Shown: positions 1-64,000 of the stretch, piece after piece
Position numbering within the stretch: the first letter of the stretch is position 1
Layout of the letters: every line of letters starts with the position of its first letter
From: Mesorhizobium norvegicum
GTDB lineage: Bacteria > Pseudomonadota > Alphaproteobacteria > Rhizobiales > Rhizobiaceae
NCBI RefSeq assembly: GCF_004919685.1
Contig: NZ_SMYZ01000039.1
Span: 19,072-83,071 of the forward strand
Length of the DNA stretch: 64,000 nt
Reading direction: 5' to 3'
Notes under the pieces: model-generated
Databases searched by the model: none
Told to the model about the DNA's origin: nothing
What the model saw: only the letters and a program-made list of their open reading frames with translations
Made by a program: the position numbers and the translations under genes

Positions 1-55
1 GGGGGGTGCTGTCCCGCCAGCCTCGGCAATTTCTGCGCCCCAGCGGCACTCGAAT

Positions 56-304
56 TCACGAAGGCCCACTCAGGCGCGGCGGCGGCGGCGCCAGCACATC
101 CTCCACGGAAAGCGTCCGCGCTTCCGAGGGCAGCATGATCGGGATGCCGTCACGCACCGGATAGGCGAGCTTGGCGACCCGAGAGACCAGCTCACCACGC
201 TCCGGATCCCAGGCCAGCGGCCCCTTGGTCAGCGGGCAGGCCAGCAGCTCCAGCAGCTTGGGGTCGACATTGACCTTCTTCCCGTCACGCCCGTCCGCCG
301 CCAT
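56..304 (-). CDS. Trm112/UPF0434 family small protein
   Basis: An 82-residue protein of the UPF0434/Trm112 (YcaR-like) family. Residues 15-60 show the family signature: '[14 protein letters not shown]', then an '[20 protein letters not shown]' strand pattern. Relatives are small, often zinc-binding folds; eukaryotic Trm112 activates methyltransferases, while the bacterial role is not established. Only one Cys is visible in the core, so metal binding is doubtful here. It lies downstream of the Lon-domain gene on the same strand, separated by a palindromic repeat. This is ordinary chromosome outside the mobile element. Confidence 0.85.
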
Positions 305-334
305 TATGTCCTCTTCTCAGCCAGTTGCGGGCCC

Positions 335-479
335 AGGATGTGTGGAGATTCAGGTCAGGCCGTGCCGAAAATGGTGGCTTCCGAGAACCGGAGCGGAGCG
401 TACTTTTTGGTACGTGAGCACCGGAAGCGCAAGGAGCCTCCGTTTGCAGGCCTGCCTCACCTGAATATCCGCACATCCT
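335..479. repeat. Intergenic palindromic repeat (REP/MITE-like)
   Basis: Imperfect 21-bp inverted repeats at 335-355 and 459-479 match at 19 of 21 positions. They enclose an internally self-complementary core with paired blocks GCTTCCG/CGGAAGC and CGTAC/GTACG. The whole unit would fold into a long hairpin between the Lon-domain and UPF0434 genes. I recall similar palindromes scattered through Mesorhizobium chromosomes, but copy number cannot be checked here. Confidence 0.6.
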
Positions 480-1149
480 ACTGCAGGCTCGAGCCAAAGT
501 CCTCATTCTCGCGCGCCAGCGCCATTTCGGTGATGGCGATCAGCGTCTCCGCCCGGGTCTTCAGGTCGGCTGCTTCGAGCAGCGCCTGTTTTTCGGCCGG
601 CCCGTAGGGCGCCATCATCGACAGCGCGTTGACCAGCATGGCATTTTCGGCCCGGCTGACGCTTTCCCAATCGGCCTCCAGGTCGTTGGCCTGCAGATAG
701 GCGCGAAATGCCTTGAGCAGCGATGGCCGGTCGATCTCGTTGGCCGCCTGGTCCTCATCGAGGTCGGCAAGGAAAGGCGCCGGCTTGCACTGGCGAAACG
801 GCGTCTTGACCGTCAGTTCGTGGGCGATGCGGAACCGGCACACGCCCTGCAGCGAAATCAGATAGCGGCCGTCGCCGGTCTCGGAAAAGGCGATAATGCG
901 CCCGGCACAGCCGACATTGCAGAGCTCCGGCTCGCCGTCGTCGCGCAAGGCGCCGTCGAGACTGGGCTGGATGACGCCGATGAGCCGCGAGCCGGCAATC
1001 GCCTCGTCCACCATCTGCAGATAGCGCGGCTCGAAGATGTTGAGCGGCATGCGGCCTCCCGGCAACAAAAGCGCACCCTCGAGCGGAAAGATCGGGATCG
1101 TCGACGGCAAATCCTTGGCGAGCCGGTAATGCGCGTTTCCCGCTTGCAC
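478..1149 (-). CDS. LON peptidase substrate-binding domain protein
   Basis: A 223-residue stand-alone Lon N-terminal domain (LonN/PUA-like) protein with no ATPase or peptidase domain. The family start is clear near residues 16-45: 'IPIFPLEGALLLPGGRMPLN' then 'FEPRYLQMVDEA', followed by the 'IGVIQP' and 'GCAGRI' strands. Such proteins are common single-copy genes in rhizobia, typically next to thioredoxin and UPF0434 genes as here. The molecular role is unknown; substrate recognition is inferred only from the domain in Lon. Confidence 0.85.
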   Translation of the reverse strand: MQAGNAHYRLAKDLPSTIPIFPLEGALLLPGGRMPLNIFEPRYLQMVDEAIAGSRLIGVIQPSLDGALRDDGEPELCNVGCAGRIIAFSETGDGRYLISLQGVCRFRIAHELTVKTPFRQCKPAPFLADLDEDQAANEIDRPSLLKAFRAYLQANDLEADWESVSRAENAMLVNALSMMAPYGPAEKQALLEAADLKTRAETLIAITEMALARENEDFGSSLQ

Positions 1150-1196
1150 CTCATTCCTCCGATCGCGCCATCAAGAAGCGCGTCAATTCCCTGTCC

Positions 1197-1291
1197 TGGA
1201 GCGGTTCACCGTTTCACGGAAACGCTCTATCTCTTTGTTTTTATGCATGTCGTTTTCCCAAAACCGGGGCCCACTTCTGGGCGACATGCAT
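1197..1291. repeat. Rhizobial-type intergenic palindrome
   Basis: Arms ATGCATGTCG (1243-1252) and CGACATGCAT (1282-1291) are perfect inverted repeats around a pairing core with CCCA/TGGG. They are preceded by a GAGCGGTTCACC...GGAAACGCTC hairpin at 1198-1227. This composite resembles the intergenic palindrome I know from rhizobial chromosomes and is the main non-coding hint for a Mesorhizobium-like host. Confidence 0.55.
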
Positions 1292-1342
1292 TAATCTGGC
1301 GCAGTCATCGCCGACGCCAAGCCCGTGCGGCAAAACAACCGC

Positions 1343-2181
1343 TCAGGAAAACAGCAATGCCGACAATTTGCGGCGCGCGCCAAGCGTCGCCTCGTCGGTC
1401 ATGCCCCAGGCCTCGAACAGCTGCAGCAATTGCGTCCTGGCGCCGTCCTCGTTCCAGGCCCGGTCGGCCTTGATGATGGCCAGCAGATTGTCGGCGGCCG
1501 CCGTGCGGTCGCCGTTGGCGTTCTGGATCATGGCCAGATCGAAGCGCGCCTGATGGTCTTTGGAATTTTCCGCCAGGCGGCGCTCGAACTCGGCCGGGTT
1601 GCCGAGGGCTGCCGCTTGCGCGGCCAGCGCCATCTTGGCGCGCAGGGCGGCCAGCGGCGGCGCATCCTTCTTGGCTTCCGGGGCTGTTGCCAGGAGCGCC
1701 TCGGCGCCTTGCGTGTCGCCGGCCTCGAACAGCAGCTCGCCAAGCCCGGCGATCGCCTCGATCGTCTCCGGCGCCTGCGCCAGGACGGCGTCATAGATGT
1801 CGGCCGCGGTCTGCATGTCGCCGGCGTCGCGCGCCTCGGCCGCTGCAGCGAGCGCCTCGGCCACCGGCGGCGCGCCATCGCCCTTGCCGCCGACCTTGGT
1901 GATGAATTCGTTGATCTGGCTCTCGGGGATCGCGCCCATGAAGCCGTCAACCGGCTGGCCGTCCTTGAAGGCGATGACCGCGGGGATCGACTGGATGCCG
2001 AGCTGACCGGCGATCGAGGGATGGTCGTCGTATCCTTGATGACATCGGCAGCCGAGGCGGCGGGCGCATCGCCAAGCGCGACTTTCGCCGGCGCCGGCGC
2101 GGTTCCACCATACTGCACGGACGTGGTGTACTGGCCGCCATTGCCGCCAAAGGGGCCGCCAAACGGATTGTTGTCGCTCAT
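1343..2181 (-). pseudogene. Thioredoxin-TPR (CnoX/YbbN-like) gene, active site deleted
   Basis: The N-terminus 'MSDNNPFGG' (start 2181, good ribosome-binding site) and the C-terminal TPR half (in frame from about 2034 to 1343) belong to one thioredoxin-TPR co-chaperone. The two halves lie in different frames. At about 2033 the sequence jumps from 'ADVIKDTTT' directly to 'DDHPSIAGQLGIQSIPAVIA'. That removes roughly 50-60 codons, including the WCGPC active site, and shifts the frame. The TPR part could still be made from the internal ATG at 1939. Either a genuine inactivating deletion or an assembly error; the neighbours are intact. Confidence 0.8.
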
Positions 2182-2265
2182 CTCTTTACCCTTCCATGAC
2201 GCGCCCGGCCGGCAGCCAGGCGCCACATGCTTCAGACCATCGGTTTCAAGCCATCCATGTGGCGA

Positions 2266-2763
2266 TCACGCGGAGACTTTCAAGATAGCAGCATCGTGCC
2301 CGGTTGCCTCGACGAATCTGATCAGGTCGCTCGCCGCGATCGATGTCGTCGCCTCATTGGTCAGCGGATGCCCATTGATCACCGCATGCTCCATCAAATC
2401 CTTGTCGAGCACGAGCTTGACCCTGTTTGCCGTATCGTTGATGACGCCAAAGACCGTGACCGCGCCCGGCGTGACGCCGAGCAGCTCCATCAGCATCTCC
2501 GGCTTGCCGAAGGAAACGCGGCTGGCGGCGCCGATGACCTGGTGGATCTGCTTCAGGTCGACGACCGCGTCCTCGCCGACGGTGACCAGGAAGAAATTGT
2601 CCTTCTTGTCCTTCAGGAACAGGTTTTTCGTGTGCCCGCCGGCGATTTCGCCGCGCAATGCCTGCGAATCGGCGACCGTATAGAGAGGCGGATGGCGTTT
2701 CGTCGAGGCGACAATCCCGAGTTCGGCAAGAAAGGCCATCAATTCGGCTTCGGTCTTCGGCAT
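2266..2763 (-). CDS. Prolyl-tRNA editing protein (ProXp/YbaK family)
   Basis: A 165-residue free-standing aminoacyl-tRNA deacylase of the YbaK/ProRS-INS superfamily, cytosolic. The full domain is present: 'KRHPPLYTVADSQAL' at about residues 22-36, the conserved 'GGHTKNLFLKDKK' containing the catalytic-type lysine, 'VTVGEDAVVDLK', 'PGAVTVFGVIND' and 'HPLTNEATTSI'. By family it hydrolyses mischarged tRNA(Pro), most likely Ala-tRNA(Pro) (ProXp-ala subgroup), protecting translation fidelity. The subgroup is inferred. Last chromosomal protein gene before the tRNA-Gly integration site. Confidence 0.88.
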   Translation of the reverse strand: MPKTEAELMAFLAELGIVASTKRHPPLYTVADSQALRGEIAGGHTKNLFLKDKKDNFFLVTVGEDAVVDLKQIHQVIGAASRVSFGKPEMLMELLGVTPGAVTVFGVINDTANRVKLVLDKDLMEHAVINGHPLTNEATTSIAASDLIRFVEATGHDAAILKVSA

Positions 2764-3024
2764 CGGTTTGTCTTCGTCCCGTTTCTCAAGCCCAAGCCGT
2801 TTACGGCCAATAGGGCGGCCGACACAAGACCGTCATGCGACATCGCGGTGAATGGGCCCGCCCTTCGCGGTGGCGCCCCCGCCGCCCGCCACGCGCCCGC
2901 CCGCATAGTGGCGGCGGCTTGCCGGCATCGCTTGCCGCGTCGCAAAAAAGCCTGCGATTTCCCTGTTGCAATCGCCGCGCTCTTCAGCCATATAGGCCCG
3001 GCTTGCGGCCAAGACGCCGTGCGA

Positions 3025-3099
3025 GCGGGTGTAGCTCAGGGGTAGAGCACAACCTTGCCAAGGTTGGGGTCGAGCGTTCGAATCGCTTCACCCGCTCCA
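3025..3099 (+). tRNA. tRNA-Gly (GCC)
   Basis: Complete cloverleaf. Acceptor strands GCGGGTG (3025-3031) and CACCCGC (3089-3095) pair. The anticodon stem CAACC/GGTTG encloses loop TTGCCAA with anticodon GCC at 3057-3059. The T arm contains GTTCGAATC. Discriminator T and encoded CCA lie at 3096-3099. Chromosomal genes lie to the left and conjugative-element genes to the right, so its 3' end is the likely attachment site (attL side). No second copy of the 3' end was found in the window, so the far junction must lie outside. Confidence 0.97.
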
Positions 3100-3128
3100 A
3101 TTTCCTCAAGGGGAATCAAGCGATTAAG

Positions 3129-3152
3129 AGGCGCCTTTCGGGGCGCCTTTTG
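3129..3152 (+). terminator. Rho-independent terminator after tRNA-Gly
   Basis: AGGCGCC (3129-3135) and GGCGCCT (3142-3148) form a 7-bp stem with a 6-nt loop, followed by a short T run. It is placed 30 nt beyond the tRNA and oriented to terminate its transcript. Confidence 0.75.
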
Positions 3153-3631
3153 CTTACACGGCCTTCTAAACTGGCAATGTAAGCTCCTTGTAAGCGCGCA
3201 AGGCGAATCTCGGTAACGCTCATGGCACGAGGCGCGTGTGGGTTCGCGAAACGCGCTCACCAGTGATGGAAGGTCTAGAGACGCGTCGGACTAGCATAAG
3301 CAGATGCACGCGTACCCTCGCCAATGTCGAGCCGAGCATCATCGGCCGCGCGAAGCACTTGCGCGCCGAGCAAGATTTGCGGCACGCTCCGCTTCACGAT
3401 CCTCCGCCGAGGTTCACGCAACCAGAGCCGCCCACGGATTCTCACGGACACCCCGGCGAAGAGCCTCGCCCGATAGGGCGGAGCCGCCAGCACGCTTGGC
3501 GAACGGTAAGCGCCCGTGAAATATGCTGCCAGTACTATTTGATTAAGCCCATAGAGGATGTAAAATACTCTATTCGCAATCAGCATCGTTTCCGTTGCAT
3601 TCGAAATAAATCCACGCGAGGAGGTGCTATA

Positions 3632-5083
3632 GTGACTGAACTGATATCCGAGCCTCGTGTTCCGGCGGCGCAGTACATTCGCATGTCAACCGAGCATCAG
3701 CGCTATTCTCTGGAAAACCAAATCGCTGGCATTGCGGAGTATGCCGCAAAACGAGGGTTCGCTATCGTCCAGACCTATGCCGATGCGGGCAAAAGCGGGC
3801 TAAGCCTGAAGGGAAGAGCCGGTCTCCAGCAATTACTGGCCGATGTCGTGACTGGCCAACACACCTATTCTGCGATTCTGGTTCTGGACGTTAGCCGGTG
3901 GGGGCGGTTTCAGGATACGGACCAATCCGCCCACTATGAATTTATCTGTCGGGACGCCGGGGTCGCGGTGGAGTATTGCGGCGAGCCGTTCGAGAACGAC
4001 GGCAGTATGGTTTCGATGATCGTCAAGAACCTGAAGCGGGTAATGGCCGGCGAATATAGCCGCGAACTGTCTGCTAAAGTCTCAAGGGCGCAGACACAAC
4101 AAGCGCGTCTCGGGTTTAAGCAAGGTGGCGGGATGCCTTATGGCATACGGCGACTGTTGGTCAGCGAAGACGGGGAACCGCGATTTATCCTCGGTGCGGG
4201 GGAACAAAAGGGCCTGAGTACCGACCGTGTTATCTTCGTGCCCGGATCACCGCAGGAAATCGGAACCGTGCGACGCATTTTCCGAATGTTCGTCAGTCAA
4301 CATCGAAGAATGACCGCCATCGCGGGGAAATTGAACAAAGAGGGTGTGCCTTCAGCCAACGGTCGTAAGTGGACCGCGAGGCGTGTCAGAACCGTGCTCA
4401 CAAGCGAGTTGATGGTGGGATACTATGTCTACAACCAAAAGACACGGCGACTGAAGGGGCCATGCAAGCCAAATCCTCCAGACCTGTGGATCAGAATACG
4501 TGTAATGGATCCGATAGTGGACGTAAAACAATTCGCAAAGGCTCAACACGAGAGGCGACGCAAAAGCGGGAACGCATATACAGAGACGGACCTTACCGAA
4601 AGGCTTAAAAGGCTCTACAGGGAGAGGGGGACGCTCTCTCAGGGCATAATCGACGCTTGTCCGTACACAGCTTCTGCAAGTTCATATGTCAACCATTTTG
4701 GGAGCCTCGTGGCCGCTTACGCAAGGGTCGGCTACGACTGCCCGTGGCCGCCAGGTCTCAGATATACGGATGAGTATCTTCTCGACGGTATCCGGCGGCT
4801 ACACGCCACTTTTGGACATGTAACATCCAAGCTGATCAATGCTGACCCGGACCTTCCTGTGTCTCGTGTGTTCTCGTTGCGATTTGGCTCGGTGATCCGC
4901 GCCTATGCGTTGGCGGGATTCCCAACTACTTACGCCGATGCCCAATTGGCGAAGCGGAAGAGGGTCAGGTTACGTTTTGAACAGCGGCGGCAATGCGATG
5001 CGTCAAAGCCCCGGAACGAGAGAGCACCTGACCCGATCGAGGCGGAGACGCACATTGACTCGCACTCGTCTTGCGAAGAATGA
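3632..5083 (+). CDS. Large serine recombinase (site-specific DNA recombinase)
   Basis: A 483-residue recombinase. The resolvase-type N-terminal domain shows 'AAQYIRMSTEHQ' with the nucleophilic serine at about residue 19, the arginine-rich 'LDVSRWGRFQDTDQ' near residue 90, then a 'Recombinase' DNA-binding domain ('MPYGIRR', 'EGVPSANGRKWTARRVRTVL'). The C-terminus carries two tandem helical repeats built on 'GSLVAAYARVGY' and 'GSVIRAYALAGF' instead of an obvious zinc ribbon. The GTG start at 3632 is chosen because GAGGAGG lies just upstream; the frame stays open to 3236 without family similarity. It sits 530 bp from tRNA-Gly and is the best integrase candidate visible, although tRNA sites are usually used by tyrosine recombinases. 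Confidence 0.88.
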   Translation: MTELISEPRVPAAQYIRMSTEHQRYSLENQIAGIAEYAAKRGFAIVQTYADAGKSGLSLKGRAGLQQLLADVVTGQHTYSAILVLDVSRWGRFQDTDQSAHYEFICRDAGVAVEYCGEPFENDGSMVSMIVKNLKRVMAGEYSRELSAKVSRAQTQQARLGFKQGGGMPYGIRRLLVSEDGEPRFILGAGEQKGLSTDRVIFVPGSPQEIGTVRRIFRMFVSQHRRMTAIAGKLNKEGVPSANGRKWTARRVRTVLTSELMVGYYVYNQKTRRLKGPCKPNPPDLWIRIRVMDPIVDVKQFAKAQHERRRKSGNAYTETDLTERLKRLYRERGTLSQGIIDACPYTASASSYVNHFGSLVAAYARVGYDCPWPPGLRYTDEYLLDGIRRLHATFGHVTSKLINADPDLPVSRVFSLRFGSVIRAYALAGFPTTYADAQLAKRKRVRLRFEQRRQCDASKPRNERAPDPIEAETHIDSHSSCEE

Positions 5084-5130
5084 TATGTCAAAGCATATCA
5101 GACGCTGAACCTGATATACAGAGACATATC
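5082..5130. promoter_or_regulatory. Inverted-repeat operator before the HipB-like gene
   Basis: GATATGTC (5082-5089) and GACATATC (5123-5130) form a perfect 8-bp inverted repeat ending one base before the start codon of the XRE gene. Related ATATC half-sites lie between them. The position suits autorepression by the XRE product; this is inferred. Confidence 0.45.
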
Positions 5131-5131
5131 G

Positions 5132-5434
5132 ATGCGCCATGCGACCGACGACATCATTCAAACTCTGCGTGGTGCCCGCAAAGACAAAGGGCTAAGCCAG
5201 CGCAAGCTCAGCACACGGATCGGAGTGCCGCAAAGCCATATCTCCAAGATCGAGAGCGGGGCAACCGACCTCCGGCTTTCGAGCTTGGTTGAGCATGCGC
5301 GCGCACTTGATCATGAAGTGGTCGTTGTACCGCGCAGGGCGCTGTCCGCAGTTAAAGCAATTGTCGCCAACTCAGCGCTGCACAAGGACATCATCCTGCG
5401 GCGTCCAGCATATCAACTCGACGATGACGACTAG
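5132..5434 (+). CDS. XRE-family regulator, orphan HipB-like antitoxin
   Basis: A 100-residue protein with a Cro/C1 helix-turn-helix at about residues 9-60: 'LRGARKDKGLSQRKLSTRIG', then 'PQSHISKIESGATD'. The tail 'EVVVVPRRALSAVKAIV' and the acidic C-terminus resemble HipB-type antitoxins. No HipA kinase follows: 5435-5619 is without a convincing gene and the next gene (LysR) is on the other strand. It is therefore an orphan regulator or the remnant of a hipBA locus. A perfect inverted repeat just upstream suggests autoregulation. Confidence 0.8.
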   Translation: MRHATDDIIQTLRGARKDKGLSQRKLSTRIGVPQSHISKIESGATDLRLSSLVEHARALDHEVVVVPRRALSAVKAIVANSALHKDIILRRPAYQLDDDD

Positions 5435-5619
5435 GATGCCTGTTGCGCCGGCATCGTTACCAAGCCCTGCCGGTGCGACCCGGGTGCGAACCAAGTCGAG
5501 GCTTCCGAAGCATCGCTCAAGGCTTGCGCGGCAACCAAGTCATTGGTGCCTGCAACTGGCCGCCAGCTTTTCCGTTAGATGGTTTGCCCGGAGATGCTGC
5601 CGGTTCAACCCCAATTCCG

Positions 5620-6531
5620 TCATGCGGGATCCCGCAGCGCATCGGCGAGCCGTTCCCTTGCCAGTTGCAGTTGGCCGCTTAACTTGCGTCCCCGCTGCCA
5701 GAACACGACGTAGTGATAAATTGCGCTTGGTTCAAAGGGCCGAAACTGGAGGCCAAAGAACGCACACTCTTTCGCAACGATACTGTTGGTCACCGAGATC
5801 CCGATACCAGCCGCAATGAATGCAGCCTCATGCCCGTTGGCGTCAACCTCGACGGCAATATTCGGCTCCACGCCCATGTAGCGCAGGGCGTTCAAGTCCA
5901 TCTGGTGAGTATTTTGGCGCGGCTCTATATCTATCATTGGCTCGTCGCGCAAATCTTCCGGCGTTATCAGGTCCTTCTCGCCCAGCCGATGCCCCGCCGG
6001 AAAGAGACAGACATTGGTCGCAGTCGCGACCGGCATCCAATCAAAGAGTCTTTCGTCGAGTGGTAGACGCGATAGGCCCAGATCAGCACGCCCGTTGAGA
6101 ACATGCTCTGCGACGTCCTGGTAGCTGCCTGACTTGACGTGGAAGACACATGAGCGGTCATCGACACGGATCTGCTTGACAGCCCGCGGGACAAGGGTGA
6201 AGCAAAAGATGTCTGGCGCCGCGATGCCGATTGCATGACCCTCAATTCCCTTCAGCGCCGCGATCGACTTTCCAACCCTGTCAAGGCTCAAGAACGTCCC
6301 ATCGATCTCGCGAAGCAGTTCCCAGGCCTGCGCCGTTGCGACGAGCCGGTTTCCCTCGCGCCTAAACAGCGGCACGGTAAGCGCCGTCTCCAATTGCGCG
6401 ACCTGTTGGCTTACCGCCGACTGGGTGACGCGAAGGACCTTGGCGGCCTGACGTTCAGACCCAAGTCGCACGACCTCTCGGAAAATCTGCAGCTGGCGGA
6501 GTGTTACCCCTGTGTTCGCAATCTCGACCAA
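5620..6531 (-). CDS. LysR-type regulator of the amino-acid/opine-like cluster
   Basis: A 303-residue LysR-family transcription factor. The N-terminal winged HTH (about residues 8-67) shows 'LRQLQIFREVVRLGSERQAA' and 'VTQSAVSQQVAQLE'; the rest is a periplasmic-binding-like effector domain. It is transcribed divergently from the adjacent ABC transporter/racemase genes, so it is the probable regulator of that cluster, as OccR and NocR are for opine transport. The effector is unknown. The 466 bp between it and the transporter contains repeated GCTTATA blocks that may be its operator. Confidence 0.85.
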   Translation of the reverse strand: MVEIANTGVTLRQLQIFREVVRLGSERQAAKVLRVTQSAVSQQVAQLETALTVPLFRREGNRLVATAQAWELLREIDGTFLSLDRVGKSIAALKGIEGHAIGIAAPDIFCFTLVPRAVKQIRVDDRSCVFHVKSGSYQDVAEHVLNGRADLGLSRLPLDERLFDWMPVATATNVCLFPAGHRLGEKDLITPEDLRDEPMIDIEPRQNTHQMDLNALRYMGVEPNIAVEVDANGHEAAFIAAGIGISVTNSIVAKECAFFGLQFRPFEPSAIYHYVVFWQRGRKLSGQLQLARERLADALRDPA

Positions 6532-6695
6532 GTTTGCTCCCGTCGGTCGTGCCCGGCGCTTTTACGCCCGCAGTCGTTGACCGGAGCACACGACAACAAC
6601 TTATCATGCGGCAGCGTGACCTGTTGAGCAAGCACGATTATTGGGCAGAAAACGCGCGTTTTCGGCACTAGCGCACGATTGGCTATATTAGCTCA

Positions 6696-6722
6696 GCTTA
6701 TATGAAAAGAATCTGGCTTATA
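6696..6722. promoter_or_regulatory. Possible LysR operator (direct repeats)
   Basis: GCTTATA occurs at 6696-6702 and again at 6716-6722, a 20-bp (about two helical turns) spacing, in the divergent gap between the LysR gene and the transporter genes. Its AT-richness contrasts with the flanks. Function is inferred from position only. Confidence 0.3.
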
Positions 6723-6997
6723 AATTGACCGGTCCACTTCTCTTGGCCGATTGTTGTGCCAGATCACGGTCAAGCTTCGTCGCCCGCTGAGATTAACTCT
6801 CGGGCGTCGCCCAGCCGCTGCCGGGTTTCAACGCAGAATGGGAATGACGGATGATGCGACCTTGGTCGGCAGCAGTGCGGAGCTTTTGTCCCAGTTCCGG
6901 GAAGGCTCGATTGCCAAAGCGGTTGGCGCGCACCGCATGTACGGCGGGAGCCGTTTCGTTGACACCCTCCGATCTCGATAGGCCAGGCTGCGATGAT

Positions 6998-7762
6998 GTG
7001 GCGGCCCTCAGGGTAGAAGGACTTGAAAAATCGTTCGGCAATTATCCCGTTCTACGCGGCGTTACGCTCACTGCCCACCGGCACGAGGTGATCGGCATTC
7101 TGGGAAGCAGCGGCTCGGGCAAGAGCACGCTGTTGCGCTGCCTCAACCTGCTTGAGCTGCCGAACCGCGGGCGCATGTGGGTCTTGGGTGAGCGGTTGAA
7201 GCTTCGCGAGGCGGTAAACGGCCGTGGCGGCGCCATTCTAGACCGGCGCCAGATTCAAAGGGTGAGGGCCTCCCTGGGGATGGTCTTTCAGAGCTTCAAC
7301 TTGTGGCCGCACAGAACGATCCTTGAGAATGTCGCGGAAGGCCCAACGCACGTCCTGCGACAGTCACGGCGGGAAGCGATCGGGGTCGCGGAGCACTATC
7401 TCGCGCAGGTCGGCCTTGCGGACAGGCGCCATCACTATCCGCACCACCTTTCGGGCGGGCAGCAGCAACGTGCGGGCATCGCCCGGGCTCTCGCCATGGA
7501 GCCCGCCGTTCTGTTGTTCGATGAGCCGACGTCGGCGCTTGATCCCGAGTTGACCGGCGAGGTGCTCAAGGTCATCCGGTCACTGGCCGAGGAGGGGCGC
7601 ACTATGCTTCTGGTAACCCATGAGCTCGCCTTCGCCAGAGAGGTCTCTACGCGCGCTGCGTTCATGCACGACGGCAAAATCGAAGAAGAGGGGCCATCGC
7701 GGCAGCTATTCCTTGAGCCGGCTTCCGAACGGCTCCGCCGATTCCTTCAATCGCATTATTGA
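6998..7762 (+). CDS. Polar amino-acid ABC transporter, ATP-binding protein
   Basis: A 254-residue ABC ATPase of the GlnQ/HisP/OccP class, cytoplasmic. Walker A 'GSSGSGKSTLLRCLNLLE', Q-loop 'MVFQSFNLWPH', signature 'LSGGQQQRAGIARALAMEP', Walker B 'VLLFDEPTSALDPE' and H-loop 'LLVTHE' are all intact. The GTG at 6998 is preferred because it gives the usual family N-terminus ('AALRVEGLEKSFG'); the frame is open from an ATG at 6851, so a longer start is possible. First gene of a six-gene same-strand cluster with two permeases, a racemase, a binding protein and a CapA-like enzyme. Confidence 0.88.
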   Translation: MAALRVEGLEKSFGNYPVLRGVTLTAHRHEVIGILGSSGSGKSTLLRCLNLLELPNRGRMWVLGERLKLREAVNGRGGAILDRRQIQRVRASLGMVFQSFNLWPHRTILENVAEGPTHVLRQSRREAIGVAEHYLAQVGLADRRHHYPHHLSGGQQQRAGIARALAMEPAVLLFDEPTSALDPELTGEVLKVIRSLAEEGRTMLLVTHELAFAREVSTRAAFMHDGKIEEEGPSRQLFLEPASERLRRFLQSHY

Positions 7763-7778
7763 TGGGGCGACCTGCGTC

Positions 7779-8444
7779 ATGAACGGCTTCGCCATACAAT
7801 TCCTGCACGGACTCTGCATGACAGTGCTGGTCGCGGCCATCAGCGGTGTGCTGGGGACCGCCGTCGGCCTCGCCGGCGCCGCGTCGAAGCTGTCAGCGTA
7901 TCGGATTCCGATGTGGCTGGCCGAGGTCTACACGACCGTGATCAGGGGCGTGCCCGAGCTGCTTGTGATCCTCCTCATCTATTTCGGGGGAACGGCCGCG
8001 ATCACATTCGCGATCGGCCGATATGTCGAGATCAGCGCCCTCTCGGCAGGGGTCATCGCGCTGACCGTCATTTTTGGCGCCTATTCCACCGAGATATTCC
8101 GCGGCGCGATCTTGAGCATCCCGCGTGGGCAATGGGAAGCAGCATCATCGATCGGCCTGAAATCCTGGCAGATCTGGTTGCTCGTGATCTTGCCGCAGAT
8201 GGTGCGCGTGGCGTTGCCGGCCTTCTGCAACCTCTGGATCTCGCTCCTCAAGGACACAGCGCTGATTTCGGTGGTCGGCCTGACAGATATTATGCGTGTC
8301 GCCTTCGTCGGCGCGGGCTCCATGAGGGCGCCGCTGACGTTCTATCTGGCCGCCTCCGCGCTCTACCTGCTGCTCACCAGCGTCTCGCTGTTGGCGTTCA
8401 GAAGGCTCGAGCAATACATCGCTGTGCCAGGCCAGCTGCGCTGA
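7779..8444 (+). CDS. Amino-acid ABC transporter permease (HisM/GlnP family)
   Basis: A 221-residue inner-membrane permease with about five hydrophobic segments. The polar-amino-acid permease features are 'TVIRGVPELLVILLIYFGG' early on and the EAA loop 'PRGQWEAASSIGLKSWQIW', which docks on the ATPase. The ATG at 7779 lies 16 bp after the ATPase gene. It pairs with the next permease to make the heterodimeric channel typical of opine and basic amino-acid importers (OccQ/OccM type). Substrate is not readable from sequence. Confidence 0.88.
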   Translation: MNGFAIQFLHGLCMTVLVAAISGVLGTAVGLAGAASKLSAYRIPMWLAEVYTTVIRGVPELLVILLIYFGGTAAITFAIGRYVEISALSAGVIALTVIFGAYSTEIFRGAILSIPRGQWEAASSIGLKSWQIWLLVILPQMVRVALPAFCNLWISLLKDTALISVVGLTDIMRVAFVGAGSMRAPLTFYLAASALYLLLTSVSLLAFRRLEQYIAVPGQLR

Positions 8445-8457
8445 GGGAGGAAGATAG

Positions 8458-9186
8458 ATGCAGATCGACATCTTCCTCCAAAGTATCGTGACACTGGCGA
8501 ACGCAGCGTTCCTGACGATAGCGCTGACGGTCCCGTCGCTGGTGATCGGCTTCGTCATCTCCGTGCCCTTGGCATTCATGCGGGCATCGGACAGCCGATA
8601 TCTTTCGTCGGCCATACTGGCCTACACCTACGTGGTTCGCGGCACGCCGTTGCTGGTGCAACTCTTCCTTATCTACTACGGCCTCGGCCAGATCGACGTG
8701 ATCCGCCACAGCCCCCTCTGGGTATTGTTGCGCGACCCCTTCTGGTGCGCGCTGCTCGCCTTCTCGCTGAACAGCGCCGCCTACACGACGGAACTCTTCC
8801 GGGGTGCAATCCAGGCGGTGCCGCGCGGATTGGTCGAAGCCGCGGAAGCCGTCGGCATGTCACGTTTGCAGCAGGCAAGGCTCATCACATTTCCCATCGC
8901 GTTCCGCGCGGCATTGCCGTCCTACACCAACGAGGTCATCGGGCTGCTGAAAGCCAGTTCCTTGGCCAGCACGGTGACGCTTCTCGAAATCACCGGCGTA
9001 GCGCGACGGCTCGTTTCCGAGACTTTCGCGCCCTATGAAATATTCCTCGCCGCAGGCGTCATCTATCTCGCTCTCACATACCTCGTAACGTCGGTCTTCC
9101 GGCTTCTGGAGAGGCACCTCGCAGGCGCTGAGCCGAAAGTAGCGCGAGAGACGGCGATGCTCTCGTTGCGGCGGATTTCGCCATGA
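8458..9186 (+). CDS. Amino-acid ABC transporter permease, second subunit
   Basis: A 242-residue permease homologous to its neighbour: 'YVVRGTPLLVQLFLIYYGLG' and EAA loop 'PRGLVEAAEAVGMSRLQQAR'. The start follows a GAGGGAGGAAG ribosome site 3-13 bp upstream. Its stop overlaps the racemase start by 4 bp (ATGA), showing translational coupling between transport and racemisation. Confidence 0.88.
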   Translation: MQIDIFLQSIVTLANAAFLTIALTVPSLVIGFVISVPLAFMRASDSRYLSSAILAYTYVVRGTPLLVQLFLIYYGLGQIDVIRHSPLWVLLRDPFWCALLAFSLNSAAYTTELFRGAIQAVPRGLVEAAEAVGMSRLQQARLITFPIAFRAALPSYTNEVIGLLKASSLASTVTLLEITGVARRLVSETFAPYEIFLAAGVIYLALTYLVTSVFRLLERHLAGAEPKVARETAMLSLRRISP

Positions 9187-10307
9187 CGGATGCGCTGTCC
9201 CTGTTAGCGTCCCCAGCCGCAGCGTCCTGTTGGCGCGAGATCAGCCTTTCGGCGATCATCCACAACTATCGCGCTGTCAGGGTTGCCGTGGGGCCCGCCG
9301 TCAAGATCTTTGCCTGCCTCAAAAACGATGCCTATGGCTGTGGCGCCGCAGAGGTCGCAGCTGTACTGGCGGCCGAGGGGGTGGACGGGTTCGGCGTTGC
9401 CTCAGCTCGAGACGCCTATCGCGTCCGCTCGCGAGCTCCCCGAACGCCAATTCTGCTCTATCCCGGCATAAGTCCCCAATGGGCCAGGGATGTATCGAAG
9501 CAGGACCTCACAATCACCCTTTCGAATGTATCCGAGTTGGACGCCTGGGCGGCGACCTCGGAAAGGCTGGCCGCCTTCGTCAAGGTCGACCTCGGTTTCT
9601 GGCGCGCCGGCGCACTTCCGTCCGAGATCGAAGGATTGCTCGATAGGGCCGCCGCTACACCCAATATCGACGTCAAGGGCTTGTACGCGCATTTGAACGA
9701 ACTTCCAGGCACCGGGCCGACAGCCAGTGAGCAGTGGAGCCGCCTGAAAGACCTTTTGGCAACTATCAGTCGACGACCCGCTATCATCATGTTGTCCAGC
9801 AGCGACGGAGTGCTGCGCCATCCCGAGATGGATTTGGATGCGGTCGACCCTGGGGCAATGCTGTTCGGCATCGCGGACACGGCGAGGGCGGCACGCCCAC
9901 TCACCCTCAAACCAGCGCTTCACGCGATCAAGGCTCGGCTCGTTTCGGTCAAACGGGCCGATGCCAGCATAGGCCCTGTACCTGATCTGCCCGGTTATAG
10001 CTCCGACATGCAAATCGGCGTGCTTGGCATAGGCTGGGGACACGGCCTGCCGAGGGATTTGCCATTTGGCGCCAGCGCGATCATCCGTGGGAAGCGGATC
10101 CCGCTGCTTGCTCCCCTGCACCTGGAGCATGTGCGTGTCGACCTGACCTGCGTCCCGGATGCTGCCCTCGGCGACGAAGCGATCCTGCTCGGATCAGCCG
10201 ATGGCGAACACATCGATCTGGCCGAACTGGCCAGGCATTGGCGCACCGACAGCGTCGGCATCTGCTGCGGGCTGCAGCCGGATCTGGCGCGGGTCTACAC
10301 GCTCTGA
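9183..10307 (+). CDS. Alanine-racemase-like PLP enzyme
   Basis: A 374-residue fold-type III PLP enzyme. The PLP lysine K47 lies in 'ACLKNDAYGCG' (family consensus VKADAYGHG), followed by a TIM-barrel region and a C-terminal beta domain. The usual catalytic Tyr motif (GYGDGY type) is replaced by 'GIGWGHGLP', with Trp at about residue 285. This suggests an altered reaction or substrate rather than housekeeping alanine racemisation. Its 4-bp overlap with an amino-acid permease points to a catabolic role on an imported amino acid or opine-like compound. Annotation as 'alanine racemase family' is sound; the substrate is unknown. Confidence 0.82.
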   Translation: MTDALSLLASPAAASCWREISLSAIIHNYRAVRVAVGPAVKIFACLKNDAYGCGAAEVAAVLAAEGVDGFGVASARDAYRVRSRAPRTPILLYPGISPQWARDVSKQDLTITLSNVSELDAWAATSERLAAFVKVDLGFWRAGALPSEIEGLLDRAAATPNIDVKGLYAHLNELPGTGPTASEQWSRLKDLLATISRRPAIIMLSSSDGVLRHPEMDLDAVDPGAMLFGIADTARAARPLTLKPALHAIKARLVSVKRADASIGPVPDLPGYSSDMQIGVLGIGWGHGLPRDLPFGASAIIRGKRIPLLAPLHLEHVRVDLTCVPDAALGDEAILLGSADGEHIDLAELARHWRTDSVGICCGLQPDLARVYTL

Positions 10308-10349
10308 ACCCACGAACGGACATCGCAACCAAAAAAGGGGAATCAAATC

Positions 10350-11195
10350 ATGCCTAAACATCTTTTGCCGATCGCCTTCGCAGCCATGTTATGGGCGATG
10401 GGCGCTCACGCCGGCACTCGAACCGCGATCACCATCGCCTCCGAGGGTGCATCTCCGCCATGGGACTCGATCGATTCCAACGGCCAACTCGTCGGCTACG
10501 ACATCGACGTCGGCAAGGAATTGTGCCGCCGCATGGCCATCGAATGCAAGTTCGTAGCGCAGGATTGGGACGGGATCATCCCTGCACTCACCGTTGGAAA
10601 ATACGACGCGATTATCTCTGGGATGTCCATCACCGAGAAGCGCAAGAAGACCATATCTTTCTCTGCGCCCTACGCGATCGGCACCAACCAGATCGTCATG
10701 CGCCGGGATCTGAACTTGCCGCCAACCGACATAAAGCTGAAGCTGGACCTCACCGGAATCGACGCCGGCAAACAGGCGATCCTCGACCAGCTCAAGGCGG
10801 CCCTGACTGGGAAAAATCTCGGCGTGCTGCGCTCCTCCAATTCCGAGGCAGTCTTGACCGACCTGTTCGGCAAAGTGGCGACGATCAGGAGCTACGACTC
10901 TCTGGAGAACCTGAAGCTTGACCTCGCCGCCGACCGGATCGACGGCGGATTAGCCGATTACTCCAACTGGAAGCTGTTTCTGGACAGTCCGGACGGACGA
11001 AACGCAGCTTTCTATGGTCCGCAACTCTTTGGCGGAACGTGGGGACCCGGCATTGGCATCGGCATCAGGAAGGACGATGGCGACCTGGTGGAGGCGTTCA
11101 ACAAGGCGATTGCCGGCGCGGTCACCGACGGCACGTTGAAGAAACTCAGCCTGCAATGGTTCGGCTTCGACATCTCTCCACCCGAGACGCCCTGA
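10350..11195 (+). CDS. Amino-acid ABC transporter substrate-binding protein
   Basis: A 281-residue periplasmic binding protein with an N-terminal Sec signal (about residues 1-21, cleavage after 'MGAHA'). Family-3 solute-binding features follow: 'GASPPWDSIDSNGQLVGYDI', 'DWDGIIPALTVGKYDAIISG' and 'MSITEKRKKTISFS', the hallmark of the lysine/arginine/ornithine/octopine class. It delivers substrate to the two permeases upstream. An AAAAGGGG purine stretch precedes the start. Confidence 0.9.
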   Translation: MPKHLLPIAFAAMLWAMGAHAGTRTAITIASEGASPPWDSIDSNGQLVGYDIDVGKELCRRMAIECKFVAQDWDGIIPALTVGKYDAIISGMSITEKRKKTISFSAPYAIGTNQIVMRRDLNLPPTDIKLKLDLTGIDAGKQAILDQLKAALTGKNLGVLRSSNSEAVLTDLFGKVATIRSYDSLENLKLDLAADRIDGGLADYSNWKLFLDSPDGRNAAFYGPQLFGGTWGPGIGIGIRKDDGDLVEAFNKAIAGAVTDGTLKKLSLQWFGFDISPPETP

Positions 11196-11295
11196 GCGCC
11201 ATCGCTCAAGTTCTCCAAATTGCGGCATGGCGGAGCAACAGGATCCGCCATGCCCTCCCCTGAAGTTCGTCCTTTGGAAAAGATACTGTCCAACA

Positions 11296-12528
11296 ATGAC
11301 ACCCTTCACCGTCGCAATGACTGGCCAATCCCTGATCCATCACGATATCCGCGCGTCATCGGACAGCAGTTTTCATGACATTGTGCAGATGTTGAAGACC
11401 GCCGACGTCGCCTTCACCAATCTCGAGACGACCATAACGGGACGCCACCCTGGCTGGCCGATGAAGGGATCGTTTTTCGGTTGCTCCGAACCGTTGGTCC
11501 TCGACGTTCTGGAAGATATGGGCATCAACACTCTCTCCTTGGCGAACAACCACGCTTTTGACCTGGGTCCAGGTGGGGTGCTGTCCACTATCGAGGAGGT
11601 GGGCGCGCGCGGGTTTCTCCATGCCGGCACAGGCGCTGACCGTGCCACCGCGATGACACCCCGATCGAAGAGGTTGGGAGCCAAGACGGTTACCTTGGCT
11701 GCCATGGATGCCGGACCCGGACCGGCGACGATGTATGCCGACGACGCAGCTTCCGACAGGCCCGCTCGGCCAGGCGTCAACAGGCTGGAGGTGCGTCGGC
11801 TCTTCGGGGTCGATCCTGAAAAGTTCGACATGCTGACCGCCATACAGTCGACATTCAAGAGCGGCGAGTTAGAGAGGGCAAACTATTACCAACCAGACGA
11901 TCCGCCAGTCGTGAGCGACCCTCGCGATATTGACTTCTATGGGACGGTGTTCCGACGGTCGGCCCAGAACCGACGGCACATTCTCATGGACCAAACCAGT
12001 GCGTCCAACCAGCTTGCCGCCATAAGCGACGCCGCCCACCGTGGTGAGTTCGTCATAGCCTATCTTCACCATCACCATTGGGAGCCCGACTGGCGCGAAG
12101 TTCCCGACTGGGTGAGAGTATTCGCCAGAAGGTGCGTCGACGCCGGTGCGCGGATATTTGCCTGCCACGGCGCGCCTGTGCTGCAGCCGGTGGAGATTTA
12201 CAAATCTGCCCCACTATTTTTTGGGCTCGGCAATTTCATCTTTCACGTTCCAGAGCACGAGGCTGAGTGGAACTCGGCCGACGTCTGGAAAAGCGTTGTC
12301 GCCCGTTGCTGCTTCAATGAGGGCGGCGCGCTCTGTGCCATGTCACTGGAACCGATCATCCTGGGCGGAGAGAAATCGCTTGAGACGGGGCTACCTCACA
12401 CGAGGCGCGTGCCGGTGCTAGCCAGGAGCGAGATGGGCCGCTCAATCATCGCGGATCTTGCCCGGCGATCGGCGTCTTATGGCACGAAGATCGAACCAGA
12501 GGGCTTTTCGGGAAGGGTCCTGATTTAA
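11296..12528 (+). CDS. CapA-family (poly-gamma-glutamate type) metallophosphatase
   Basis: A 410-residue protein of the CapA/PgsA calcineurin-like superfamily. Motifs: 'TGQSLI', 'VAFTNLETTITG', 'LSLANNHAFDLGPGG', 'FVIAYLHHHHWEPD' and 'FACHGAPVLQPVEIY', giving the Asn/His metal ligands. No signal peptide is obvious, so it may be cytoplasmic, unlike membrane CapA. ATG at 11296 chosen as the family start ('TPFTVAMTGQS'). Placement after an amino-acid transporter and racemase suggests hydrolysis or processing of an imported amino-acid conjugate; this is inferred. Confidence 0.82.
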   Translation: MTPFTVAMTGQSLIHHDIRASSDSSFHDIVQMLKTADVAFTNLETTITGRHPGWPMKGSFFGCSEPLVLDVLEDMGINTLSLANNHAFDLGPGGVLSTIEEVGARGFLHAGTGADRATAMTPRSKRLGAKTVTLAAMDAGPGPATMYADDAASDRPARPGVNRLEVRRLFGVDPEKFDMLTAIQSTFKSGELERANYYQPDDPPVVSDPRDIDFYGTVFRRSAQNRRHILMDQTSASNQLAAISDAAHRGEFVIAYLHHHHWEPDWREVPDWVRVFARRCVDAGARIFACHGAPVLQPVEIYKSAPLFFGLGNFIFHVPEHEAEWNSADVWKSVVARCCFNEGGALCAMSLEPIILGGEKSLETGLPHTRRVPVLARSEMGRSIIADLARRSASYGTKIEPEGFSGRVLI

Positions 12529-12545
12529 AGTTGTCGCCGTCGCGT

Positions 12546-12612
12546 GGGCGGCCCCGCCGACTAACAGGAGAAGTGGCATCGGGTGTAAAGGGCCGCCCGG
12601 TTCACGTACGTG
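12546..12612. promoter_or_regulatory. Leader/promoter region of the traR-like gene with dyads
   Basis: The 220 bp between the capA-like stop and the traR-like start carries no convincing gene. It contains a 9-bp perfect inverted repeat GGGCGGCCC (12546-12554)/GGGCCGCCC (12590-12598) and a 10-bp palindrome CACGTACGTG at 12603-12612. These may form a terminator-like hairpin and an operator; both functions are inferred. Confidence 0.35.
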
Positions 12613-12749
12613 GGCGGCGGCGATTGCAGAAAGGTCCCCGCAGCTTGTTAGTTGAGCCCACTGGGGCGTGGTTACTTTCGCGTGGCCGCCGCTCCTCCCA
12701 AGGCGCTGAGGTTGTCAGTCGCGACGGCGCTGACACCTCACCGCCGAAG

Positions 12750-13499
12750 ATGATCCAAGATCTTCAGGATAGTCTCATGTCGCTCTATGACCTTATCTTC
12801 AGAGATTTCGTTGACGCACTTGAAACCGCCCACGATGAGCTTGGTTTCAGAGGAGCCGCTGATCGCTTTGCCAAGCGGCTGGGTTACCGATGGTTTGCCT
12901 ATCTCGGGTTTTCGGAACCAGCGCTCAAGGTGCTTTCTTCCTATCCAAATTCGTGGGCGCAGCAATACATTGCGCAAAGGTATAAGGATATCGACCCAAT
13001 CGTCGGGCTGGCCCGAACATCGCAACGATTGTTTCAATGGGATCGCCGGACCGTGCGATTGCCATCAGCATCTCAGCAGCGCTTTTTCGCGGAGGCGGCC
13101 AAATTTGGGATTCACAGTGGCGCGACCGTTCCGATATGTGGAGGCTTTGGCCGCTTCGCCGCCTTCACAGTCGCGGGCAATGGGGACGTAAGTCTTGAGG
13201 CTCGTCCAACGGAAATGATGGATACCCTGCAACTTGCCGGGCTCTACTTTCATGCTCACGTCCACGCGAAACTCCAACTCGGCCTGACTCGTCTTGCCGA
13301 CGCACCACTAACCCAACGAGAGCGGCAGTGCCTTTTCTGGGCGGCCCGCGGCAAGAAGATGCCAGAAACTGCCAAAATCCTCGGCATAGCTCCGCGAACA
13401 GTGGTCTTCCATCTTGAGAATGCCCGGTCGAAGTTGAGCGCGTCCACTGTGACACAGGCCGTCGCCGAGGCAGCGCAGCGCGGCGTCATCTTATTCTGA
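12750..13499 (+). CDS. LuxR-family quorum-sensing regulator (TraR-like)
   Basis: A 249-residue protein with an N-terminal autoinducer-binding domain (about residues 15-160; 'YRWFAYLGF', 'YIAQRYKDIDPIV' and 'FQWDRR' with the conserved W/Y/D cluster) and a C-terminal LuxR HTH ('PLTQRERQCLFWAARGKKMPETAKILGIAPRTVVFHLEN'-type, conserved E, W and G positions). It likely binds the acyl-homoserine lactone made by the synthase 230 bp downstream and activates ICE excision and transfer genes. Start 12750 gives a usual TraR length; ATG 12777 is an alternative. The frame extends upstream to 12531 without similarity. Confidence 0.88.
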   Translation: MIQDLQDSLMSLYDLIFRDFVDALETAHDELGFRGAADRFAKRLGYRWFAYLGFSEPALKVLSSYPNSWAQQYIAQRYKDIDPIVGLARTSQRLFQWDRRTVRLPSASQQRFFAEAAKFGIHSGATVPICGGFGRFAAFTVAGNGDVSLEARPTEMMDTLQLAGLYFHAHVHAKLQLGLTRLADAPLTQRERQCLFWAARGKKMPETAKILGIAPRTVVFHLENARSKLSASTVTQAVAEAAQRGVILF

Positions 13500-13592
13500 C
13501 TAGGGCGCCATGCTACTTCGCCTAAGACCGCCACAGGCGCCCTGACGTCGCGATCTGCTTTCTGACCGACATCCCATTGATTTAGCAGCCAC

Positions 13593-13605
13593 TGCTACAG
13601 TAGCA
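13593..13605. promoter_or_regulatory. Candidate tra/lux box upstream of the AHL synthase
   Basis: TGCTACAGTAGCA is a perfect 6-bp dyad around one base, inside an AT-richer promoter-like stretch 125 bp before the synthase start. LuxR-type proteins bind such dyads, so autoinduction by the upstream TraR-like protein is plausible. Confidence 0.45.
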
Positions 13606-13729
13606 ATAACTGCTATATAGGAGAATTTTGCGCTAGAACTTACTCGCCAAAACGCCCTGTAAAACTCTACAGCTACGTCAATCGGCTCACCGTGTTCTTT
13701 GTTTGCCACAAACAAAGGAGCCTCCTGCC

Positions 13730-14368
13730 ATGCGTGTAATTTCAATTGCTCACTCTGACTACTGTGAATTTCCTGACCTGATCTTGGGCATGCACCGTTT
13801 GCGCTATCGCATTTTTCGGAACCGGCTGAATTGGAACGTCTCTGTTTCGCGCGATATGGAGATCGACGCTTACGACGCGCTCAAGCCGACATACATCATT
13901 GCTGTCGACGAAGGCAGCTCGGTCATCGGTTGTGCGAGGCTGCTGCCGACAACGGGGCCAACAATGCTGACGAATACCTTCCCGGCGTTGCTTGGACCAA
14001 ATCCACCTCCGCGAAGCGAGAAAATGTTCGAAAGTTCGCGCTTCTGCGTTGATACAAACTCGGCTGACATTGTGTCCGCAACGGGCCTACGTGACGTCAC
14101 GTTCAGTCTCCTCGCGGGGATTCTCGAGTGGGGATTATTACACCGTCAAGAGGCAGTGGTCACTGTAACCGATGTTCGATTCGAGCGCATTTTAAGACGC
14201 GCTGGATGGCCGTTGGAGCGCTTTGCTCCGCCCCTGCAGATTGACGACACAAAGGCGTTGGCCGGTCATCTGCCAATCTCTGAACCGGCGCTGATGAACG
14301 TCCGTGAGATGGGACAGATCCGAGGGTCGGTGCTCGCGGCTCGCTTCACCCATCAGGCGGCGGCGTGA
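13730..14368 (+). CDS. Acyl-homoserine-lactone synthase (TraI/LuxI-like)
   Basis: A 212-residue autoinducer synthase. Conserved residues of the family are present: R and F in 'LRYRIFRNRLNW', the D-x-x-D run 'SRDMEIDAYD', 'VIGCARLLPTTGPTMLTNTF' and 'FESSRFCVD'. It would make an acyl-homoserine lactone from acyl-ACP and SAM in the cytoplasm. ATG 13730 follows AAAGGAG by 8 bp; the longer reading from 13703 lacks family similarity. It follows the traR-like gene, with a dyad promoter element between them, the arrangement of ICE quorum-sensing loci that trigger excision at high cell density. Confidence 0.9.
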   Translation: MRVISIAHSDYCEFPDLILGMHRLRYRIFRNRLNWNVSVSRDMEIDAYDALKPTYIIAVDEGSSVIGCARLLPTTGPTMLTNTFPALLGPNPPPRSEKMFESSRFCVDTNSADIVSATGLRDVTFSLLAGILEWGLLHRQEAVVTVTDVRFERILRRAGWPLERFAPPLQIDDTKALAGHLPISEPALMNVREMGQIRGSVLAARFTHQAAA

Positions 14369-14390
14369 TCATGGATGCTGCAAGTCGGTA

Positions 14391-15344
14391 ATGGCCATCG
14401 AACTGCGCCATCTTCGTTACGCTGTCGCCGCCGAACAATATGGCAGCTTCCGCCGTGCAGCTGAGGCGCTTGGCGTCAAGCAGTCGTCGCTCAGCCGCCG
14501 CATTCGCCAGATGGAGGATCGCCTAGGAGTCGCGGTGTTCGAGCGATCCAGCAGCGGCGTGCGGCTCACAATCGCCGGAACCGAAATTCTGCGCACTTCC
14601 CGGCACCTGGTCTATGGGTTGGACCACCTAGTGGCGTCCGCCAAGGCCGCAGGCCGGGGAGAAACCGGCCGGCTGGCCATCGGGTTCTATACGTCGTTGT
14701 CGGCAGGGAATTTGCGCGCGAGCTTGATGGAACATGCGCGACGGTTTCCCGAAGTGGAAATCCGCACGGTCGAGGGCGAGCGGGCACGTCTTTTCGTAGG
14801 TCTTGAGCATGGCACGCTCGACGTTGCCATCGTCACCGGAGAGCCGCCCGTTCGCGAAGGAGGATTAATGGCCTTATGGGGCGAACGCATCATGGTCGCA
14901 GTCCCGGAGAGCCATCCCCTGACAGCGAACGAGGTCGTGTATTGGACCGACCTCAGAAGCGAGACCTTGCTGCTGAGCCAGCGCGATCCTGGACCGGAAC
15001 TCCGAGACATTCTCCTGGCAAAACTCGCCTCACCCGGCGTCCAGCCCAAAATTGTCAGCGAGGACGTCAGCCACGAAGGCATAATGAGTTTGGTGAGCGC
15101 GGGCTTCGGCGTCAGCATGTTCTGCGAGTCTGGGATCGGCGCCAATTACGCCGGCGTTCTCTATCGCGATGTGCAGGACGGCAACGGTCCGAGCCGGATC
15201 AGCTACACCGCTTATTGGCAGAGGCACAACGACAACCCTGCGCTGGCGAACTTCCTCAAGCTGTTGGAGGAGCGCTATCCTTCGCTGTCGACTAGAACTG
15301 CCGAATCCGCCGCGCCTTCGAGAACGCCCGATCAGTCGCCATGA
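14391..15344 (+). CDS. LysR-type transcriptional regulator
   Basis: A 317-residue LysR protein. HTH at residues 3-62: 'LRHLRYAVAAEQYGSFRRAA', 'GVKQSSLSRRIRQMEDRLG'; the effector domain follows. ATG 14391 gives the canonical family N-terminus 22 bp after the AHL synthase stop, so it may be co-transcribed with it. Its last 53 bp overlap the convergent DUF2274 gene. The target is unknown; it could link the quorum-sensing locus to a metabolic signal. Confidence 0.85.
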   Translation: MAIELRHLRYAVAAEQYGSFRRAAEALGVKQSSLSRRIRQMEDRLGVAVFERSSSGVRLTIAGTEILRTSRHLVYGLDHLVASAKAAGRGETGRLAIGFYTSLSAGNLRASLMEHARRFPEVEIRTVEGERARLFVGLEHGTLDVAIVTGEPPVREGGLMALWGERIMVAVPESHPLTANEVVYWTDLRSETLLLSQRDPGPELRDILLAKLASPGVQPKIVSEDVSHEGIMSLVSAGFGVSMFCESGIGANYAGVLYRDVQDGNGPSRISYTAYWQRHNDNPALANFLKLLEERYPSLSTRTAESAAPSRTPDQSP

Positions 15345-15516
15345 AGCGCTCAATCATCGGCGCGATCAGCCTGACCGGTTCGCCAACAGGCTGGCCAGTC
15401 TCTCGACCCAGAGCCTCGGCGTAGGCGATGAGGTCGCGATGCAGAGTGGCCGGCAGTTCGATCGAGATCTTGACCGGCTTGTCGTCGGCGATGGCCCCAA
15501 GTTTCAGCTTCGCCAT
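15292..15516 (-). CDS. DUF2274 protein, last gene of the trb operon
   Basis: A 74-residue DUF2274 protein: 'MAKLKLGAIADDKPVKISIE' then 'LHRDLIAYAEAL'. This ribbon-helix-helix-like small protein regularly closes trb operons of alphaproteobacterial ICEs, directly after trbI as here (3 bp apart). A DNA-binding role is plausible but unproven. It overlaps the end of the convergent LysR gene. Confidence 0.8.
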   Translation of the reverse strand: MAKLKLGAIADDKPVKISIELPATLHRDLIAYAEALGRETGQPVGEPVRLIAPMIERFMATDRAFSKARRIRQF

Positions 15517-15519
15517 GGA

Positions 15520-16764
15520 TCACTCCCCATAGGGTTCGAGGACGAGATCGCGGGTGACGATCACACGGACGGGGAATCCCGGTCGGATGGTGAGCGTCGG
15601 CACTATGTTCAGCTGCCGCTGGACGATCTGCTGGCCTGTCTGGCTGATGCTGTCCGAGGCACCCTGGCGAAGAGCGCGCATGATGTCGCTCTCCTGGCCC
15701 GATGAGCCTGCTTGCGCCCCGATGCTCAGAACCGTGGAAAGTGCTGCAGCCTTGAACAACTCGCCCCAGTGATAGTCGACGCCGTCCTCGAGGCCAGCGT
15801 AGCCCTCGGCGTCCGCGCCAGGCTCTCGTTCCAGAACGATGGAGCGGCCGTCTGGAAAAATCAGTCTGGTCCATACCAGCAATACGCGACGCTGGCCAAA
15901 GCCGACACCATTGTCATACTGGCCGACGAGGCGCGTCCCCTGAGGAATGAGACGGATTTGTCCGGTGGGGCTGTCATAGACATTCTCCGTCACCTGCGCG
16001 GTGATCTGACCCGGCAGGTCGGAACGAATGCCGGTGATGAGGGCGGCTGCGATGACGGCGCCCGCCTGCAGAACGTTCTTCGACGCCGGCGCCGCAACAC
16101 GATCCGACGAGACGGTGCGCTTGTCAGGCGGCTGATCGAGGAACGCGAGTTGGCGGTCCTGCGCCGAGGGCGTCGCTGGCTGCGGCGCAAGGCCGAGGCT
16201 GGCGAGATCGGTCCTTGGCATAGTCTCTGTCGTGGCTTGAGCGACCGTCGCGTCACTTGCGGGCCGCGTTTGCGTGGACGCGAACAGGCGCGCGGTTCTC
16301 GCCGCTTCCAGTTCCTGCTCCCGGCGCTGCACCTCCGGGTCCGGTCCAATGGGCCCTGTAGAGAGCGGGGGGCCGCCATTCTGTGCGGCGAGGATCGGGC
16401 GGCCGAGATCGCCGGGAAGCGGTGGGCCAAGCTTTGGAACGCCCGCATAGTCCCTTGGCAGGCCGGCAAGCCCATCGGGGGTCGAACGATTGTCGGTTGA
16501 ATACAGCTCCTGACCCTGGCCTTGTTGACGGTTCTGAAGCGCGTAGATCAACGCACCGCCGACAGTCAGGCTTGCGGCGAGCCCCAATCCGGCCAGCGCC
16601 TTGCGGGACAGACGCGTCACGCGCGGCGGCTCGGCGCGCAGCCGCATGGCCGCGGCCGGCTCCCCTGTCAACGGCCGGGCCTCATCCGCAGCGGATGCCT
16701 CCGGCCCGGCGTCATTCACCGGCCCCCGGCCTTCTTCCTTCCCCGGATCGAATGTGTTGCTCAC
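15520..16764 (-). CDS. trbI: TrbI, type IV secretion core channel protein
   Basis: A 414-residue VirB10/TrbI protein of the mating-pair apparatus, spanning inner to outer membrane. A cytoplasmic proline-rich N-terminus is followed by one transmembrane helix at about residues 55-75 ('LGLAASLTVGGALIYALQN'). After a low-complexity periplasmic region comes the TrbI beta-barrel domain ('VLQAGAVIAAALITGIRSDL', 'IRLIPQGTRLVGQYD', 'GYAGLEDGVDYHW'). Overlaps trbG by 4 bp. Confidence 0.93.
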   Translation of the reverse strand: MSNTFDPGKEEGRGPVNDAGPEASAADEARPLTGEPAAAMRLRAEPPRVTRLSRKALAGLGLAASLTVGGALIYALQNRQQGQGQELYSTDNRSTPDGLAGLPRDYAGVPKLGPPLPGDLGRPILAAQNGGPPLSTGPIGPDPEVQRREQELEAARTARLFASTQTRPASDATVAQATTETMPRTDLASLGLAPQPATPSAQDRQLAFLDQPPDKRTVSSDRVAAPASKNVLQAGAVIAAALITGIRSDLPGQITAQVTENVYDSPTGQIRLIPQGTRLVGQYDNGVGFGQRRVLLVWTRLIFPDGRSIVLEREPGADAEGYAGLEDGVDYHWGELFKAAALSTVLSIGAQAGSSGQESDIMRALRQGASDSISQTGQQIVQRQLNIVPTLTIRPGFPVRVIVTRDLVLEPYGE

Positions 16765-17900
16765 GATGCCGGCCCTCCGCTGTCTCTTCGGACGCTCGTT
16801 GCTTGCGAAGGCTCACCAGGGCCTCGCATCCATGAAAATCGACTGCTCTTCACCCCATCGGTGCGGGAGACGCGGACGCGCTTCTGGTTCTTGCCGGCGC
16901 CGAAGCGCAACTCGGCGGCGGCAAACAGCCGGTCGACGATGATGTAGTTGCCGCGCACGCGATAGTTCACCAGCTCGGACGTGTCGCCTTCCGGCCCGAC
17001 CACGAAGAGTGGCGGCATCTCGCCCTGGCCGATGCCTCGCGGGAACTCGATGAAGACCTGCTTGCCATCGTCGAAGGCGCGCAATGGCCGCCACGGTGCG
17101 CGATCGCCCGTCACGTCGTAGCGGAAATTCACACGAGAGACATCGATGCCGGTCGAGACCGGCTGTGCAGCTTCGGCCTCTTGGTTCTGACGGCGCAAGG
17201 CAACGAGTTGGTCCTGCGGGTACTGCCAGGAAACCGATGCCATATAGGTCGACGGCGTCGAGCGCAGTTCCATGTGATAGGTACGCCGATCGGTATTGAT
17301 GACGAGATTGGTTATGAGTTCGGCGCGCGTGGGCTTGACGAGGATGTGGACTTGCTTGGCCCCGCCCGTACCGCTCTCGGTATCGCCGATGATCCAGCGC
17401 ACCGTGTCGCCAGCGGCGACGGGACCGGAGCCGACGAGCTGCTCGCCGGGCTGGAGCGCGATGTCGGTGATCTGCCCCGGCGATGCATAGACCTGATAGA
17501 GCGCGCCATCGACGAACGGATAGACCTGCATCGAGTTGATGAAGCCGTTGCGAACAGGCTGGACGCGCGCTGCGGCGTTGGCCAGGTTCACGCGCGCGGT
17601 CGGATCGGTCGGTTCCGGCTCGGGCTTTGCGTCCTTGCCGATCGGCTTCAACTGACCGGGAAGCGGCAGTGGCTTTGAAAGCTCGACCACCTTGACGGGC
17701 GGGGGCGGATCGACGGCCTGCACGGCCGGGACAGGATCGTCATAGGAAATCTCCGGCGGCTTCTGCGTGGTGGCACAGCCTGCAAGCGCCGAAGTGCAAA
17801 GCAGAAGTGCTGGAAAGGCAACCTTGCGGAAAGCCGGCACTGCGTGGATGAGGAAAGTTGGACACCCCCAGTGGGCGGCCTTGAAGAGTGCGGGCGTCAT
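16761..17900 (-). CDS. trbG: TrbG, type IV secretion outer-membrane-complex lipoprotein
   Basis: A 379-residue VirB9/TrbG homologue. A lipoprotein-type signal ends at about residue 41 ('LLLCTSALAGC'), then a linker, then the VirB9 domain ('VYPFVDGALYQVYASPGQIT', 'HILVKPTRAELITNLVINTD', 'FIEFPRGI', 'YIIVDRLFAAAELRFG'). With TrbI and TrbF it forms the outer core of the conjugation channel. It overlaps both trbF and trbI by 4 bp, so stoichiometric translation is likely. Confidence 0.93.
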   Translation of the reverse strand: MTPALFKAAHWGCPTFLIHAVPAFRKVAFPALLLCTSALAGCATTQKPPEISYDDPVPAVQAVDPPPPVKVVELSKPLPLPGQLKPIGKDAKPEPEPTDPTARVNLANAAARVQPVRNGFINSMQVYPFVDGALYQVYASPGQITDIALQPGEQLVGSGPVAAGDTVRWIIGDTESGTGGAKQVHILVKPTRAELITNLVINTDRRTYHMELRSTPSTYMASVSWQYPQDQLVALRRQNQEAEAAQPVSTGIDVSRVNFRYDVTGDRAPWRPLRAFDDGKQVFIEFPRGIGQGEMPPLFVVGPEGDTSELVNYRVRGNYIIVDRLFAAAELRFGAGKNQKRVRVSRTDGVKSSRFSWMRGPGEPSQATSVRRDSGGPAS

Positions 17901-18580
17901 TGTCCAAGCTCCTTCGACCAGTTGATAGCGTTGATGTAGATGCCAAGCGGATTCCTCCTCAGCGCGTCGGCGTCGCGCGGGGGCTGGACGACAATTGTGA
18001 GGATCGCGGACCAGCGCTCCGTGGAAGCGAGGGAACCGTCCTGATAGCGGCGTTCGACCCAGGCGATGCGGAAGCTCACCGGCGATGCGCGGATGACCGA
18101 CGACACGTCGACGGCGACCTGTTGTTTGCCGACCTTGGTGAACGGGTCATTGGCGCGCGCATAGTCGTTGAGAGCCAGCGCCCCGCCCTGCGTCGCGAAG
18201 TCATAGGCGCGCAGCCAGTTCTGCCGCACGATGACCGGATCGGCGGGGATCGACCTCACCTGTTCGATGAAGTGCGCCAGGTAGAAGGCGATCTGCGGAT
18301 CGTTCGGCTGATAGTCGCCGACCGCGGGGGCGACAGCCTGCGCCTGGCCGAGACGATCGACCTGCACCACCCAGGGCACGATCGAGCCGTTGGCGGATTG
18401 CCAGACGAGCGCGGCGGAGAACCCGGCGGCGAGCGCCAGGGAACCGAAGGCCATGTAACGCCAATTGCGCGCCTGCACGCGAGCAGAACCGATGCGCTCG
18501 TCCCAGACCTGGGCAGCGCGCTGGTAGGGCGTTTCAGGTTGTGGGGATTTGCCGTAGTGCGTGGACGGTCGTTTGAACAT
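17897..18580 (-). CDS. trbF: TrbF, VirB8-like inner-membrane scaffold
   Basis: A 227-residue bitopic inner-membrane protein: short cytoplasmic N-terminus with 'PETPYQRAAQVWDERIGSAR', a transmembrane helix at about residues 45-65 ('MAFGSLALAAGFSAALVW') and a periplasmic VirB8-like domain ('VQVDRLGQAQAV', 'AFYLAHFIEQVRSI'). It nucleates assembly of the mating-pair channel. Lies 2 bp after trbL. Confidence 0.92.
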   Translation of the reverse strand: MFKRPSTHYGKSPQPETPYQRAAQVWDERIGSARVQARNWRYMAFGSLALAAGFSAALVWQSANGSIVPWVVQVDRLGQAQAVAPAVGDYQPNDPQIAFYLAHFIEQVRSIPADPVIVRQNWLRAYDFATQGGALALNDYARANDPFTKVGKQQVAVDVSSVIRASPVSFRIAWVERRYQDGSLASTERWSAILTIVVQPPRDADALRRNPLGIYINAINWSKELGQ

Positions 18581-18582
18581 GC

Positions 18583-19944
18583 TTAGTCTCTTTCAGAGAG
18601 GTTGATCGAGGAGCCGCCGCCATGGCTGTCACCACTGCGAACGGCGTGGGCGGCGGCCTGGACGCCGTGGGTCATCTGTTGCGAGCGCTTCATGCGCTTC
18701 GCCCAGGCGGGCTGACTCTGGGTGGCGGAGGACGCGGCGGGATCGGAGCCGGCTTCGGCGGCGTTCGCGCCGACTGTGCCGGCGGTGGATGATCCGCCCG
18801 TCGTCTCGAAGGCAGCGCGAGCGCCGGACTGGTAGCTGTGCTTCATGCTGCCTGCCGCATTCTTGGCCGCGCGCTTCAGCGGTGAGATGGCGCCCTGGGC
18901 GCCAGCGCCGATGACACCGCCGAGCCCGGATGCAACCCCGGAAAAACCAGACTGTCCGGCCGCGCCGAGGCCGTAGGCTCTGGATGCCCTGCCCGCGGTC
19001 GCGGCCCCGCCACGGGCCGCCGCTGCAGCACCGCCGCTGGCAGCCACACCCCCGGACACGACGGCACCGCCGGCCGCGGCGCCCACTGCTCCCATGCCGC
19101 CGGCGGCGAGCCCGGTGCCGACGGCCGCGCCCGCGCCGAGCTGCGGGCCGCCGGAGACGAGACCGTTGGCAATGCCCGGTCCAAAGATGCCAAGGCCGAG
19201 CAGCGACAGCGCGGCCAGCACGATCGCCATGGCGTCGTCGATCGACGGCGTGTTGCCGCTGAAGCCCGAGGTGAACTCGGAAAAGAGGGTCGAGCCGATG
19301 CCGATGATGACGGCGAGCACCAGCACCTTGATGCCGGATGAGATGACGTTGCCAAGCACGCGCTCGGCCATGAAGGCGGATTTGCCGAACAGACCGAAGG
19401 GGATCAGCACGAAACCGGCAAGCGTCGTCAGCTTGAACTCGATCAGCGTGACGAAGAGCTGGATCGCGAGGATGAAGAAGGCCAGCAGCACCAGCGCCCA
19501 GGCGAAGAACATGCAGGCGATCTGGATGAAGTTCTCGAAGAAGGACCAATAGCCCATCAAGTTCGAGATCGAGTCCAGCAACGGCCGGCCGGCGTCGAGC
19601 CCGGTCTGCGCCACCTTGCCCGGGCGCATGAGATCGTTGACGGTAAAACCCGTACCCGAGGCCTTCAGGCCAAGCCCAGCGAAGCTTTTGAAGACGATGC
19701 GGGCGAGATTGTTCCAGTTGGAGATGAGATAGGCAAAAACGCCGACGAACAGGGTCTTCTTGACGAGGCGCGCCATGATGTCGTCGTCCGCCCCCCAGGA
19801 CCAGAAGAGCGCAGCCAACGTCACGTCAATAACGATCAGGGTTGTGGCGATGAAGCCGACCTCGCCGCCGAGCAGGCCGAAGCCGCTGTCGATGTAGCGC
19901 GTGAAGACTTCGAGGAAATGGTCGATGACGCCCATGCCGCCCAT
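18583..19944 (-). CDS. trbL: TrbL, VirB6-like polytopic membrane protein
   Basis: A 453-residue VirB6/TrbL protein. The N-terminal half has at least five hydrophobic helices ('FIATTLIVIDVTLAALFWSW', 'FVGVFAYLISNW', 'MFFAWALVLLAFFILAIQLF', 'VLVLAVIIGIGSTLF', 'AIVLAALSLLGLGIFGPGIA'). The C-terminal 170 residues are low-complexity Ala/Gly, as usual for the family, and generate long antisense open frames that are not genes. Start 19944 chosen one base after the trbK-like stop; 19935 is an alternative. Confidence 0.92.
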   Translation of the reverse strand: MGGMGVIDHFLEVFTRYIDSGFGLLGGEVGFIATTLIVIDVTLAALFWSWGADDDIMARLVKKTLFVGVFAYLISNWNNLARIVFKSFAGLGLKASGTGFTVNDLMRPGKVAQTGLDAGRPLLDSISNLMGYWSFFENFIQIACMFFAWALVLLAFFILAIQLFVTLIEFKLTTLAGFVLIPFGLFGKSAFMAERVLGNVISSGIKVLVLAVIIGIGSTLFSEFTSGFSGNTPSIDDAMAIVLAALSLLGLGIFGPGIANGLVSGGPQLGAGAAVGTGLAAGGMGAVGAAAGGAVVSGGVAASGGAAAAARGGAATAGRASRAYGLGAAGQSGFSGVASGLGGVIGAGAQGAISPLKRAAKNAAGSMKHSYQSGARAAFETTGGSSTAGTVGANAAEAGSDPAASSATQSQPAWAKRMKRSQQMTHGVQAAAHAVRSGDSHGGGSSINLSERD

Positions 19945-19945
19945 G

Positions 19946-20341
19946 TCAACGAATCTCCGGCCGAGGCGGCTCGACCTGCATCGCAGGAGCGGTAACATCC
20001 GGCCGCTCTCCTTCTTTCCGGTCGGCTGACGCCGCTACGTTCGGAAACAGCGTTGTCGGCGCTACCGGAGCAGGCGCGGTTGCCGAGTCACGTTCACCGA
20101 GAAACCGGCGCCGGCTTTCTGCCCACGCTTTCAGGCAGCCGGGATCGCGAGGGCCGGCCTCACCGATCCCGGAACAGCGGCGCAATTCGGACGCGAGCGG
20201 GTCTTGTGACGCGACGGAACGGTCCCGTGTCGCAAGGGCGTCAGGCTCATCGTCCTTGCTACTCATCTCGATCGCGGTCACTGTCAAAGCGATCGCGATG
20301 AAGACGACTGCGCCGATGCGAGCGAGGATCTTCCCGTCCAT
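19946..20341 (-). CDS. TrbK-like entry-exclusion protein
   Basis: A 131-residue protein with one N-terminal membrane helix ('ILARIGAVVFIAIALTVTAI') and the TrbK-alt pattern 'LASELRRCSGIGEAGPRDPG' followed by 'LKAWAESRRRFLG'. Placed between trbJ and trbL, the standard position of trbK. In IncP plasmids TrbK blocks entry of a second related plasmid; here the assignment rests on position and this motif. ATG 20341 chosen over 20380 because it yields a clean membrane-anchor N-terminus. Confidence 0.8.
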   Translation of the reverse strand: MDGKILARIGAVVFIAIALTVTAIEMSSKDDEPDALATRDRSVASQDPLASELRRCSGIGEAGPRDPGCLKAWAESRRRFLGERDSATAPAPVAPTTLFPNVAASADRKEGERPDVTAPAMQVEPPRPEIR

Positions 20342-20351
20342 CGCGCCGACC

Positions 20352-21110
20352 TCAGTTCTTGCCATGGAACATCTGCGCACTGCCGGGCTGGTAGCCTGAG
20401 CCCTGCGTCAGGAAGCGGCGGCGCTGCTCCCTGCCCTGCTCGGCGGCGGTGGCCTGTTCGGCCGATTGCAACGCCTGCGCCCGACCATTGGCGGCAACGA
20501 CAGCGGTGAGATCGGCGAGCTGCTGCGCCTGAAGCGCGAGGAGCTGGTTGCCGGCCTGTGTTGCCTGAAGCGCTCCGGTCGCACCCTGGCTCTGGCCGAC
20601 CAGCGCCGACATCTCAGTGCGATTGGTATCGATGTTGCCGACGACGCCCGCCTGCACACGCATGGCATCCTGAAGGCCACCAACCGTGTTGCCCCAGCGC
20701 GAGCGCGCCTCAGTGACGAGTTGCTGATCTGAAGCCGACAGCGAGACGTTGCCGTATTTCTGCTGGAAGGCCTGATCGATCTGCTGGACGTCATAGGCAA
20801 CGTTCTGCGCTTGACCGAGCAATTGCTGCGTGCGCTGCACGGACTGCTGGAGCTGTTGCAGCGAGGAGAACGGCAGGCTTGCGAGATTGCGCGCCTGGTT
20901 GATGAGCATCTGCGCTTGGTTCTGAAGCGAGGTGATCTGGTTGGTGATCTGCTCGAGCGAGCGCGCCGCCGTCAGGACGTTTTGCGAATAGTTCGACGGA
21001 TCGAAAACGATGAAGGCGTTTGCCGGCGTCGGCAGCATGGGCGCGAAGGTGACGGGAGCGACGAGCAGAGCGGCAGCGAGCCGCATGGCAAGGGAACGGC
21101 GCAGATTCAT
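20352..21110 (-). CDS. trbJ: TrbJ, VirB5-like pilus-associated protein
   Basis: A 252-residue secreted protein: Sec signal at residues 1-34 ('LAAALLVAPVTFAPMLPTPANA') and a long helical body rich in Gln ('LEQITNQITSLQNQAQML', 'LQQLQQSVQRTQQLLGQAQN'), typical of TrbJ/VirB5 pilus-tip proteins. ATG 21110 overlaps the trbE stop by 4 bp; the longer frame to 21263 is antisense-like arginine-rich sequence and is rejected. Confidence 0.92.
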   Translation of the reverse strand: MNLRRSLAMRLAAALLVAPVTFAPMLPTPANAFIVFDPSNYSQNVLTAARSLEQITNQITSLQNQAQMLINQARNLASLPFSSLQQLQQSVQRTQQLLGQAQNVAYDVQQIDQAFQQKYGNVSLSASDQQLVTEARSRWGNTVGGLQDAMRVQAGVVGNIDTNRTEMSALVGQSQGATGALQATQAGNQLLALQAQQLADLTAVVAANGRAQALQSAEQATAAEQGREQRRRFLTQGSGYQPGSAQMFHGKN

Positions 21111-23545
21111 GGGGACTTCTCCTTGTTGGTCAGGGCGGGAACGAGTTCGGCGGCCCAGCCGACGCCTCGGTGGGTCAGCCAGGCTGCGAGGAAACCGTCG
21201 CGGCCATGCTCGGCGACGATGTGGGCGATCGCGGTCTGGTCGGTCTTCGCGGATACAGCGCAAAGCGCGAGGGCCACATCCGACAAGCCGAGCTCGAACA
21301 GCCGGTTGCCGCGACGGGACTGGCAGTAGTAATCGCGCTTCGGCATTGCCCGCGCGATGATCTCGATCTGCCGATCATTGAGGCCGAAGCGGCGATAGAT
21401 CGCCGTGATCTGCGGCTCGATGGCGCGCTCGTTCGGCAGGAGAAGCCGGGTCTGGCAGCTCTCGATAATCGCGGGCGCGATTGTCGAACCATCGATGTCG
21501 CTGAGCGACTGCGTGGCGAAGATGACGCTGGCGTTCTTCTTGCGCAGCGTCTTCAGCCATTCGCGGAGCTGGCCGGCAAAACCGTCATCGTCCAACGCAA
21601 GCCAGCCTTCGTCGATGATGAGTAGGGTTGGCGAGCCATCGAGCCGGTCTTCGATGCGATGGAAGAGATAGGACAGGACCGCGGGCGCAGCACCCGTTCC
21701 GATCAGACCTTCGGTTTCGAACGCCTGGACCGACGCCGATCCGAGATGTTCGCGCTCGGCATCGAGCAACCGCCCGTAGGGACCACCGACGCAATAGGGA
21801 CGCAGTGCCTGCTTGAGATCGTTTGATTGCAGCAGCACGACAAGACCGGTGATGGTGCGTTCCTCGGCAGGCGCGGACGCCAGCGAGCTCAACGCCGTCC
21901 AGATATGCTCCTTGACCTCAGGCGTGATCGTCACATTCTCGCGCGTCAGGATCGCCACGATCCAGTCGGCGGCCCAGGCGCGCTCGGGGACATCAGGAAT
22001 GCGGGCGAACGGCTGAAGGCTGACGCTGTCGATCGCCCCATCACTGAGATCGCCGCCGAGATCGTGCCAGTCGCCGCCCATGGCGAGTGCCGCCGCGCGG
22101 ATCGAGCCACCGAAATCGAAGGCGAAGACCTGTGACCCCGCATAGCGGCGGAACTGCAGCGCCATCAGCGCCAGCAGCACGGACTTGCCCGCGCCGGTCG
22201 GGCCGACGATCAGCGTATGGCCGACGTCGCCGACGTGAAGCGAAAGCCGGAACGGGGTCGAGCCTTCGGTCTTGCCGAAGAGCAGAGGGGGCGCTGCAAA
22301 ATGCTCGTCCCGCACCTCGCCCGCCCACACCGCGGAAAGCGGAATGATGTGGGCGAGATTGAGCGTGGAGACGGGAGGCTGACGGACGTTGGCGTAAACA
22401 TGACCCGGCAGGCTGCCGAGCCAGGCGTCGACGGCGTTGATGGTTTCGATGATCGCCGTGAAATCGCGGCCCTGGATGACCTTTTCGATCCGGCGCAGTT
22501 TTTCGTCGGCGATGCCGGGATCATCGTCCCAAACCGTTACCGTCGCGGTGACATAGGCCATGCCCGCATAGTCGGCGCCGAGTTCCTGCAGCGCCATGTC
22601 GGCGTCGGCCGCCTTGTTTGCGGCGTCGGTGTCCACGAGGACGGACGCCTCGTTGGTCATCACCTCCTTGAGGATGGCGGCGACCGATTTGCGCTTGGCG
22701 AACCATTGACGCCGGATCTTTGTCAGCAGCCTGGTCGCATCGGCCTTGTCGAGCAGGATCGCGCGTGTCGACCAGCGATACGGAAACGCCAGCCGGTTCA
22801 GTTCGTCGAGCAGACCCGGCGTGGTCGCGGTCGGGAAACCCGTGACCGTGAGAATGCGCAGGTGCGACGCGCCAAGCCGCGGCTCGAGCCCGCCGGTCAG
22901 CGGCTGGTCGGCCAGCATGGCGTCGAGATACATCGGCGTTTCGGGAACGCGGACACGGTGACGATTGGTCGAGACGCAGCCATGCAAGTAAGTCAGTGTC
23001 TCGGCGTCATCGAGCCAGCGGCACTCCGGCATAAAGGCTTCGACAAGGCGCAGGACGCGGTCGCTGCGATCGGCGAACCCGGTCAGCACCGCGTTGGGGT
23101 CGAGGCCCTTCTTGTCGCGGCCTTCGTAGAGCCAGCTTTCCGCTCGCGCGGTGTCTTCGGCGGGCGCAAGATAGGTGAGCGTCAGGAAGCAGCTGGACTC
23201 GAAATGCGCGCCGGCCTCCTCGAAGCCCGCCTTTCGCTCCGCATCGACCAGCGTGGAGGCCGCATCCGGAAAGTGGCTGTCGGGATAACGGGTCGAGGCA
23301 TGGCGCTGCGCCTCGACGAAGATCGCCCAGCCGGAGCCGAGACGGCGGAAGGCATTGTTGAGCCGGCCGGCGACGGCAACAAGTTCGGCCGGAACGGCGC
23401 TGTCGAGATCGGGGCCGCGGAAACGCGCGGTGCGCTGGAAGCTGCCGTCTTTGTTGAGGACGATGCCGGCGCCGACCAATGCCACCCATGGCAGGAAGTC
23501 GGCGAGCCGGCTGCTACGATTGCGATATTCGGCAAGATTCATCAT
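21107..23545 (-). CDS. trbE: TrbE, VirB4-type conjugation ATPase
   Basis: An 812-residue VirB4/CagE ATPase that powers pilus assembly and substrate transfer at the inner membrane. N-terminal domain with 'FLPWVALVGAGIVLNKDGSF'; Walker A 'VGPTGAGKSVLLALMALQF' near residue 440; Walker B region 'PTLLIIDEGWLALDDDGF'; and 'ASVIFATQSLSDIDGSTIAP', all family-standard. Full length, no interruptions. Lies 12 bp downstream of trbD. Confidence 0.95.
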   Translation of the reverse strand: MMNLAEYRNRSSRLADFLPWVALVGAGIVLNKDGSFQRTARFRGPDLDSAVPAELVAVAGRLNNAFRRLGSGWAIFVEAQRHASTRYPDSHFPDAASTLVDAERKAGFEEAGAHFESSCFLTLTYLAPAEDTARAESWLYEGRDKKGLDPNAVLTGFADRSDRVLRLVEAFMPECRWLDDAETLTYLHGCVSTNRHRVRVPETPMYLDAMLADQPLTGGLEPRLGASHLRILTVTGFPTATTPGLLDELNRLAFPYRWSTRAILLDKADATRLLTKIRRQWFAKRKSVAAILKEVMTNEASVLVDTDAANKAADADMALQELGADYAGMAYVTATVTVWDDDPGIADEKLRRIEKVIQGRDFTAIIETINAVDAWLGSLPGHVYANVRQPPVSTLNLAHIIPLSAVWAGEVRDEHFAAPPLLFGKTEGSTPFRLSLHVGDVGHTLIVGPTGAGKSVLLALMALQFRRYAGSQVFAFDFGGSIRAAALAMGGDWHDLGGDLSDGAIDSVSLQPFARIPDVPERAWAADWIVAILTRENVTITPEVKEHIWTALSSLASAPAEERTITGLVVLLQSNDLKQALRPYCVGGPYGRLLDAEREHLGSASVQAFETEGLIGTGAAPAVLSYLFHRIEDRLDGSPTLLIIDEGWLALDDDGFAGQLREWLKTLRKKNASVIFATQSLSDIDGSTIAPAIIESCQTRLLLPNERAIEPQITAIYRRFGLNDRQIEIIARAMPKRDYYCQSRRGNRLFELGLSDVALALCAVSAKTDQTAIAHIVAEHGRDGFLAAWLTHRGVGWAAELVPALTNKEKSP

Positions 23546-23557
23546 CCGATGGCCCCC

Positions 23558-23854
23558 TCAGACCGTGAGATGCGCCGGGATGCGCAGATGCCGGCGAACG
23601 ACGTCGGCGAAAAGCGGATCGCGCTTGGCGGCCCAGACGGCGGCAACGTGGCCGATCGCCCAGATTGCGAGGCCGACGAGCCACAGACGCAGCCCCAGCC
23701 CGACGGCGCCGGCGAGCGTCCCGTTCATGATCGCAATGGCGCGCGGGGCGCCGCCGAGCAGGATCGGCTCGGTCAGCGCCCGGTGCACGAGGACCGAATA
23801 ACCCGGCACCGCGTAGTCCGGCATTGACCCGCTCTGTTCGACCAAACCCGCCAT
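23558..23854 (-). CDS. trbD: TrbD, VirB3-like membrane protein
   Basis: A 98-residue VirB3/TrbD protein: 'YSVLVHRALTEPILLGGAPR' at residues 20-39, then a long hydrophobic segment ('LAGAVGLGLRLWLVGLAIWA') and 'AAKRDPLFADVVRRHL'. It associates with the VirB4-type ATPase encoded next. ATG 23854 chosen; it overlaps the trbC stop. The frame runs far upstream antisense to nothing recognisable. Confidence 0.92.
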   Translation of the reverse strand: MAGLVEQSGSMPDYAVPGYSVLVHRALTEPILLGGAPRAIAIMNGTLAGAVGLGLRLWLVGLAIWAIGHVAAVWAAKRDPLFADVVRRHLRIPAHLTV

Positions 23855-24186
23855 CAGATCAGCGCTCCGCCGCCGAACGAGAAGAACGACAGGAAGAAGC
23901 TCGACGCCGCGAAAGCGATCGACAGGCCGAACACGATCTGGATGAGCCGGCGGAAGCCGCCCGACGTGTCGCCGAAGGCGAGCGTCAGGCCGGTGACGAT
24001 GATGATGATCACCGCCATGATCTTGGCGACCGGGCCTTCGATCGACTGGAGGATCTGTTGCAGCGGCTGTTCCCACGGCATCGACGAGCCGGAGGCAAAA
24101 GCAGGCGCGGCCATCACCAGGATGAGCGTGGGAACGGAAACGGTCATGGCGAGACGATGGCGCGCGAGGCGCAGGCGTTGGATCAC
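23854..24186 (-). CDS. trbC: TrbC, VirB2-like pilin
   Basis: A 110-residue prepilin. Signal peptide cleavable near 'VMAAPAFASG' (about residue 31), then the mature pilin with two hydrophobic helices ('VAKIMAVIIIIVTGLTLAFG' and 'LIQIVFGLSIAFAASSFFLS') joined by a short polar loop. It overlaps trbB by 4 bp and trbD by one base. Maturation probably needs the TraF peptidase encoded at 32 kb. Confidence 0.92.
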   Translation of the reverse strand: MIQRLRLARHRLAMTVSVPTLILVMAAPAFASGSSMPWEQPLQQILQSIEGPVAKIMAVIIIIVTGLTLAFGDTSGGFRRLIQIVFGLSIAFAASSFFLSFFSFGGGALI

Positions 24187-25199
24187 GGATTTTCTCCTTC
24201 AGGGCTTTGGATGAGCAGGGGCGAACTTTCGTCGCCCTCGATGACGGCTGGCGCGACGCGGTAATCACCGTCCGGGCGAAGGCCATCGACACGGGCAAGT
24301 TCGGACAGCCGGCGCGCGGAGCCGCGGCCGGAAAGGACGGCAACCAGGTCGATCGTTTCGGCGATCAGCGCGCGTGGAACCGTGACGACGGCTTCCTGGA
24401 TGAGCTGTTCCATCCGTCGCAGCGCGCCAATGGCGCTGCCGGCGTGGATCGTGCCGAGGCCGCCGGGGTGGCCGGTGCCCCAGGCCTTGAGCAGTTCGAG
24501 CGCCTCGGCTCCGCGCACTTCGCCGACCGGAATGCGGTCGGGGCGCAGGCGCAGCGATGAACGAACGAGATCGGAGAGCGACGCGACGCCGTCTTTCGTT
24601 CGCATCGCAACGAGATTGCGCGCGGCGCATTGCAGCTCGCGCGTATCCTCGATGATGACGACGCGATCGGCGGTTTTGGCCACTTCGGCCAACAGCGCGT
24701 TGATCAGCGTGGTCTTGCCCGTGGATGTGCCGCCAGCGACCAGAATATTGGCGCGGGTGATAACGCCCTGGCGCAGCGTCTCCGCCTGGCGCGCCGACAT
24801 GATCCCGGTCGCGACATAATCTTCGAGGGTGAAGATGGCGACGGCAGGCTTGCGGATCGCGAAGGCGGGTGCTGCGACGACGGGAGGAAGAAGCCCCTCA
24901 AACCGCTCCCCCGTCTCGGGCAGTTCGGCCGAGACGCGTGGGGCGCCGGCATGGACTTCGGCACCGACATGATGAGCGACGAGGCGAACGATGCGTTCGC
25001 CGTCCGCAGCCGACAGACGCTCTCCTGTGTCGGACAACCCCTCGGACAACCGGTCAATCCACAAACGGCCATCGGGATTGAGCATCACCTCGACGATGCT
25101 CGCATCGTCGAGATAGCTCGCGATCGCGGGTCCGAGCGCTGTGCGCAACATACGTGCGCCGCGCGCCAGACCTTCTGAACTGTGATGCGAAGCTGCCAT
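24183..25199 (-). CDS. trbB: TrbB, VirB11-type secretion ATPase
   Basis: A 338-residue hexameric traffic ATPase. Visible: '[19 protein letters not shown]', Walker A '[20 protein letters not shown]' near residue 165, Asp box '[20 protein letters not shown]', '[20 protein letters not shown]' (Walker B/His-box region) and '[20 protein letters not shown]'. ATG 25199 ('[10 protein letters not shown]') chosen; the 39 codons upstream lack family similarity. First gene of the trb operon, so its promoter should be in 25200-25417. Confidence 0.93.
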
Positions 25200-25417
25200 C
25201 CTGTCCCCGTTTCGATCCGGGGGGAACATGGGCGGCCCCTGGACGGGGATGATTAAGAGAACCGCATCTCGAGTGGTTTCAACACCTATATCGAGGCGTA
25301 GTGGCGTAGCGTGCAAATACAGGAGATTGGCGGTGCGGACCTGTAATCAAGGCCGGCGATCTTCAGGCAAGGGCGGCGCTCGCCGTCAATTGTGCGCTCG
25401 TGGGCAAAGCCGTCTGA

Positions 25418-25735
25418 TCAAGCGGCTTCAGCACGAGTCGACCGTCGAGGCTTGTGGCGAACCACCACGTCAACCTTGTAGTCGAGCCGGTCCAGACAGC
25501 GAACCAGCCTGTCTATTGAAAACTTACCCGTGCGCCCGGTGGCGATCGCGGAGACGTCGGGCTGTTTCATTCCGAGCAGTTCAGCCGACTTCGCCTGGGT
25601 CAGGCGCCGGCGCTTGATAATGGCGCGGATCTCGCGGGCCAGCTTGGCCTTGAGCAATTCCTCTTCGGGATTGTCAAAGCCGAGGTCCGCAAACACGTTG
25701 CCGCTGCTCACTTCGGCGGTGATGTCTTCTGTCAT
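25418..25735 (-). CDS. XRE-family antitoxin (HigA/RelB-type TA partner)
   Basis: A 105-residue protein with a Cro/C1 helix-turn-helix: 'EIRAIIKRRRLTQAKSAELL', 'GMKQPDVSAIATGRTGKFSI', followed by 'LDRLDYKVDVVVR'. Its ATG (25735) overlaps the stop of the toxin gene by 4 bp (toxin-first order, as in higBA). It probably neutralises the RelE-like toxin and represses the pair. Located between traG/copG and trbB, where it could stabilise the element. Confidence 0.85.
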   Translation of the reverse strand: MTEDITAEVSSGNVFADLGFDNPEEELLKAKLAREIRAIIKRRRLTQAKSAELLGMKQPDVSAIATGRTGKFSIDRLVRCLDRLDYKVDVVVRHKPRRSTRAEAA

Positions 25736-26106
25736 GACTTTGTTCCTTTCCCATAGTTTTCGCGGTAGTGCGCCTCGGCTGCCTTCAATCGCACTGTCAC
25801 GACATCGATTTCGTGCTTGGGTGTCTCCCTGCCCTTCTTCGACTTCTTCTGGAAGCAATGAAGCACGTAGATCACCCCGGCAAAGCGCACCGCATAGACG
25901 GCCCGGTAGGTATCTCCGTCGAAGTCGTCGACCACCTCGAGGATGCTGCGGCCCCCAAAGCCTTTCAGGGCTTTGACAGCCGGGTGCTCCTCACCATTCT
26001 GGGCGTCGTTGATTGCGACACCCATCAATCGGCGAACATCGACCGGAAACTCGCGCAGGTCGCCCTTCGACGATCCCATCCATACTGCGGGCTTTTGGTT
26101 TTTCAT
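25732..26106 (-). CDS. RelE/HigB-like toxin (phage Gp49-like family)
   Basis: A 124-residue protein matching the 'phage-derived Gp49-like'/HigB toxin family: 'PAVWMGSSKGDLREFPVDVR' at the start, 'VKALKGFGGRSILEVVDDF', 'YRAVYAVRFAGVIYVLHCFQ' and 'KKSKKGRETPKHEIDVVTVR', the conserved basic tail that contacts RNA or ribosome. Predicted mRNA interferase. ATG 26106 preferred over 26160 for domain fit. Co-transcribed with the XRE antitoxin. Confidence 0.85.
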   Translation of the reverse strand: MKNQKPAVWMGSSKGDLREFPVDVRRLMGVAINDAQNGEEHPAVKALKGFGGRSILEVVDDFDGDTYRAVYAVRFAGVIYVLHCFQKKSKKGRETPKHEIDVVTVRLKAAEAHYRENYGKGTKS

Positions 26107-26173
26107 TCTCACTTGCCTTATAGCATACAGACTATAATTTTCAACGAAAAATCCTGACACCGCTTAAGGCCAT

Positions 26174-26629
26174 TTAGCCCACGGGCCTGCTGGGCTGCAC
26201 TGTGTCCAGGCCGCCATCGATGTCCTCGGAGATTTCCTGCCGAAGCTTTGGACCTTTCGCCAGGCGCCGACCGAGCGCGGTGACGAAGCCATCATAGCGC
26301 TCGCCCGCCTTGGCATGGGCAGCCTGCGCCGCGGGCTCGGGCAACGCTGGTGTTGTCGCCAGCCAGAAGCGTACGAAAACGGCGAGCGTCTCCACCGCAA
26401 TTCCTACATCGCGCTCCTGGCGTGCCATGCGCCGATCGATCTGGTCGAGCCGCTTGGTGATCGCCGCCTCCTGTCGCTCGGCGGCATCGGGTGAGAGGAA
26501 CGACTCGATGGCCGCCTCGGCGACGAGCGACCGTGAAAGATCTCGTCGCGCCGCATGTTCGGCAAGCCTGCTCATCACCCTCGGATCGAGATAGACGGAC
26601 AGGCGTTTTTTGCGCGGTGCCTTTGCCAT
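26174..26629 (-). CDS. CopG-family ribbon-helix-helix protein
   Basis: A 151-residue protein with an N-terminal RHH DNA-binding motif ('KKRLSVYLDPRVMSRLAEHA', then 'RRDLSRSLVAEAAIESFL') and a helical remainder ('EAAITKRLDQIDRRMARQ'). In trb-type ICEs this gene always accompanies traG and may be a relaxosome or accessory transfer factor. It begins 7 bp after the traG stop, so they are translationally close. ATG 26629 chosen. Confidence 0.82.
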   Translation of the reverse strand: MAKAPRKKRLSVYLDPRVMSRLAEHAARRDLSRSLVAEAAIESFLSPDAAERQEAAITKRLDQIDRRMARQERDVGIAVETLAVFVRFWLATTPALPEPAAQAAHAKAGERYDGFVTALGRRLAKGPKLRQEISEDIDGGLDTVQPSRPVG

Positions 26630-26636
26630 CGGAGCC

Positions 26637-28619
26637 TCACATATCCACACCGTCGCCGGGGTCGAGCGACGCCTGCCGCGCAATGCCTTGCATGAGGCGC
26701 GTCAGTCGACGGTTGCGGGCAACACTGTCTTCCACGTCGTCCTGGTGATCGATCTCGAATTCGTTCTCGGTCGGCGGCTTCACGGCCAACTCGACGCGAC
26801 TGAGCTCAGGTTGCCTACGACGTTCGGAATCAGTTTGGTCCTCATCCGCGGCCGCAGGCGACGACGTGGCTTCGGCAATCCGGGGACGGGAAGGCAGAGG
26901 CAGGCTGGTCCAGTCGTCATGTCTCCCCTCCACTGCCGCCACCAACGCCGGAGGCGGCAGGATACGTTCCCGGAAGCGAGCATCCTCATGATAGCGCGCC
27001 TTTTTGGCGCGGATCGGCGGCGCACCCGAGACCATGACAATCTCGTCGGTGGCCGGCAGTTGCATCACTTCACCAGGCGTGAGCAGCGGGCGAGCCGTCT
27101 CGGAGCGGGAGACCATGAGATGACCGAGCCACGGCGACAGCCGGTGGCCGGCATAGTTCCTCATGGCCCTCATCTCAGTCGCTGTTCCCAGCGCGTCGGA
27201 CACGCGCTTGGCGGTGCGCTCATCATTGGTGGCAAAGCTTACCCGGACGTGGCAGTTGTCGAGGATTGAGTTGTTTGCGCCGTACGCCCTCTCGATCTGA
27301 TTGAGGGATTGAGCGATCAGGAAGCTTTTCAGCCCGTATCCGGCCATGAAGGCGAGCGCCGACTCGAAGAAGTCGAGGCGGCCAAGCGCCGGGAACTCGT
27401 CAAGCATCAGAAGCAGCCGGTGCCCTTTCGCCCTCACCTGGAGATCTTCGGTCAGGCGGCGACCGATCTGATTAAGGATCAGGCGAATGAGCGGCTTGGT
27501 CCGGTTGATGTCGGACGGCGGCACGACGAGGTAGAGTGTCGTCGGATGCTTGTCGTCGACAAGATCGGTGATGCGCCAGTCGCAGCGGCGCGTGACCTCG
27601 GCCACGACAGGATCGCGATAGAGGCCAAGGAACGACATGGCGGTGGAGAGCACGCCAGAGCGCTCGTTGTCGGATTTGTTCAAGAGCTCCCGCGCGGCGC
27701 TGGCGATGACCGGGTGCGGACCGCCCTCACCCAGATGCGCTGTTTTCATCATCGCGGACAGCGTCGATTCGATCGGACGCTTTGGATCGGAGAGGAAACC
27801 GGCGACGCCGGCAAGCGTCTTGTCCTGCTCGGCGTAGAGGACATGCAAGATCGCGCCGACCAGAAGGGCATGGCTGGTTTTCTCCCAATGGTTTCGCCGC
27901 TCGAGCGAGCCTTCGGGATCGACCAGGATGTCAGCGATGTTTTGCACGTCGCGGACTTCCCATTCGCCGCGGCGCACCTCGAGCAGTGGATTGTAGGATG
28001 AGGATTTCGGATTGGTGGGATCGAAGAGCAGGACCCGGCCATGCCTGGCGCGGAAGCCTGCGGTGAGCTGCCAGTTTTCGCCCTTAATGTCATGGACGAC
28101 GGCTGAACTCGGCCAGGTGAGCAGCGACGGGACGACAAGGCCGACGCCCTTGCCCGAACGCGTGGGCGCAAAGCACAGCACATGCTCCGGCCCGTCGTGG
28201 CGCAGATAGGCGCTGTCATATCGCCCAAGCACCACACCATCGGGGTCGAGAAGGCCAGTTGCCTTGACCTCCTGCTTGTCGGCCCAGCGGGCGGAGCCGT
28301 AGGTCTCGACCTTCTTGGCCTCGCGAGCCCGCCAGACCGACATGCCGATGGCGACGGCGACGCAGGCGAAACCGCCGGAAGCCGCGATAAAGGCTCCCTC
28401 CACGAAGATCGACGGCGCGTAGGCATCGAAGCCATACCACCACCAGAAGAAGGACGGCGGAAGGTAAAATGGAAAGCCCAGGATACGGAACCACGGCCTG
28501 CCGAGCTCGGGCTGGAACGCCAGGCGCCAGGCCACCCACTCCGTCGCGCCCCAGGTCGTGAACAGTACGATCGCGACGACCGCGAGGATCTGGCCCCAGA
28601 GTATCTTGGTGGCGGACAT
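26637..28619 (-). CDS. traG: TraG, VirD4-type coupling protein
   Basis: A 660-residue type IV coupling protein. Two N-terminal transmembrane stretches ('ILAVVAIVLFTTWGATEW' and 'IFVEGAFIAASGGFACVAVA'), Walker A 'LCFAPTRSGKGVGLVVPSLL' near residue 160, 'SSAVVHDIKGENWQLTAGFR', Walker B 'HRLLLMLDEFPALGRLDFF' and 'GYGLKSFLIAQSLNQIERAY'. It brings the RlxS-DNA complex to the Trb channel at the inner membrane. Positioned between relaxase and CopG genes. Confidence 0.95.
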   Translation of the reverse strand: MSATKILWGQILAVVAIVLFTTWGATEWVAWRLAFQPELGRPWFRILGFPFYLPPSFFWWWYGFDAYAPSIFVEGAFIAASGGFACVAVAIGMSVWRAREAKKVETYGSARWADKQEVKATGLLDPDGVVLGRYDSAYLRHDGPEHVLCFAPTRSGKGVGLVVPSLLTWPSSAVVHDIKGENWQLTAGFRARHGRVLLFDPTNPKSSSYNPLLEVRRGEWEVRDVQNIADILVDPEGSLERRNHWEKTSHALLVGAILHVLYAEQDKTLAGVAGFLSDPKRPIESTLSAMMKTAHLGEGGPHPVIASAARELLNKSDNERSGVLSTAMSFLGLYRDPVVAEVTRRCDWRITDLVDDKHPTTLYLVVPPSDINRTKPLIRLILNQIGRRLTEDLQVRAKGHRLLLMLDEFPALGRLDFFESALAFMAGYGLKSFLIAQSLNQIERAYGANNSILDNCHVRVSFATNDERTAKRVSDALGTATEMRAMRNYAGHRLSPWLGHLMVSRSETARPLLTPGEVMQLPATDEIVMVSGAPPIRAKKARYHEDARFRERILPPPALVAAVEGRHDDWTSLPLPSRPRIAEATSSPAAADEDQTDSERRRQPELSRVELAVKPPTENEFEIDHQDDVEDSVARNRRLTRLMQGIARQASLDPGDGVDM

Positions 28620-28646
28620 AGAAGCGGTCCTTTCTTCAACATGAGA

Positions 28647-30386
28647 TTAGAGGCCGAGGCCTCGCTTGCGGCCAAAACTCCAGTCGATGCCGTCGTCATT
28701 GCGAGCGACGCCAGAGACGTGGCGACCAAGATGTTTTTCCAGGGACGGCGTCCAAGGCACCAGTTGGAAACCGAGGCCGTCATCGATCATGGCGAAGCGG
28801 CCGGAGGCAAGCAGGAAACGTTGCCGGTAAGAACCGGCGACGAACTCGCCGCTGCGGGCGCGGTTGAAGGGCTGGCCGGTTTCGGCCGAGAGCTTTTCGC
28901 CGAGCGCCTCCAACTCGCGGCGACGCAGCGTGTCGATCAGGTTGCGGGTGAAGGTTGTGCGTTGGCCATGCCGCTCGCCGAGGCCCTGTTCGACGAGATG
29001 GTCGGCGCGGTGCTGCATCGCTTGCCGTACCTCGGCGCCAAAGCCGCCTTGCGACAACGCAAACGGTTCGCGGGCGATGTTTTGACGGTCAAGCCAGGTC
29101 GCGCCGGCGGCGGTAACCTGCTGCTCAATATCGAGATCGGAACGGACAGCGAGCGCCACGCGCCCATGTCCCAGCGCGTCATGGAACTTGCGCAGTTCGA
29201 CGATCGAACCCGGAGCGCTGTCGCCTGCGGCGTCGAGGTCGGACAGCTTGATGTGATGTGTGCGGCCGTCGATGCCATCGACCAAGGCGTAGGCGGTGCC
29301 CTTCAGCTCATCATCGAGACCGCGGTCGACCAGCCGACCGACGATCGGCGTGTCGAGGCGCTCCGCCGCCAGCACATAATTCGCCGAGCCGCGCTCGATG
29401 CCCTGTTCTGTCAGGGCGCGGTGCATCCGCTTGATGATGTCACCGCGTTCGCCAAGCTCGCGCAGCGTCGCCTCGGCCTTGTCGTCGATCATCCATTGGC
29501 CCGGGCCGACCTGTTCGGCAAGGCCAAGTGTTTCGAGCTTGCGCACCCGCCCGACCTTCAGCGCGTGATACTCGTCAGGCTGGGCGTTCGGGGCGGAGGC
29601 AAGGTCAATGACGCCTCGGTCGCGGCCATCGCGAACAAGCTGCCGGTCAAGCTGGGTCCAGCGCTCGGCTTCGACCTGGCGCTGCAGATTGCGGCGGATG
29701 TCGAGATCGGTGCGCGGGCCGAGCTCCTGGGTAACAAGATCGGCGGCGCGGGCGCGCATCCCCTCCTTGATGTAATCGCGGGAGATCACAAGATCCTGCC
29801 CGTCATCAGTGTGGCCGCGCAGGATGATATGAAGGTGCGGATTGTCGGTGTTCCAGTGATCGACGCCCGCCCAATCGAGCTTCGTCCCGAGATCCTTTTC
29901 CATCTGGCGCATCAGATCGCGGGCGAAGGATTTGAGGTCCGCCATATCGACGGCATCTTCAGGCGAGACGATGAAGCGGAAGTGGTGCCGATCACCGCCG
30001 CACCGCTCGGCGAAAGCACCGCCATCCAGCTCACCGGTCTCCGGCCCGAACAGCCTTGCCTTCTCCCCGTCACGGGTGACGCCCTCGCGGCGCAGATAGG
30101 TGAGATGGGCGGCAAGCGGCGCGGCGCGCACGTGATGGCGCACCAGCCTTGTATTGATGATCACGGTGCGCGAGCGGCCGGCGAGGAGACGATTGGCGCG
30201 CACGCTCGCCGAGCGGCCACGCCCGAACGTGGAGCGATTGCCCTGACTGATCCGGCCGGAGCTAGAGATGCAGGCGCCGGCCTTCTGGGCGGCGGCAAGC
30301 GCCTGCGCGATGAAGGGCCTGACGCGCTGGGCGCCGGACGATCGGATACGGCCAAGCCGGATGCGGAAACCATCCTCGCTGGTCAT
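28647..30386 (-). CDS. RlxS-type relaxase (relaxase plus DUF3363)
   Basis: A 579-residue conjugative relaxase with a C-terminal DUF3363 domain, the type known as RlxS in Mesorhizobium ICEs. The relaxase core shows 'AAPLAAHLTYLRREGVTR', 'HHFRFIVSPEDAVDMADLKS' and the metal-binding motif 'DHWNTDNPHLHIILRG' (H-x-H). DUF3363 covers about residues 230-579. It nicks oriT, stays on the 5' end and pilots the strand through TraG. ATG 30386 chosen because it lies 244 bp from the next upstream gene, leaving room for oriT. Confidence 0.9.
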   Translation of the reverse strand: MTSEDGFRIRLGRIRSSGAQRVRPFIAQALAAAQKAGACISSSGRISQGNRSTFGRGRSASVRANRLLAGRSRTVIINTRLVRHHVRAAPLAAHLTYLRREGVTRDGEKARLFGPETGELDGGAFAERCGGDRHHFRFIVSPEDAVDMADLKSFARDLMRQMEKDLGTKLDWAGVDHWNTDNPHLHIILRGHTDDGQDLVISRDYIKEGMRARAADLVTQELGPRTDLDIRRNLQRQVEAERWTQLDRQLVRDGRDRGVIDLASAPNAQPDEYHALKVGRVRKLETLGLAEQVGPGQWMIDDKAEATLRELGERGDIIKRMHRALTEQGIERGSANYVLAAERLDTPIVGRLVDRGLDDELKGTAYALVDGIDGRTHHIKLSDLDAAGDSAPGSIVELRKFHDALGHGRVALAVRSDLDIEQQVTAAGATWLDRQNIAREPFALSQGGFGAEVRQAMQHRADHLVEQGLGERHGQRTTFTRNLIDTLRRRELEALGEKLSAETGQPFNRARSGEFVAGSYRQRFLLASGRFAMIDDGLGFQLVPWTPSLEKHLGRHVSGVARNDDGIDWSFGRKRGLGL

Positions 30387-30446
30387 CGCGAAGGCCCCGC
30401 ACATCGTACCAAGGCACGGAAATCACAGGTAAATCGGAGTTCTGGC

Positions 30447-30545
30447 GCGGTGCACCGCCTGTTAGCACCTCGCGGAAATGCCACATAACCTCTTGAAACA
30501 ACACAACCGATCGACGCCGCACCTCGCGGCCTTTTATCTTGCCGT
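30447..30545. other. Candidate oriT region
   Basis: Between the relaxase start (30386) and the transglycosylase stop (30631) lies a gene-free stretch. It carries the 12-bp palindrome GCGGTGCACCGC at 30447-30458, nested inverted repeats GGTGC/GCACC, and at 30535-30545 TTTATCTTGCC, which resembles the ATCCTG-C nic consensus of IncP/VirD2-class origins with one mismatch. Location beside the relaxase gene is typical. The nic assignment is inference. Confidence 0.4.
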
Positions 30546-30630
30546 CCTAAGGTCGTGTTTCCCTGCCACTCCCGCAATGCCGTCCTTCCTTCGCCTCTCC
30601 ACGCCGGGCAGCGCGATCCCGCGAAACTCG

Positions 30631-31398
30631 TCATCGTGGGCCGCCAGAGCCGGGACGGGCGATGAACAGGCCATCGGAAACGGGCGAGATGGCGGAGAGA
30701 TCGTGAACGGGAGTTGCCGCCGGGGCGTCACCGGGCTGGCCATCGCGCGGTGCAGGATCGACTGCCGGCGTGTGCTCGGACTGGGCGGCGAACAGCGGTG
30801 CGCGCGTCCAGTTATTGCGCTCGACGGCCCCGGCTACGACGAAAGGGCGATCGATCTTTCCGCCTCCGACAATTGGAGCGAGGGCGGCGACGTAGGCGCG
30901 CGTTTCGGCTGGCAGTGCCCGACGGCCCGCGAGGTATTCCTCGTAGCGGCCGGGCCCAGCGTTGTAGGCGGCCAGGAAGCCCGGAGAGCCATAGCGGTCA
31001 TGCATCTCGCGCAAATAGGCAGCGCCCGCCAAAATGTTGTCGCGTGGGCTGAAGGGATCGCTACCGAGCCGGTGGCGAAGGCGAAGATCAGCCCATGTGC
31101 CGGGCATGATCTGCATCAGCCCGATGGCGCCCACAGGGGAGATCGCTCGAGCGTCACCTGTGCTTTCGGCGCGCATGACGGCGCGGATCCAGCTCTTCGG
31201 AATGCCGAAGCGCTGCGAGGCCTCGGCAACAATCGCGGCGTATGGGTCGCCGGCAGACCTTCGATCGATCGCTGTATCCTGGGCGACTGTGGCCGGCGAC
31301 AAAGCGACGATCGAGATAAGGCCGGAAAGGACAATGAATGCGCTGCGGCTGAGAATGTCTAGACGTCCATTGGCAAAGCGATGGCGGGAGATCGGCAT
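30631..31398 (-). CDS. Lytic transglycosylase (VirB1-like, SLT domain)
   Basis: A 255-residue periplasmic muramidase. A signal/anchor segment lies at about residues 15-40 ('SAFIVLSGLISIVALSPATV'). The SLT domain follows: 'FGIPKSWIRAVMRAESTGDA' with catalytic Glu in 'MRAESTGDAR', 'ISPVGAIGLMQIMPGTWADL', 'DNILAGAAYLREM' and 'GFLAAYNAGPGRYEEYL'. It opens peptidoglycan for the conjugation channel. ATG 31398 starts 5 bp after the DUF736 gene. Confidence 0.9.
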   Translation of the reverse strand: MPISRHRFANGRLDILSRSAFIVLSGLISIVALSPATVAQDTAIDRRSAGDPYAAIVAEASQRFGIPKSWIRAVMRAESTGDARAISPVGAIGLMQIMPGTWADLRLRHRLGSDPFSPRDNILAGAAYLREMHDRYGSPGFLAAYNAGPGRYEEYLAGRRALPAETRAYVAALAPIVGGGKIDRPFVVAGAVERNNWTRAPLFAAQSEHTPAVDPAPRDGQPGDAPAATPVHDLSAISPVSDGLFIARPGSGGPR

Positions 31399-31402
31399 GG
31401 CC

Positions 31403-31741
31403 TCACACCCGTTCGCTGCGTTTGGGCGGGCGATTCCAGTGCAGCGACCATGACGCATTGTCGGCATCGGACCGGAAGAGGTTTGCCCGAATCGGCTGCG
31501 CGAAGACGGGATCGTCGATCAGCAGCGAGACGTATTCGCCGGCCTTGTCTCCGGTTCGCTTCCAGCCTGCACCGACCTCTGGTCCGTCACCATCCTCACC
31601 CATATGGATTCGATAATCCGGCGCCTTTTCGGCGTCCGAGGGCTCGGCTGGAACGAGGGCGAGTTGCACGTCGAGGGTGAGCGTGCGGGCGCGGCCGGAA
31701 TATCCTGACTTCGTGCGAATGAACTCTCCGATCTGTGACAT
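31403..31741 (-). CDS. DUF736 protein (first copy)
   Basis: A 112-residue DUF736 protein ('MSQIGEFIRTKSGYSGRART', 'GWKRTGDKAGEYVSLLIDDP', 'PIRANLFRS'). DUF736 genes are hallmark passengers of conjugative elements in alphaproteobacteria; function unknown. A second, diverged copy lies at 37048-37371. Its stop is 5 bp from the transglycosylase start, so the two are likely co-transcribed. Confidence 0.88.
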   Translation of the reverse strand: MSQIGEFIRTKSGYSGRARTLTLDVQLALVPAEPSDAEKAPDYRIHMGEDGDGPEVGAGWKRTGDKAGEYVSLLIDDPVFAQPIRANLFRSDADNASWSLHWNRPPKRSERV

Positions 31742-31786
31742 TTCTTTGTTCCTTTCTGCGATGGGAGTTTGAAGGTTCGGGCGCGA

Positions 31787-32332
31787 TCAGTGGCTTGGAG
31801 CGCGCCATTCGTAGCCGCCAGTCCTGCCCTGCTGGGTCCACAGCGGGGTGGCGCGGCCGATGATCAAGCTGGTTGCAATCGGCCCGAAGTAGCGACCATC
31901 GAGACTGTCGCGGACTTGCGCATTCATGAGGAAGACTTCGCCGCTGACAATGCGCCGGCAGCCCTGCCAGGCCGGCAGTGGGCGGCCGAGGCGATCGTGT
32001 TCGAGCGCCTTGCCAATCTCGATTCCATCGACGGTGATGGCGAGGCCATTGCGACAGACTTCCTGTCCGGGAAGGCCGGCGACGCGCTTCATCAGCGGCA
32101 CACCGCGCGGTAGGTAACCGTTGTCGGCAAGGAAGCTCGTCAGCGACTTCGGCGGATCGACGGCGACCAGATCGTTGACTTCGAGCCGCTCTGCAGGGTG
32201 GATGCGGTAGAGACCGATCGGCGTGCTGGCTGATGCGTTCCAGATCAGCTTTGGAGTGACATGGAAGAGGGATAGCCCACCGATCGTGAGCACCGCGAAA
32301 TATGTCGTCATGACGTAGCCAAACCGGGTCAT
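31787..32332 (-). CDS. traF: TraF, conjugative transfer signal peptidase (S26)
   Basis: A 181-residue S26-family peptidase. Membrane anchor at residues 5-25 ('GYVMTTYFAVLTIGGLSLFH'), catalytic Ser in 'NASASTPIGLYRIH', and Lys in 'PRGVPLMKRVAGLPGQEVCR'. In RP4, TraF matures and cyclises the TrbC pilin; the same role is expected here for TrbC at 24 kb. Overlaps the DUF2840 gene by 4 bp. Confidence 0.9.
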   Translation of the reverse strand: MTRFGYVMTTYFAVLTIGGLSLFHVTPKLIWNASASTPIGLYRIHPAERLEVNDLVAVDPPKSLTSFLADNGYLPRGVPLMKRVAGLPGQEVCRNGLAITVDGIEIGKALEHDRLGRPLPAWQGCRRIVSGEVFLMNAQVRDSLDGRYFGPIATSLIIGRATPLWTQQGRTGGYEWRAPSH

Positions 32333-32847
32333 GGCTCGGCCCTGCGACGCTGGAGCCAGGCGTCATGGCGCTCGCGGGTATAGGCGCGTGGCTCTTGGTC
32401 GGCCTTCAGACGGTTGTGGACATGGCGCCAATGGTCGGGCGCGACATCGGCGGGGTCGATGCCGAGGGCTTCAATGGCGTCGATGGCCTGCAGCACGCGC
32501 TCGACCTTCGGCCAGCGGTCGACTTTCAGCAGGATGTCGCCACCGGGTCTGACGAAGGGCAGCGTCTGGAACGGTTCGCCGTCACGAACCGTGCGAAGGA
32601 CATCGATGCGCGAGATGATCGTGCCGAAATCGTTTGCCGCCCAGCGGACGAAGGCGAAGGTCGTGTTGGGCGCGAACCCGACGACGCGGTGGCGCTGGTC
32701 GAGAACCTGCTCGTGGACCTTGTGGCCGAACCTGATCCAGTGCTCGATCCGCTTCTCGATCCAGGTCAGCTCAACGAGGGTCGTGGATGGTGTGGCGACG
32801 TCGGGCCGTTGGCCGCCGCGCATACGAGGCGTCTGGTTTCTGATCAT
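32329..32847 (-). CDS. DUF2840 protein
   Basis: A 172-residue DUF2840 protein ('LTWIEKRIEHWIRFGHKVHE', 'NTTFAFVRWAANDFGTIISR', 'PGGDILLKVDRWPKVERVLQ', 'HWRHVHNRLKADQEPRAYTR'). It is found in ICE backbones between traF and parA genes, as here; biochemical role unknown. Four-base overlaps on both sides place it in one operon repA-parA-RHH-DUF2840-traF. Confidence 0.85.
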   Translation of the reverse strand: MIRNQTPRMRGGQRPDVATPSTTLVELTWIEKRIEHWIRFGHKVHEQVLDQRHRVVGFAPNTTFAFVRWAANDFGTIISRIDVLRTVRDGEPFQTLPFVRPGGDILLKVDRWPKVERVLQAIDAIEALGIDPADVAPDHWRHVHNRLKADQEPRAYTRERHDAWLQRRRAEP

Positions 32848-33098
32848 GGAACGTCTCCTTGGCTCTCGGGAAATTCGCGGGCGAGCAGGTCGCGCAGCAT
32901 GTCGGCGACGGTCTGGCCGCGCTGGAAGGCGACGATCTTGATGCGACCGCGCAGCTCGGGTGTGACGTCGATCGTCAGCCGGGCGGTGAAAGCGGAGCCG
33001 TCATTGCTTCGACCCGGCGCTATCCCGGATTCCTTGATCCAGTCCTCGGCGGTGCCGGGACGGGCGATGAAGCCGCGCTTCGGGGATCGCCCATTCAT
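32844..33098 (-). CDS. Small ribbon-helix-helix protein, ParA partner candidate
   Basis: An 84-residue protein whose C-terminal half ('SAFTARLTIDVTPELRGRIK', 'GQTVADMLRDLLAREFP') has the RHH beta-helix-helix pattern of small partition or copy-control proteins. It overlaps parA by 4 bp, so a centromere-binding (ParG-like) role with ParA is plausible; inferred. Confidence 0.72.
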   Translation of the reverse strand: MNGRSPKRGFIARPGTAEDWIKESGIAPGRSNDGSAFTARLTIDVTPELRGRIKIVAFQRGQTVADMLRDLLAREFPESQGDVP

Positions 33099-33733
33099 GG
33101 CGCGATCCTTCCAACTTCGGCGGCGAAGGCCGCAATCTCGCGTGAAGCCCGGCTAACCTCGTCTGTCTCAAAGACGAGGCGACCCGATTGCGCGGCATCG
33201 GCAAAGGCTACGCGCTGGCCGATGGTCGCGGCGAGCACCGGCGGATCGTGATCGGCCAGGGTCTCGGCCGTTTCGCGGGCGATGACGGTACGTGTGGCGC
33301 AACGATTGAGTACGAACCGAGCGACAAGTTGGGGGCGGTAGATCCGCGCCTCTCGGATTAGTGCCAGCATCTCGGCCGACGCCCAGCCATCGAAGGGAGA
33401 CGGCTGAACCGGGACAAGCGCAAGATCGGCCGCGAGCAGCGCCGAGCGCATCAGCGCGGCGACACGGGGCGGCCCATCGATGACGATATGATCGGCACCA
33501 CGGGCCAGTTCGGGCGCCTCGCGATGCAGTGTATCGCGCGCCAGGCCGACAACCCCGAACAGCCGTGGCAGACGTTCCCGGGCGCGCTGCTGCGACCAAT
33601 CGAGAGCCGAGCCCTGCGGGTCGGCATCGATCAGCGTGATGCGCTTTCCCGTCCTGGCCCATTGCCCGGCGAGATGCAGCGCCAGCGTCGTCTTGCCGAC
33701 GCCGCCTTTCTGATTGAGGAGCGCTACGATCAT
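33095..33733 (-). CDS. parA: ParA-family partition ATPase
   Basis: A 212-residue ParA/MinD-like ATPase lacking an N-terminal HTH. Deviant Walker A 'LLNQKGGVGKTTLALHLAGQ' at residues 5-24, 'ITLIDADPQGSALDWSQQRA' and 'HIVIDGPPRVAALMRSALLA'. It probably segregates the excised, replicating form of the element. It lies between repA and the RHH gene with 4-bp overlaps. Confidence 0.92.
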   Translation of the reverse strand: MIVALLNQKGGVGKTTLALHLAGQWARTGKRITLIDADPQGSALDWSQQRARERLPRLFGVVGLARDTLHREAPELARGADHIVIDGPPRVAALMRSALLAADLALVPVQPSPFDGWASAEMLALIREARIYRPQLVARFVLNRCATRTVIARETAETLADHDPPVLAATIGQRVAFADAAQSGRLVFETDEVSRASREIAAFAAEVGRIAP

Positions 33734-34872
33734 TTTGCCCCTCGCGGCTTCGGTTCGAGGGGAAGTTCAGGTGTCGGAACGCCGGATTTGCTGAAAGACG
33801 TATGCGGGGGGATCGGGGGCTGAAGCGTCTGTGTTTCGTCGCGATTGCCGCCGTCTGCAGAGCTTTCGACGAAGCCGCGCGCGCTATAAGAGTTAGATTC
33901 TGTGTTAGAGTCTAAGTTAAGGGCGCGATTTTCGCTTGCCGTGCAGTCGGTTAACCCCGGTTTGGGTTCCCGATAGCACGAGCCTCGGGTTCCCGATGGC
34001 ACGATAGTGCGGGTTCCCGATAGCACGAGGCCGTCCACAGGTCTTCTTTGAGGAGACGGCTCAAAGGAGAGCAGCACCCGACCGCTGATTTCGACCTCGA
34101 TGAACAGAGTGTACCCGGGCAGCGGCTGGCGTCTGACGATGTCGCGCAGCTCGAAGGCAAACCGCTTGAAGGGTGAGCGGCTACCGGACTTCAGGTAGAG
34201 ATGGCGGAAGTCGAAGCGCCAGCCGGCGCGCTGTCGGCCGCCATGCTTGCGCACGAGCCGATAGAGCCAGCGGTCAAGCCCGCCCGTCAGCGAAAAGTAG
34301 TCGCGGTCGATGGTGAGCACGAGGGCCTCGTCGAGGACCGCCTGATAGAACCAGTCGGGGACGATCAACTCGATGCCGGCGGGACGCCCGCGCTGATCCG
34401 TGCGCTCGACCCACTCGTTGATCCAGGAGAAGCGGTGCCGACGACCCTGCGCGGGCTGGCGGATCGTCGTCGCCACCGTTGTCGATTGGAGGCGATCGAG
34501 CGCCGCCTTCAGGCGCTGGTAGTCGCGAGCGCCGACGCCGCGTCCGATGAAGGTGAGAATTTCGTAGGGCGTGGCCGCCATGAGGCGCGACGTGCGCAGT
34601 CCGGCGTCGCGCGCCTCGACGATCTGGCTTGCGGCCCAGATCAGGATATCCGCGTCCCATATGGTCGCCATACCATGTTCGGGCACGGCTTCGACGCGGA
34701 TGACAACGTCCCCGGCGGAGAAGTCGATGGGCTGTATCTGATGGGTTTTGGAGAGGCTGAAGAAAGGATAGGCCATGAGATCCTGCGTGTCTCGGGGTGC
34801 GAGATCGCTGCCGCGCGCACGGAACAGTTCGAGTTGTCCGCGTTCCGACAGGGGGCGACGGCGCACCGGCAT
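33730..34872 (-). CDS. repA: RepA-type replication initiator
   Basis: A 380-residue replication initiator protein A family member: 'GQLELFRARGSDLAPRDTQD', 'MAYPFFSLSKTHQIQPIDFS', 'DILIWAASQIVEARDAGLRT', 'PYEILTFIGRGVGARDYQRL' (winged-helix region), 'YFSLTGGLDRWLYRLVRKHG', 'PFKRFAFELRDIVRR'. The last 110 residues are low-complexity and are encoded by DNA containing three iteron-like repeats. Suggests autonomous replication after excision. First gene of the repA-parA operon, overlapping parA by 4 bp. Confidence 0.88.
   Translation of the reverse strand: MPVRRRPLSERGQLELFRARGSDLAPRDTQDLMAYPFFSLSKTHQIQPIDFSAGDVVIRVEAVPEHGMATIWDADILIWAASQIVEARDAGLRTSRLMAATPYEILTFIGRGVGARDYQRLKAALDRLQSTTVATTIRQPAQGRRHRFSWINEWVERTDQRGRPAGIELIVPDWFYQAVLDEALVLTIDRDYFSLTGGLDRWLYRLVRKHGGRQRAGWRFDFRHLYLKSGSRSPFKRFAFELRDIVRRQPLPGYTLFIEVEISGRVLLSFEPSPQRRPVDGLVLSGTRTIVPSGTRGSCYREPKPGLTDCTASENRALNLDSNTESNSYSARGFVESSADGGNRDETQTLQPPIPPHTSFSKSGVPTPELPLEPKPRGAK
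33964..34028. repeat. Three iteron-like direct repeats inside repA (candidate oriV)
   Basis: GGGTTCCCGATAGCACGA occurs at 33964-33981, with one mismatch at 33987-34004, and again at 34011-34028. Spacing is 23 and 24 bp, about two helical turns, as in plasmid iterons. They lie in the 3' part of the initiator gene. Binding by RepA is inferred. Confidence 0.6.
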
Positions 34873-34892
34873 TGAGGAAACCGGCGCGACGG

Positions 34893-35174
34893 TCAGCGGG
34901 CGTGACGGCCGGCAACGACGGGCGTCACGGCCTCATGGCGCTTTGCGGGGAGAACAGTGCCGCTGGGATCGGAGGTCGAAGTAACGGCGCCCCGGTCCGC
35001 CCAGGCCTGCAGGTCGTCGATCGCGTAGACCACGCGCCCGCCGAGCTTTCGGTAGGATGGGCCGGTCCCGTAGGTACGGTGTTTCTCCAGGGTGCGGCCG
35101 GACAGACCCAGGAATCGAGCGGCTTCGGGAGTACGAAGAAAGCGCGGCGGCAAGCCGGTGAGGTTGGCGGACAT
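34893..35174 (-). CDS. AlpA/excisionase-like HTH protein (RdfS-like)
   Basis: A 93-residue MerR/AlpA-type winged HTH protein: 'LRTPEAARFLGLSGRTLEKH' and 'GPSYRKLGGRVVYAIDDLQA'. Size, domain and position directly downstream of the FseA-like gene match RdfS, the recombination directionality factor of ICEMlSymR7A, which drives excision. It may alternatively activate repA. The start follows a GGAGGC ribosome site. The RDF role is inferred; the domain call is firm. Confidence 0.78.
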   Translation of the reverse strand: MSANLTGLPPRFLRTPEAARFLGLSGRTLEKHRTYGTGPSYRKLGGRVVYAIDDLQAWADRGAVTSTSDPSGTVLPAKRHEAVTPVVAGRHAR

Positions 35175-35309
35175 GATCGGGCCTCCGTGGGTTCATTGAG
35201 GCCGCTGGCGATCAGCGGCGGACGAAGGCCACGGTGGCGGAGAGGCGCCGCGAGGGGGGATGGCGAAGAAGGGTGAGCTAAATTCGCACCCCGTCGGGCG
35301 CGAAGCGTG

Positions 35310-36087
35310 TCAGGACTTGCGGCGATGGCGCAGAAGCTTGCGATAGCCGCCGGCGATCATGGCGCGGCCGTCCTTGACGAGGTCTATGGTGCTGTCTCGA
35401 AGCGCCGAGGTCTTCCAGGAATCGGCTGCAACGCGCGGCGCGCCGTAGATGACGTTTGCGATCTCGCGGTAGCTCGCGCCGTTCATGCTGCCGTCGACGG
35501 CCTGCAGCATGTGGCGTAGTCTTCGGCGCTGCTGTGCCGTCAGGCGGGTATCGGGGAAAACGCGACGGCTATGCAGCCCGCGCCAGAGCCGCGTGACGGC
35601 GTCGATGCGATCGAGGCCGTCGGCGTCAAGCGGAACAAGGGCCGCCAGCGGCTGATCGAGCCGTGCATCGCCAAGCACCAGAAGGCGGATGGCGGCAACA
35701 CCCTCGCCATACACAATGCTCAACCCCTCAGGGCCGAAGCGCGCGTTGCGCGGATCGAGTTCAGGTGGCGCAAAGCCTTCCAAGCCTGGCAATGGAGATG
35801 GCGGGATCGCTGTGAGCATGACTATGCCCGGATCGGCTTCCGGCGCCCAAAACACCGTTGTCTTGATGGCACTGAAAGTCGGGTCGACAGAGAAATCGCA
35901 GCCCCCAGCGCATTCGCACCATGTTCGTCAGGCGCTCACGGTCCGCGTCGGGACGTTCAGATTCAGCGTAGTCGCGCTGATAGTCGGCGTTGCGGCGCAA
36001 CCATTCCCAGGCGAGATCCGCGGCGACGAGGTCGTCGAGATAGTCGTACGTCGACGAGGATCGCCACTGTGATGTGTCCGGCCGCAT
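35310..36087 (-). CDS. FseA-like DUF6499-DUF2285 activator made by +1 frameshift
   Basis: Two overlapping frames encode one protein. Frame 0 starts at ATG 36087 (GGAGGA ribosome site) and gives the DUF6499 domain ('TSQWRSSSTYDYLDDLVAAD', 'AWEWLRRNADYQRDY') up to Leu66 at 35892-35890; it would end at 35761 in unrelated sequence. Skipping T35889 (CTC-T-GTC) continues 'VDPTFSAIKTTVFWAPEADP' and the DUF2285 domain to 35310, for about 258 residues. In ICEMlSymR7A the homologous msi172-msi171 pair is fused by programmed +1 ribosomal frameshifting into FseA, activator of excision. The same arrangement here, next to RdfS- and QseM-like genes, argues for programmed frameshifting over mutation. Confidence 0.8.
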
Positions 36088-36104
36088 CAGTGTCCTCCAA
36101 TCGT

Positions 36105-36121
36105 GCATGTCTCGTACATGC
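36105..36121. promoter_or_regulatory. Dyad before the FseA-like gene (tra-box-like)
   Basis: GCATGT (36105-36110) and ACATGC (36116-36121) are a perfect inverted repeat around CTCGT, shaped like a LuxR-type tra box. It lies only 18 bp upstream of the start codon, so it may be a repressor site instead of an activator site. It differs from the dyad before the AHL synthase. Confidence 0.4.
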
Positions 36122-36178
36122 TGGGAGCGACACGTTTGCCGGATGGAAAGGCCTCGGGAAGTCCTTGCGTGGACAACG

Positions 36179-36201
36179 CGCGATGCGGGCGCCGCATCGC
36201 G
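36179..36201 (-). terminator. Hairpin after the QseM-like gene
   Basis: A 10-bp perfect stem CGCGATGCGG/CCGCATCGCG with a 3-nt loop starts 6 bp past the QseM-like stop. No U run follows on the minus strand, so it may be an attenuator or mRNA-stabilising hairpin between qseM-like and fseA-like genes. Confidence 0.4.
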
Positions 36202-36207
36202 GTCGAG

Positions 36208-36471
36208 TTAGTGACCGCTCTCGCGAACAAGCTTGCGGTAGCCGTGCTCTGTCATCCAGCGGGCACGAGCAAGATGGGTGCCGTAGACATGACGGGCCCG
36301 TTCGGGTTCAAGGTCAGCATCTAAACCAAAGAGGATCTTGACCGCCTCGTGCCAGTCGGCACCGTCCGCCGCCGCGTCAAGCAGGCGGATATACAGTTTC
36401 ATGTGCTCGCGATCGTACCTGGTGAGCTCTTGGCTCTCTGGTGGCTGGTCCAGAAACGCTTTTTGTGTCAC
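36208..36471 (-). CDS. QseM-like DUF2285 antiactivator
   Basis: An 87-residue protein consisting mainly of a DUF2285 domain: 'YDREHMKLYIRLLDAAADGA', 'EAVKILFGLDADLEPERARH', 'LARARWMTEHGYRKLV'. It resembles the C-terminus of the FseA-like protein next door ('MIAGGYRKLLRHR'). In ICEMlSymR7A the DUF2285 protein QseM binds TraR and FseA to hold excision off in most cells. Same size class and neighbourhood support the same role. GTG start at 36471. Confidence 0.75.
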   Translation of the reverse strand: MTQKAFLDQPPESQELTRYDREHMKLYIRLLDAAADGADWHEAVKILFGLDADLEPERARHVYGTHLARARWMTEHGYRKLVRESGH

Positions 36472-36602
36472 GCCGATCTCCCGCAGCCAGTCATCGCAGC
36501 GTCTGCATTGTTGTCAGCAATATAGGCTGGCAGGTGAATGCGCGAGTGCACGAAAGCATCGCGTGATGCAGGCGGCGCATCGCCGCGCCGGTCCGTGAGA
36601 GA

Positions 36603-36857
36603 CTAGGACGAACTGGGGGAATCGGTCTTCCCACGGACAAGCATCACTCCTTCCCCTTGGTCGGAGGACAGAAAGACGATACCGCTGCCCTCAAGCGTCC
36701 GGCGCACCTGATCGCGCGTTGTCTCGTACACCTTGAAGTCGTTCTCGGACTCAAGGCGCTTCAACGCGGTCAGGGATACCAGGGCCTTTTCAGCGAGCGT
36801 CTCCTGCGTCCAACCAAGCAACGCGCGCGCGGCCCGCGTCTGTCGGGCGGTGATCAT
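36603..36857 (-). CDS. Small XRE regulator (QseC-like candidate)
   Basis: An 84-residue Cro/C1 HTH protein: 'RQTRAARALLGWTQETLAEK', 'LVSLTALKRLESE', 'RRTLEGSGIVFL'. ATG 36857 follows GGAGGTGG; the frame upstream to 36890 is rejected. ICEMlSymR7A controls qseM through the small HTH protein QseC; this gene is the positional candidate, but it is co-oriented with the QseM-like gene, so equivalence is uncertain. A dyad at 36894-36919 is its likely operator. Confidence 0.72.
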   Translation of the reverse strand: MITARQTRAARALLGWTQETLAEKALVSLTALKRLESENDFKVYETTRDQVRRTLEGSGIVFLSSDQGEGVMLVRGKTDSPSSS

Positions 36858-36893
36858 GCATGACCACCTCCTACAGACCCAAATGCGCACGCC

Positions 36894-36919
36894 AGAACTA
36901 CGGCTAAAATAGTCGTTCT
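36894..36919. promoter_or_regulatory. Operator candidate upstream of the XRE gene
   Basis: Nested inverted repeats AGAAC (36894-36898)/GTTCT (36915-36919) and ACTA (36897-36900)/TAGT (36910-36913) lie 37-62 bp before the start of the XRE gene, in a locally AT-rich spot. Fits autoregulation by the XRE product. Confidence 0.4.
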
Positions 36920-37006
36920 TTGGTGATATGGCGAGAGAAAAGTGCCGCGCGGAGCTGGCTTTGGGGAATTAAGCCCGAACTGATTCGGTCGCCCGAAAAG
37001 GGCTTG

Positions 37007-37039
37007 GCCCCGCCCGGTGTGTCCGGGCGGGGCGTTTTT
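37007..37039 (+). terminator. Strong GC hairpin with T run
   Basis: GCCCCGCCCGG (37007-37017) pairs perfectly with CCGGGCGGGGC (37023-37033), followed by G and five T. The T run is on the + strand, yet the nearest gene ends here on the minus strand (DUF736 at 37048), with an A run before the stem. It may act in both directions. Confidence 0.6.
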
Positions 37040-37047
37040 CAGGCCTC

Positions 37048-37371
37048 CTACTCGCCGTTGCGGCGGCTGGGGCGGGACCAGATGAGGCTGAAGCCTTCGC
37101 CTTCCTCGTCGTCGAAGAGGTTGGCGTAGATCGGAGCGTTGAAGCTCGGGTCATCGAGCTTGAGGCCGAGATAGTCGCGGCCCTCATTGGAGGTCTTGGA
37201 CCAGGCGGCGCCGATCTCGGCGCGGCCGACGAAGACGCGGTGGCTCGGGGCGTTCTCGCCGACCTGGCGGCTCTCGGGGACGATGCGGACGTTCTTGGTC
37301 TGAAGGCTCAGGGTGACGATTTCGCCGGTGAATTCGTTGCCGGACTTCTTGAAAGTGCCGATGGTCGCCAT
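37048..37371 (-). CDS. DUF736 protein (second copy)
   Basis: A 107-residue DUF736 protein ('MATIGTFKKSGNEFTGEIVT', 'VFVGRAEIGAAWSKTSNEGR', 'LKLDDPSFNAPIYANLFDDE'), diverged from the copy at 31403-31741. Typically the most conserved small gene of such ICEs; function unknown. GGAGAA ribosome site precedes it. It ends 9 bp before a strong terminator hairpin. Confidence 0.9.
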   Translation of the reverse strand: MATIGTFKKSGNEFTGEIVTLSLQTKNVRIVPESRQVGENAPSHRVFVGRAEIGAAWSKTSNEGRDYLGLKLDDPSFNAPIYANLFDDEEGEGFSLIWSRPSRRNGE

Positions 37372-37961
37372 GGTAGTTCTCCTTGATCTCTGCTTCGAGC
37401 CCGCACCATTGCGGCCTCGATGGCGATCGGCAGGCCGGAGGCGATCGACGCGGCATCGCCTGCGACCGCAGCGTCAGCGGAGGATGGCAGCCAGGCGACT
37501 TTGTTGTTTCGCGAGGAATGGCGGCGCAGCCGGCAGGGGAAGAAAGTCGATCGGCGCCATTGCCGCATAGGCGATCGAGGCGTAGCCGACCTTCGGTCAG
37601 ATCAGGCCATTGATGAGGCCGTTTTGGAGCGGTCGACCTGCACGATGACCTCAAGCGAGAACATGGCGACCAACGTTCACTTCGAATAGCCGGCGATGCT
37701 CTACGGGGCTCAGCCCGCCTTTCGGGCATATCCGCGATGTCACCGGAATGAGCCTCCCGGGAGAAGACCGCTGTTGCATCTGCGATCGACGGCCGCTCGA
37801 GGTCGTCATAGCGGTCAATGCCAGACGGGGTACTGCTCGGATTTGTGCCGTGGGGGTGGGAACCCCTTGGGCTTGAACGCTCTGTCCGTGACCCTGACGC
37901 AGCGAGGAGCGGCTTGGTAGTGTGATCCTCGCCGTCCTGGCCCTCAAGCTCCGAATGGCGC
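37372..37961. other. Gap without a supported gene
   Basis: This 590-bp stretch between the DUF736 gene and the membrane-protein gene has several open frames on both strands, but none shows a recognisable domain or a good ribosome site with coherent composition. It may hold leader sequence for DUF736 or a decayed gene. Confidence 0.4.
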
Positions 37962-38402
37962 CTAGCCGCGAGCGACGCCTCGCATGGCTGGCTCGGGCGG
38001 TGCCATCGCCAGCAACCGAACCCAGGCCGTGATGCCGATCGCGACAGCGCCGATGATCGAGAACGCGACCTGCCATCCAACGGACGGCATGGCGAGCTTC
38101 GCGAGACCATGAGTCGCGTGATAGCCGGCAACCGCTGCTGGTGCGGCAAAGAGGAGCGCGACCGCAAGACGAGCCCAGACCGGGCGCACAAAGGTGAAGA
38201 TGAACTGGCCGGCCGCGAGCGTCACACCGGCCGCTGCGATGCCGACCATGAACGCGCCGATCGGACCGGCTCCGGTGCCGTGGGCCCACACGCCCGCAGT
38301 CACGCCTACGAAGAGCGGAAGCGCGTAGACAGCGAGCATGAACAGGAGCCAGCAAAGGAATCCGATGCCGGCGATGCAAAGGAGGATGCCGAGGACGATC
38401 AT
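37962..38402 (-). CDS. Hypothetical membrane protein with several helices
   Basis: A 146-residue protein with about four hydrophobic helices ('ILLCIAGIGFLCWLLFMLAV', 'GPIGAFMVGIAAAGVTLAAG', 'ARLAVALLFAAPAAVAG', 'VAFSIIGAVAIGITAWVRLL'). No functional family recognised. Occupies the ICE backbone between DUF736 and a small hypothetical gene on the same strand; could influence the cell envelope during transfer, but that is speculation. Confidence 0.75.
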   Translation of the reverse strand: MIVLGILLCIAGIGFLCWLLFMLAVYALPLFVGVTAGVWAHGTGAGPIGAFMVGIAAAGVTLAAGQFIFTFVRPVWARLAVALLFAAPAAVAGYHATHGLAKLAMPSVGWQVAFSIIGAVAIGITAWVRLLAMAPPEPAMRGVARG

Positions 38403-38495
38403 GTTGGTGGTCTCCGTGAGAAATGGTCTGACGGTCGCGCCTCCACCACCACCACGGCGCAGTTTGAAGTATAGCCGAAGATGAGCGGCGGCGGG

Positions 38496-38521
38496 AGCGG
38501 AAATCCGGCAGGACTTCCGCT
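38496..38521 (-). terminator. Hairpin downstream of the small hypothetical gene
   Basis: AGCGGAA (38496-38502) pairs with TTCCGCT (38515-38521), with inner TCC/GGA around loop GGCA. A second hairpin, GCCCCC/GGGGGC at 38536-38552, overlaps the gene's stop codon. Together they could end the small minus-strand transcript; neither has a clear U run. Confidence 0.35.
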
Positions 38522-38543
38522 CCCGCGGCGAGGCAGCCCCCTT

Positions 38544-38711
38544 TCAGGGGGCGAAAGGATCGATCTCGTGGACGATGGCGGCCGTATCGCCGTCGTATTC
38601 ACTGGCGGGCATGACGCCGAGGCTGCCGTCGCCGGCCTGAAAGATGACGATAATGGCCATGAGGGTTGCGGCGAGGCTGAAGGCGAAGGCGTGAGCGTCG
38701 TTGAGTGACAT
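38544..38711 (-). CDS. Small hypothetical protein with one membrane helix
   Basis: A 55-residue protein: 'SLNDAHAFAFSLAATLMAII' with a hydrophobic segment at residues 8-24, followed by an acidic tail. ATG 38711 has an AGGAGCCGG ribosome site. No family recognised. Kept because of the good start signals and typical position in ICE backbones. Confidence 0.55.
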   Translation of the reverse strand: MSLNDAHAFAFSLAATLMAIIVIFQAGDGSLGVMPASEYDGDTAAIVHEIDPFAP

Positions 38712-39006
38712 TGTTCCGGCTCCTGTCCTTGGAGGCGGGAGACCATCCCCCGCGCGAGAGGCGCCCGATGTGTCCAGTCCACGGCCGCGATCACCGCAGG
38801 GGCGAAGCCTCAAGGCCGCACGCTCGCGTAGCGGACCCTTTATGGGTTGATGGCGTCAGGCCATGGGCGGGACCAAGGATCAGCGCTATTTGGAGCGGGG
38901 GTGGTGTTCGCTTGCCCAGGAGCCGTTGTCACGAGCCCTGAAGGCCCATTGCCTCTTCTGCAACCGGCGCGGGGTGTGATCGGTCAGATCGTTCTGGAGG
39001 ATTGTC

Positions 39007-39216
39007 ATGGCAGAATTCAAGGATCGCGATCTGCATTTAGTGAAGAAGGCGTTGGCCATCGCAGTGCTGGCGATCGCGCGACAGCCGGGGCCGTTTCAGT
39101 CAGCATCGGATCAAACCGACATGAAAGCGCTGCTGGATCAGCTGATCGATGGCGATGTGGAACTGGAGCACTATGCACGCGCTGCCCGTATCGCGGTGAC
39201 GGGAAAACCTGACTGA
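39007..39216 (+). CDS. Small hypothetical protein, ICE backbone
   Basis: A 69-residue protein ('MAEFKDRDLHLVKKALAIAV', 'LLDQLIDGDVELEHYARAAR') with a TGGAGGA ribosome site 6 bp before ATG. Helical and soluble, no family recognised. It is the only plus-strand gene in a long run of minus-strand genes. It starts after a gap (38712-39006) in which I see nothing firm. Confidence 0.65.
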   Translation: MAEFKDRDLHLVKKALAIAVLAIARQPGPFQSASDQTDMKALLDQLIDGDVELEHYARAARIAVTGKPD

Positions 39217-39269
39217 AAGCCGGTTTTCAGTGGAAATGGCGATACGGCTTTACGGAAATGCGGCGGCGC

Positions 39270-40208
39270 TCACGCGCCGCCTCTCTTGCGGAAGTCGAAC
39301 AGCTTGATGCCGAGCTTGCGGGCCTTGTCGGCGAAATTGTCCTGAATGCCGGTGCCCGGGAAGACGATGACGCCGATCGGCAGGACGTCGAGCATGGCGT
39401 CGTTACGCTTGAACGGTGCGGCGTTGGCGTGCTTCGTCCAGTCGGGCTTGAAGGCGACCTGTGGCACTTTGCGCGTTTCGGCCCACTTCGCGGCGATCAG
39501 TTCGGCGCCTTTGGGCGATCCACCATGCAACAGGACCATGTCGGGATGCTTGGCGTGGACCTTGTCGAGCGTCTCCCAGATCAGCCGGTGATCGTTGACG
39601 TCGAGTCCGCCGGTGAAGGCCACCTTCGGGCCGGTCGGAAGCATCACCTCGGTTTCTGCCCGGCGCTTGGCGGCGAGGAAATCGCGGCTGTCGATCATGG
39701 CCGAGGTCAGGGTGCGATGGTTGACCATTGATCCGCTTCGCGGCCTCCACGATGATCCGGTGTGACGCTCGAAGTGCTCGGCGGCCTGGTCGCGCATCAA
39801 CTCGAAGGCGTTTCGGCGCTCGATCATGGTCTGCCCCTCGGCGGTGAGGCGTTCCAGGTCGACCGACTTCACCTCGCTGCCGTCCTGTTCACGCTGGCTA
39901 CGTCGCTGCGCCTGCTCGTTGTCGTCCAACTCGCGCTCGATCCGGCAGGTGGCGCGGTGGAAGAGATTGACGGTCGACCACAGGAGGTCGTCGAGGTCGG
40001 GCTCGAGGCGCGTGTCGCTCATGCTCGTGATCAGTGCGTCGAAGATATCGGCGATGGCGCCGGCGACGACGTTCCCCTCGGGGAGCGGCCTCGGGTCGCG
40101 TTCGTCCTGGAAGGGGCGGTAGCCGTAAAGCTGCAGTTCGGACAGGAGGTGGTCGGTGGGGGAAGAAGCGTGGTGAGGCTCGTAGGTGTCGTCGAGATCG
40201 GCTGTCAT
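39270..40208 (-). CDS. DUF2493 domain protein
   Basis: A 312-residue protein with a C-terminal DUF2493 (SLOG/Rossmann-like) domain: 'PKVAFTGGLDVNDHRLIWET', 'DMVLLHGGSPKGAELIAAKW', 'VPQVAFKPDW', 'VIVFPGTGIQDNFADKARKL'. The glycine-rich loops suggest nucleotide-ligand binding. A helical region with 'NEQAQRRSQREQD' precedes it. Common in ICE backbones beside the Toprim primase gene, as here; function unknown. Confidence 0.85.
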   Translation of the reverse strand: MTADLDDTYEPHHASSPTDHLLSELQLYGYRPFQDERDPRPLPEGNVVAGAIADIFDALITSMSDTRLEPDLDDLLWSTVNLFHRATCRIERELDDNEQAQRRSQREQDGSEVKSVDLERLTAEGQTMIERRNAFELMRDQAAEHFERHTGSSWRPRSGSMVNHRTLTSAMIDSRDFLAAKRRAETEVMLPTGPKVAFTGGLDVNDHRLIWETLDKVHAKHPDMVLLHGGSPKGAELIAAKWAETRKVPQVAFKPDWTKHANAAPFKRNDAMLDVLPIGVIVFPGTGIQDNFADKARKLGIKLFDFRKRGGA

Positions 40209-40335
40209 GGGGCTCGTCCTTCGTCGGATCAGCCGCGACCATCGCGGCCTTCATGGCGACGAAAGAAGGCGGGCGGGCCGGACCTGCACTCCGAGCGAAG
40301 CGAGAGGGCCAAGCCTTGGCGCTGGATGGCGAAGG

Positions 40336-40393
40336 CCGGCTATTTTGCTTCGCGATGCAAAGGTGGGCTTGCCCGCCGGCGGAAAATAGCCGG
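40336..40393. repeat. Long inverted repeat between primase and DUF2493 genes
   Basis: CCGGCTATTTT (40336-40346) and AAAATAGCCGG (40383-40393) are an 11-bp perfect inverted repeat around a 36-nt region that itself can pair (GCAA/TTGC, GGGC/GCCC). It lies in a 314-bp gap (40209-40522) with no gene. It could be an RNA structure in the minus-strand transcript or a DNA cruciform. Confidence 0.5.
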
Positions 40394-40522
40394 GCACAGC
40401 CATTGCCGGTCCGGTCCGCTTGCCGTCCCGATCGCCCTCTCAGAAGGCCGTGGTCGTGGCTCTCTCCGATGGTGCGGTGCAACCCGCGTGGCCGACGCAG
40501 GACCCTGGTCACGGGACGCGGC

Positions 40523-41584
40523 TCACGTCGCCATGCCGACCAATGCCGGCTTCTCCATGAAGCGGGCGACATCTTCTGGTGCGATCTGAACTCGCGCTGC
40601 CGCCCGAAGCGCATCGATGCCGAGCGCACGGAGATCCTCGTTGAAGTCCCCGAGCCGTGGCGACAGGGCGATCGCCTCGATCCCGACCGCCTGCGCCCGT
40701 TCGACCAGGCTTTGCACCGCCCCCTCACCGGCCGGATCGTCGTCGCGCGCGATGTAGAGACGGCGCAGTGTTGCCGGGAACAGGAGCTGGCCGAGATGTG
40801 CAGCCGAAAGCGCCGCCACCGTCGGTATTTGGGGCAGCACCATTCGTAGGGACAGCATGGTCTCGATGCCTTCGCCAGCCGACATGACATCGTGAGCAAC
40901 ACCGAAACGGACCCCGTTGCCGAGGAGGTCGCCCATCGCACGCCTCGGCGTATCGACCGGCGCCTTGCCGCTACAATCTGGTGCAAGCCAGGTACGGTGC
41001 GCCCCGGTGATCTTGCCGCCGAGATCGGTGACGGAAGCGATCATCGCCGGCCAGGTCTCGGTTTGGCTGAAGCTGTCCGGGCGATAGTAGCAGCGTGGAT
41101 GGAAGCGCAGCGCTCCGGTTCCGTGCAACGCCGTAATGCCGCGTTTGCGCAGATACGTCTCTACGATGGTGCCCGTAATCGGCTGCGACATGGAAATCAG
41201 CCGCCGTGCTGATTCCGGCGATCCCGCCGGTGCGGACGACGATCGGGGCCGCGGCTGAGGGTCGGGTTCGTGTCGGGGCAGGCTGAGGAAACGTCGGGCT
41301 TCGTCAGCGACATCCTTGAAGTCGACCAGTCCGCAACTCTCGCGGATGACGTCGAGCAGATCGCCATGCTCGCCGGTGGCGGCATCGGTCCATTTGCCCG
41401 CCGCGCCCTTGCCGGACTCGGCTCCCTTCAGCCGGACGAACATTGACCGGCCCGGATTGTTCTGGACGTCGCCGACCAGCCAGTAGCGGCCGTCACGCCG
41501 ACCATTGGAGAGATACTCGCGGCAGACGGCCTCGGCGTTGCGGCCGAGACGTTGCGCGAGATCGAAAGCGTCGCGGGCCATCAT
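40523..41584 (-). CDS. Toprim-domain primase-like protein (DUF7146)
   Basis: A 353-residue protein with an N-terminal segment ('ALGRNAEAVCREYLSNGR'-like, conserved R/N/Y spacing) and a C-terminal Toprim domain: Glu in 'VMSAGEGIETMLSLRMVLPQ' and Asp residues in 'RLYIARDDDPAGEGAVQSL'. Such proteins resemble plasmid primases that make primers for the transferred strand. No zinc finger is complete. Overlaps the downstream-encoded strawberry-notch gene by 4 bp. Confidence 0.85.
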   Translation of the reverse strand: MMARDAFDLAQRLGRNAEAVCREYLSNGRRDGRYWLVGDVQNNPGRSMFVRLKGAESGKGAAGKWTDAATGEHGDLLDVIRESCGLVDFKDVADEARRFLSLPRHEPDPQPRPRSSSAPAGSPESARRLISMSQPITGTIVETYLRKRGITALHGTGALRFHPRCYYRPDSFSQTETWPAMIASVTDLGGKITGAHRTWLAPDCSGKAPVDTPRRAMGDLLGNGVRFGVAHDVMSAGEGIETMLSLRMVLPQIPTVAALSAAHLGQLLFPATLRRLYIARDDDPAGEGAVQSLVERAQAVGIEAIALSPRLGDFNEDLRALGIDALRAAARVQIAPEDVARFMEKPALVGMAT

Positions 41585-44500
41585 GCCGCCTCCCGTTCGG
41601 CGATCCGCGCGAGCGGATAGCGTTCGAGCACTTTCGCCAGAATGGCGGGGCCAGCGGCGTCAGTCGGCACGAACATGCGCAGCTTCCAGGAGATGATCTC
41701 GTGGAACAGTCCGTAGGTGCGCAGGCGATCGCGCATCGCGTCGGTGAAGCCGGACAGCTCGATCCGGTTCACGCCCATGACACGGACCCGGCGAAGCTGG
41801 AGCCTCTCGGCGAGATCGAGGATCGTCTTGCCATCCATCAGCGCCGTGAAAGCGTCCTCGGGGCTCAAGGTGCTGCTGCCCGTTGCCGTCGCACCCGCGA
41901 CCCAGGCGGATGAGACGCGCCGGCCGACGATGCGTTCGCCGGTGTCGGTCTGGAGCCGATAGACGCGTGTCGATTCATTCGGCAGGCGTTTCCAGATCGG
42001 AAGCAGCAGCCCGGAGACGACGTGGATGATGCTGTCGGTAAATGTCGGCACCTCGGTCAGCTCCACCTCCCAGGCGCGAGCGAACACCTGGCGGTCGGCT
42101 TCGACCCAATGGGTCTGCGGCATCATCGCCAGCGGCATGGCGGGGTGCTCCATCGGTCGGATGAGTCGGACGCGGCGTTCGACCTCGCCGTCGTCGAGCA
42201 TCAGGCTGCTGGTCGGGACCTGCACGGCGGCGCGGCCCAACTGCCCATTGATGAGCAGCATCGCTCGGGGGTCGGTGAGGTGGTTCAGCGCTTGGTCGAG
42301 CGTGACCGGCCGGTTGCGCTCGCGCTGGGTTATCGTGAGAAGCCGGGTATCGGCGGAGGTGCCCGGATGGGTGTAGATCGCCTGACGGTCGGTGACGACG
42401 AAGCTCTCAGCGGTCAGGGTCTCCAGCCCGACATCATAGACGCCCGACGCGATAGCCCCCTCGATGCGAGAGGACAGCAATTGCTCGAACGCCGTGAACA
42501 GGATGTTCTGCAATCGAATAGTGAGCGCCAGCAACCGGTTGAGGAAGGTCGTGATCGGCGGTAGGTCATCCTTGATGCCGCCAGAATCCATCAGCGACAG
42601 GCCGGTCGCATCCTCGAACATCTGCAGTGAGCAACCCTCGACCTTGCCTCGGACCAGCAACAGGTAGAGCTGGCCCAGAGCGTCGCGGGCATAGTGGCTC
42701 TCCAGATTGTCCTCGGGCCGGAACAGGCCTTGGCCACCGGTCTGGCGCTGGCCCTTGGTGATGGCGCCGAGGGTGTCGAGCCGACGTGCGATGGTCGAGA
42801 GGAAGCGCTTCTCGGCCTTGACGTTAGTCGCGATCGGCCGGAACAGCGGCGGTTGCTGCTGGTTCGTGCGATTGGTGCGACCGAGCCCCTGGATGGCGGC
42901 GTCCGCCTTCCACCCCGCCTCGAGCAGATAGTGAACCCGCAGCCGGCGGTTCTTCGCCGACAGCTCGGCGTGATAACTGCGCCCGGTGCCACCTGCCTCC
43001 GAAAACACGAGGATGCGCTTGGCATCATCCATGAACGCCTGCGCCTCGGCGAGATTGGCGGAGCCGGCACGGGTCTCTACCATCAGACGGTCGACACCAC
43101 CGACGCCGGTCTTGCGGATGATGCGCCGCGAGCGACCCGTCACCTCGGCCACCAGGTCGGTGCCGAAGCGCTGGACGATCTGGTCGAGCGCGCCGGGAAC
43201 CGGGGTCAGCGACGCCAACCGCTCGATCAATCGGTCACGCCGGGCGACAGCCTCGCGGCTCTCGACCGGTTGGCCGTCGCGATAGACCGGCCGCGATGAC
43301 AGCTTGCCCTCGCTGTCGGTGAACGGCTCGTAGAGCTGCACCGGGAAGGAATGGGCGAGATAGTCGAGGACATATTCGCGAGGCGTGATGTCGACGCGAA
43401 CGTCGTTCCATTCCTCGGTCGGGATTTCCGCCAGGCGTCGCTCCATCAGCGCCTCGCCGGTCGAGACGATTTGGATGACGGAGGAGTGGCCCTCTTCAAG
43501 ATCGCGGTCGATGGACCGGATCAGCGAGGGCGTCTTCATGCTGGTGATCAGGTGGGAGAAAAAGCGCTGCTTGGCGCTTTCGAAGGCCGAACGCGCGGCG
43601 GATTTGGCCTGCGCATTGAGCGTGCCGGTCGAGCCGGTGATGTTGGCCGCCTGCATCGCCGCATCGAGGTTGTTGTGGATGATACCGAACGCCCCGGCAT
43701 AGGCGTCATAGATGCGGACCTGTTCGTCGGTCAGCGTGTGCTCGAGCAACTCGTATTCGACGCCCTCGTAGGAGAGTGACCGAGCCGCATAGAGGCCGAG
43801 CGCCCGAAGATCGCGCGCGAGCACCTCCATCGCCGCGACGCCTCCGGCCTCGATCGCCTCGACGAATTCGGCACGCGTGGCGAACGGAAAATCCTCGCCA
43901 CCCCAGAGGCCGAGGCGCTGGGCGTATGCGAGATTGTGGACCGTGGTGGCGCCGGTCGCCGAGACGTAGACGATGCGCGCGTTCGGGAGTGCGTGCTGAA
44001 GTCGAAGTCCGGCACGGCCCTGTTGCGAGGCGGCCTGGTCGCCGCGCTCGCCCTTGCCGCTGGCGGCGTTCTGCATGGCGTGGCTCTCGTCGAAAATGAT
44101 CACCCCATCGAAGTCGGAGCCCAACCAGTCGACGATCTGCCGGACGCGCGAAACCTTCTCCTCGCGCGCGTCGGACCGCAGCGTGGCGTAGGTGGTGAAT
44201 AGGACACCTTCCGCAAGCCGGATCGGTGTGCCCTGGCGAAAACGCGAGAGCGGCGTGACCAGCAGTCGCTCCATGCCCAGCGCCGACCAATCCCGTTGAG
44301 CATCCTCGATCAGCTTGTCGGACTTCGACACCCAGACGGCGCGGCGGCGGCCTTTCAGCCAGTTGTCGAGCAGGATGCCGGCGACCTGGCGGCCCTTGCC
44401 GGCGCCGGTGCCATCGCCCAGGAACCAGCCGCGACGGAAGCGGACGGCGTTCTCGGCGTCGTCGCGCGCAGCCGAGACGAGGTCGAACGTCTCATCCACC

Positions 44501-45921
44501 GTCCATGATCCGGCGAGATGACCGGCATGGGACTCGCCTGCGTAGATGACGCTTTCAAGCTGGGCGTCGGACAGCAGGCCATCACTGACGGCGACGGGTG
44601 GCAGGTGTGGCCGATAGGTCGGTGTCGGCGGCGCGACCGAGGCCATGGCCGCCGACTGCACCAGCTTTGTGGGGTGAACCTGAGAGTCGGGAATACGGAT
44701 CGCCTGCAATCCGTATTCCTCATAAAGCGCCTCGGTGATCCGGCCACCCTCAGCCGGCTTCCAATCGACGGCCTCATAGACGAGTTCGACGCCTTCTGGC
44801 TCCGCCGTTCCCGCTGTACCAGAGGACTGGCGCATCGCGTAGGCGCGCACGCTTCGAGGGGTAGCCAAGCCGACAACCGGCGCCACGGTGGCACCGAAAG
44901 GCAGTCTCGGCGGGACATGATTGGCGACCCAGCCGAGAAGCGTGGCGACGTCGGGCGCTGTCCCAGGCGAAACGGGAAACGCGGTCGGGTCTTCGGCCGA
45001 AGCCTTGTCGATCACCGTCAGCCGGGTATCGATGGTGGTGCCGTGCTTGGCATAGACAGCCCCGTCGATGGCCGCCGAGAACACCACGCGCCCGCGCTCC
45101 TGCAGCCCGACGAAGGCGTCCCGCCAGGCCGGATTGTCAGGCGTGAAGCTCGCCCCGGTGATGGCGACGAGGCGGCCGCCATCGACAAGGCGCGACAGGC
45201 TCGACGCGATATGGCGGAGCGCCGCGTCCGCCATGCGACCGTCGACATGGGCCATCGCCGAGAACGGCGGGTTCATCAGCACGACACTCGGAACGAGACG
45301 CGAGTCGAGGTGATCGTCGATCTGAGCCGCGTCGAAGCGGGTGACGGCGATGTTTGGAAACAGTCGGCCGAGCAGCCCTGCGCGGGTCTCGGCCAGTTCA
45401 TTGAGGATGAGCGATCCGCCGGCAAGTTCCGCGAGAATGGCGAGCAGGCCTGTCCCGGCCGAAGGCTCCAGCACGCGGTCGGCGGGTGTGATCGCGGCAG
45501 CCGTGCTGGCGGCAAGTCCAAGCGGGATTGGCGTTGAGAACTGCTGCAGCGTCTGGCTCTCTTCGGAGCGGCGCGTGTGGGTGGGGAGAAGGCCCGCGAT
45601 CCTGGCCAGCATCGGCAGCATGGCGGCGGGTGATGCGGAGTGCGAGCGAATCGCCGGACCGAACTTGCGCAAGAAGAGCACCGTCGCCGCCTCGCAGGCG
45701 TCATATGCGGTCTTCCAGTCCCAGGCGCCGGAGGCATCGGACGCTTCAAAGGCCGTTTCCATCGCGGTGCGCAGCACGGTCGCATCGACACGCTGGCCGC
45801 GTTCGAGATGGGGCAGGAGAAGCCGTGCGGCCTGGGCGACGATGATGGTGGGATCGGCGATAGAGGCGGGCGGGAGGGACGCAGGCGCAGGGGCGGCCGC
45901 GAAAGCTTTGGCATTCGTCAT
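41581..45921 (-). CDS. Strawberry-notch-like methylase/helicase
   Basis: A 1446-residue ICE-borne giant protein. N-terminal SAM-dependent methyltransferase: 'VLEPSAGTGLLAILAELAGG' near residue 145 and catalytic 'VVLMNPPFSAMAHVDGRMAD' (NPPF, adenine-methylase type). A strawberry-notch/SNF2-type helicase follows: Walker A 'LGDGTGAGKGRQVAGIL' near residue 500, 'GVIIFDESHAMQNAASGKGE' and a C-terminal helicase lobe ('AIQGLGRTNRTNQQQPPLF'). Members occur in many conjugative elements and phages; an antirestriction or DNA-maintenance role during transfer is suspected. ATG 45921 chosen (GGAGGA before it). Confidence 0.9.
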   Translation of the reverse strand: MTNAKAFAAAPAPASLPPASIADPTIIVAQAARLLLPHLERGQRVDATVLRTAMETAFEASDASGAWDWKTAYDACEAATVLFLRKFGPAIRSHSASPAAMLPMLARIAGLLPTHTRRSEESQTLQQFSTPIPLGLAASTAAAITPADRVLEPSAGTGLLAILAELAGGSLILNELAETRAGLLGRLFPNIAVTRFDAAQIDDHLDSRLVPSVVLMNPPFSAMAHVDGRMADAALRHIASSLSRLVDGGRLVAITGASFTPDNPAWRDAFVGLQERGRVVFSAAIDGAVYAKHGTTIDTRLTVIDKASAEDPTAFPVSPGTAPDVATLLGWVANHVPPRLPFGATVAPVVGLATPRSVRAYAMRQSSGTAGTAEPEGVELVYEAVDWKPAEGGRITEALYEEYGLQAIRIPDSQVHPTKLVQSAAMASVAPPTPTYRPHLPPVAVSDGLLSDAQLESVIYAGESHAGHLAGSWTVDETFDLVSAARDDAENAVRFRRGWFLGDGTGAGKGRQVAGILLDNWLKGRRRAVWVSKSDKLIEDAQRDWSALGMERLLVTPLSRFRQGTPIRLAEGVLFTTYATLRSDAREEKVSRVRQIVDWLGSDFDGVIIFDESHAMQNAASGKGERGDQAASQQGRAGLRLQHALPNARIVYVSATGATTVHNLAYAQRLGLWGGEDFPFATRAEFVEAIEAGGVAAMEVLARDLRALGLYAARSLSYEGVEYELLEHTLTDEQVRIYDAYAGAFGIIHNNLDAAMQAANITGSTGTLNAQAKSAARSAFESAKQRFFSHLITSMKTPSLIRSIDRDLEEGHSSVIQIVSTGEALMERRLAEIPTEEWNDVRVDITPREYVLDYLAHSFPVQLYEPFTDSEGKLSSRPVYRDGQPVESREAVARRDRLIERLASLTPVPGALDQIVQRFGTDLVAEVTGRSRRIIRKTGVGGVDRLMVETRAGSANLAEAQAFMDDAKRILVFSEAGGTGRSYHAELSAKNRRLRVHYLLEAGWKADAAIQGLGRTNRTNQQQPPLFRPIATNVKAEKRFLSTIARRLDTLGAITKGQRQTGGQGLFRPEDNLESHYARDALGQLYLLLVRGKVEGCSLQMFEDATGLSLMDSGGIKDDLPPITTFLNRLLALTIRLQNILFTAFEQLLSSRIEGAIASGVYDVGLETLTAESFVVTDRQAIYTHPGTSADTRLLTITQRERNRPVTLDQALNHLTDPRAMLLINGQLGRAAVQVPTSSLMLDDGEVERRVRLIRPMEHPAMPLAMMPQTHWVEADRQVFARAWEVELTEVPTFTDSIIHVVSGLLLPIWKRLPNESTRVYRLQTDTGERIVGRRVSSAWVAGATATGSSTLSPEDAFTALMDGKTILDLAERLQLRRVRVMGVNRIELSGFTDAMRDRLRTYGLFHEIISWKLRMFVPTDAAGPAILAKVLERYPLARIAEREAA

Positions 45922-45958
45922 GGAGGAGACCTCGGGAGAGCGGGAGGGGTCGAGCCGG

Positions 45959-46005
45959 TCGGCGCTCTCTCTCGACCGCATCGGCTCAACCCGTCCCGGC
46001 CTTCC
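45959..46005. repeat. Repeated leader element, copy before the strawberry-notch gene
   Basis: Contains CGCTCTCTCTCGACC...CAACCCGTC on the + strand, 40-80 bp upstream of the start at 45921. Related to copies before the ParB-like and ArdC genes; spacing from the start codon is similar in all three. Confidence 0.5.
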
Positions 46006-46098
46006 TCTTCCTCTCCCGCCGCGGCCTTGAGCTGGACCTCGATGGGATTGATGGGCTGTGAGATGCGAGGCGGCCGGAGCCGCCCCGCGGTCGCAGGA

Positions 46099-48228
46099 CT
46101 ATTCTGCCGCGATCATGCGCTGACGTTCCTCATCGGTGTCGGCTGCGACCTCGTCGTCATCGCCGGCGAGAAAACTCGGCAGCGCGTCGGCGTCGACTTC
46201 AGTCCTCGGTTCGGTAGCGGGCTCGATCTCGGCGAGACGCAGCGGCTCCGGCAGCCAGCCGGTGCCTTCGAGCAGCCGTTCGGCCTCCTTCGCCATGTCG
46301 CCCTTCTTCAGATGGTCGATGAGTTGGGCCGACTGCTCGCCCTTTGCCTCGCGCACGGCCTCAAGAATGCGGGGCTTGGTAACGCGGGAGAGGTAGTTGT
46401 CGACGGTCGGCTTCCAACCCGCCGCGACCATATCGAGGCCTACGGCTCGAGCCAGCGCGTCGGCCTGGTCAAGCCGGCGCTGGATACCACTCGCCGACGG
46501 GCCGGCGCCGTAGCGGTCGGCCTTCTCGTAGAGTGCGTTCACGCCGAACGACGCGCAATGCGCGAACAACGCCGCCTGTTCCGTGCCTTCGAGCGCGGCT
46601 AGCGCATCCCAAAGGTCAGCCTGATCGTTGGGCAGGCGTTCCTCCCATGCCCTATGGCGGGCATCGACGGCCTGGGCCGAGGCACTTTCCTTGAGCCCAG
46701 GTCCCTGCTGGGCAAAGCCGACATTCCTGACGGAGATCTCCATGCAGACAGCGTGCGGAGAGTACCGCGAAAAGACATCGAGGCAGAACTTATGCAGCAC
46801 GGCAAGGAAGGCCACGGAGGGTTCGTTGGCGAGCGCATCGCGCAAGGCCAGCGTCCGATGCGCGGTCAGCTCGCTGATCAGGCGATCCGGAAGCGGCTTG
46901 ATGACATCGTCCTCGTCATCCTCCGGCTCGGCCTGGCCGCCGATGGTGATGACGGCGCGCTGGATAACCGGGGCAGTCGGGTCGGATGCTTCGGGCGTCG
47001 CGCCGTCGGCATCCACTCCATCGCCATCCATCGTCACAGCGGCCTCGTCCTCAGGGCGAATATAGCAGCGATCGACCGAGAGGTTGCCGTTGCTGTCAAT
47101 GCTGATGAAGACTCCGGCGCGCGCGATCTCGGCTGGATCGTAGATGACGGGACGGTTGTCGAAGGCGGCAAGCGCCGTCTCGATCTGGCCGAGCCGTTCG
47201 TCCACCTCGTCCGGCAGTTCGTCGGCTTCCTCGTATTCCGCTTCGAGCTTGGCGTATTCGGCGTTCAGTGCGTTGATCGTTGCCTGCTCCTCGGCTGTCA
47301 GGTCGGCGGACGTTCCCGCCAACGCGCGCATTCCGTGCGTGTTTCCGTAAGGCGTCTCGACTGCGACCGATATCCACTTCCAGCCTTCGGCGGCGATGGC
47401 CTCGGCCTCGGCTTTCAGCTTTTCGCCAACGAGGCGATCGAGCAGAGCGGCGTCCTCCAGCCAGCCGCCATCGTCGCCCTGGAAGAGATCGCGCATGATG
47501 CCGCCGCCGGCTTCGGCATAGGCGTCAAGACCGACGAACTGCGCACGCTTGTCGGAGGCCCGCACCGTCGTCTCCGTCAGCATGCGGCGGATCTGATAGG
47601 GTTCCTTGCTGTAGGAGCGCTGGATGGTCTCCCAAACCTGCTCCTGACGGGCATGATCGCCAGTCACGGTGAACGCCATGAGCTGCTCCAGCGTGATACC
47701 GTCCTGGGCGTAGAGGTCCAGCAAAGCGTTCGACACGGCCGCGAGGCGCAGACGCTGCTTCACCACGTGGACCGAGACGAAGAAGGCGGCCGCGATGTCG
47801 TCCTCGGACTGCCCCTTCTCGCGCAGTGCCTGAAAGGCGCGAAATTGATCGAGAGGATGCAGCCCGACATGCTGGACGTTTTCCGCCAGGGAATCCTCCT
47901 CGGCCGAGGTAGCGGCGTTGGCGGCCTTCGGGATGCACGGCACTGGCGCGGCCTTGGCGAGGCGCTTCTGCTTGACCAGGAGTTCGAGCGCCCGAAAGCG
48001 GCGGCCGCCGGCCGGAACTTCGAACATGCCGGTCTCGGCGCCATCGGCATCGAGCACCGGCCGAACACTGAGGCTCTGAAGTAGTCCGCGCCGGGCAATG
48101 TCCTCGGACAGGTCTTCGATCGAGATACCGGCCTTGATCCGCCGGACGTTGGACTGGCTGAGCACCAGCTTGTTGAAGGGAATGTCCCGCGAGGCACTGA
48201 GGATGATTTTCTGAACGGCGTTAGCCAT
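46099..48228 (-). CDS. ParB/RepB-like nuclease-domain protein
   Basis: A 709-residue protein. N-terminal ParB domain: 'IPFNKLVLSQSNVRRIKAGI', 'GLLQSLSVRPV', 'VPAGGRRFRALELLVKQKRL', 'CIPKAANAATSAEEDSLAEN' and HTH 'QSEDDIAAAFFVSVHVVKQR'. The long C-terminus is ICE-specific. Too long for a simple partition protein; members of this group are standard in alphaproteobacterial ICEs next to ardC. ATG 48228 chosen. It may silence or organise element DNA; not known. Confidence 0.87.
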   Translation of the reverse strand: MANAVQKIILSASRDIPFNKLVLSQSNVRRIKAGISIEDLSEDIARRGLLQSLSVRPVLDADGAETGMFEVPAGGRRFRALELLVKQKRLAKAAPVPCIPKAANAATSAEEDSLAENVQHVGLHPLDQFRAFQALREKGQSEDDIAAAFFVSVHVVKQRLRLAAVSNALLDLYAQDGITLEQLMAFTVTGDHARQEQVWETIQRSYSKEPYQIRRMLTETTVRASDKRAQFVGLDAYAEAGGGIMRDLFQGDDGGWLEDAALLDRLVGEKLKAEAEAIAAEGWKWISVAVETPYGNTHGMRALAGTSADLTAEEQATINALNAEYAKLEAEYEEADELPDEVDERLGQIETALAAFDNRPVIYDPAEIARAGVFISIDSNGNLSVDRCYIRPEDEAAVTMDGDGVDADGATPEASDPTAPVIQRAVITIGGQAEPEDDEDDVIKPLPDRLISELTAHRTLALRDALANEPSVAFLAVLHKFCLDVFSRYSPHAVCMEISVRNVGFAQQGPGLKESASAQAVDARHRAWEERLPNDQADLWDALAALEGTEQAALFAHCASFGVNALYEKADRYGAGPSASGIQRRLDQADALARAVGLDMVAAGWKPTVDNYLSRVTKPRILEAVREAKGEQSAQLIDHLKKGDMAKEAERLLEGTGWLPEPLRLAEIEPATEPRTEVDADALPSFLAGDDDEVAADTDEERQRMIAAE

Positions 48229-48239
48229 GTCGGTAGTCT

Positions 48240-48293
48240 CCGCGACGGGCGCCGAGAGCCGCTCTCTCGACCCAAAACCCGTCATGAAAAACC
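48240..48293. repeat. Repeated leader element, copy before the ParB-like gene
   Basis: TCCGCGACGGGCGCC, then CGCTCTCTCGACCC and AACCCGTCA on the + strand, beginning about 10 bp upstream of the start at 48228. Closely matches the copy before ardC (49346-49400). Confidence 0.55.
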
Positions 48294-48375
48294 GGCACCC
48301 CTCTCACTCTTGCGGGCACCGAACCGGGAAGCCGGAGAAGCGTATTACCAGCTCCACGTTTCGGCGTGGCCAGCA

Positions 48376-49338
48376 TCACGCAGCCTCCCGCTCGTCTTCT
48401 CCGGATGTTGCCGCAACCGGCCGATCGATGCCCGACTCGAAGCCAAGGATGAATTCGGCGGCCTTCGACGCGGCGCTGGCGGCACGGACAATGGCACGGT
48501 TGTCCTCACGCAGAACCTCCAGCCATGAGCCGATGTAGTCGGCATGGCGCACCGTCGGCGCGATGGCGAGAGAAGCACAGACAAAGGCCCCGGCCATCTC
48601 CGCCACCAGTTCCTCGCGCGCATAGGATTTGGAGCCGAAGGAACCGGCCATGTCACGGCCGAGCCGGGAAGGATGACCCGACCAGTGCCCCAGTTCATGG
48701 AATGCGGTGCGGTGCCAATTGATCGGTTCGAAATAGGCGGCCGGCGGCGGGACCTGCACGAAGTCGTGCGGCGGGCTGTAGAAGGCGCGGCTGCCTCCGA
48801 TCCGAAAATCCGCGCCGGTGGCCCGGATCAGCGCCTCTGCTTGCGGTTCGATCATTCCCGGCGGAGGTGGTGGTGCGACGGCGGCGAGGTCCTCCGGCAT
48901 GTTCTCGCATTGATCGGCGTTGAAGACTGTGAAGCGCTTGAGGAACGGAACCGCCTGTGCTTCGTCTCCGCTCTCACGGGCTCGCTTCTTCTCGTCGTTC
49001 GGAATGAAGCGGTCGGCGTAGACGACGGTGGTGCCGTGCTCACCCAACCTGACGTTGCCGCCGAGGCCAAGCGCCTGGCGGAATGTAAGCCAGCTCTGGC
49101 CGGTGAATCCGTGCTCGATGACCGCGCCCCACAGGATCAGGATGTTGATGCCGGAGTAGCGCCGGTGGGTCGACGCATTTTCCGGCATGGCGAGCGGCGC
49201 CTTTGCCGCCGCCGTCCCCCAGGGCAGCACCCACGGGATACGTCCGGCTTCCAGCTCGGCGATGATCTTGTCGGTGATTTCCTGATAGAGGCCTGGCCGG
49301 TCGTTGCCGGAACGGGCGCTAGCGGTGTTTCTGGACAT
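48376..49338 (-). CDS. ardC: ArdC-type antirestriction protein
   Basis: A 320-residue ArdC family protein. N-terminal ssDNA-binding DUF1738 region ('GLYQEITDKIIAELEAGRIP', 'HRRYSGINILILWGAVIEHG', 'QSWLTFRQALGLGGNVRLGE', 'VYADRFI') and C-terminal zincin-like metallopeptidase domain with 'RTAFHELGHWSGHPSRLGRD' (HExxH type) and 'YAREELVAEMAGAF' carrying the third ligand region. ArdC of IncW plasmids protects incoming DNA from restriction. Borders the defence island. Confidence 0.92.
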   Translation of the reverse strand: MSRNTASARSGNDRPGLYQEITDKIIAELEAGRIPWVLPWGTAAAKAPLAMPENASTHRRYSGINILILWGAVIEHGFTGQSWLTFRQALGLGGNVRLGEHGTTVVYADRFIPNDEKKRARESGDEAQAVPFLKRFTVFNADQCENMPEDLAAVAPPPPPGMIEPQAEALIRATGADFRIGGSRAFYSPPHDFVQVPPPAAYFEPINWHRTAFHELGHWSGHPSRLGRDMAGSFGSKSYAREELVAEMAGAFVCASLAIAPTVRHADYIGSWLEVLREDNRAIVRAASAASKAAEFILGFESGIDRPVAATSGEDEREAA

Positions 49339-49345
49339 CGCGGTT

Positions 49346-49400
49346 CTCCGCGACGGGCGCCAGGAGCCTCTCTCCCGACCTTCAACCCGTCACGGCAAAC
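49346..49400. repeat. Repeated leader element, copy before ardC
   Basis: TCTCCGCGACGGGCGCC, CCTCTCTCCCGACC and AACCCGTCA on the + strand, 8-62 bp upstream of the ardC start. Shared with the ParB-like gene leader and, more weakly, the strawberry-notch leader: probably one common regulatory element for three adjacent genes. Confidence 0.55.
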
Positions 49401-49481
49401 CCGGTCCGCACTCTCACTCTCGTCGACCCGTCTCGATACCCACAGGCGGAAGCAAGGAACGTCGGCGTGACCGATCTCGCG

Positions 49482-49569
49482 TCAGGGATGGAAGCCCGTA
49501 TGGGTGAAGACCCGTCGCAGGCGGGGCTTCAGCTTTGCCGACAGCCCGGCCCCTCTGGGGTCGCCCTGA
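49482..49569 (+). ncRNA. Candidate structured RNA (three-way junction)
   Basis: Closing stem TCAGGG (49482-49487)/CCCTGA (49564-49569). Arm 1 is GAAGCCC (49491-49497)/GGGCTTC (49524-49530) with an inner GGGT-GAAG-ACCC hairpin (49502-49513). Arm 2 is CGGCCCC (49547-49553)/GGGGTCG (49557-49563), 7 bp including one G-U. The G-U pair forms only on the + strand, slightly favouring that orientation. The alternative is a minus-strand 5' leader of ardC. No coding frame explains it and I did not match it to a named RNA family. Confidence 0.45.
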
Positions 49570-49639
49570 TTGGCCCTCGAAAAACGACGAAAAGTCGCTA
49601 AGCGCTTATCCGGCAGCAGATCATTTGCGCCGATCTAGA

Positions 49640-50563
49640 TCATGTAGCCGGAAATTGTCCGTTTTGAATAAACCGGTCGAACGTATCGGGGGTTTCTTCC
49701 TCCCCTTGGTCTCGCGGCCCCTCGCCTTCGAAGTGGAGAAGCGTAATCTCCTGATCGTATCGGTCTGATCGGAAGCACATTTCAAACACCGGTTCCGGAA
49801 ACCAGACATTCGCTACCTGCATTGTTCCGACCGTCGCCGCGTCCGAGTAGTCTCGGCGCGCAGCAAAAGCCTGTTGAGGCAGCTCAAATACCGTGTCCTT
49901 CGTCTTGAGATATCGGCCTGTCTTGAATGCGGGACCGCTCGATTTCGCCCAGTGTGCGAACCCTTCATTCGACACTATCATCATCGCCCTGGTTTCGGTG
50001 TACTCGAGCCAACGGAGAATCGTCGCGGTCAACGAAACTCCATAACGCTTTGCGATTCGGCCGAGCGCGTCAAAGTCAGGACGTTCCTTCGCCGGCAGCT
50101 GTTTTCGAAAATCATGAAACGGCATCAAGAGTGCCGCGGCGAATTCGTCCGCCTCCTTTTCAATTCCTGACCCATTTCGACGGATGATGCTGTTCTCGTC
50201 GCAATAGATGCCGTGATCGTAGGCGTCGTCGTCCTCGATCATTCGACGATGGAGGACATAGTGTCCCAACTCGTGACCGATCGTGAAAGCCCGTCGGCCG
50301 GCTGATTGATTGAGATGATACATGATGGCCCACTGCCGCGGCCGAGGTTCGCTGTAGACCAGCGCTCCGATGCAACCAGGAATGTTACGCTCGACGACCT
50401 CGTGGATGGGACCGTTGGGCTCAATATTTGCTGAGTATTCCAGGGCAAGTCGTGCGACATCAACTGGGCCGCGATCAAAGCGGTCGTCCCCAAAGACGGC
50501 ATCCAGCATTTTCGTAATGCGAGCGGCTTCCTTCAACGGACGAGGTCGATCGGCTTCGATCAT
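49640..50563 (-). CDS. ImmA/IrrE-family metallopeptidase
   Basis: A 307-residue protein. The ImmA/IrrE zinc-peptidase domain (about residues 30-180) has 'AFTIGHELGHYVLHRRMIED' (HExxH) and 'EKEADEFAAALLMP' carrying the second Glu, the usual signature. A C-terminal extension of about 120 residues follows. Its ATG overlaps the stop of the XRE gene by 4 bp. XRE/ImmA pairs are repressor-protease switches that derepress neighbours upon DNA damage or infection; here they lie divergently next to CBASS. Confidence 0.9.
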   Translation of the reverse strand: MIEADRPRPLKEAARITKMLDAVFGDDRFDRGPVDVARLALEYSANIEPNGPIHEVVERNIPGCIGALVYSEPRPRQWAIMYHLNQSAGRRAFTIGHELGHYVLHRRMIEDDDAYDHGIYCDENSIIRRNGSGIEKEADEFAAALLMPFHDFRKQLPAKERPDFDALGRIAKRYGVSLTATILRWLEYTETRAMMIVSNEGFAHWAKSSGPAFKTGRYLKTKDTVFELPQQAFAARRDYSDAATVGTMQVANVWFPEPVFEMCFRSDRYDQEITLLHFEGEGPRDQGEEETPDTFDRFIQNGQFPAT

Positions 50564-50880
50564 TTTGGCTTCTTGGTCCCAAGAATCTTGGCCATCTCTC
50601 GAATCTGCCGGCGCGTGTCTTCTGGGAGACTGCTGTATTCTCGGTAGAATGCAGTGTCTTCCGCCTTTTCCAACGTTTGTTCGTCCGAGCCAATCAGATA
50701 GTCCACTGTGACGCCCAACGCCGACGCGATCGCCGCAAGTTTCTCCGCCGATGGGCGCGGTGGATTCTTGTTCTCAAGTTCCCAGATGTAGCTTTTTGCG
50801 GAGCCTGTTTCTTGAGCGAGTTGGTCTAATGTCAGTCCTTTCTGCGTTCGCAGCTCTTTGATCCGGGTACCAAACTTCAT
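50560..50880 (-). CDS. XRE-family repressor paired with ImmA
   Basis: A 106-residue Cro/C1 regulator: HTH at residues 5-60 ('RIKELRTQKGLTLDQLAQET', 'SAKSYIWELENKN', 'AIASALGVTVDYLIG'). Overlaps the ImmA gene by 4 bp. It is divergent from the CBASS operon across a 213-bp gap, so it probably represses its own operon and may control CBASS; cleavage by ImmA would relieve that. Control of CBASS is inferred from position. Confidence 0.85.
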   Translation of the reverse strand: MKFGTRIKELRTQKGLTLDQLAQETGSAKSYIWELENKNPPRPSAEKLAAIASALGVTVDYLIGSDEQTLEKAEDTAFYREYSSLPEDTRRQIREMAKILGTKKPK

Positions 50881-51093
50881 TTCAAATCCACCGTAACAGC
50901 TGTCTCAATCGTCCGTTATCCACAAGTTCGGACTAGGCTAACTGTAAGGCCCTTGACAGCAGCATTCAAGGCACCCATTTATGTTCGGAGTAGCGACATT
51001 TTGAATCAGATCATAGTGAACCTACTGGCTCAGGGGAGGACGGCATGACGACCCACAATCAATCGGGACTGAGTCCCGGGATGGAGAAGAACA

Positions 51094-52353
51094 TTGAACA
51101 CGCAGCAGGCACTTTCTGGAATTAACCCGTTTGACGATCCTCTGGACCGCATTCTCGCTGAAATTGCTCTAAGCATTCAGCTCCCGCCCTCGCTTCACGA
51201 CAAGGCCAAGGGCCGGTACCAGGCGGTCAGGAATCATCTGGAAGCAACCGTAGCGTTCCACGATCAGATCGAGCATTTCTACCCGCAGGGTTCGATGGCG
51301 ATCGACGCTACGATTTCCAACCGTGGTACCGACGACGAATTCGATCTCGACATCGTTTCCCAACTGGGTGGCCGTTTTCGCACCATGGAGCCGCTGGAAA
51401 TTCTGCGTGCCCTTGAAGCTGCATTGGCCGACTATCCAGTTCAACGCGTGAGGAGGCAGACACGCTGCGTCACGCTCTACTATGCCGACAAAATGCATTT
51501 GGACATCACCCCCGCGCTGCGGGAATACGGGACGCGTGAGCGTGAGAGCTTCATCACCCACGCCAAAGGCCCCGCGCGCTCCAGCGACGATCGCCTTGTG
51601 GATATGAATGCCTATGGGTTTGCGGGGTGGTATGATGAAAGAACTCCGCTCGAAGCCCGTATGGCAAGCGAATTCAATCGGCGCTGGCGCGACATGTATA
51701 GCCGCACCGCAAAGGCCGATGCAGAGGTGGATGACGTCCCTGATCAGACGCACTTCATCGTCAAGAACACTGCGACCCTGGCCCTTCAGCTCATCAAACG
51801 CCTCCGGAACATTCAATACGCCGGATACTCCGGGCGCGTTCCTCCGTCGGTGATGCTGTCATTTTACGCCGGTCAGGCTGCGCAGCCCAATTCTTCGCTT
51901 TCGGCAATGATGATCCGGATTGCGAATTGGATCATCGCCGATATCGAGAATGCTTCACTCTACGGACGTAAGCTGCATGTCGCCAATCCCGTCTGCGCCG
52001 ATGACGTGTTTACGGACCGTTGGCCAGAGTCGGTGGCCCAGCAGGATGAATTCGCCCGTCATCTGCGGGCGCTTGTTCGTAGCCTGGAGCAAATGCGCCG
52101 CGGAGAAATGTTCCCCGACGACATGATGGACTGGCTGCGCGGTAATTTCGGCGACCGGGTGGTAACCCGGGCTGCGGACAATATTGCAGGCCAGGTTGGT
52201 TCGGCAATTCAGAAATCGCAGCAGCTCTATTCGAACAAGGGCGGCATCCTCTTCCCGACGCCGGGCATCATTGCCGGACTCGCAGCCGCGCCGCTCGCAA
52301 GTCCAGCCGTGGCAGCGGCGCGGCCGCATACGTTCTTCGGCAAGAAGATCTGA
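51094..52353 (+). CDS. CBASS CD-NTase (cyclic oligonucleotide synthase)
   Basis: A 419-residue cGAS/DncV-like nucleotidyltransferase. Catalytic layout: 'FYPQGSMAI' (GS at residues 66-67), 'DDEFDLDIV' (D84, D86) and third Asp in 'MHLDITPA' (D137), consistent with an active enzyme. A helical C-terminal domain follows ('FIVKNTATLALQLIKRLRNI', 'PPSVMLSFYAGQ'). On phage infection it would make a cyclic di- or oligonucleotide that activates the phospholipase encoded two genes on. The start is TTG with GGAGAAG upstream. Its stop overlaps the E2-like start (TGATG). Confidence 0.88.
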   Translation: MNTQQALSGINPFDDPLDRILAEIALSIQLPPSLHDKAKGRYQAVRNHLEATVAFHDQIEHFYPQGSMAIDATISNRGTDDEFDLDIVSQLGGRFRTMEPLEILRALEAALADYPVQRVRRQTRCVTLYYADKMHLDITPALREYGTRERESFITHAKGPARSSDDRLVDMNAYGFAGWYDERTPLEARMASEFNRRWRDMYSRTAKADAEVDDVPDQTHFIVKNTATLALQLIKRLRNIQYAGYSGRVPPSVMLSFYAGQAAQPNSSLSAMMIRIANWIIADIENASLYGRKLHVANPVCADDVFTDRWPESVAQQDEFARHLRALVRSLEQMRRGEMFPDDMMDWLRGNFGDRVVTRAADNIAGQVGSAIQKSQQLYSNKGGILFPTPGIIAGLAAAPLASPAVAAARPHTFFGKKI

Positions 52354-52808
52354 TGGCTGCCTATCTGCTATCCGTCGGTGAACAGGTTGCGGCCATGAAG
52401 GCGACATGGCCGCAGCTACTCGCACGGAATATAGACCGGCGTACCCAGTCGGTTCGTTGGATAGGAGATGTGCGGCCGCAACACTCCCGTTACATGCTCG
52501 AAATTCGTTATCGGGTCGGTATGGCGCCACAAGTGAGGATACTCGAACCGGTTCTCGTACGGCTCCCTGACAACGTGGAAGGCCAACTTCCTCATGTCTA
52601 TCCGCCCTCTGACGACCCGACGCTTTGTCTATTCGACCCCGAGAACAATGAGTGGAACGCGTCCATGCGGATTGCGGAAACGACAGTGCCCTGGGCGCTG
52701 GATTGGCTAGCCTGTTACGAGCTCTGGCTGATGACAGGCAAATGGACAGGTGGGGGCCGGCACGCCGGACACCCACGCATCCCTTCAATAGAGGATAGGA
52801 TCCAATGA
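52353..52808 (+). CDS. CBASS E2-like protein (type II-short)
   Basis: A 151-residue E2-like fold protein. Conserved 'LPHVYPPSDDPTLCLFDP' with candidate catalytic Cys92, then 'NEWNASMRIAETTVPWALDW', 'LACYELWLMTGKWTGGGRH' near the C-terminus, typical of E2-only (type II-short) CBASS. No E1 or JAB partner is present. In related systems the E2-like protein conjugates the CD-NTase to a target and primes it. Tightly coupled: one-base overlap with the CD-NTase gene and 4-bp overlap with the phospholipase gene. Confidence 0.85.
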   Translation: MAAYLLSVGEQVAAMKATWPQLLARNIDRRTQSVRWIGDVRPQHSRYMLEIRYRVGMAPQVRILEPVLVRLPDNVEGQLPHVYPPSDDPTLCLFDPENNEWNASMRIAETTVPWALDWLACYELWLMTGKWTGGGRHAGHPRIPSIEDRIQ

Positions 52809-53845
52809 ATTATTCGCCGCCACGCCGATCGGACGGGACGATACAACACACCCGCATCAAGCTGCCTTGGCCGAAAGATCGGCTGTTCCGCATCCTCTCG
52901 ATCGACGGGGGTGGTATTCGCGGCGTCTTCCCGGCTGCCTATCTGGCGGAAATGGAGAAGCGGTTTCTCGGCGGAGCGTCGATTGCCGATCATTTCGATA
53001 TGATCGCGGGCACCTCCACAGGCGGGATTATCGCACTGGCATTGGCACACGGAATGACGGCGCAGCAGGCGTTGAACATCTATGTCGAACGGGGCGAACG
53101 GATCTTTCCTATCAGCACCGGTGTCAGGAAGTTGGCCAAGCTCGCGCGTTGGATCTTCAAACCCAAGCATGATCAATCGGTTCTGAAGGATGAGCTTCTC
53201 AAGATTTTTGGCGACAAGGTTCTGGATGCCTCGACAAAGCGGCTCGTGATACCGAGCTTCGAAGGCCTACATGGCGAGCCATTCCTGTACAAGACGCCAC
53301 ATCATCCCGACCATCAGAAGGATCGGCACAAGAAGTTCGCCCATGTCGCCCTGCACACGACGGCTGCCCCGTCTTATTATCCCGCTGTCGATGACGACGG
53401 CTACATCATGATCGACGGGGGGATCTGGGCAAACAACCCGGTGATGAACGCCGTGGTCGATGCTTTGGCCTGCTACGATGTTCCACGCGAGAGCATTCGG
53501 GTGCTCAGCATCGGCACCGGCGAGTCGACTTTCGCGGTCGACGAGAAGGCTCGCTCAGGTGGGGCGAAGGAGTGGGCCTTCATGAGGTCTTTCAACGCTG
53601 CGGCCCGTGCTCAGTCCAAAAACGCCCTTGGCCAAGCTTACCTCCTTATCGGAAAGAACAACGTCGTTCGTATTGACCCGCCTGAAACGGATACCCCGAT
53701 TGAGCTCGACGACACTCGCCGGTCCCTTCGAGAGCTTCCGTTGACCGCGCGCAGTCTTGTCGAAGGATCCGGCCACCACGTAGAGGGCCTGTTTCTGAGA
53801 GATAAGACGGACACCTTCATTCCGTGCCCGGCGCCGGTCGCGTAG
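52805..53845 (+). CDS. capV: CBASS effector, patatin-like phospholipase (CapV)
   Basis: A 346-residue patatin-family phospholipase. Oxyanion-hole motif 'SIDGGGIRGVFPAAYL' at residues 32-47, nucleophile S71 in GTSTG, and catalytic D204 in 'IMIDGGIWANNPV'. CapV enzymes are allosterically switched on by cyclic dinucleotides (cGAMP in the Vibrio system) and degrade the inner membrane, killing the infected cell. Third gene of the CBASS operon, overlapping the E2-like gene by 4 bp. The actual nucleotide signal is unknown. Confidence 0.9.
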   Translation: MNYSPPRRSDGTIQHTRIKLPWPKDRLFRILSIDGGGIRGVFPAAYLAEMEKRFLGGASIADHFDMIAGTSTGGIIALALAHGMTAQQALNIYVERGERIFPISTGVRKLAKLARWIFKPKHDQSVLKDELLKIFGDKVLDASTKRLVIPSFEGLHGEPFLYKTPHHPDHQKDRHKKFAHVALHTTAAPSYYPAVDDDGYIMIDGGIWANNPVMNAVVDALACYDVPRESIRVLSIGTGESTFAVDEKARSGGAKEWAFMRSFNAAARAQSKNALGQAYLLIGKNNVVRIDPPETDTPIELDDTRRSLRELPLTARSLVEGSGHHVEGLFLRDKTDTFIPCPAPVA

Positions 53846-54426
53846 GCGTTGCCCGATCCCTTCAGAGAAATTCATACCATCAAAAGCTCCGAGCTTGGCA
53901 GCTCTGACGAACAGAAATTGCGCAGCAAGTCAGTTGCTGGTGGCTCGCGCGAATGCGACACATAGCGGCCGCGAGCTGTAAGGCCCGGAAATTCGGCATG
54001 CGCCAAGTATGCCATCGGTCACTGCGAAGCGAAATGCGCTGATCTCATTCGTCGTGCCCCTCAGTCGATGCCTATCGAATCGTCTCGCAGCAGGTCCATT
54101 AAACCTCGCTGAGCATACGGTGCCATCAAGGAGCCCTCCGATCCCAGCCGATAGCTTCGGTCCGAACTCTGAGGAAGAGGCGTGTCTCGGAATCAAGGCG
54201 TCTCGGCGAGCAATCGGCCCAATAACTGCAGTCCTTCGCACCAAAGCTTTCGTGGGGCCTGCATTTATTGCGGTCCCCGATTGCAAAACACGTCAGTTTC
54301 CCGTAGCTATTGCACACACACCGTGCGGGGGACCGCAGCTTGTAGCGAAAGCTGTCAATCCCCCCAGATGTAGTCCTCGGCCACGACAACAGATACGCAA
54401 GCGGTTTTTTTTAGGCGCAGTTATCG
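53846..54426. other. Gap between CBASS and dpd operons
   Basis: A 580-bp spacer with lower coding character than its flanks. Open frames on both strands (for example 54009 onward on + and 54286 backward on -) show no recognisable domain. It should hold the CBASS terminator and the promoter of the dpd operon; no clear motif was identified. Confidence 0.45.
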
Positions 54427-55392
54427 ATGAATCCGACAGCAGTTGCGCGATCTCTCGAACACTCGATCCCCAAGCCGATTGCGGCTGTGATCACTATTTG
54501 CACCCGTCGAAAAATGGCGCAGGTGCCCCTCGCGGCGACGGCAGTTTCTTTGCCTGTGGGTTCACAAGAGGTGATTCAAGCCGCCTGGAACACGACGCTG
54601 CGGGCACTGCCAGTCGCGGCTTCCGCCGGCGCTGTCTACGCTGGTCGAGGGTTTGGACTCGCGACCCAGGCCGCAACGATGGCCGAGGCCAAACTTTACG
54701 TCCTTTCTGCCGGGTTGGGCCTGGTGGATACGAACCGGCAGATCCCACTCTATGGGCTCACTGTCTCTGGGGGGCACGCTGAATCCGTCGCAGCCAAGGT
54801 ATCAAATGAGTTCGATGCCGCCGCCTGGTTTTCCAGCCTTATGTCAGGTTCTTATTCGGATCAATGGATAGATGTATTCGGCCAAGGTTCTGAGCGAGTG
54901 CTCATCGCGCTTACCCGTCCGTATGCCGAGATGGTAGGTAAGAGCTTGAGTGAACTCGGACCTCAAACATTGGCGCGGCTGCGCATCTTCGGCGCATCTC
55001 TTGCATCGGCATTGCCAGCCACACTCCACCCATCGGTTGCTCCTTACGACAGTCGTTTGGACGCTATCTTCCCGGGTACCCGGACCGACTTTTCTCAACG
55101 GGCCCTGCTCCATTTTGTTCGTTTGGTGGCGACCGAACGCGACGCATGCGACCGAGACGCCGATTACGCAGCCGTCGAGGCTGCCATCGGAGGAGTGGCG
55201 GCACCCAACCGCCCACGCCGCCCACGCCGCAATGACTTGGAGATTGTTCAGCTAATTCTGGCGCGTCTTCAGACGGAATCAGGCATTGCGAAAATCCTCC
55301 GCGCACTTCGCGATGAAGAGGGTGTTGCATGCGAGCAAGCGCGGTTTAGCCGTCTTTACCGCCTCGCCATCGAGCAAAGGGAAGTCGCATGA
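54427..55392 (+). CDS. DpdC candidate (YaaA/DUF6884-like)
   Basis: A 321-residue protein. The N-terminal half resembles the YaaA/DUF6884-type fold: strand 'IAAVITICTRRK', then 'GAVYAGRGFGLATQAATMAE', 'AKLYVLSAGLGLVDTNRQIP' and 'YGLTVSGG'. The first gene of an operon with two dpdB-like genes and dpdA, overlapping the next by 4 bp. In Salmonella Montevideo, DpdC converts preQ0 already in DNA to the amido form (dADG). I recall DpdC as a YaaA/DUF328-like protein, which this fits; the identification rests on that recollection and on context. ATG 54427 is the only start that keeps the first strand. Confidence 0.6.
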   Translation: MNPTAVARSLEHSIPKPIAAVITICTRRKMAQVPLAATAVSLPVGSQEVIQAAWNTTLRALPVAASAGAVYAGRGFGLATQAATMAEAKLYVLSAGLGLVDTNRQIPLYGLTVSGGHAESVAAKVSNEFDAAAWFSSLMSGSYSDQWIDVFGQGSERVLIALTRPYAEMVGKSLSELGPQTLARLRIFGASLASALPATLHPSVAPYDSRLDAIFPGTRTDFSQRALLHFVRLVATERDACDRDADYAAVEAAIGGVAAPNRPRRPRRNDLEIVQLILARLQTESGIAKILRALRDEEGVACEQARFSRLYRLAIEQREVA

Positions 55393-56528
55393 CGCGTCCC
55401 CGAAAGGCCAAGGAGGCAATGCTCGCTGTTCGTGCCGTCCGCACCGAACAGGCCGACAAAGCGGTCTATGCTTTCTTTGTTGCTGGTGCCGACCTCCTCA
55501 AGTTTGCTGAGATTAGCCGCGTTCACCGGGACGGCGAAGGGTCTTTGCAGGGATTTCAGCGCAAAGGCATTAAGAGCCACGTCCAGGCGATCACAGAGTT
55601 TCTTGATCAGGGGCCAGTGCTCTTCCCGAACGCCATTATTCTCGCGCTCTCGCCGCACGCGCGTTTCACCCAGGCTAGGGGAGAAAAACCCAGCGGCGAC
55701 GTAAGATCCTGCGAGGCGGGAACATTGCGCATCCCGCTTCCAAGCGACGGCCCAAAGGCGGCTTGGATTGTCGATGGCCAACAGCGTTCGATTGCCCTAT
55801 CTCAGGCTCGGAACAAGAGCTTTCCTGTTCCCGTCGTCGCCTTTGTGTCGGAGGAGTTATCCGTCCATCGCGAACAGTTCATCTTGGTCAACAAGGCAAA
55901 ACCGCTCGACCCGCGGCTGATCAACGAATTGCTTCCAGAGGTAGAGACCGCTTTTCCGAGGGATTTATCGTCTCGGAAAATCCCGAGCGAACTCGTCAAT
56001 CTCCTCCACACTTCATCTGATTCTCCATTCCAAGGCTTTATCAAACGGGTCTCCGAAGATTCCACGACCGCCGTTGTCACTGACTCGGCATTGATTAAGG
56101 CGATACGTAACAGCATCAATAGCGCTCTTGGCTCGCTCGCTCCGTATAAAGCGACAGCAGAGTGTCCCGCCGATGTCGATGCAATGTACCGCGTACTTGT
56201 GGCCTACTGGACGGCCGTGCGTGACGTCTTTTCTGAGGCGTGGGGTCGCCCACCGACCGAAAGCCGGCTTATGCACTCAGCCGGTATCGAGGCGATGAGT
56301 CTTTTGATGGATCGCATGATGTCGCGCGCTGCTCCTGGTACGGACCTGCTGCTCCACGCGACCGAGTCGCTGTCGCGCATTGCTCCATACTGTCGCTGGA
56401 CAAGCGGCAGGTGGGCGGAGTTGCAGCGCGATTGGAATGAGATTCAGAACGTTGGGCGCGACATCAAGCTCTTGTCGGGCCATTTAGCACGCCTGGACCA
56501 CATGCACGCCTTCGCCAAGGTGGCGTGA
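55389..56528 (+). CDS. DGQQR-domain protein, DpdB-like, first copy
   Basis: A 379-residue member of the DndB/DpdB 'DGQQR' family (ParB/sulfiredoxin-like fold). The signature 'AWIVDGQQRSIALSQA' lies at residues 125-140, preceded by 'GFQRKGIKSHVQAITEFLDQ' and 'LFPNAIILALSPHARF', followed by 'REQFILVNKAKPLDPRLINE'. DpdB assists DpdA in placing preQ0 into DNA; DndB regulates phosphorothioation. It overlaps the DpdC candidate by 4 bp and dpdA by one base. A second family member follows dpdA. Confidence 0.85.
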   Translation: MTRPRKAKEAMLAVRAVRTEQADKAVYAFFVAGADLLKFAEISRVHRDGEGSLQGFQRKGIKSHVQAITEFLDQGPVLFPNAIILALSPHARFTQARGEKPSGDVRSCEAGTLRIPLPSDGPKAAWIVDGQQRSIALSQARNKSFPVPVVAFVSEELSVHREQFILVNKAKPLDPRLINELLPEVETAFPRDLSSRKIPSELVNLLHTSSDSPFQGFIKRVSEDSTTAVVTDSALIKAIRNSINSALGSLAPYKATAECPADVDAMYRVLVAYWTAVRDVFSEAWGRPPTESRLMHSAGIEAMSLLMDRMMSRAAPGTDLLLHATESLSRIAPYCRWTSGRWAELQRDWNEIQNVGRDIKLLSGHLARLDHMHAFAKVA

Positions 56529-57817
56529 TGCGGTTCGTTTTCGCAGACAGCGTCGATACGATCGACCCCGAATATGACTTCGTCGCGGACCGCAACGGCG
56601 CTGGCCGATCAGTTCATCGCGATGACCAGTATCCTCACGAATTCCTCGAACATGCGCCCTATGACGGAATCCTGGTTTCCCGCGGCATCGTCGGCGACGC
56701 GCGGCAGCCAGGAAAATATTCGGAAGCACAGTTGATGCGCTTTCGTCGCGAGGGCGCCCGACGTTTCCTGCGCTATCCGCTCGATCGGTTTCCAGGAAGC
56801 TTGATGATGGGCGACTGCGGCGCCTTCACCTATCGGAATCTACCGGAGCCACCGTATAGCGCCGACGACACAGCGGAATTCTATGCCGATGGCGGCTTCA
56901 CGCATGGTTGTTCGCCCGATCACCTTATCTTTGACTTTGACGACCTGGGTTTGAAGCGGACCATGGACGACGTGCCGGAGGATGTGCGTCGTCGCTACGA
57001 AATCACCCTTCAGAATGCAACCGAGTTCTACAAATCCGCCGCAGGCCTAGGCCCAGACTTCACCCCAATGGGCGTAATACAGGGATGGTCGGCTGAGAGT
57101 ATGGCGCAGGCCGCCTCCAGCCTGGCCAGCATGGGATACGACTACTTAGCCATCGGCGGCACCGTGCCGTTGAGCATCGACCAGATCCGCCGGATCCTAC
57201 AAGCACTGCGTGACACTCTCCCCGATCAGGTTCGACTGCATCTTCTTGGATTCGGGAAAATCGAGGAACTGGCTGTGCTGGAACAGTACCGCGTGACCAG
57301 TTTCGATACGACGTCACCGCTCTTGCGCGCTTTCAAGGATGCCCGAAAGAATTACTGGGTGAGGACGCCCGATGGCGACCTCTCTTACTACACCGCAATT
57401 CGCATTCCGCAGGCCACTCAGAACAACAAACTCAAGCATAAGGCTCTTGAAGGCAGCCTCAACCAGGAAGATGCGAGGCGTCTTGAAGACGCCGCGCTTC
57501 GGGGCGTGCGTGCTTACGCTGACGGAGGCGCGACCCTGGACCAAAGCCTTGATGCCGTGATGGAGTATTGGGCCGCCCTGAACTGGCACGATGAGGCGTC
57601 GCCAAGCCGACGTGCCGACGCCGCAACCCGACAGCGCAAGGTCTACGCCCACACCCTTGGCGATCGTCCCTGGGAGCGATGTGGCTGCCGAGTTTGTCGG
57701 GAGAGCGGCGTGGAGGCTGTGATCTTTCGTACCTCAAATCGCAACAAGCGACGCGGCATCCATAACCTCCACGTCTTTCACACCCATCTAAGCGAATTCC
57801 GACAGGAGAGCCTATGA
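56528..57817 (+). CDS. dpdA: DpdA, TGT-like DNA deazaguanine transglycosylase
   Basis: A 429-residue relative of bacterial tRNA-guanine transglycosylase. Aspartate site 'MMGDCGAFTYR' (general-acid-type region), 'TPMGVIQGWSAESMAQAASS', 'GYDYLAIGGTVPLS' (the G-G binding region) and 'VTSFDTTSPL' with the probable nucleophilic Asp. A zinc motif C-x-C-x2-C with a distal His lies in 'WERCGCRVCRESG' and 'GIHNLHVF'. In dpd systems it swaps guanine in DNA for preQ0. ATG 56528 overlaps the previous stop; GTG 56525 is also possible. Confidence 0.88.
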   Translation: MRFVFADSVDTIDPEYDFVADRNGAGRSVHRDDQYPHEFLEHAPYDGILVSRGIVGDARQPGKYSEAQLMRFRREGARRFLRYPLDRFPGSLMMGDCGAFTYRNLPEPPYSADDTAEFYADGGFTHGCSPDHLIFDFDDLGLKRTMDDVPEDVRRRYEITLQNATEFYKSAAGLGPDFTPMGVIQGWSAESMAQAASSLASMGYDYLAIGGTVPLSIDQIRRILQALRDTLPDQVRLHLLGFGKIEELAVLEQYRVTSFDTTSPLLRAFKDARKNYWVRTPDGDLSYYTAIRIPQATQNNKLKHKALEGSLNQEDARRLEDAALRGVRAYADGGATLDQSLDAVMEYWAALNWHDEASPSRRADAATRQRKVYAHTLGDRPWERCGCRVCRESGVEAVIFRTSNRNKRRGIHNLHVFHTHLSEFRQESL

Positions 57818-58902
57818 GCAACAACCATATTCTTCGGTTTGACGCGCTCGCGCCGGTTCAGAGCCAAAAACTGGCGGTTTTTACGTTTATTGCGAATGCC
57901 ACTGAAGTGGCACGCATCGCTCGAATCGAGCGGGCGGGGCGCGATGACGGCGGGGCGCTTCAAGGTTTTCAGCGGCCGCAGATCGCGGGCCACATTCGCG
58001 AAATCCGAGATTATCTCGAAAAGCCGAACTCGATTTTACCCAACGCCATCGTGGTCGCGTTCATGGGGCAGGCTCGGCTAGAGCCAGCAGCAAACCCGGA
58101 AAGTCGACTCTGCCAGCTGGTCATCGATACGTCCAACGGCCCGCCGGGTTGGATCGTCGATGGGCAACAGCGCTTTACGGCGCTTTCGGAACTACGAAGC
58201 CGTGACTTTGAAGTGCTCGTGTCGGGCTTTCTCTGCGAGACTGAGGAGGAACTGCAAAAACAGTTCATCCTCGTGAATAACACGCGCCCCCTACCAAAGG
58301 CACTGGTCTACGAACTGCTCCCGAAGGTAGGAGATCTGCCGCACCGCATGTCGAGCCGGTCGCAAGCAGCACTTGCCACGGAGGCTCTTAACTATCGCAG
58401 GGGCTCGTCGCTGAGGGGACTAATCAAGCAGCAAACCAATCCAAAGGGGGTAATCCGGGACACGGTGCTGCAGCGAGTTATTATGAACTCGTTGAGTGAC
58501 GGAGCGCTGCGGCTTTACGCCGGCGAAGACAAACTCTTGCTTGAACACGGCGTCACAATGATGAGCGAGTTCTTTCATGCAGTTCAACACGTCTTTGCAG
58601 AAGACTGGGTTGGCAAGACACCCAAAACCTCCCGGTTGATTCATGGCACAGGAATTGTCGCTCTCGGGTATGTCATGGACTTTCTCAACAGCGTTACAGG
58701 TGCCGCAACGCGTGGCGAATTCGCCAATGGCTTGCGACTGCTGAAGGGAAAGACCGCTTGGAGCGAGGGCGAGTGGGAGTTCGGCGCCGAGCGCCGACGT
58801 TGGAACGGACTCCAGAACGTTCCATCCGATGTCCGCCAATTAACGTTTCACCTAGTCCAGGTCATCAAGCGGCGCCTGGCCGAATCCGCAAGGGCAGCCT
58901 GA
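57814..58902 (+). CDS. DGQQR-domain protein, DpdB-like, second copy
   Basis: A 362-residue paralogue of the gene before dpdA. Signature 'PGWIVDGQQRFTALSELRSR' with DGQQR at residues 116-120, preceded by 'GFQRPQIAGHIREIRDYLEK' and 'ILPNAIVVAFMGQARL', followed by 'QKQFILVNNTRPLPKALVYE'. Overlaps dpdA by 4 bp. The two copies are clearly diverged, so they are not a recent duplication and may form a heteromer with DpdA. Confidence 0.85.
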   Translation: MSNNHILRFDALAPVQSQKLAVFTFIANATEVARIARIERAGRDDGGALQGFQRPQIAGHIREIRDYLEKPNSILPNAIVVAFMGQARLEPAANPESRLCQLVIDTSNGPPGWIVDGQQRFTALSELRSRDFEVLVSGFLCETEEELQKQFILVNNTRPLPKALVYELLPKVGDLPHRMSSRSQAALATEALNYRRGSSLRGLIKQQTNPKGVIRDTVLQRVIMNSLSDGALRLYAGEDKLLLEHGVTMMSEFFHAVQHVFAEDWVGKTPKTSRLIHGTGIVALGYVMDFLNSVTGAATRGEFANGLRLLKGKTAWSEGEWEFGAERRRWNGLQNVPSDVRQLTFHLVQVIKRRLAESARAA

Positions 58903-58907
58903 AAGCC

Positions 58908-59540
58908 ATGAGTTACGCAGTCAAAGAAATGTTCTATTCGCTGCAGGGCGAAGGTCGTCACACTGGGCGGCCGGCCGTTTTCTGCCGTTTTGCGGGTTGT
59001 AACCTATGGAGTGGCCGGGAGCGCGACCGAGCGAAAGCCGCCTGCAATTTTTGTGACACCGATTTTGTTGGCGTCAATGGCATTGGCGGTGGACGGTTCA
59101 ACGATGCGTCTTCTTTGGCAATCGGAATTGAGAATATGTGGGGCGGTGGAGCGTCCAGACGATTCGTCGTTCTCACAGGCGGTGAACCGCTTCTGCAGGT
59201 GGGGGATGAGCTTGTGTCGGCACTCCATGATCGCGGGTTCGAAATTGCCTTAGAGACTAATGGCACGCTGGCGGCCCCCAACAGGATTGATTGGATTACC
59301 GTTAGCCCCAAGGGGGCGACAACCTTGGCGCAAACTTCGGGAAATGAGCTGAAACTGGTGTTTCCGCAAGCCGGTCTAGATCCTGAGGCCTTTGAGAAAC
59401 TCGCGTTTGACCACTTCCTCCTGCAGCCACTCGACGGCCCCCAACTCGAGGCAAATACAGCGGCGGCGATAGCTTATTGCCTGCAACATCCACACTGGCG
59501 TCTGTCTCTGCAGACCCATAAATTCATGGGGATTCGATAA
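58908..59540 (+). CDS. queE: QueE, 7-carboxy-7-deazaguanine synthase
   Basis: A 210-residue radical-SAM enzyme that rearranges 6-carboxytetrahydropterin to 7-carboxy-7-deazaguanine. 'MFYSLQGEGRHTGRPAVFCR' is the standard N-terminus. The iron-sulphur cysteines show spacing C-x14-C-x2-C ('GCNLWSG' ... 'ACNFCDTDF'), the unusual spacing known from Burkholderia QueE rather than C-x3-C-x2-C. 'VVLTGGEPLLQ' and 'ALETNGT' bind SAM and substrate. ATG 58908 is 5 bp after the DpdB-like gene. Confidence 0.92.
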   Translation: MSYAVKEMFYSLQGEGRHTGRPAVFCRFAGCNLWSGRERDRAKAACNFCDTDFVGVNGIGGGRFNDASSLAIGIENMWGGGASRRFVVLTGGEPLLQVGDELVSALHDRGFEIALETNGTLAAPNRIDWITVSPKGATTLAQTSGNELKLVFPQAGLDPEAFEKLAFDHFLLQPLDGPQLEANTAAAIAYCLQHPHWRLSLQTHKFMGIR

Positions 59541-59911
59541 TGTACGAACTCAGCAAGGAGTTTCGGTTCGATGCAGCGCACACACTTCACCGCACCATCG
59601 ACGTCGAGCCGAGCCGTAGGATTCATGGCCATTCCTACCGCGCAGAAGTAGTAGTTCGCGGTCGCCCTGACCCAGAGAGCGGCATGGTCATCGATCTGGG
59701 GCTGCTCGATCAGGCCCTCGAAGAGGCTCGCGACGGTCTCGATCACCGTTTTCTAGATGAGATAAATGATCTTGGACCCGCGACCATGGAAAACCTTTCG
59801 TCGTGGATCTGGCGGAAAGTTGCGCCAATCTGTCCGAACTTATGGCGCGTAACCGTAAGACGCGATAGCGACACCGGGGCTTGTAGTTTCTATGGTACGG
59901 ACGCCCAATGA
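59540..59911 (+). CDS. queD: QueD-like 6-carboxytetrahydropterin synthase, Cys missing
   Basis: A 123-residue PTPS/QueD family enzyme. Zinc ligands 'FDAAHTLH' and '[13 protein letters not shown]' are present, as are '[13 protein letters not shown]', 'LDHRFLDEI' and the late '[13 protein letters not shown]'. The catalytic Cys normally four residues before the HGH (C-x3-HGH) is replaced: the sequence reads '[10 protein letters not shown]', with Ser in that position. Either activity is altered or another residue substitutes. Start overlaps the queE stop by one base. Confidence 0.85.
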
Positions 59912-60609
59912 TGTCCGATTCTACCGCACTCGTACTCTTTTCGGGCGGTCAAGATTCCGCAACATGTCTGGCTTGGGCCCTAGATCGGTTCGAGCGCGTG
60001 GAGACGATTGGTTTTGATTATCGGCAGCGCCATCGCGCCGAGTTGGACGCTCGCGGCGCTTTCCGAGCTGGCTTGGAGCGTGATTTTCCGAAATGGGCCG
60101 CCAAGCTCGGGGAGGATCGGGTGCTGGATCTATCCGTGCTAGGCGAGATCAGCGAAACTGCTTTGACCCGTGAAGTTGAAATCGCAACGACCGAATCCGG
60201 GTTGCCGAACACGTTCGTGCCCGGGCGGAACATTATCTTCCTCACGTTTGCGGCTGCTGTCGCCTACCGTCGAGGTCTCAAGCATGTTGTGACCGGCGTT
60301 TGTGAAACAGACTTTTCTGGCTATCCGGACTGCCGTGATGACACAGTGAAAGCACTCCAGGTCGCACTCAACCTTGGCATGGAGCGCCGTTTCGTTCTTG
60401 AGACGCCGCTCATGTGGATAGACAAGGCACAGACATGGGCACTTGCCGAGCGACTGGGGGGAGCGGCTCTCGTTGATTTGATCCGGGAGCGCACTTTGAC
60501 TTGCTATCAGGGGGACACCGAGACAACCCACGAATGGGGTCGCGGATGCGGAGTCTGCCCAGCTTGCGAACTTCGAGCGAACGGTTTCACACGCTGGAAG
60601 ACGCCGTAA
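59908..60609 (+). CDS. queC: QueC, 7-cyano-7-deazaguanine (preQ0) synthase
   Basis: A 233-residue PP-loop ATPase: '[20 protein letters not shown]' at residues 8-27, '[18 protein letters not shown]', '[20 protein letters not shown]', '[20 protein letters not shown]' and the zinc-binding '[17 protein letters not shown]'. It converts the carboxy intermediate to preQ0, the base that DpdA inserts. Overlaps queD by 4 bp. No folE or queF in the window, so the element depends on the host for the first pterin precursor and does not go on to preQ1. Confidence 0.93.
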
Positions 60610-60824
60610 GAGTTCTCCCAGTTCCCATCGGCAACATGTTGTGCATCTTTCCCGGCGAAGGTAGCATTCCAGTTGCTTAGTGTTTAACGTCCACAGCGTT
60701 CTTTGGATCAACTTGCGGATTCACTTGAACGCCCTTTTCGGAGCTAATTAAGCCTCTCGCGCTCGAGGCTCCCCCGCTTGTACCGGGACCCGGAGTGGGC
60801 CTAGGTGAGGTACGAGGGGCTTTT

Positions 60825-63800
60825 GTGTCGGATTCGAAGTTATCGCCTGGTATGTTTGTCAGCCTTCCGGGACGGCGGGGTACCGGCAGGCTGCTTGCCG
60901 TCGAGGGAGAACAGTGCCGAGTCGCCCTGTTCCACTCCATTGACGAGATCGAAGAGTGCCGTTTCGACAGATCCGATTTAGGCCGCGCCTATTTGGGACC
61001 GCAGACCCGTGTCTATGTGCAAACTCCCAAGGGCTGGGCAATCGGCAGGGTAGTCGACTACGATCCCTCCGGTATGCCGTGGGTGGAGTACACGGTTCGT
61101 TTTCCGAATAATCACCTTGGTGACTTCAAGGAAAATCGCCTTCAGGTACGGGTGTTCGAACCACACGCCGACCCTAGCGACGTGCTCGCCCGCGGTGGCG
61201 GCGAGAGTCAGTTTCTGCATGATCGACGATGGGCCGCTTTGGAGAGCTCGGTGGCTTTGAGGGGGGCTAGCAAAGGTCTCACGGCCTTCTTATCCAGCAG
61301 AATTGAACTGGTCCCGCACCAATTTGCAGCCGTCCGTCGCGTGCTCACCGATTCCGTCCAGCGCTATCTGTTGGCCGACGAGGTCGGTATGGGAAAGACG
61401 ATCGAAGCGGGGGTTATCGCTCGCCAATGCCTAATCGATGATCCCGATCGATGCATTCGCGTGCTCGCACCATCGCCCCTGGTCAGCCAGTGGCGAACTG
61501 AACTAGAGGATCGCTGTGGCCTCGGCGAGTTCCCCGGACGCGTCGAGTACCTTGCCTTCAGCCAACTCGATGAGGCCAGGCTGCCCGCAGACCTCTTGAT
61601 CGTGGATGAAGCTCACAGCCTCTTGGCGGATGAAGCGCTGAATCGGGCGTTGCGCCGCCAAGCCCACGCCACGCCGCGGCTGCTCCTTCTGACAGCGACC
61701 CCTGTCCTCGGCGATCCAATGCGACTCCTCGACCTTCTTCACCTCCTCGATCCAGAGACCTACGGACCCGAGGACGTATCCAAGCTGGAGATGCGACTGC
61801 AGATCGGCCGCGATCTTGGGCGACTGCTCATGAGCCTGTCCGATGACGCCCCGGTGCTGATGGTAAGGCGCGCGGCCATCGAAATCGGGAGCCGCATCCC
61901 TGAGGACGAACTTGTTGGAGGACTGAAGGACTTGATTGTGGCGGGTGGGGAAGAGGCTACCGCGGCCACCGCGGATTTACGCCAGCATCTGGCTGACACG
62001 TATCGCGTGCACCAACGCCTAGTACGCGCCCGACGCAGCGACGCGGTACTCTATTTTCGCCCGCGCGGACAGCTGGTGGATGGCCGACGGGAACACGTCC
62101 TAGAAGAGGTCGACGAAGACCTTCGCTGGCCTGACATATTGGCCGCGATCGAAGACTGGCGGGAGGACGTCCGTGCCGAACCGGATCCCGACAACTGTTC
62201 CGCTGGGCGCGCTGAAGCGGCCAGACATCTCTTCAAGCAAGTGGAGGCTATCGGTTTCAATCTGGACGCGGCTGCTGCTGACGTGACGTTGCCAGTCGCC
62301 GTGGCGGCCATCGCGGGTCGGGATCCTGGGACCCGCAACGCGGCGGCGGTAGCTTCGGATAGTCTGGCGACCCTGCGCCGGCGCCTGCACAGCCAAGGCG
62401 AACGCCATCCCAAGATTGTCGCCTTCGCGTCGCGTCCGGAGACCGTGGCCGCATTCGCTTGTGCTTTGGCTGAACGGGGCGAGAGTGCACTAACCTTCAC
62501 GGAGGCCTCCACCAATTCCGACATTGACGCAGCCATCGCGCGCTTCCGCACGGATTCAAACATCTCGGTGTTGATTTGCGATCGCGCCGGAGAGGAAGGC
62601 CTCAATCTCAACTTCGCCGACGCCCTGCTGCATTTGGATCTTCCCTTCTCGGTGATCCGAATGGAGCAGCGGATCGGCCGGTTGGATCGATTCGGCCGCA
62701 CTAAACCAATGGTTCGGCAGAGAATCCTTCTTCCCAGCGACGACGATGCAAGCCCATGGGCGGCCTGGCAGGAACTATTGACCAAAGGGTTTGGGATCTA
62801 CGAGCGGTCCACGAGCGACGTTCAATTTATCCTGGACGGACTTGAAACGGAAATTGCGCAAGCTTTCCTCGAAGGCGGCGCAACCGGCCTTCGCGAAATG
62901 ATCGAGCCGGTTCGGAACAGGTTGCAGGAAGCGCGGCAGCTTGCAGATGAACAGTACGCCTTGGATGCGGTGGCGCTGGCGGATGACGCTGGGAAAGTGA
63001 TTGAGGCCATCGAGGACGCGGAGGCCGATGAGAAGATGCTCGAACTCGCGGCGGAGGGGTGGCTGTTGAAGGGGTTGCAATTGAAGCGGTTGCGTGTGGA
63101 GAATGAGGAGGATCCGTTCCGGTACGACTGGGTGAAAGAGACCCTTCTGCCGAGGGAACCGTGGGAGCGCGAGTTCGGGCTCGAGCGGGAGCGCCCGCTC
63201 ACTTGGCGGCGGCGTGTCGCATCCAGGCGAGGTGCGGCTCTTTTAAGGCCGGGGGCTCGCGTTATCGACGCCATGGAACGGGCGCTTAGGTGGGATGATC
63301 GCGGCTCAGCGTTCGCTACATGGCGCGTCGATCCCAGTCTGGAAGGCAGCGACATCGCCTGGAGTGGCTTCCGGCTTTGCTTTGTTGTCGAGGCCCAAAT
63401 CAGCAAGGATCTTGAGGTATTCCACTCTGCTGACGTGGACGGACTTTCCCGCCGAGCACAGTCGTTCCTCTCGCCGTGGACGATGCAATTCCACCTCGAT
63501 CCGAAAGGGCTGACTGCCCCACCGCATTTACTGGATATCCTCAAACGCCCCTATGTGCGGGAGCAGGCGTCAAACGGGGCTCGCGACATCAACCTGTCGA
63601 GCCGCTCCGACCTTTTTGCCCGTATCGTTGAGCCTTCGGTATTTGCCGCCACCTGTGTCGAGATTCGCGAACATGCCGACGCTATGTTGCGGAGACAGGC
63701 CGAGTATCTCGCTCAAACCTGTAAGGCAGTGCGTCTTGCCGAGCAGGATTTTCGGCGCCGGGCCCGTCGCCAGGACAGCCAAGGGATCGCGGAAGCGAGG

Positions 63801-63899
63801 GCGGTTGTCGAGGCGGTTCGTGCTCCTAGGGTTCGCCTGGATTCGATCGGTTTCTTTGTGCTTTCAAGCCAAGCTCCGTCACGGGTTGGGTTGCCATGA
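60825..63899 (+). CDS. dpdE: DpdE-like SNF2-family helicase
   Basis: A 1024-residue protein. An N-terminal SH3-like module ('GMFVSLPGRRGTGRLLAVEG') is followed by an SNF2 ATPase: Walker A 'LLADEVGMGKTIEAGVIARQ' near residue 188, 'ADLLIVDEAHSLLADEALNR' (DEAH), 'LLLLTATPVLGDPMRLLDLL' and C-lobe 'VIRMEQRIGRLDRFGR'. Layout resembles RapA/HepA and DpdE, which in Salmonella is needed for restriction of unmodified DNA. GTG 60825 chosen because of GAGGGG six bases upstream; GTG 60795 is possible. Confidence 0.82.
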   Translation: MSDSKLSPGMFVSLPGRRGTGRLLAVEGEQCRVALFHSIDEIEECRFDRSDLGRAYLGPQTRVYVQTPKGWAIGRVVDYDPSGMPWVEYTVRFPNNHLGDFKENRLQVRVFEPHADPSDVLARGGGESQFLHDRRWAALESSVALRGASKGLTAFLSSRIELVPHQFAAVRRVLTDSVQRYLLADEVGMGKTIEAGVIARQCLIDDPDRCIRVLAPSPLVSQWRTELEDRCGLGEFPGRVEYLAFSQLDEARLPADLLIVDEAHSLLADEALNRALRRQAHATPRLLLLTATPVLGDPMRLLDLLHLLDPETYGPEDVSKLEMRLQIGRDLGRLLMSLSDDAPVLMVRRAAIEIGSRIPEDELVGGLKDLIVAGGEEATAATADLRQHLADTYRVHQRLVRARRSDAVLYFRPRGQLVDGRREHVLEEVDEDLRWPDILAAIEDWREDVRAEPDPDNCSAGRAEAARHLFKQVEAIGFNLDAAAADVTLPVAVAAIAGRDPGTRNAAAVASDSLATLRRRLHSQGERHPKIVAFASRPETVAAFACALAERGESALTFTEASTNSDIDAAIARFRTDSNISVLICDRAGEEGLNLNFADALLHLDLPFSVIRMEQRIGRLDRFGRTKPMVRQRILLPSDDDASPWAAWQELLTKGFGIYERSTSDVQFILDGLETEIAQAFLEGGATGLREMIEPVRNRLQEARQLADEQYALDAVALADDAGKVIEAIEDAEADEKMLELAAEGWLLKGLQLKRLRVENEEDPFRYDWVKETLLPREPWEREFGLERERPLTWRRRVASRRGAALLRPGARVIDAMERALRWDDRGSAFATWRVDPSLEGSDIAWSGFRLCFVVEAQISKDLEVFHSADVDGLSRRAQSFLSPWTMQFHLDPKGLTAPPHLLDILKRPYVREQASNGARDINLSSRSDLFARIVEPSVFAATCVEIREHADAMLRRQAEYLAQTCKAVRLAEQDFRRRARRQDSQGIAEARAVVEAVRAPRVRLDSIGFFVLSSQAPSRVGLP

Positions 63900-64000
63900 C
63901 CCTAAGGGGAGCAAGGGCTTTCGCTGCCCTGGGACGCGCGCTCAGCGGGGAAGCGCAAGAGCCGTGGATGTCACCCGACAACCCATCCTTTGATCGTCTG
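63896..64000 (+). CDS. Start of the next dpd-operon gene (cut by window)
   Basis: An open frame beginning at ATG 63896, overlapping the DpdE stop by 4 bp (ATGA), and open to the window edge (35 codons: 'MTLRGARAFAALGRALSGEA'). Translational coupling suggests it belongs to the restriction part of the dpd operon (DpdD or another Dpd protein), but too little is visible to name it. Confidence 0.6.
   Translation, partial: MTLRGARAFAALGRALSGEAQEPWMSPDNPSFDRL

Follow-up and report, generated by a model that had tools for sequence, protein, structure and literature searches.

The window analysed here is a 64,000-nucleotide stretch of Mesorhizobium norvegicum DNA (bases 19072-83071 of contig C186, in a genome of 8.27 Mb and 249 contigs). 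At 54427-63899 it carries, on the + strand, the gene run dpdC-dpdB1-dpdA-dpdB2-queE-queD-queC-dpdE, every gene of which is supported by a profile. The run opens with dpdC (54427..55392; PADLOC DpdC, 1.4e-75; aligned with 15 orthologs), encoding the predicted hydrolase that would convert the nitrile of dPreQ0 to give dADG. The start of dpdC is unsure and may lie 20-30 codons downstream; in most orthologs, as trimmed, the first residue falls some 18-30 residues further in. The window and its close relative, the Mesorhizobium MAG locus L054, have one palindrome in common at the dpdC start. Next come dpdB1 (55389..56528; NF041060, 453 bits), dpdA (56525..57817; NF041059, 536 bits for a cut-off of 200) and dpdB2 (57814..58902; NF041060, 382 bits), that is, a TGT-family DNA-guanine transglycosylase flanked 5' and 3' by two paralogous putative NTPases of the DGQQR/ParB-fold type, both above the NF041060 cut-off of 300 bits and both carrying the DGQQR P-motif. 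The transglycosylase and both DGQQR proteins hence fall inside the Dpd families, and DpdA, DpdB and DpdC are encoded side by side in one operon as a Dpd modification module.

The preQ0 genes follow directly: queE (58908..59540; TIGR04508, 338 bits, cut-off 240) for a 7-carboxy-7-deazaguanine synthase, queD (59540..59911; PTPS PF01242, 2.6e-31) for a member of the 6-carboxytetrahydropterin synthase family, clear in its PTPS membership although its 75 bits fall short of the 89 required by the QueD equivalog, and queC (59908..60609; PF06508, 8.4e-70; TIGR00364, 210 bits, cut-off 150) for a preQ0 synthase. The SNF2 helicase gene dpdE of the restriction module (60795..63899; PADLOC DpdE, 9e-204) comes behind them, and the first bases of dpdF (63968..64000, + strand) run on beyond the window. 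An earlier, sequence-only reading had already recognised here a Dpd system that combines two DpdB members with DpdE and with genes for making preQ0, and the profiles bear it out in gene content and position. Its count of six tightly overlapped genes has to be raised to seven, since 4-base overlaps join dpdC/dpdB1, dpdB1/dpdA, dpdA/dpdB2 and queD/queC, a single base is common to queE and queD, and the gap between dpdB2 and queE is only 5 bases, given a queE start at the internal ATG 58908, which falls within a longer mechanical ORF starting at 58758.

A complete system on an integrative conjugative element

The same reading had called for a search past 64 kb for DpdD and DpdF-DpdK, and all of them are found there. 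In the next 20 kb (L008), PADLOC and NCBIfam matches identify dpdF-G-H-I-J-K-D up to L008:14212, followed by a tyrosine integrase (L008:14266-15630, - strand); the match to DpdI is weak (7e-4) and its assignment rests mainly on gene position. The restriction genes dpdD and dpdE-K are thus all present, and the Dpd system is complete, with components A-K in one run. That the island is decayed or inactive appears very improbable: the frames of all 15 dpd and que genes are open, no signs of decay were found in them, and, compared with L054, dN/dS is 0.047 for dpdB1, 0.055 for dpdB2, 0.056 for dpdA and 0.254 for dpdC. These ratios show strong purifying selection on both dpdB genes, comparable to that on dpdA.

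The residues expected of the enzymes are also retained. DpdA, which aligns with its solved relative 7ui4 (E 1e-90), has the motifs GDCGAF at 96, FDTTSPL at 260 and CxCxxC at 386 as well as H413; its Asp residues, catalytic according to work on TGT, and its zinc ligands are present and invariant in 9 sequences. QueC has its CxxCxxC zinc site, preceded by a longer spacer, and keeps the motifs reported for canonical QueC in PMC13329287.

Regarding precursor supply, the description of the operon as self-contained was too strong, as it has no folE. The genome has a single GTP cyclohydrolase I match, and it lies on another contig (C208), so that of the four proteins FolE, QueD, QueE and QueC the element encodes the last three. 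The proposal that the island makes its own preQ0 consequently holds from the QueD step onward, and the host must supply the FolE step. The genome also has two further full QueC matches (C236 and C232) and one ordinary TGT (C189).

The location of the operon on an integrative conjugative element (ICE), proposed earlier, is supported by a perfect 46-bp repeat, by conjugation genes and by an empty site in relatives. The left end of the element (3055..3100, + strand) is the 3' half of a tRNA-Gly(GCC) gene, and an exact copy of these 46 bp lies at L008:15734-15779, beside the integrase. The approximately 76.6 kb between the repeats hold type IV secretion genes, a coupling protein, a DUF3363 relaxase and a replication initiator; the conjugation block itself (15520..30404, - strand) comprises TrbI, CagX, TrbL, VirB4-like, VirB3 and VirB11-like proteins together with the coupling protein and the relaxase. 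The features that define an ICE are all in place (a tyrosine integrase with att repeats in a tRNA gene, and a relaxase, coupling protein and type IV secretion genes for conjugation), and they predict that the element is mobile. A search with the left flank and the tRNA found a match in every one of 41 genomes, counting that of the window; in the more distant ones the match covers little beyond the tRNA. Among 14 relatives' loci compared, three, at least one of them from a genome of the same genus, have an empty site in which the start of the window's right flank stands directly behind the tRNA (matches of 125-128 bases including the 46-bp repeat; the best, L157 of G759, at 97.6%); in the other 11 the match is limited to the repeat.

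Two DpdB paralogs

Few systems mark DNA, as Dpd does, through the exchange of an entire base. Published Dpd work centres on single-DpdB systems, and the role of DpdB is only partly understood. PMC12839542 describes DpdB as a ParB-like ATPase, one that some clusters may be able to do without.

Over 348 residues DpdB1 and DpdB2 share 33% identity, and their DGQQR motifs lie at 129-133 and 116-120, respectively. For the comparison of homologs, DpdBs were labelled by position alone: a copy upstream of dpdA was called B1 and a copy downstream B2. All five DGQQR columns stand at 1.00 in the alignment of both groups (rows of more than 300 residues and more than 300 bits). Sixty-six columns are fixed at 90% or more in each group; 55 of them, including GFQR, DGQQR and QFxLxN, have the same residue in both and 11 a different one. 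The segment right after an invariant Asn also separates the groups: its B2 consensus, NNTRPLPKxLIYE, is near that of the single enterobacterial DpdB (NSTKPLPKTLLYE), with the Lys and Tyr of this form in 88 of 88 B2 rows, whereas B1 has NKAKPLxxRLINE.

The predicted models (pLDDT 84 for DpdB1 and 91.8 for DpdB2) both weakly resemble ParB N-domains, and that of DpdB1 also weakly resembles sulfiredoxin; for neither did a Foldseek match reach E 0.001. Searched by sequence against the PDB, DpdB1 and DpdC returned no relative, and apolipoprotein and BiP matches in such searches were taken as chance. The DndB proteins of phosphorothioation systems have in common with both copies the ParB fold and the DGQHR/DGQQR motif, and the Pfam DndB family matches both. 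However, DndB has been described as a transcriptional regulator (PMC4507180), whereas the window's copies belong to the NCBIfam DpdB family and score far below the cut-off of the dnd-associated DGQHR family TIGR04172 (60 and 38 of 450 bits). For DndI, a ParB-fold protein of another system, loss of the DGQQR Arg abolished ATPase activity, according to PMC11662687. With their shared motifs and the selection acting on them, both DpdBs look like working NTPases; by its changed segment, B1 looks like the altered copy of the two. The idea that one of them is a dead, regulatory copy was set aside as the leading explanation, given that both groups have the shared motifs fixed.

The two copies are not recent duplicates. 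In an IQ-TREE analysis using 56 of 194 rows, B1 sequences form one clade (100/100) and B2 sequences form another with two orphan copies (99/88); the single DpdBs fall outside both, the tree leaving their side unresolved, and the outgroup row L061 does not group with the other outgroup rows. A FastTree of the 194 rows (sequences of at least 290 residues, without the two B2 pieces of locus L107) unites 87 of 87 B1 and, with one extra copy, 88 of 88 B2 sequences. Here the single DpdB lies on the B2 side with weak support (0.79), and its local motif is B2-like as well; the three single-DpdB sequences, all enterobacterial, count as one because they are near-identical. The B1 and B2 subtrees are similar by eye. 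On these trees, B1 and B2 are two old paralog clades. No description of such clades was found in the literature searched, which took in parts of PMC12839542 and PMC12458937 and did not extend to Thiaville 2016, Yuan 2018 and Gedara 2023.

A constant core beside varying restriction genes

A DpdA-alignment scan of genome contigs gave 290 relatives, and the closest 80, which lean to close kin (DpdA identity of at least 46%), were examined. Both DpdBs are intact in 77 of these best 80 of 290, the exceptions being L108 (neither B1 nor DpdC), L109 (a B1 remnant) and L107 (B2 broken); DpdC was likewise found in 77 of the same 80 and is missing in L082, L084 and L108. The order C-B1-A-B2 is thus the norm among close relatives. 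The view that the coupled preQ0 genes and the second DpdB mark an unusual variant does not survive this count, nor the figures in print: PMC11888242 lists 146 dpd gene compositions and 801 additional dpdB copies, and finds that about 27% of the islands have genes for de novo preQ0 synthesis.

Outside this close circle the picture is more mixed. DpdA was found in 17 plasmid records, of which 13 were opened: six have both DpdBs, one (Enterobacter) has a single DpdB, and the stretches of the other six (Acetobacter, Methylorubrum, three cyanobacteria and Paenibacillus) have no DpdB by profile, two of the cyanobacterial records bearing distant DGQHR/DndB annotations. A separate search located two DpdB places in each of three of the four remaining records (Rhizobium, Azospirillum and Shinella). 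In E. coli, the Enterobacter C-A-B region was matched in 161 of 5426 genomes, in 159 over most of its length, and the one matching locus that was opened has a single DpdB. In an even sample of the phylum, DpdB was present in 3 of 398 genomes including the window's own (two, two and one copies) and in none of the 8 other genomes of the genus; for the class to which the single-copy genome belongs the figure is 2 of 369, the same two genomes. Across 385 genomes sampled from the window's class, DpdA exceeded its cut-off in the window's own genome only, the matches in 76 other genomes lying far below it and looking like ordinary Tgt. Among viral contigs, a single-sequence DpdA search gave nothing and a DpdA-alignment search gave three distant DpdA loci, in which no DpdB was found by profile within the available stretches.

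The E. coli GE3 leuX island (L139), presumably of the same type as that of Salmonella Montevideo, has the same dpdC-A-B-E-F-G-H-I-J-K-D order and also adjoins a tRNA gene and a tyrosine integrase; its dpdC, "hypothetical" in the record, was recognised by profile. Within the stretch compared, this island carries a single DpdB and lacks queE-D-C, whereas the window has an additional B1 upstream of dpdA, and queE-D-C following B2. Alphaproteobacterial C-B-A-B-queEDC loci, such as that of a Caulobacter sp. S6 plasmid (L039) and L054, have the same synthesis core in the same order, with DpdAs 84-95% identical to that of the window. The restriction genes differ: L054 has a convergent J-K-D and a membrane protein/HAD pair, the window a codirectional E-F-G-H-I-J-K-D. 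More broadly, the restriction genes beside the core fall into seven arrangements, which require 33 changes or more on a quickly built DpdA tree. This count is rough: it covers the 74 of 81 loci that extend far enough downstream, the other 7 being left out, flanks end at 10 kb, and "none in reach" is one of the states. The preQ0 genes vary in order and number, being E-D-C in 47 of 81 loci and not found after B2 in 8.

How two DpdBs might serve one DpdA

By analogy with the known family, the host FolE would provide the pterin precursor from which QueD, QueE and QueC of the element would make preQ0. DpdA would then swap chosen DNA guanines for preQ0, driven by NTP hydrolysis of the ParB-fold DpdB1 and DpdB2, which may act with it as one heteromer; DpdC would turn the nitrile into the amide (dADG), and DpdE-K together with DpdD would attack unmarked DNA. 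We consider it highly probable that the locus is a complete Dpd modification-restriction system on an ICE whose DpdA is driven by both DpdBs, most likely as one heteromer. The heteromer itself, taken alone, is our favoured arrangement at roughly even chances. DndB, a relative of DpdB, is a homodimer (PMC4507180), and a pair of DpdB paralogs could therefore form a heterodimer; the fixed co-occurrence and order of B1 and B2 can also stem from linkage.

It is rather unlikely, but worth weighing, that B2 alone partners DpdA and that B1 controls transcription of the operon in the manner of DndB. B2 lies 3' of dpdA, as does the single enterobacterial DpdB, and the NxTxPLPKxLxYE segment common to these two is changed in B1; in the related dnd system, DndB regulates the operon that encodes it (PMC4507180), and B2 occurs without an intact B1 in 2 of the best 80 of 290 loci, one of them with the B1 remnant. 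B1 may indeed be dispensable in some loci, given L108 and L109, although in L107 it is B2 that is broken. However, B1 retains the shared NTPase motifs under a constraint equal to that on DpdA, and the DndB operator pattern is not enriched in the window (9 matches with at most one mismatch for 9.7 expected); its sole exact match is inside dpdE (61761), with none just before dpdC, where inverted repeats are weak.

We deem it a little less likely still that B1 and B2 sit in separate DpdA complexes aimed at different DNA sites, widening the target set. The 11 columns fixed differently and the changed segment after the invariant Asn would suit such a division, as would the single DpdA of the island, yet losing either copy should then be mild and both are intact in nearly all of the best 80 of 290 loci.

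Extending the favoured heteromer, we put forward tentatively, as somewhat less than an even prospect, that two-DpdB Dpd is a distinct subtype with an obligate B1-B2 heteromer for transglycosylation, its four-gene core being an interchangeable marking unit for many restriction modules. With B2 keeping an ancestral-looking segment next to the nucleotide site and B1 a changed one, the two NTP sites would then do different work; for example, one might fire the exchange and the other check or release the DNA.

Judged from its genes, the locus is a Dpd system of a known kind, complete, intact and mobile, in a form usual among its relatives. The element shows that one mobile unit can hold a whole Dpd system, preQ0 synthesis from the QueD step and a CBASS. 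Why many Dpd systems retain two different DpdBs is a worthwhile question, for which we rank a heteromer first, and this naturally occurring pair, in which one DpdB resembles the single form and the other is altered, offers a clean handle on the role of DpdB.

Neighbours of the dpd operon on the element

Directly upstream of the dpd operon and on the same integrative conjugative element, a CBASS system is located at 49640-53845, comprising a cyclase, an E2 protein and a phospholipase effector, together with divergently oriented capH/capP-like regulators. At the left end of the element, a large serine recombinase gene (3236-5083) adjoins the tRNA-Gly repeat, the tyrosine integrase being encoded at the opposite end.

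A membrane protein and HAD hydrolase pair at dpd loci

A set of 95 dpdA loci, counting that of the window, was compared, and 25 of them have genes for a membrane protein and a HAD hydrolase after the preQ0 genes, as exemplified by L043 (12657-14313) and L041 (12076-13614) and found also in the Mesorhizobium MAG locus L054 and others. The pair is absent from the window, and in 11 of these 25 loci no dpdD-K genes were seen within reach. The membrane protein resembles the 2TM effectors of Pycsar and CBASS systems (PADLOC PycTM, 7.5e-7 and 5.5e-9 for the two proteins tested), and together with the hydrolase it may constitute an undescribed Dpd-linked effector pair.

Stray and damaged dpdB loci and a probably mislabelled record

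DpdB-like genes also occur in Euzebya, Nonomuraea, Variovorax and the Myxococcus phage Mx4 (L140, L141, L142 and L048), where no dpdA was found in the stretch covered; the Variovorax gene adjoins a DUF6884 gene. The 'Bacteriophage sp.' record MT835580 (L047), drawn from a phage collection, matches 17 kb of contig L116 of Sphingomonas parapaucimobilis, which carries a dpdC-dpdB-dpdA-dpdB-queEDC locus, at 99-99.9% identity and is probably bacterial DNA labelled as phage.

One Mesorhizobium MAG possesses two dpd systems on separate contigs (L054 and L107), whose DpdA proteins share 95% and 54% identity with that of the window; in the second, more distant system, dpdB2 is broken. In Novacetimonas maltaceti (L109), dpdB2 is whole, while all that is left of dpdB1 is some 40 codons lying between dpdC and dpdA (G746:C14:45262-45381); this locus represents a natural test of the necessity of B1.
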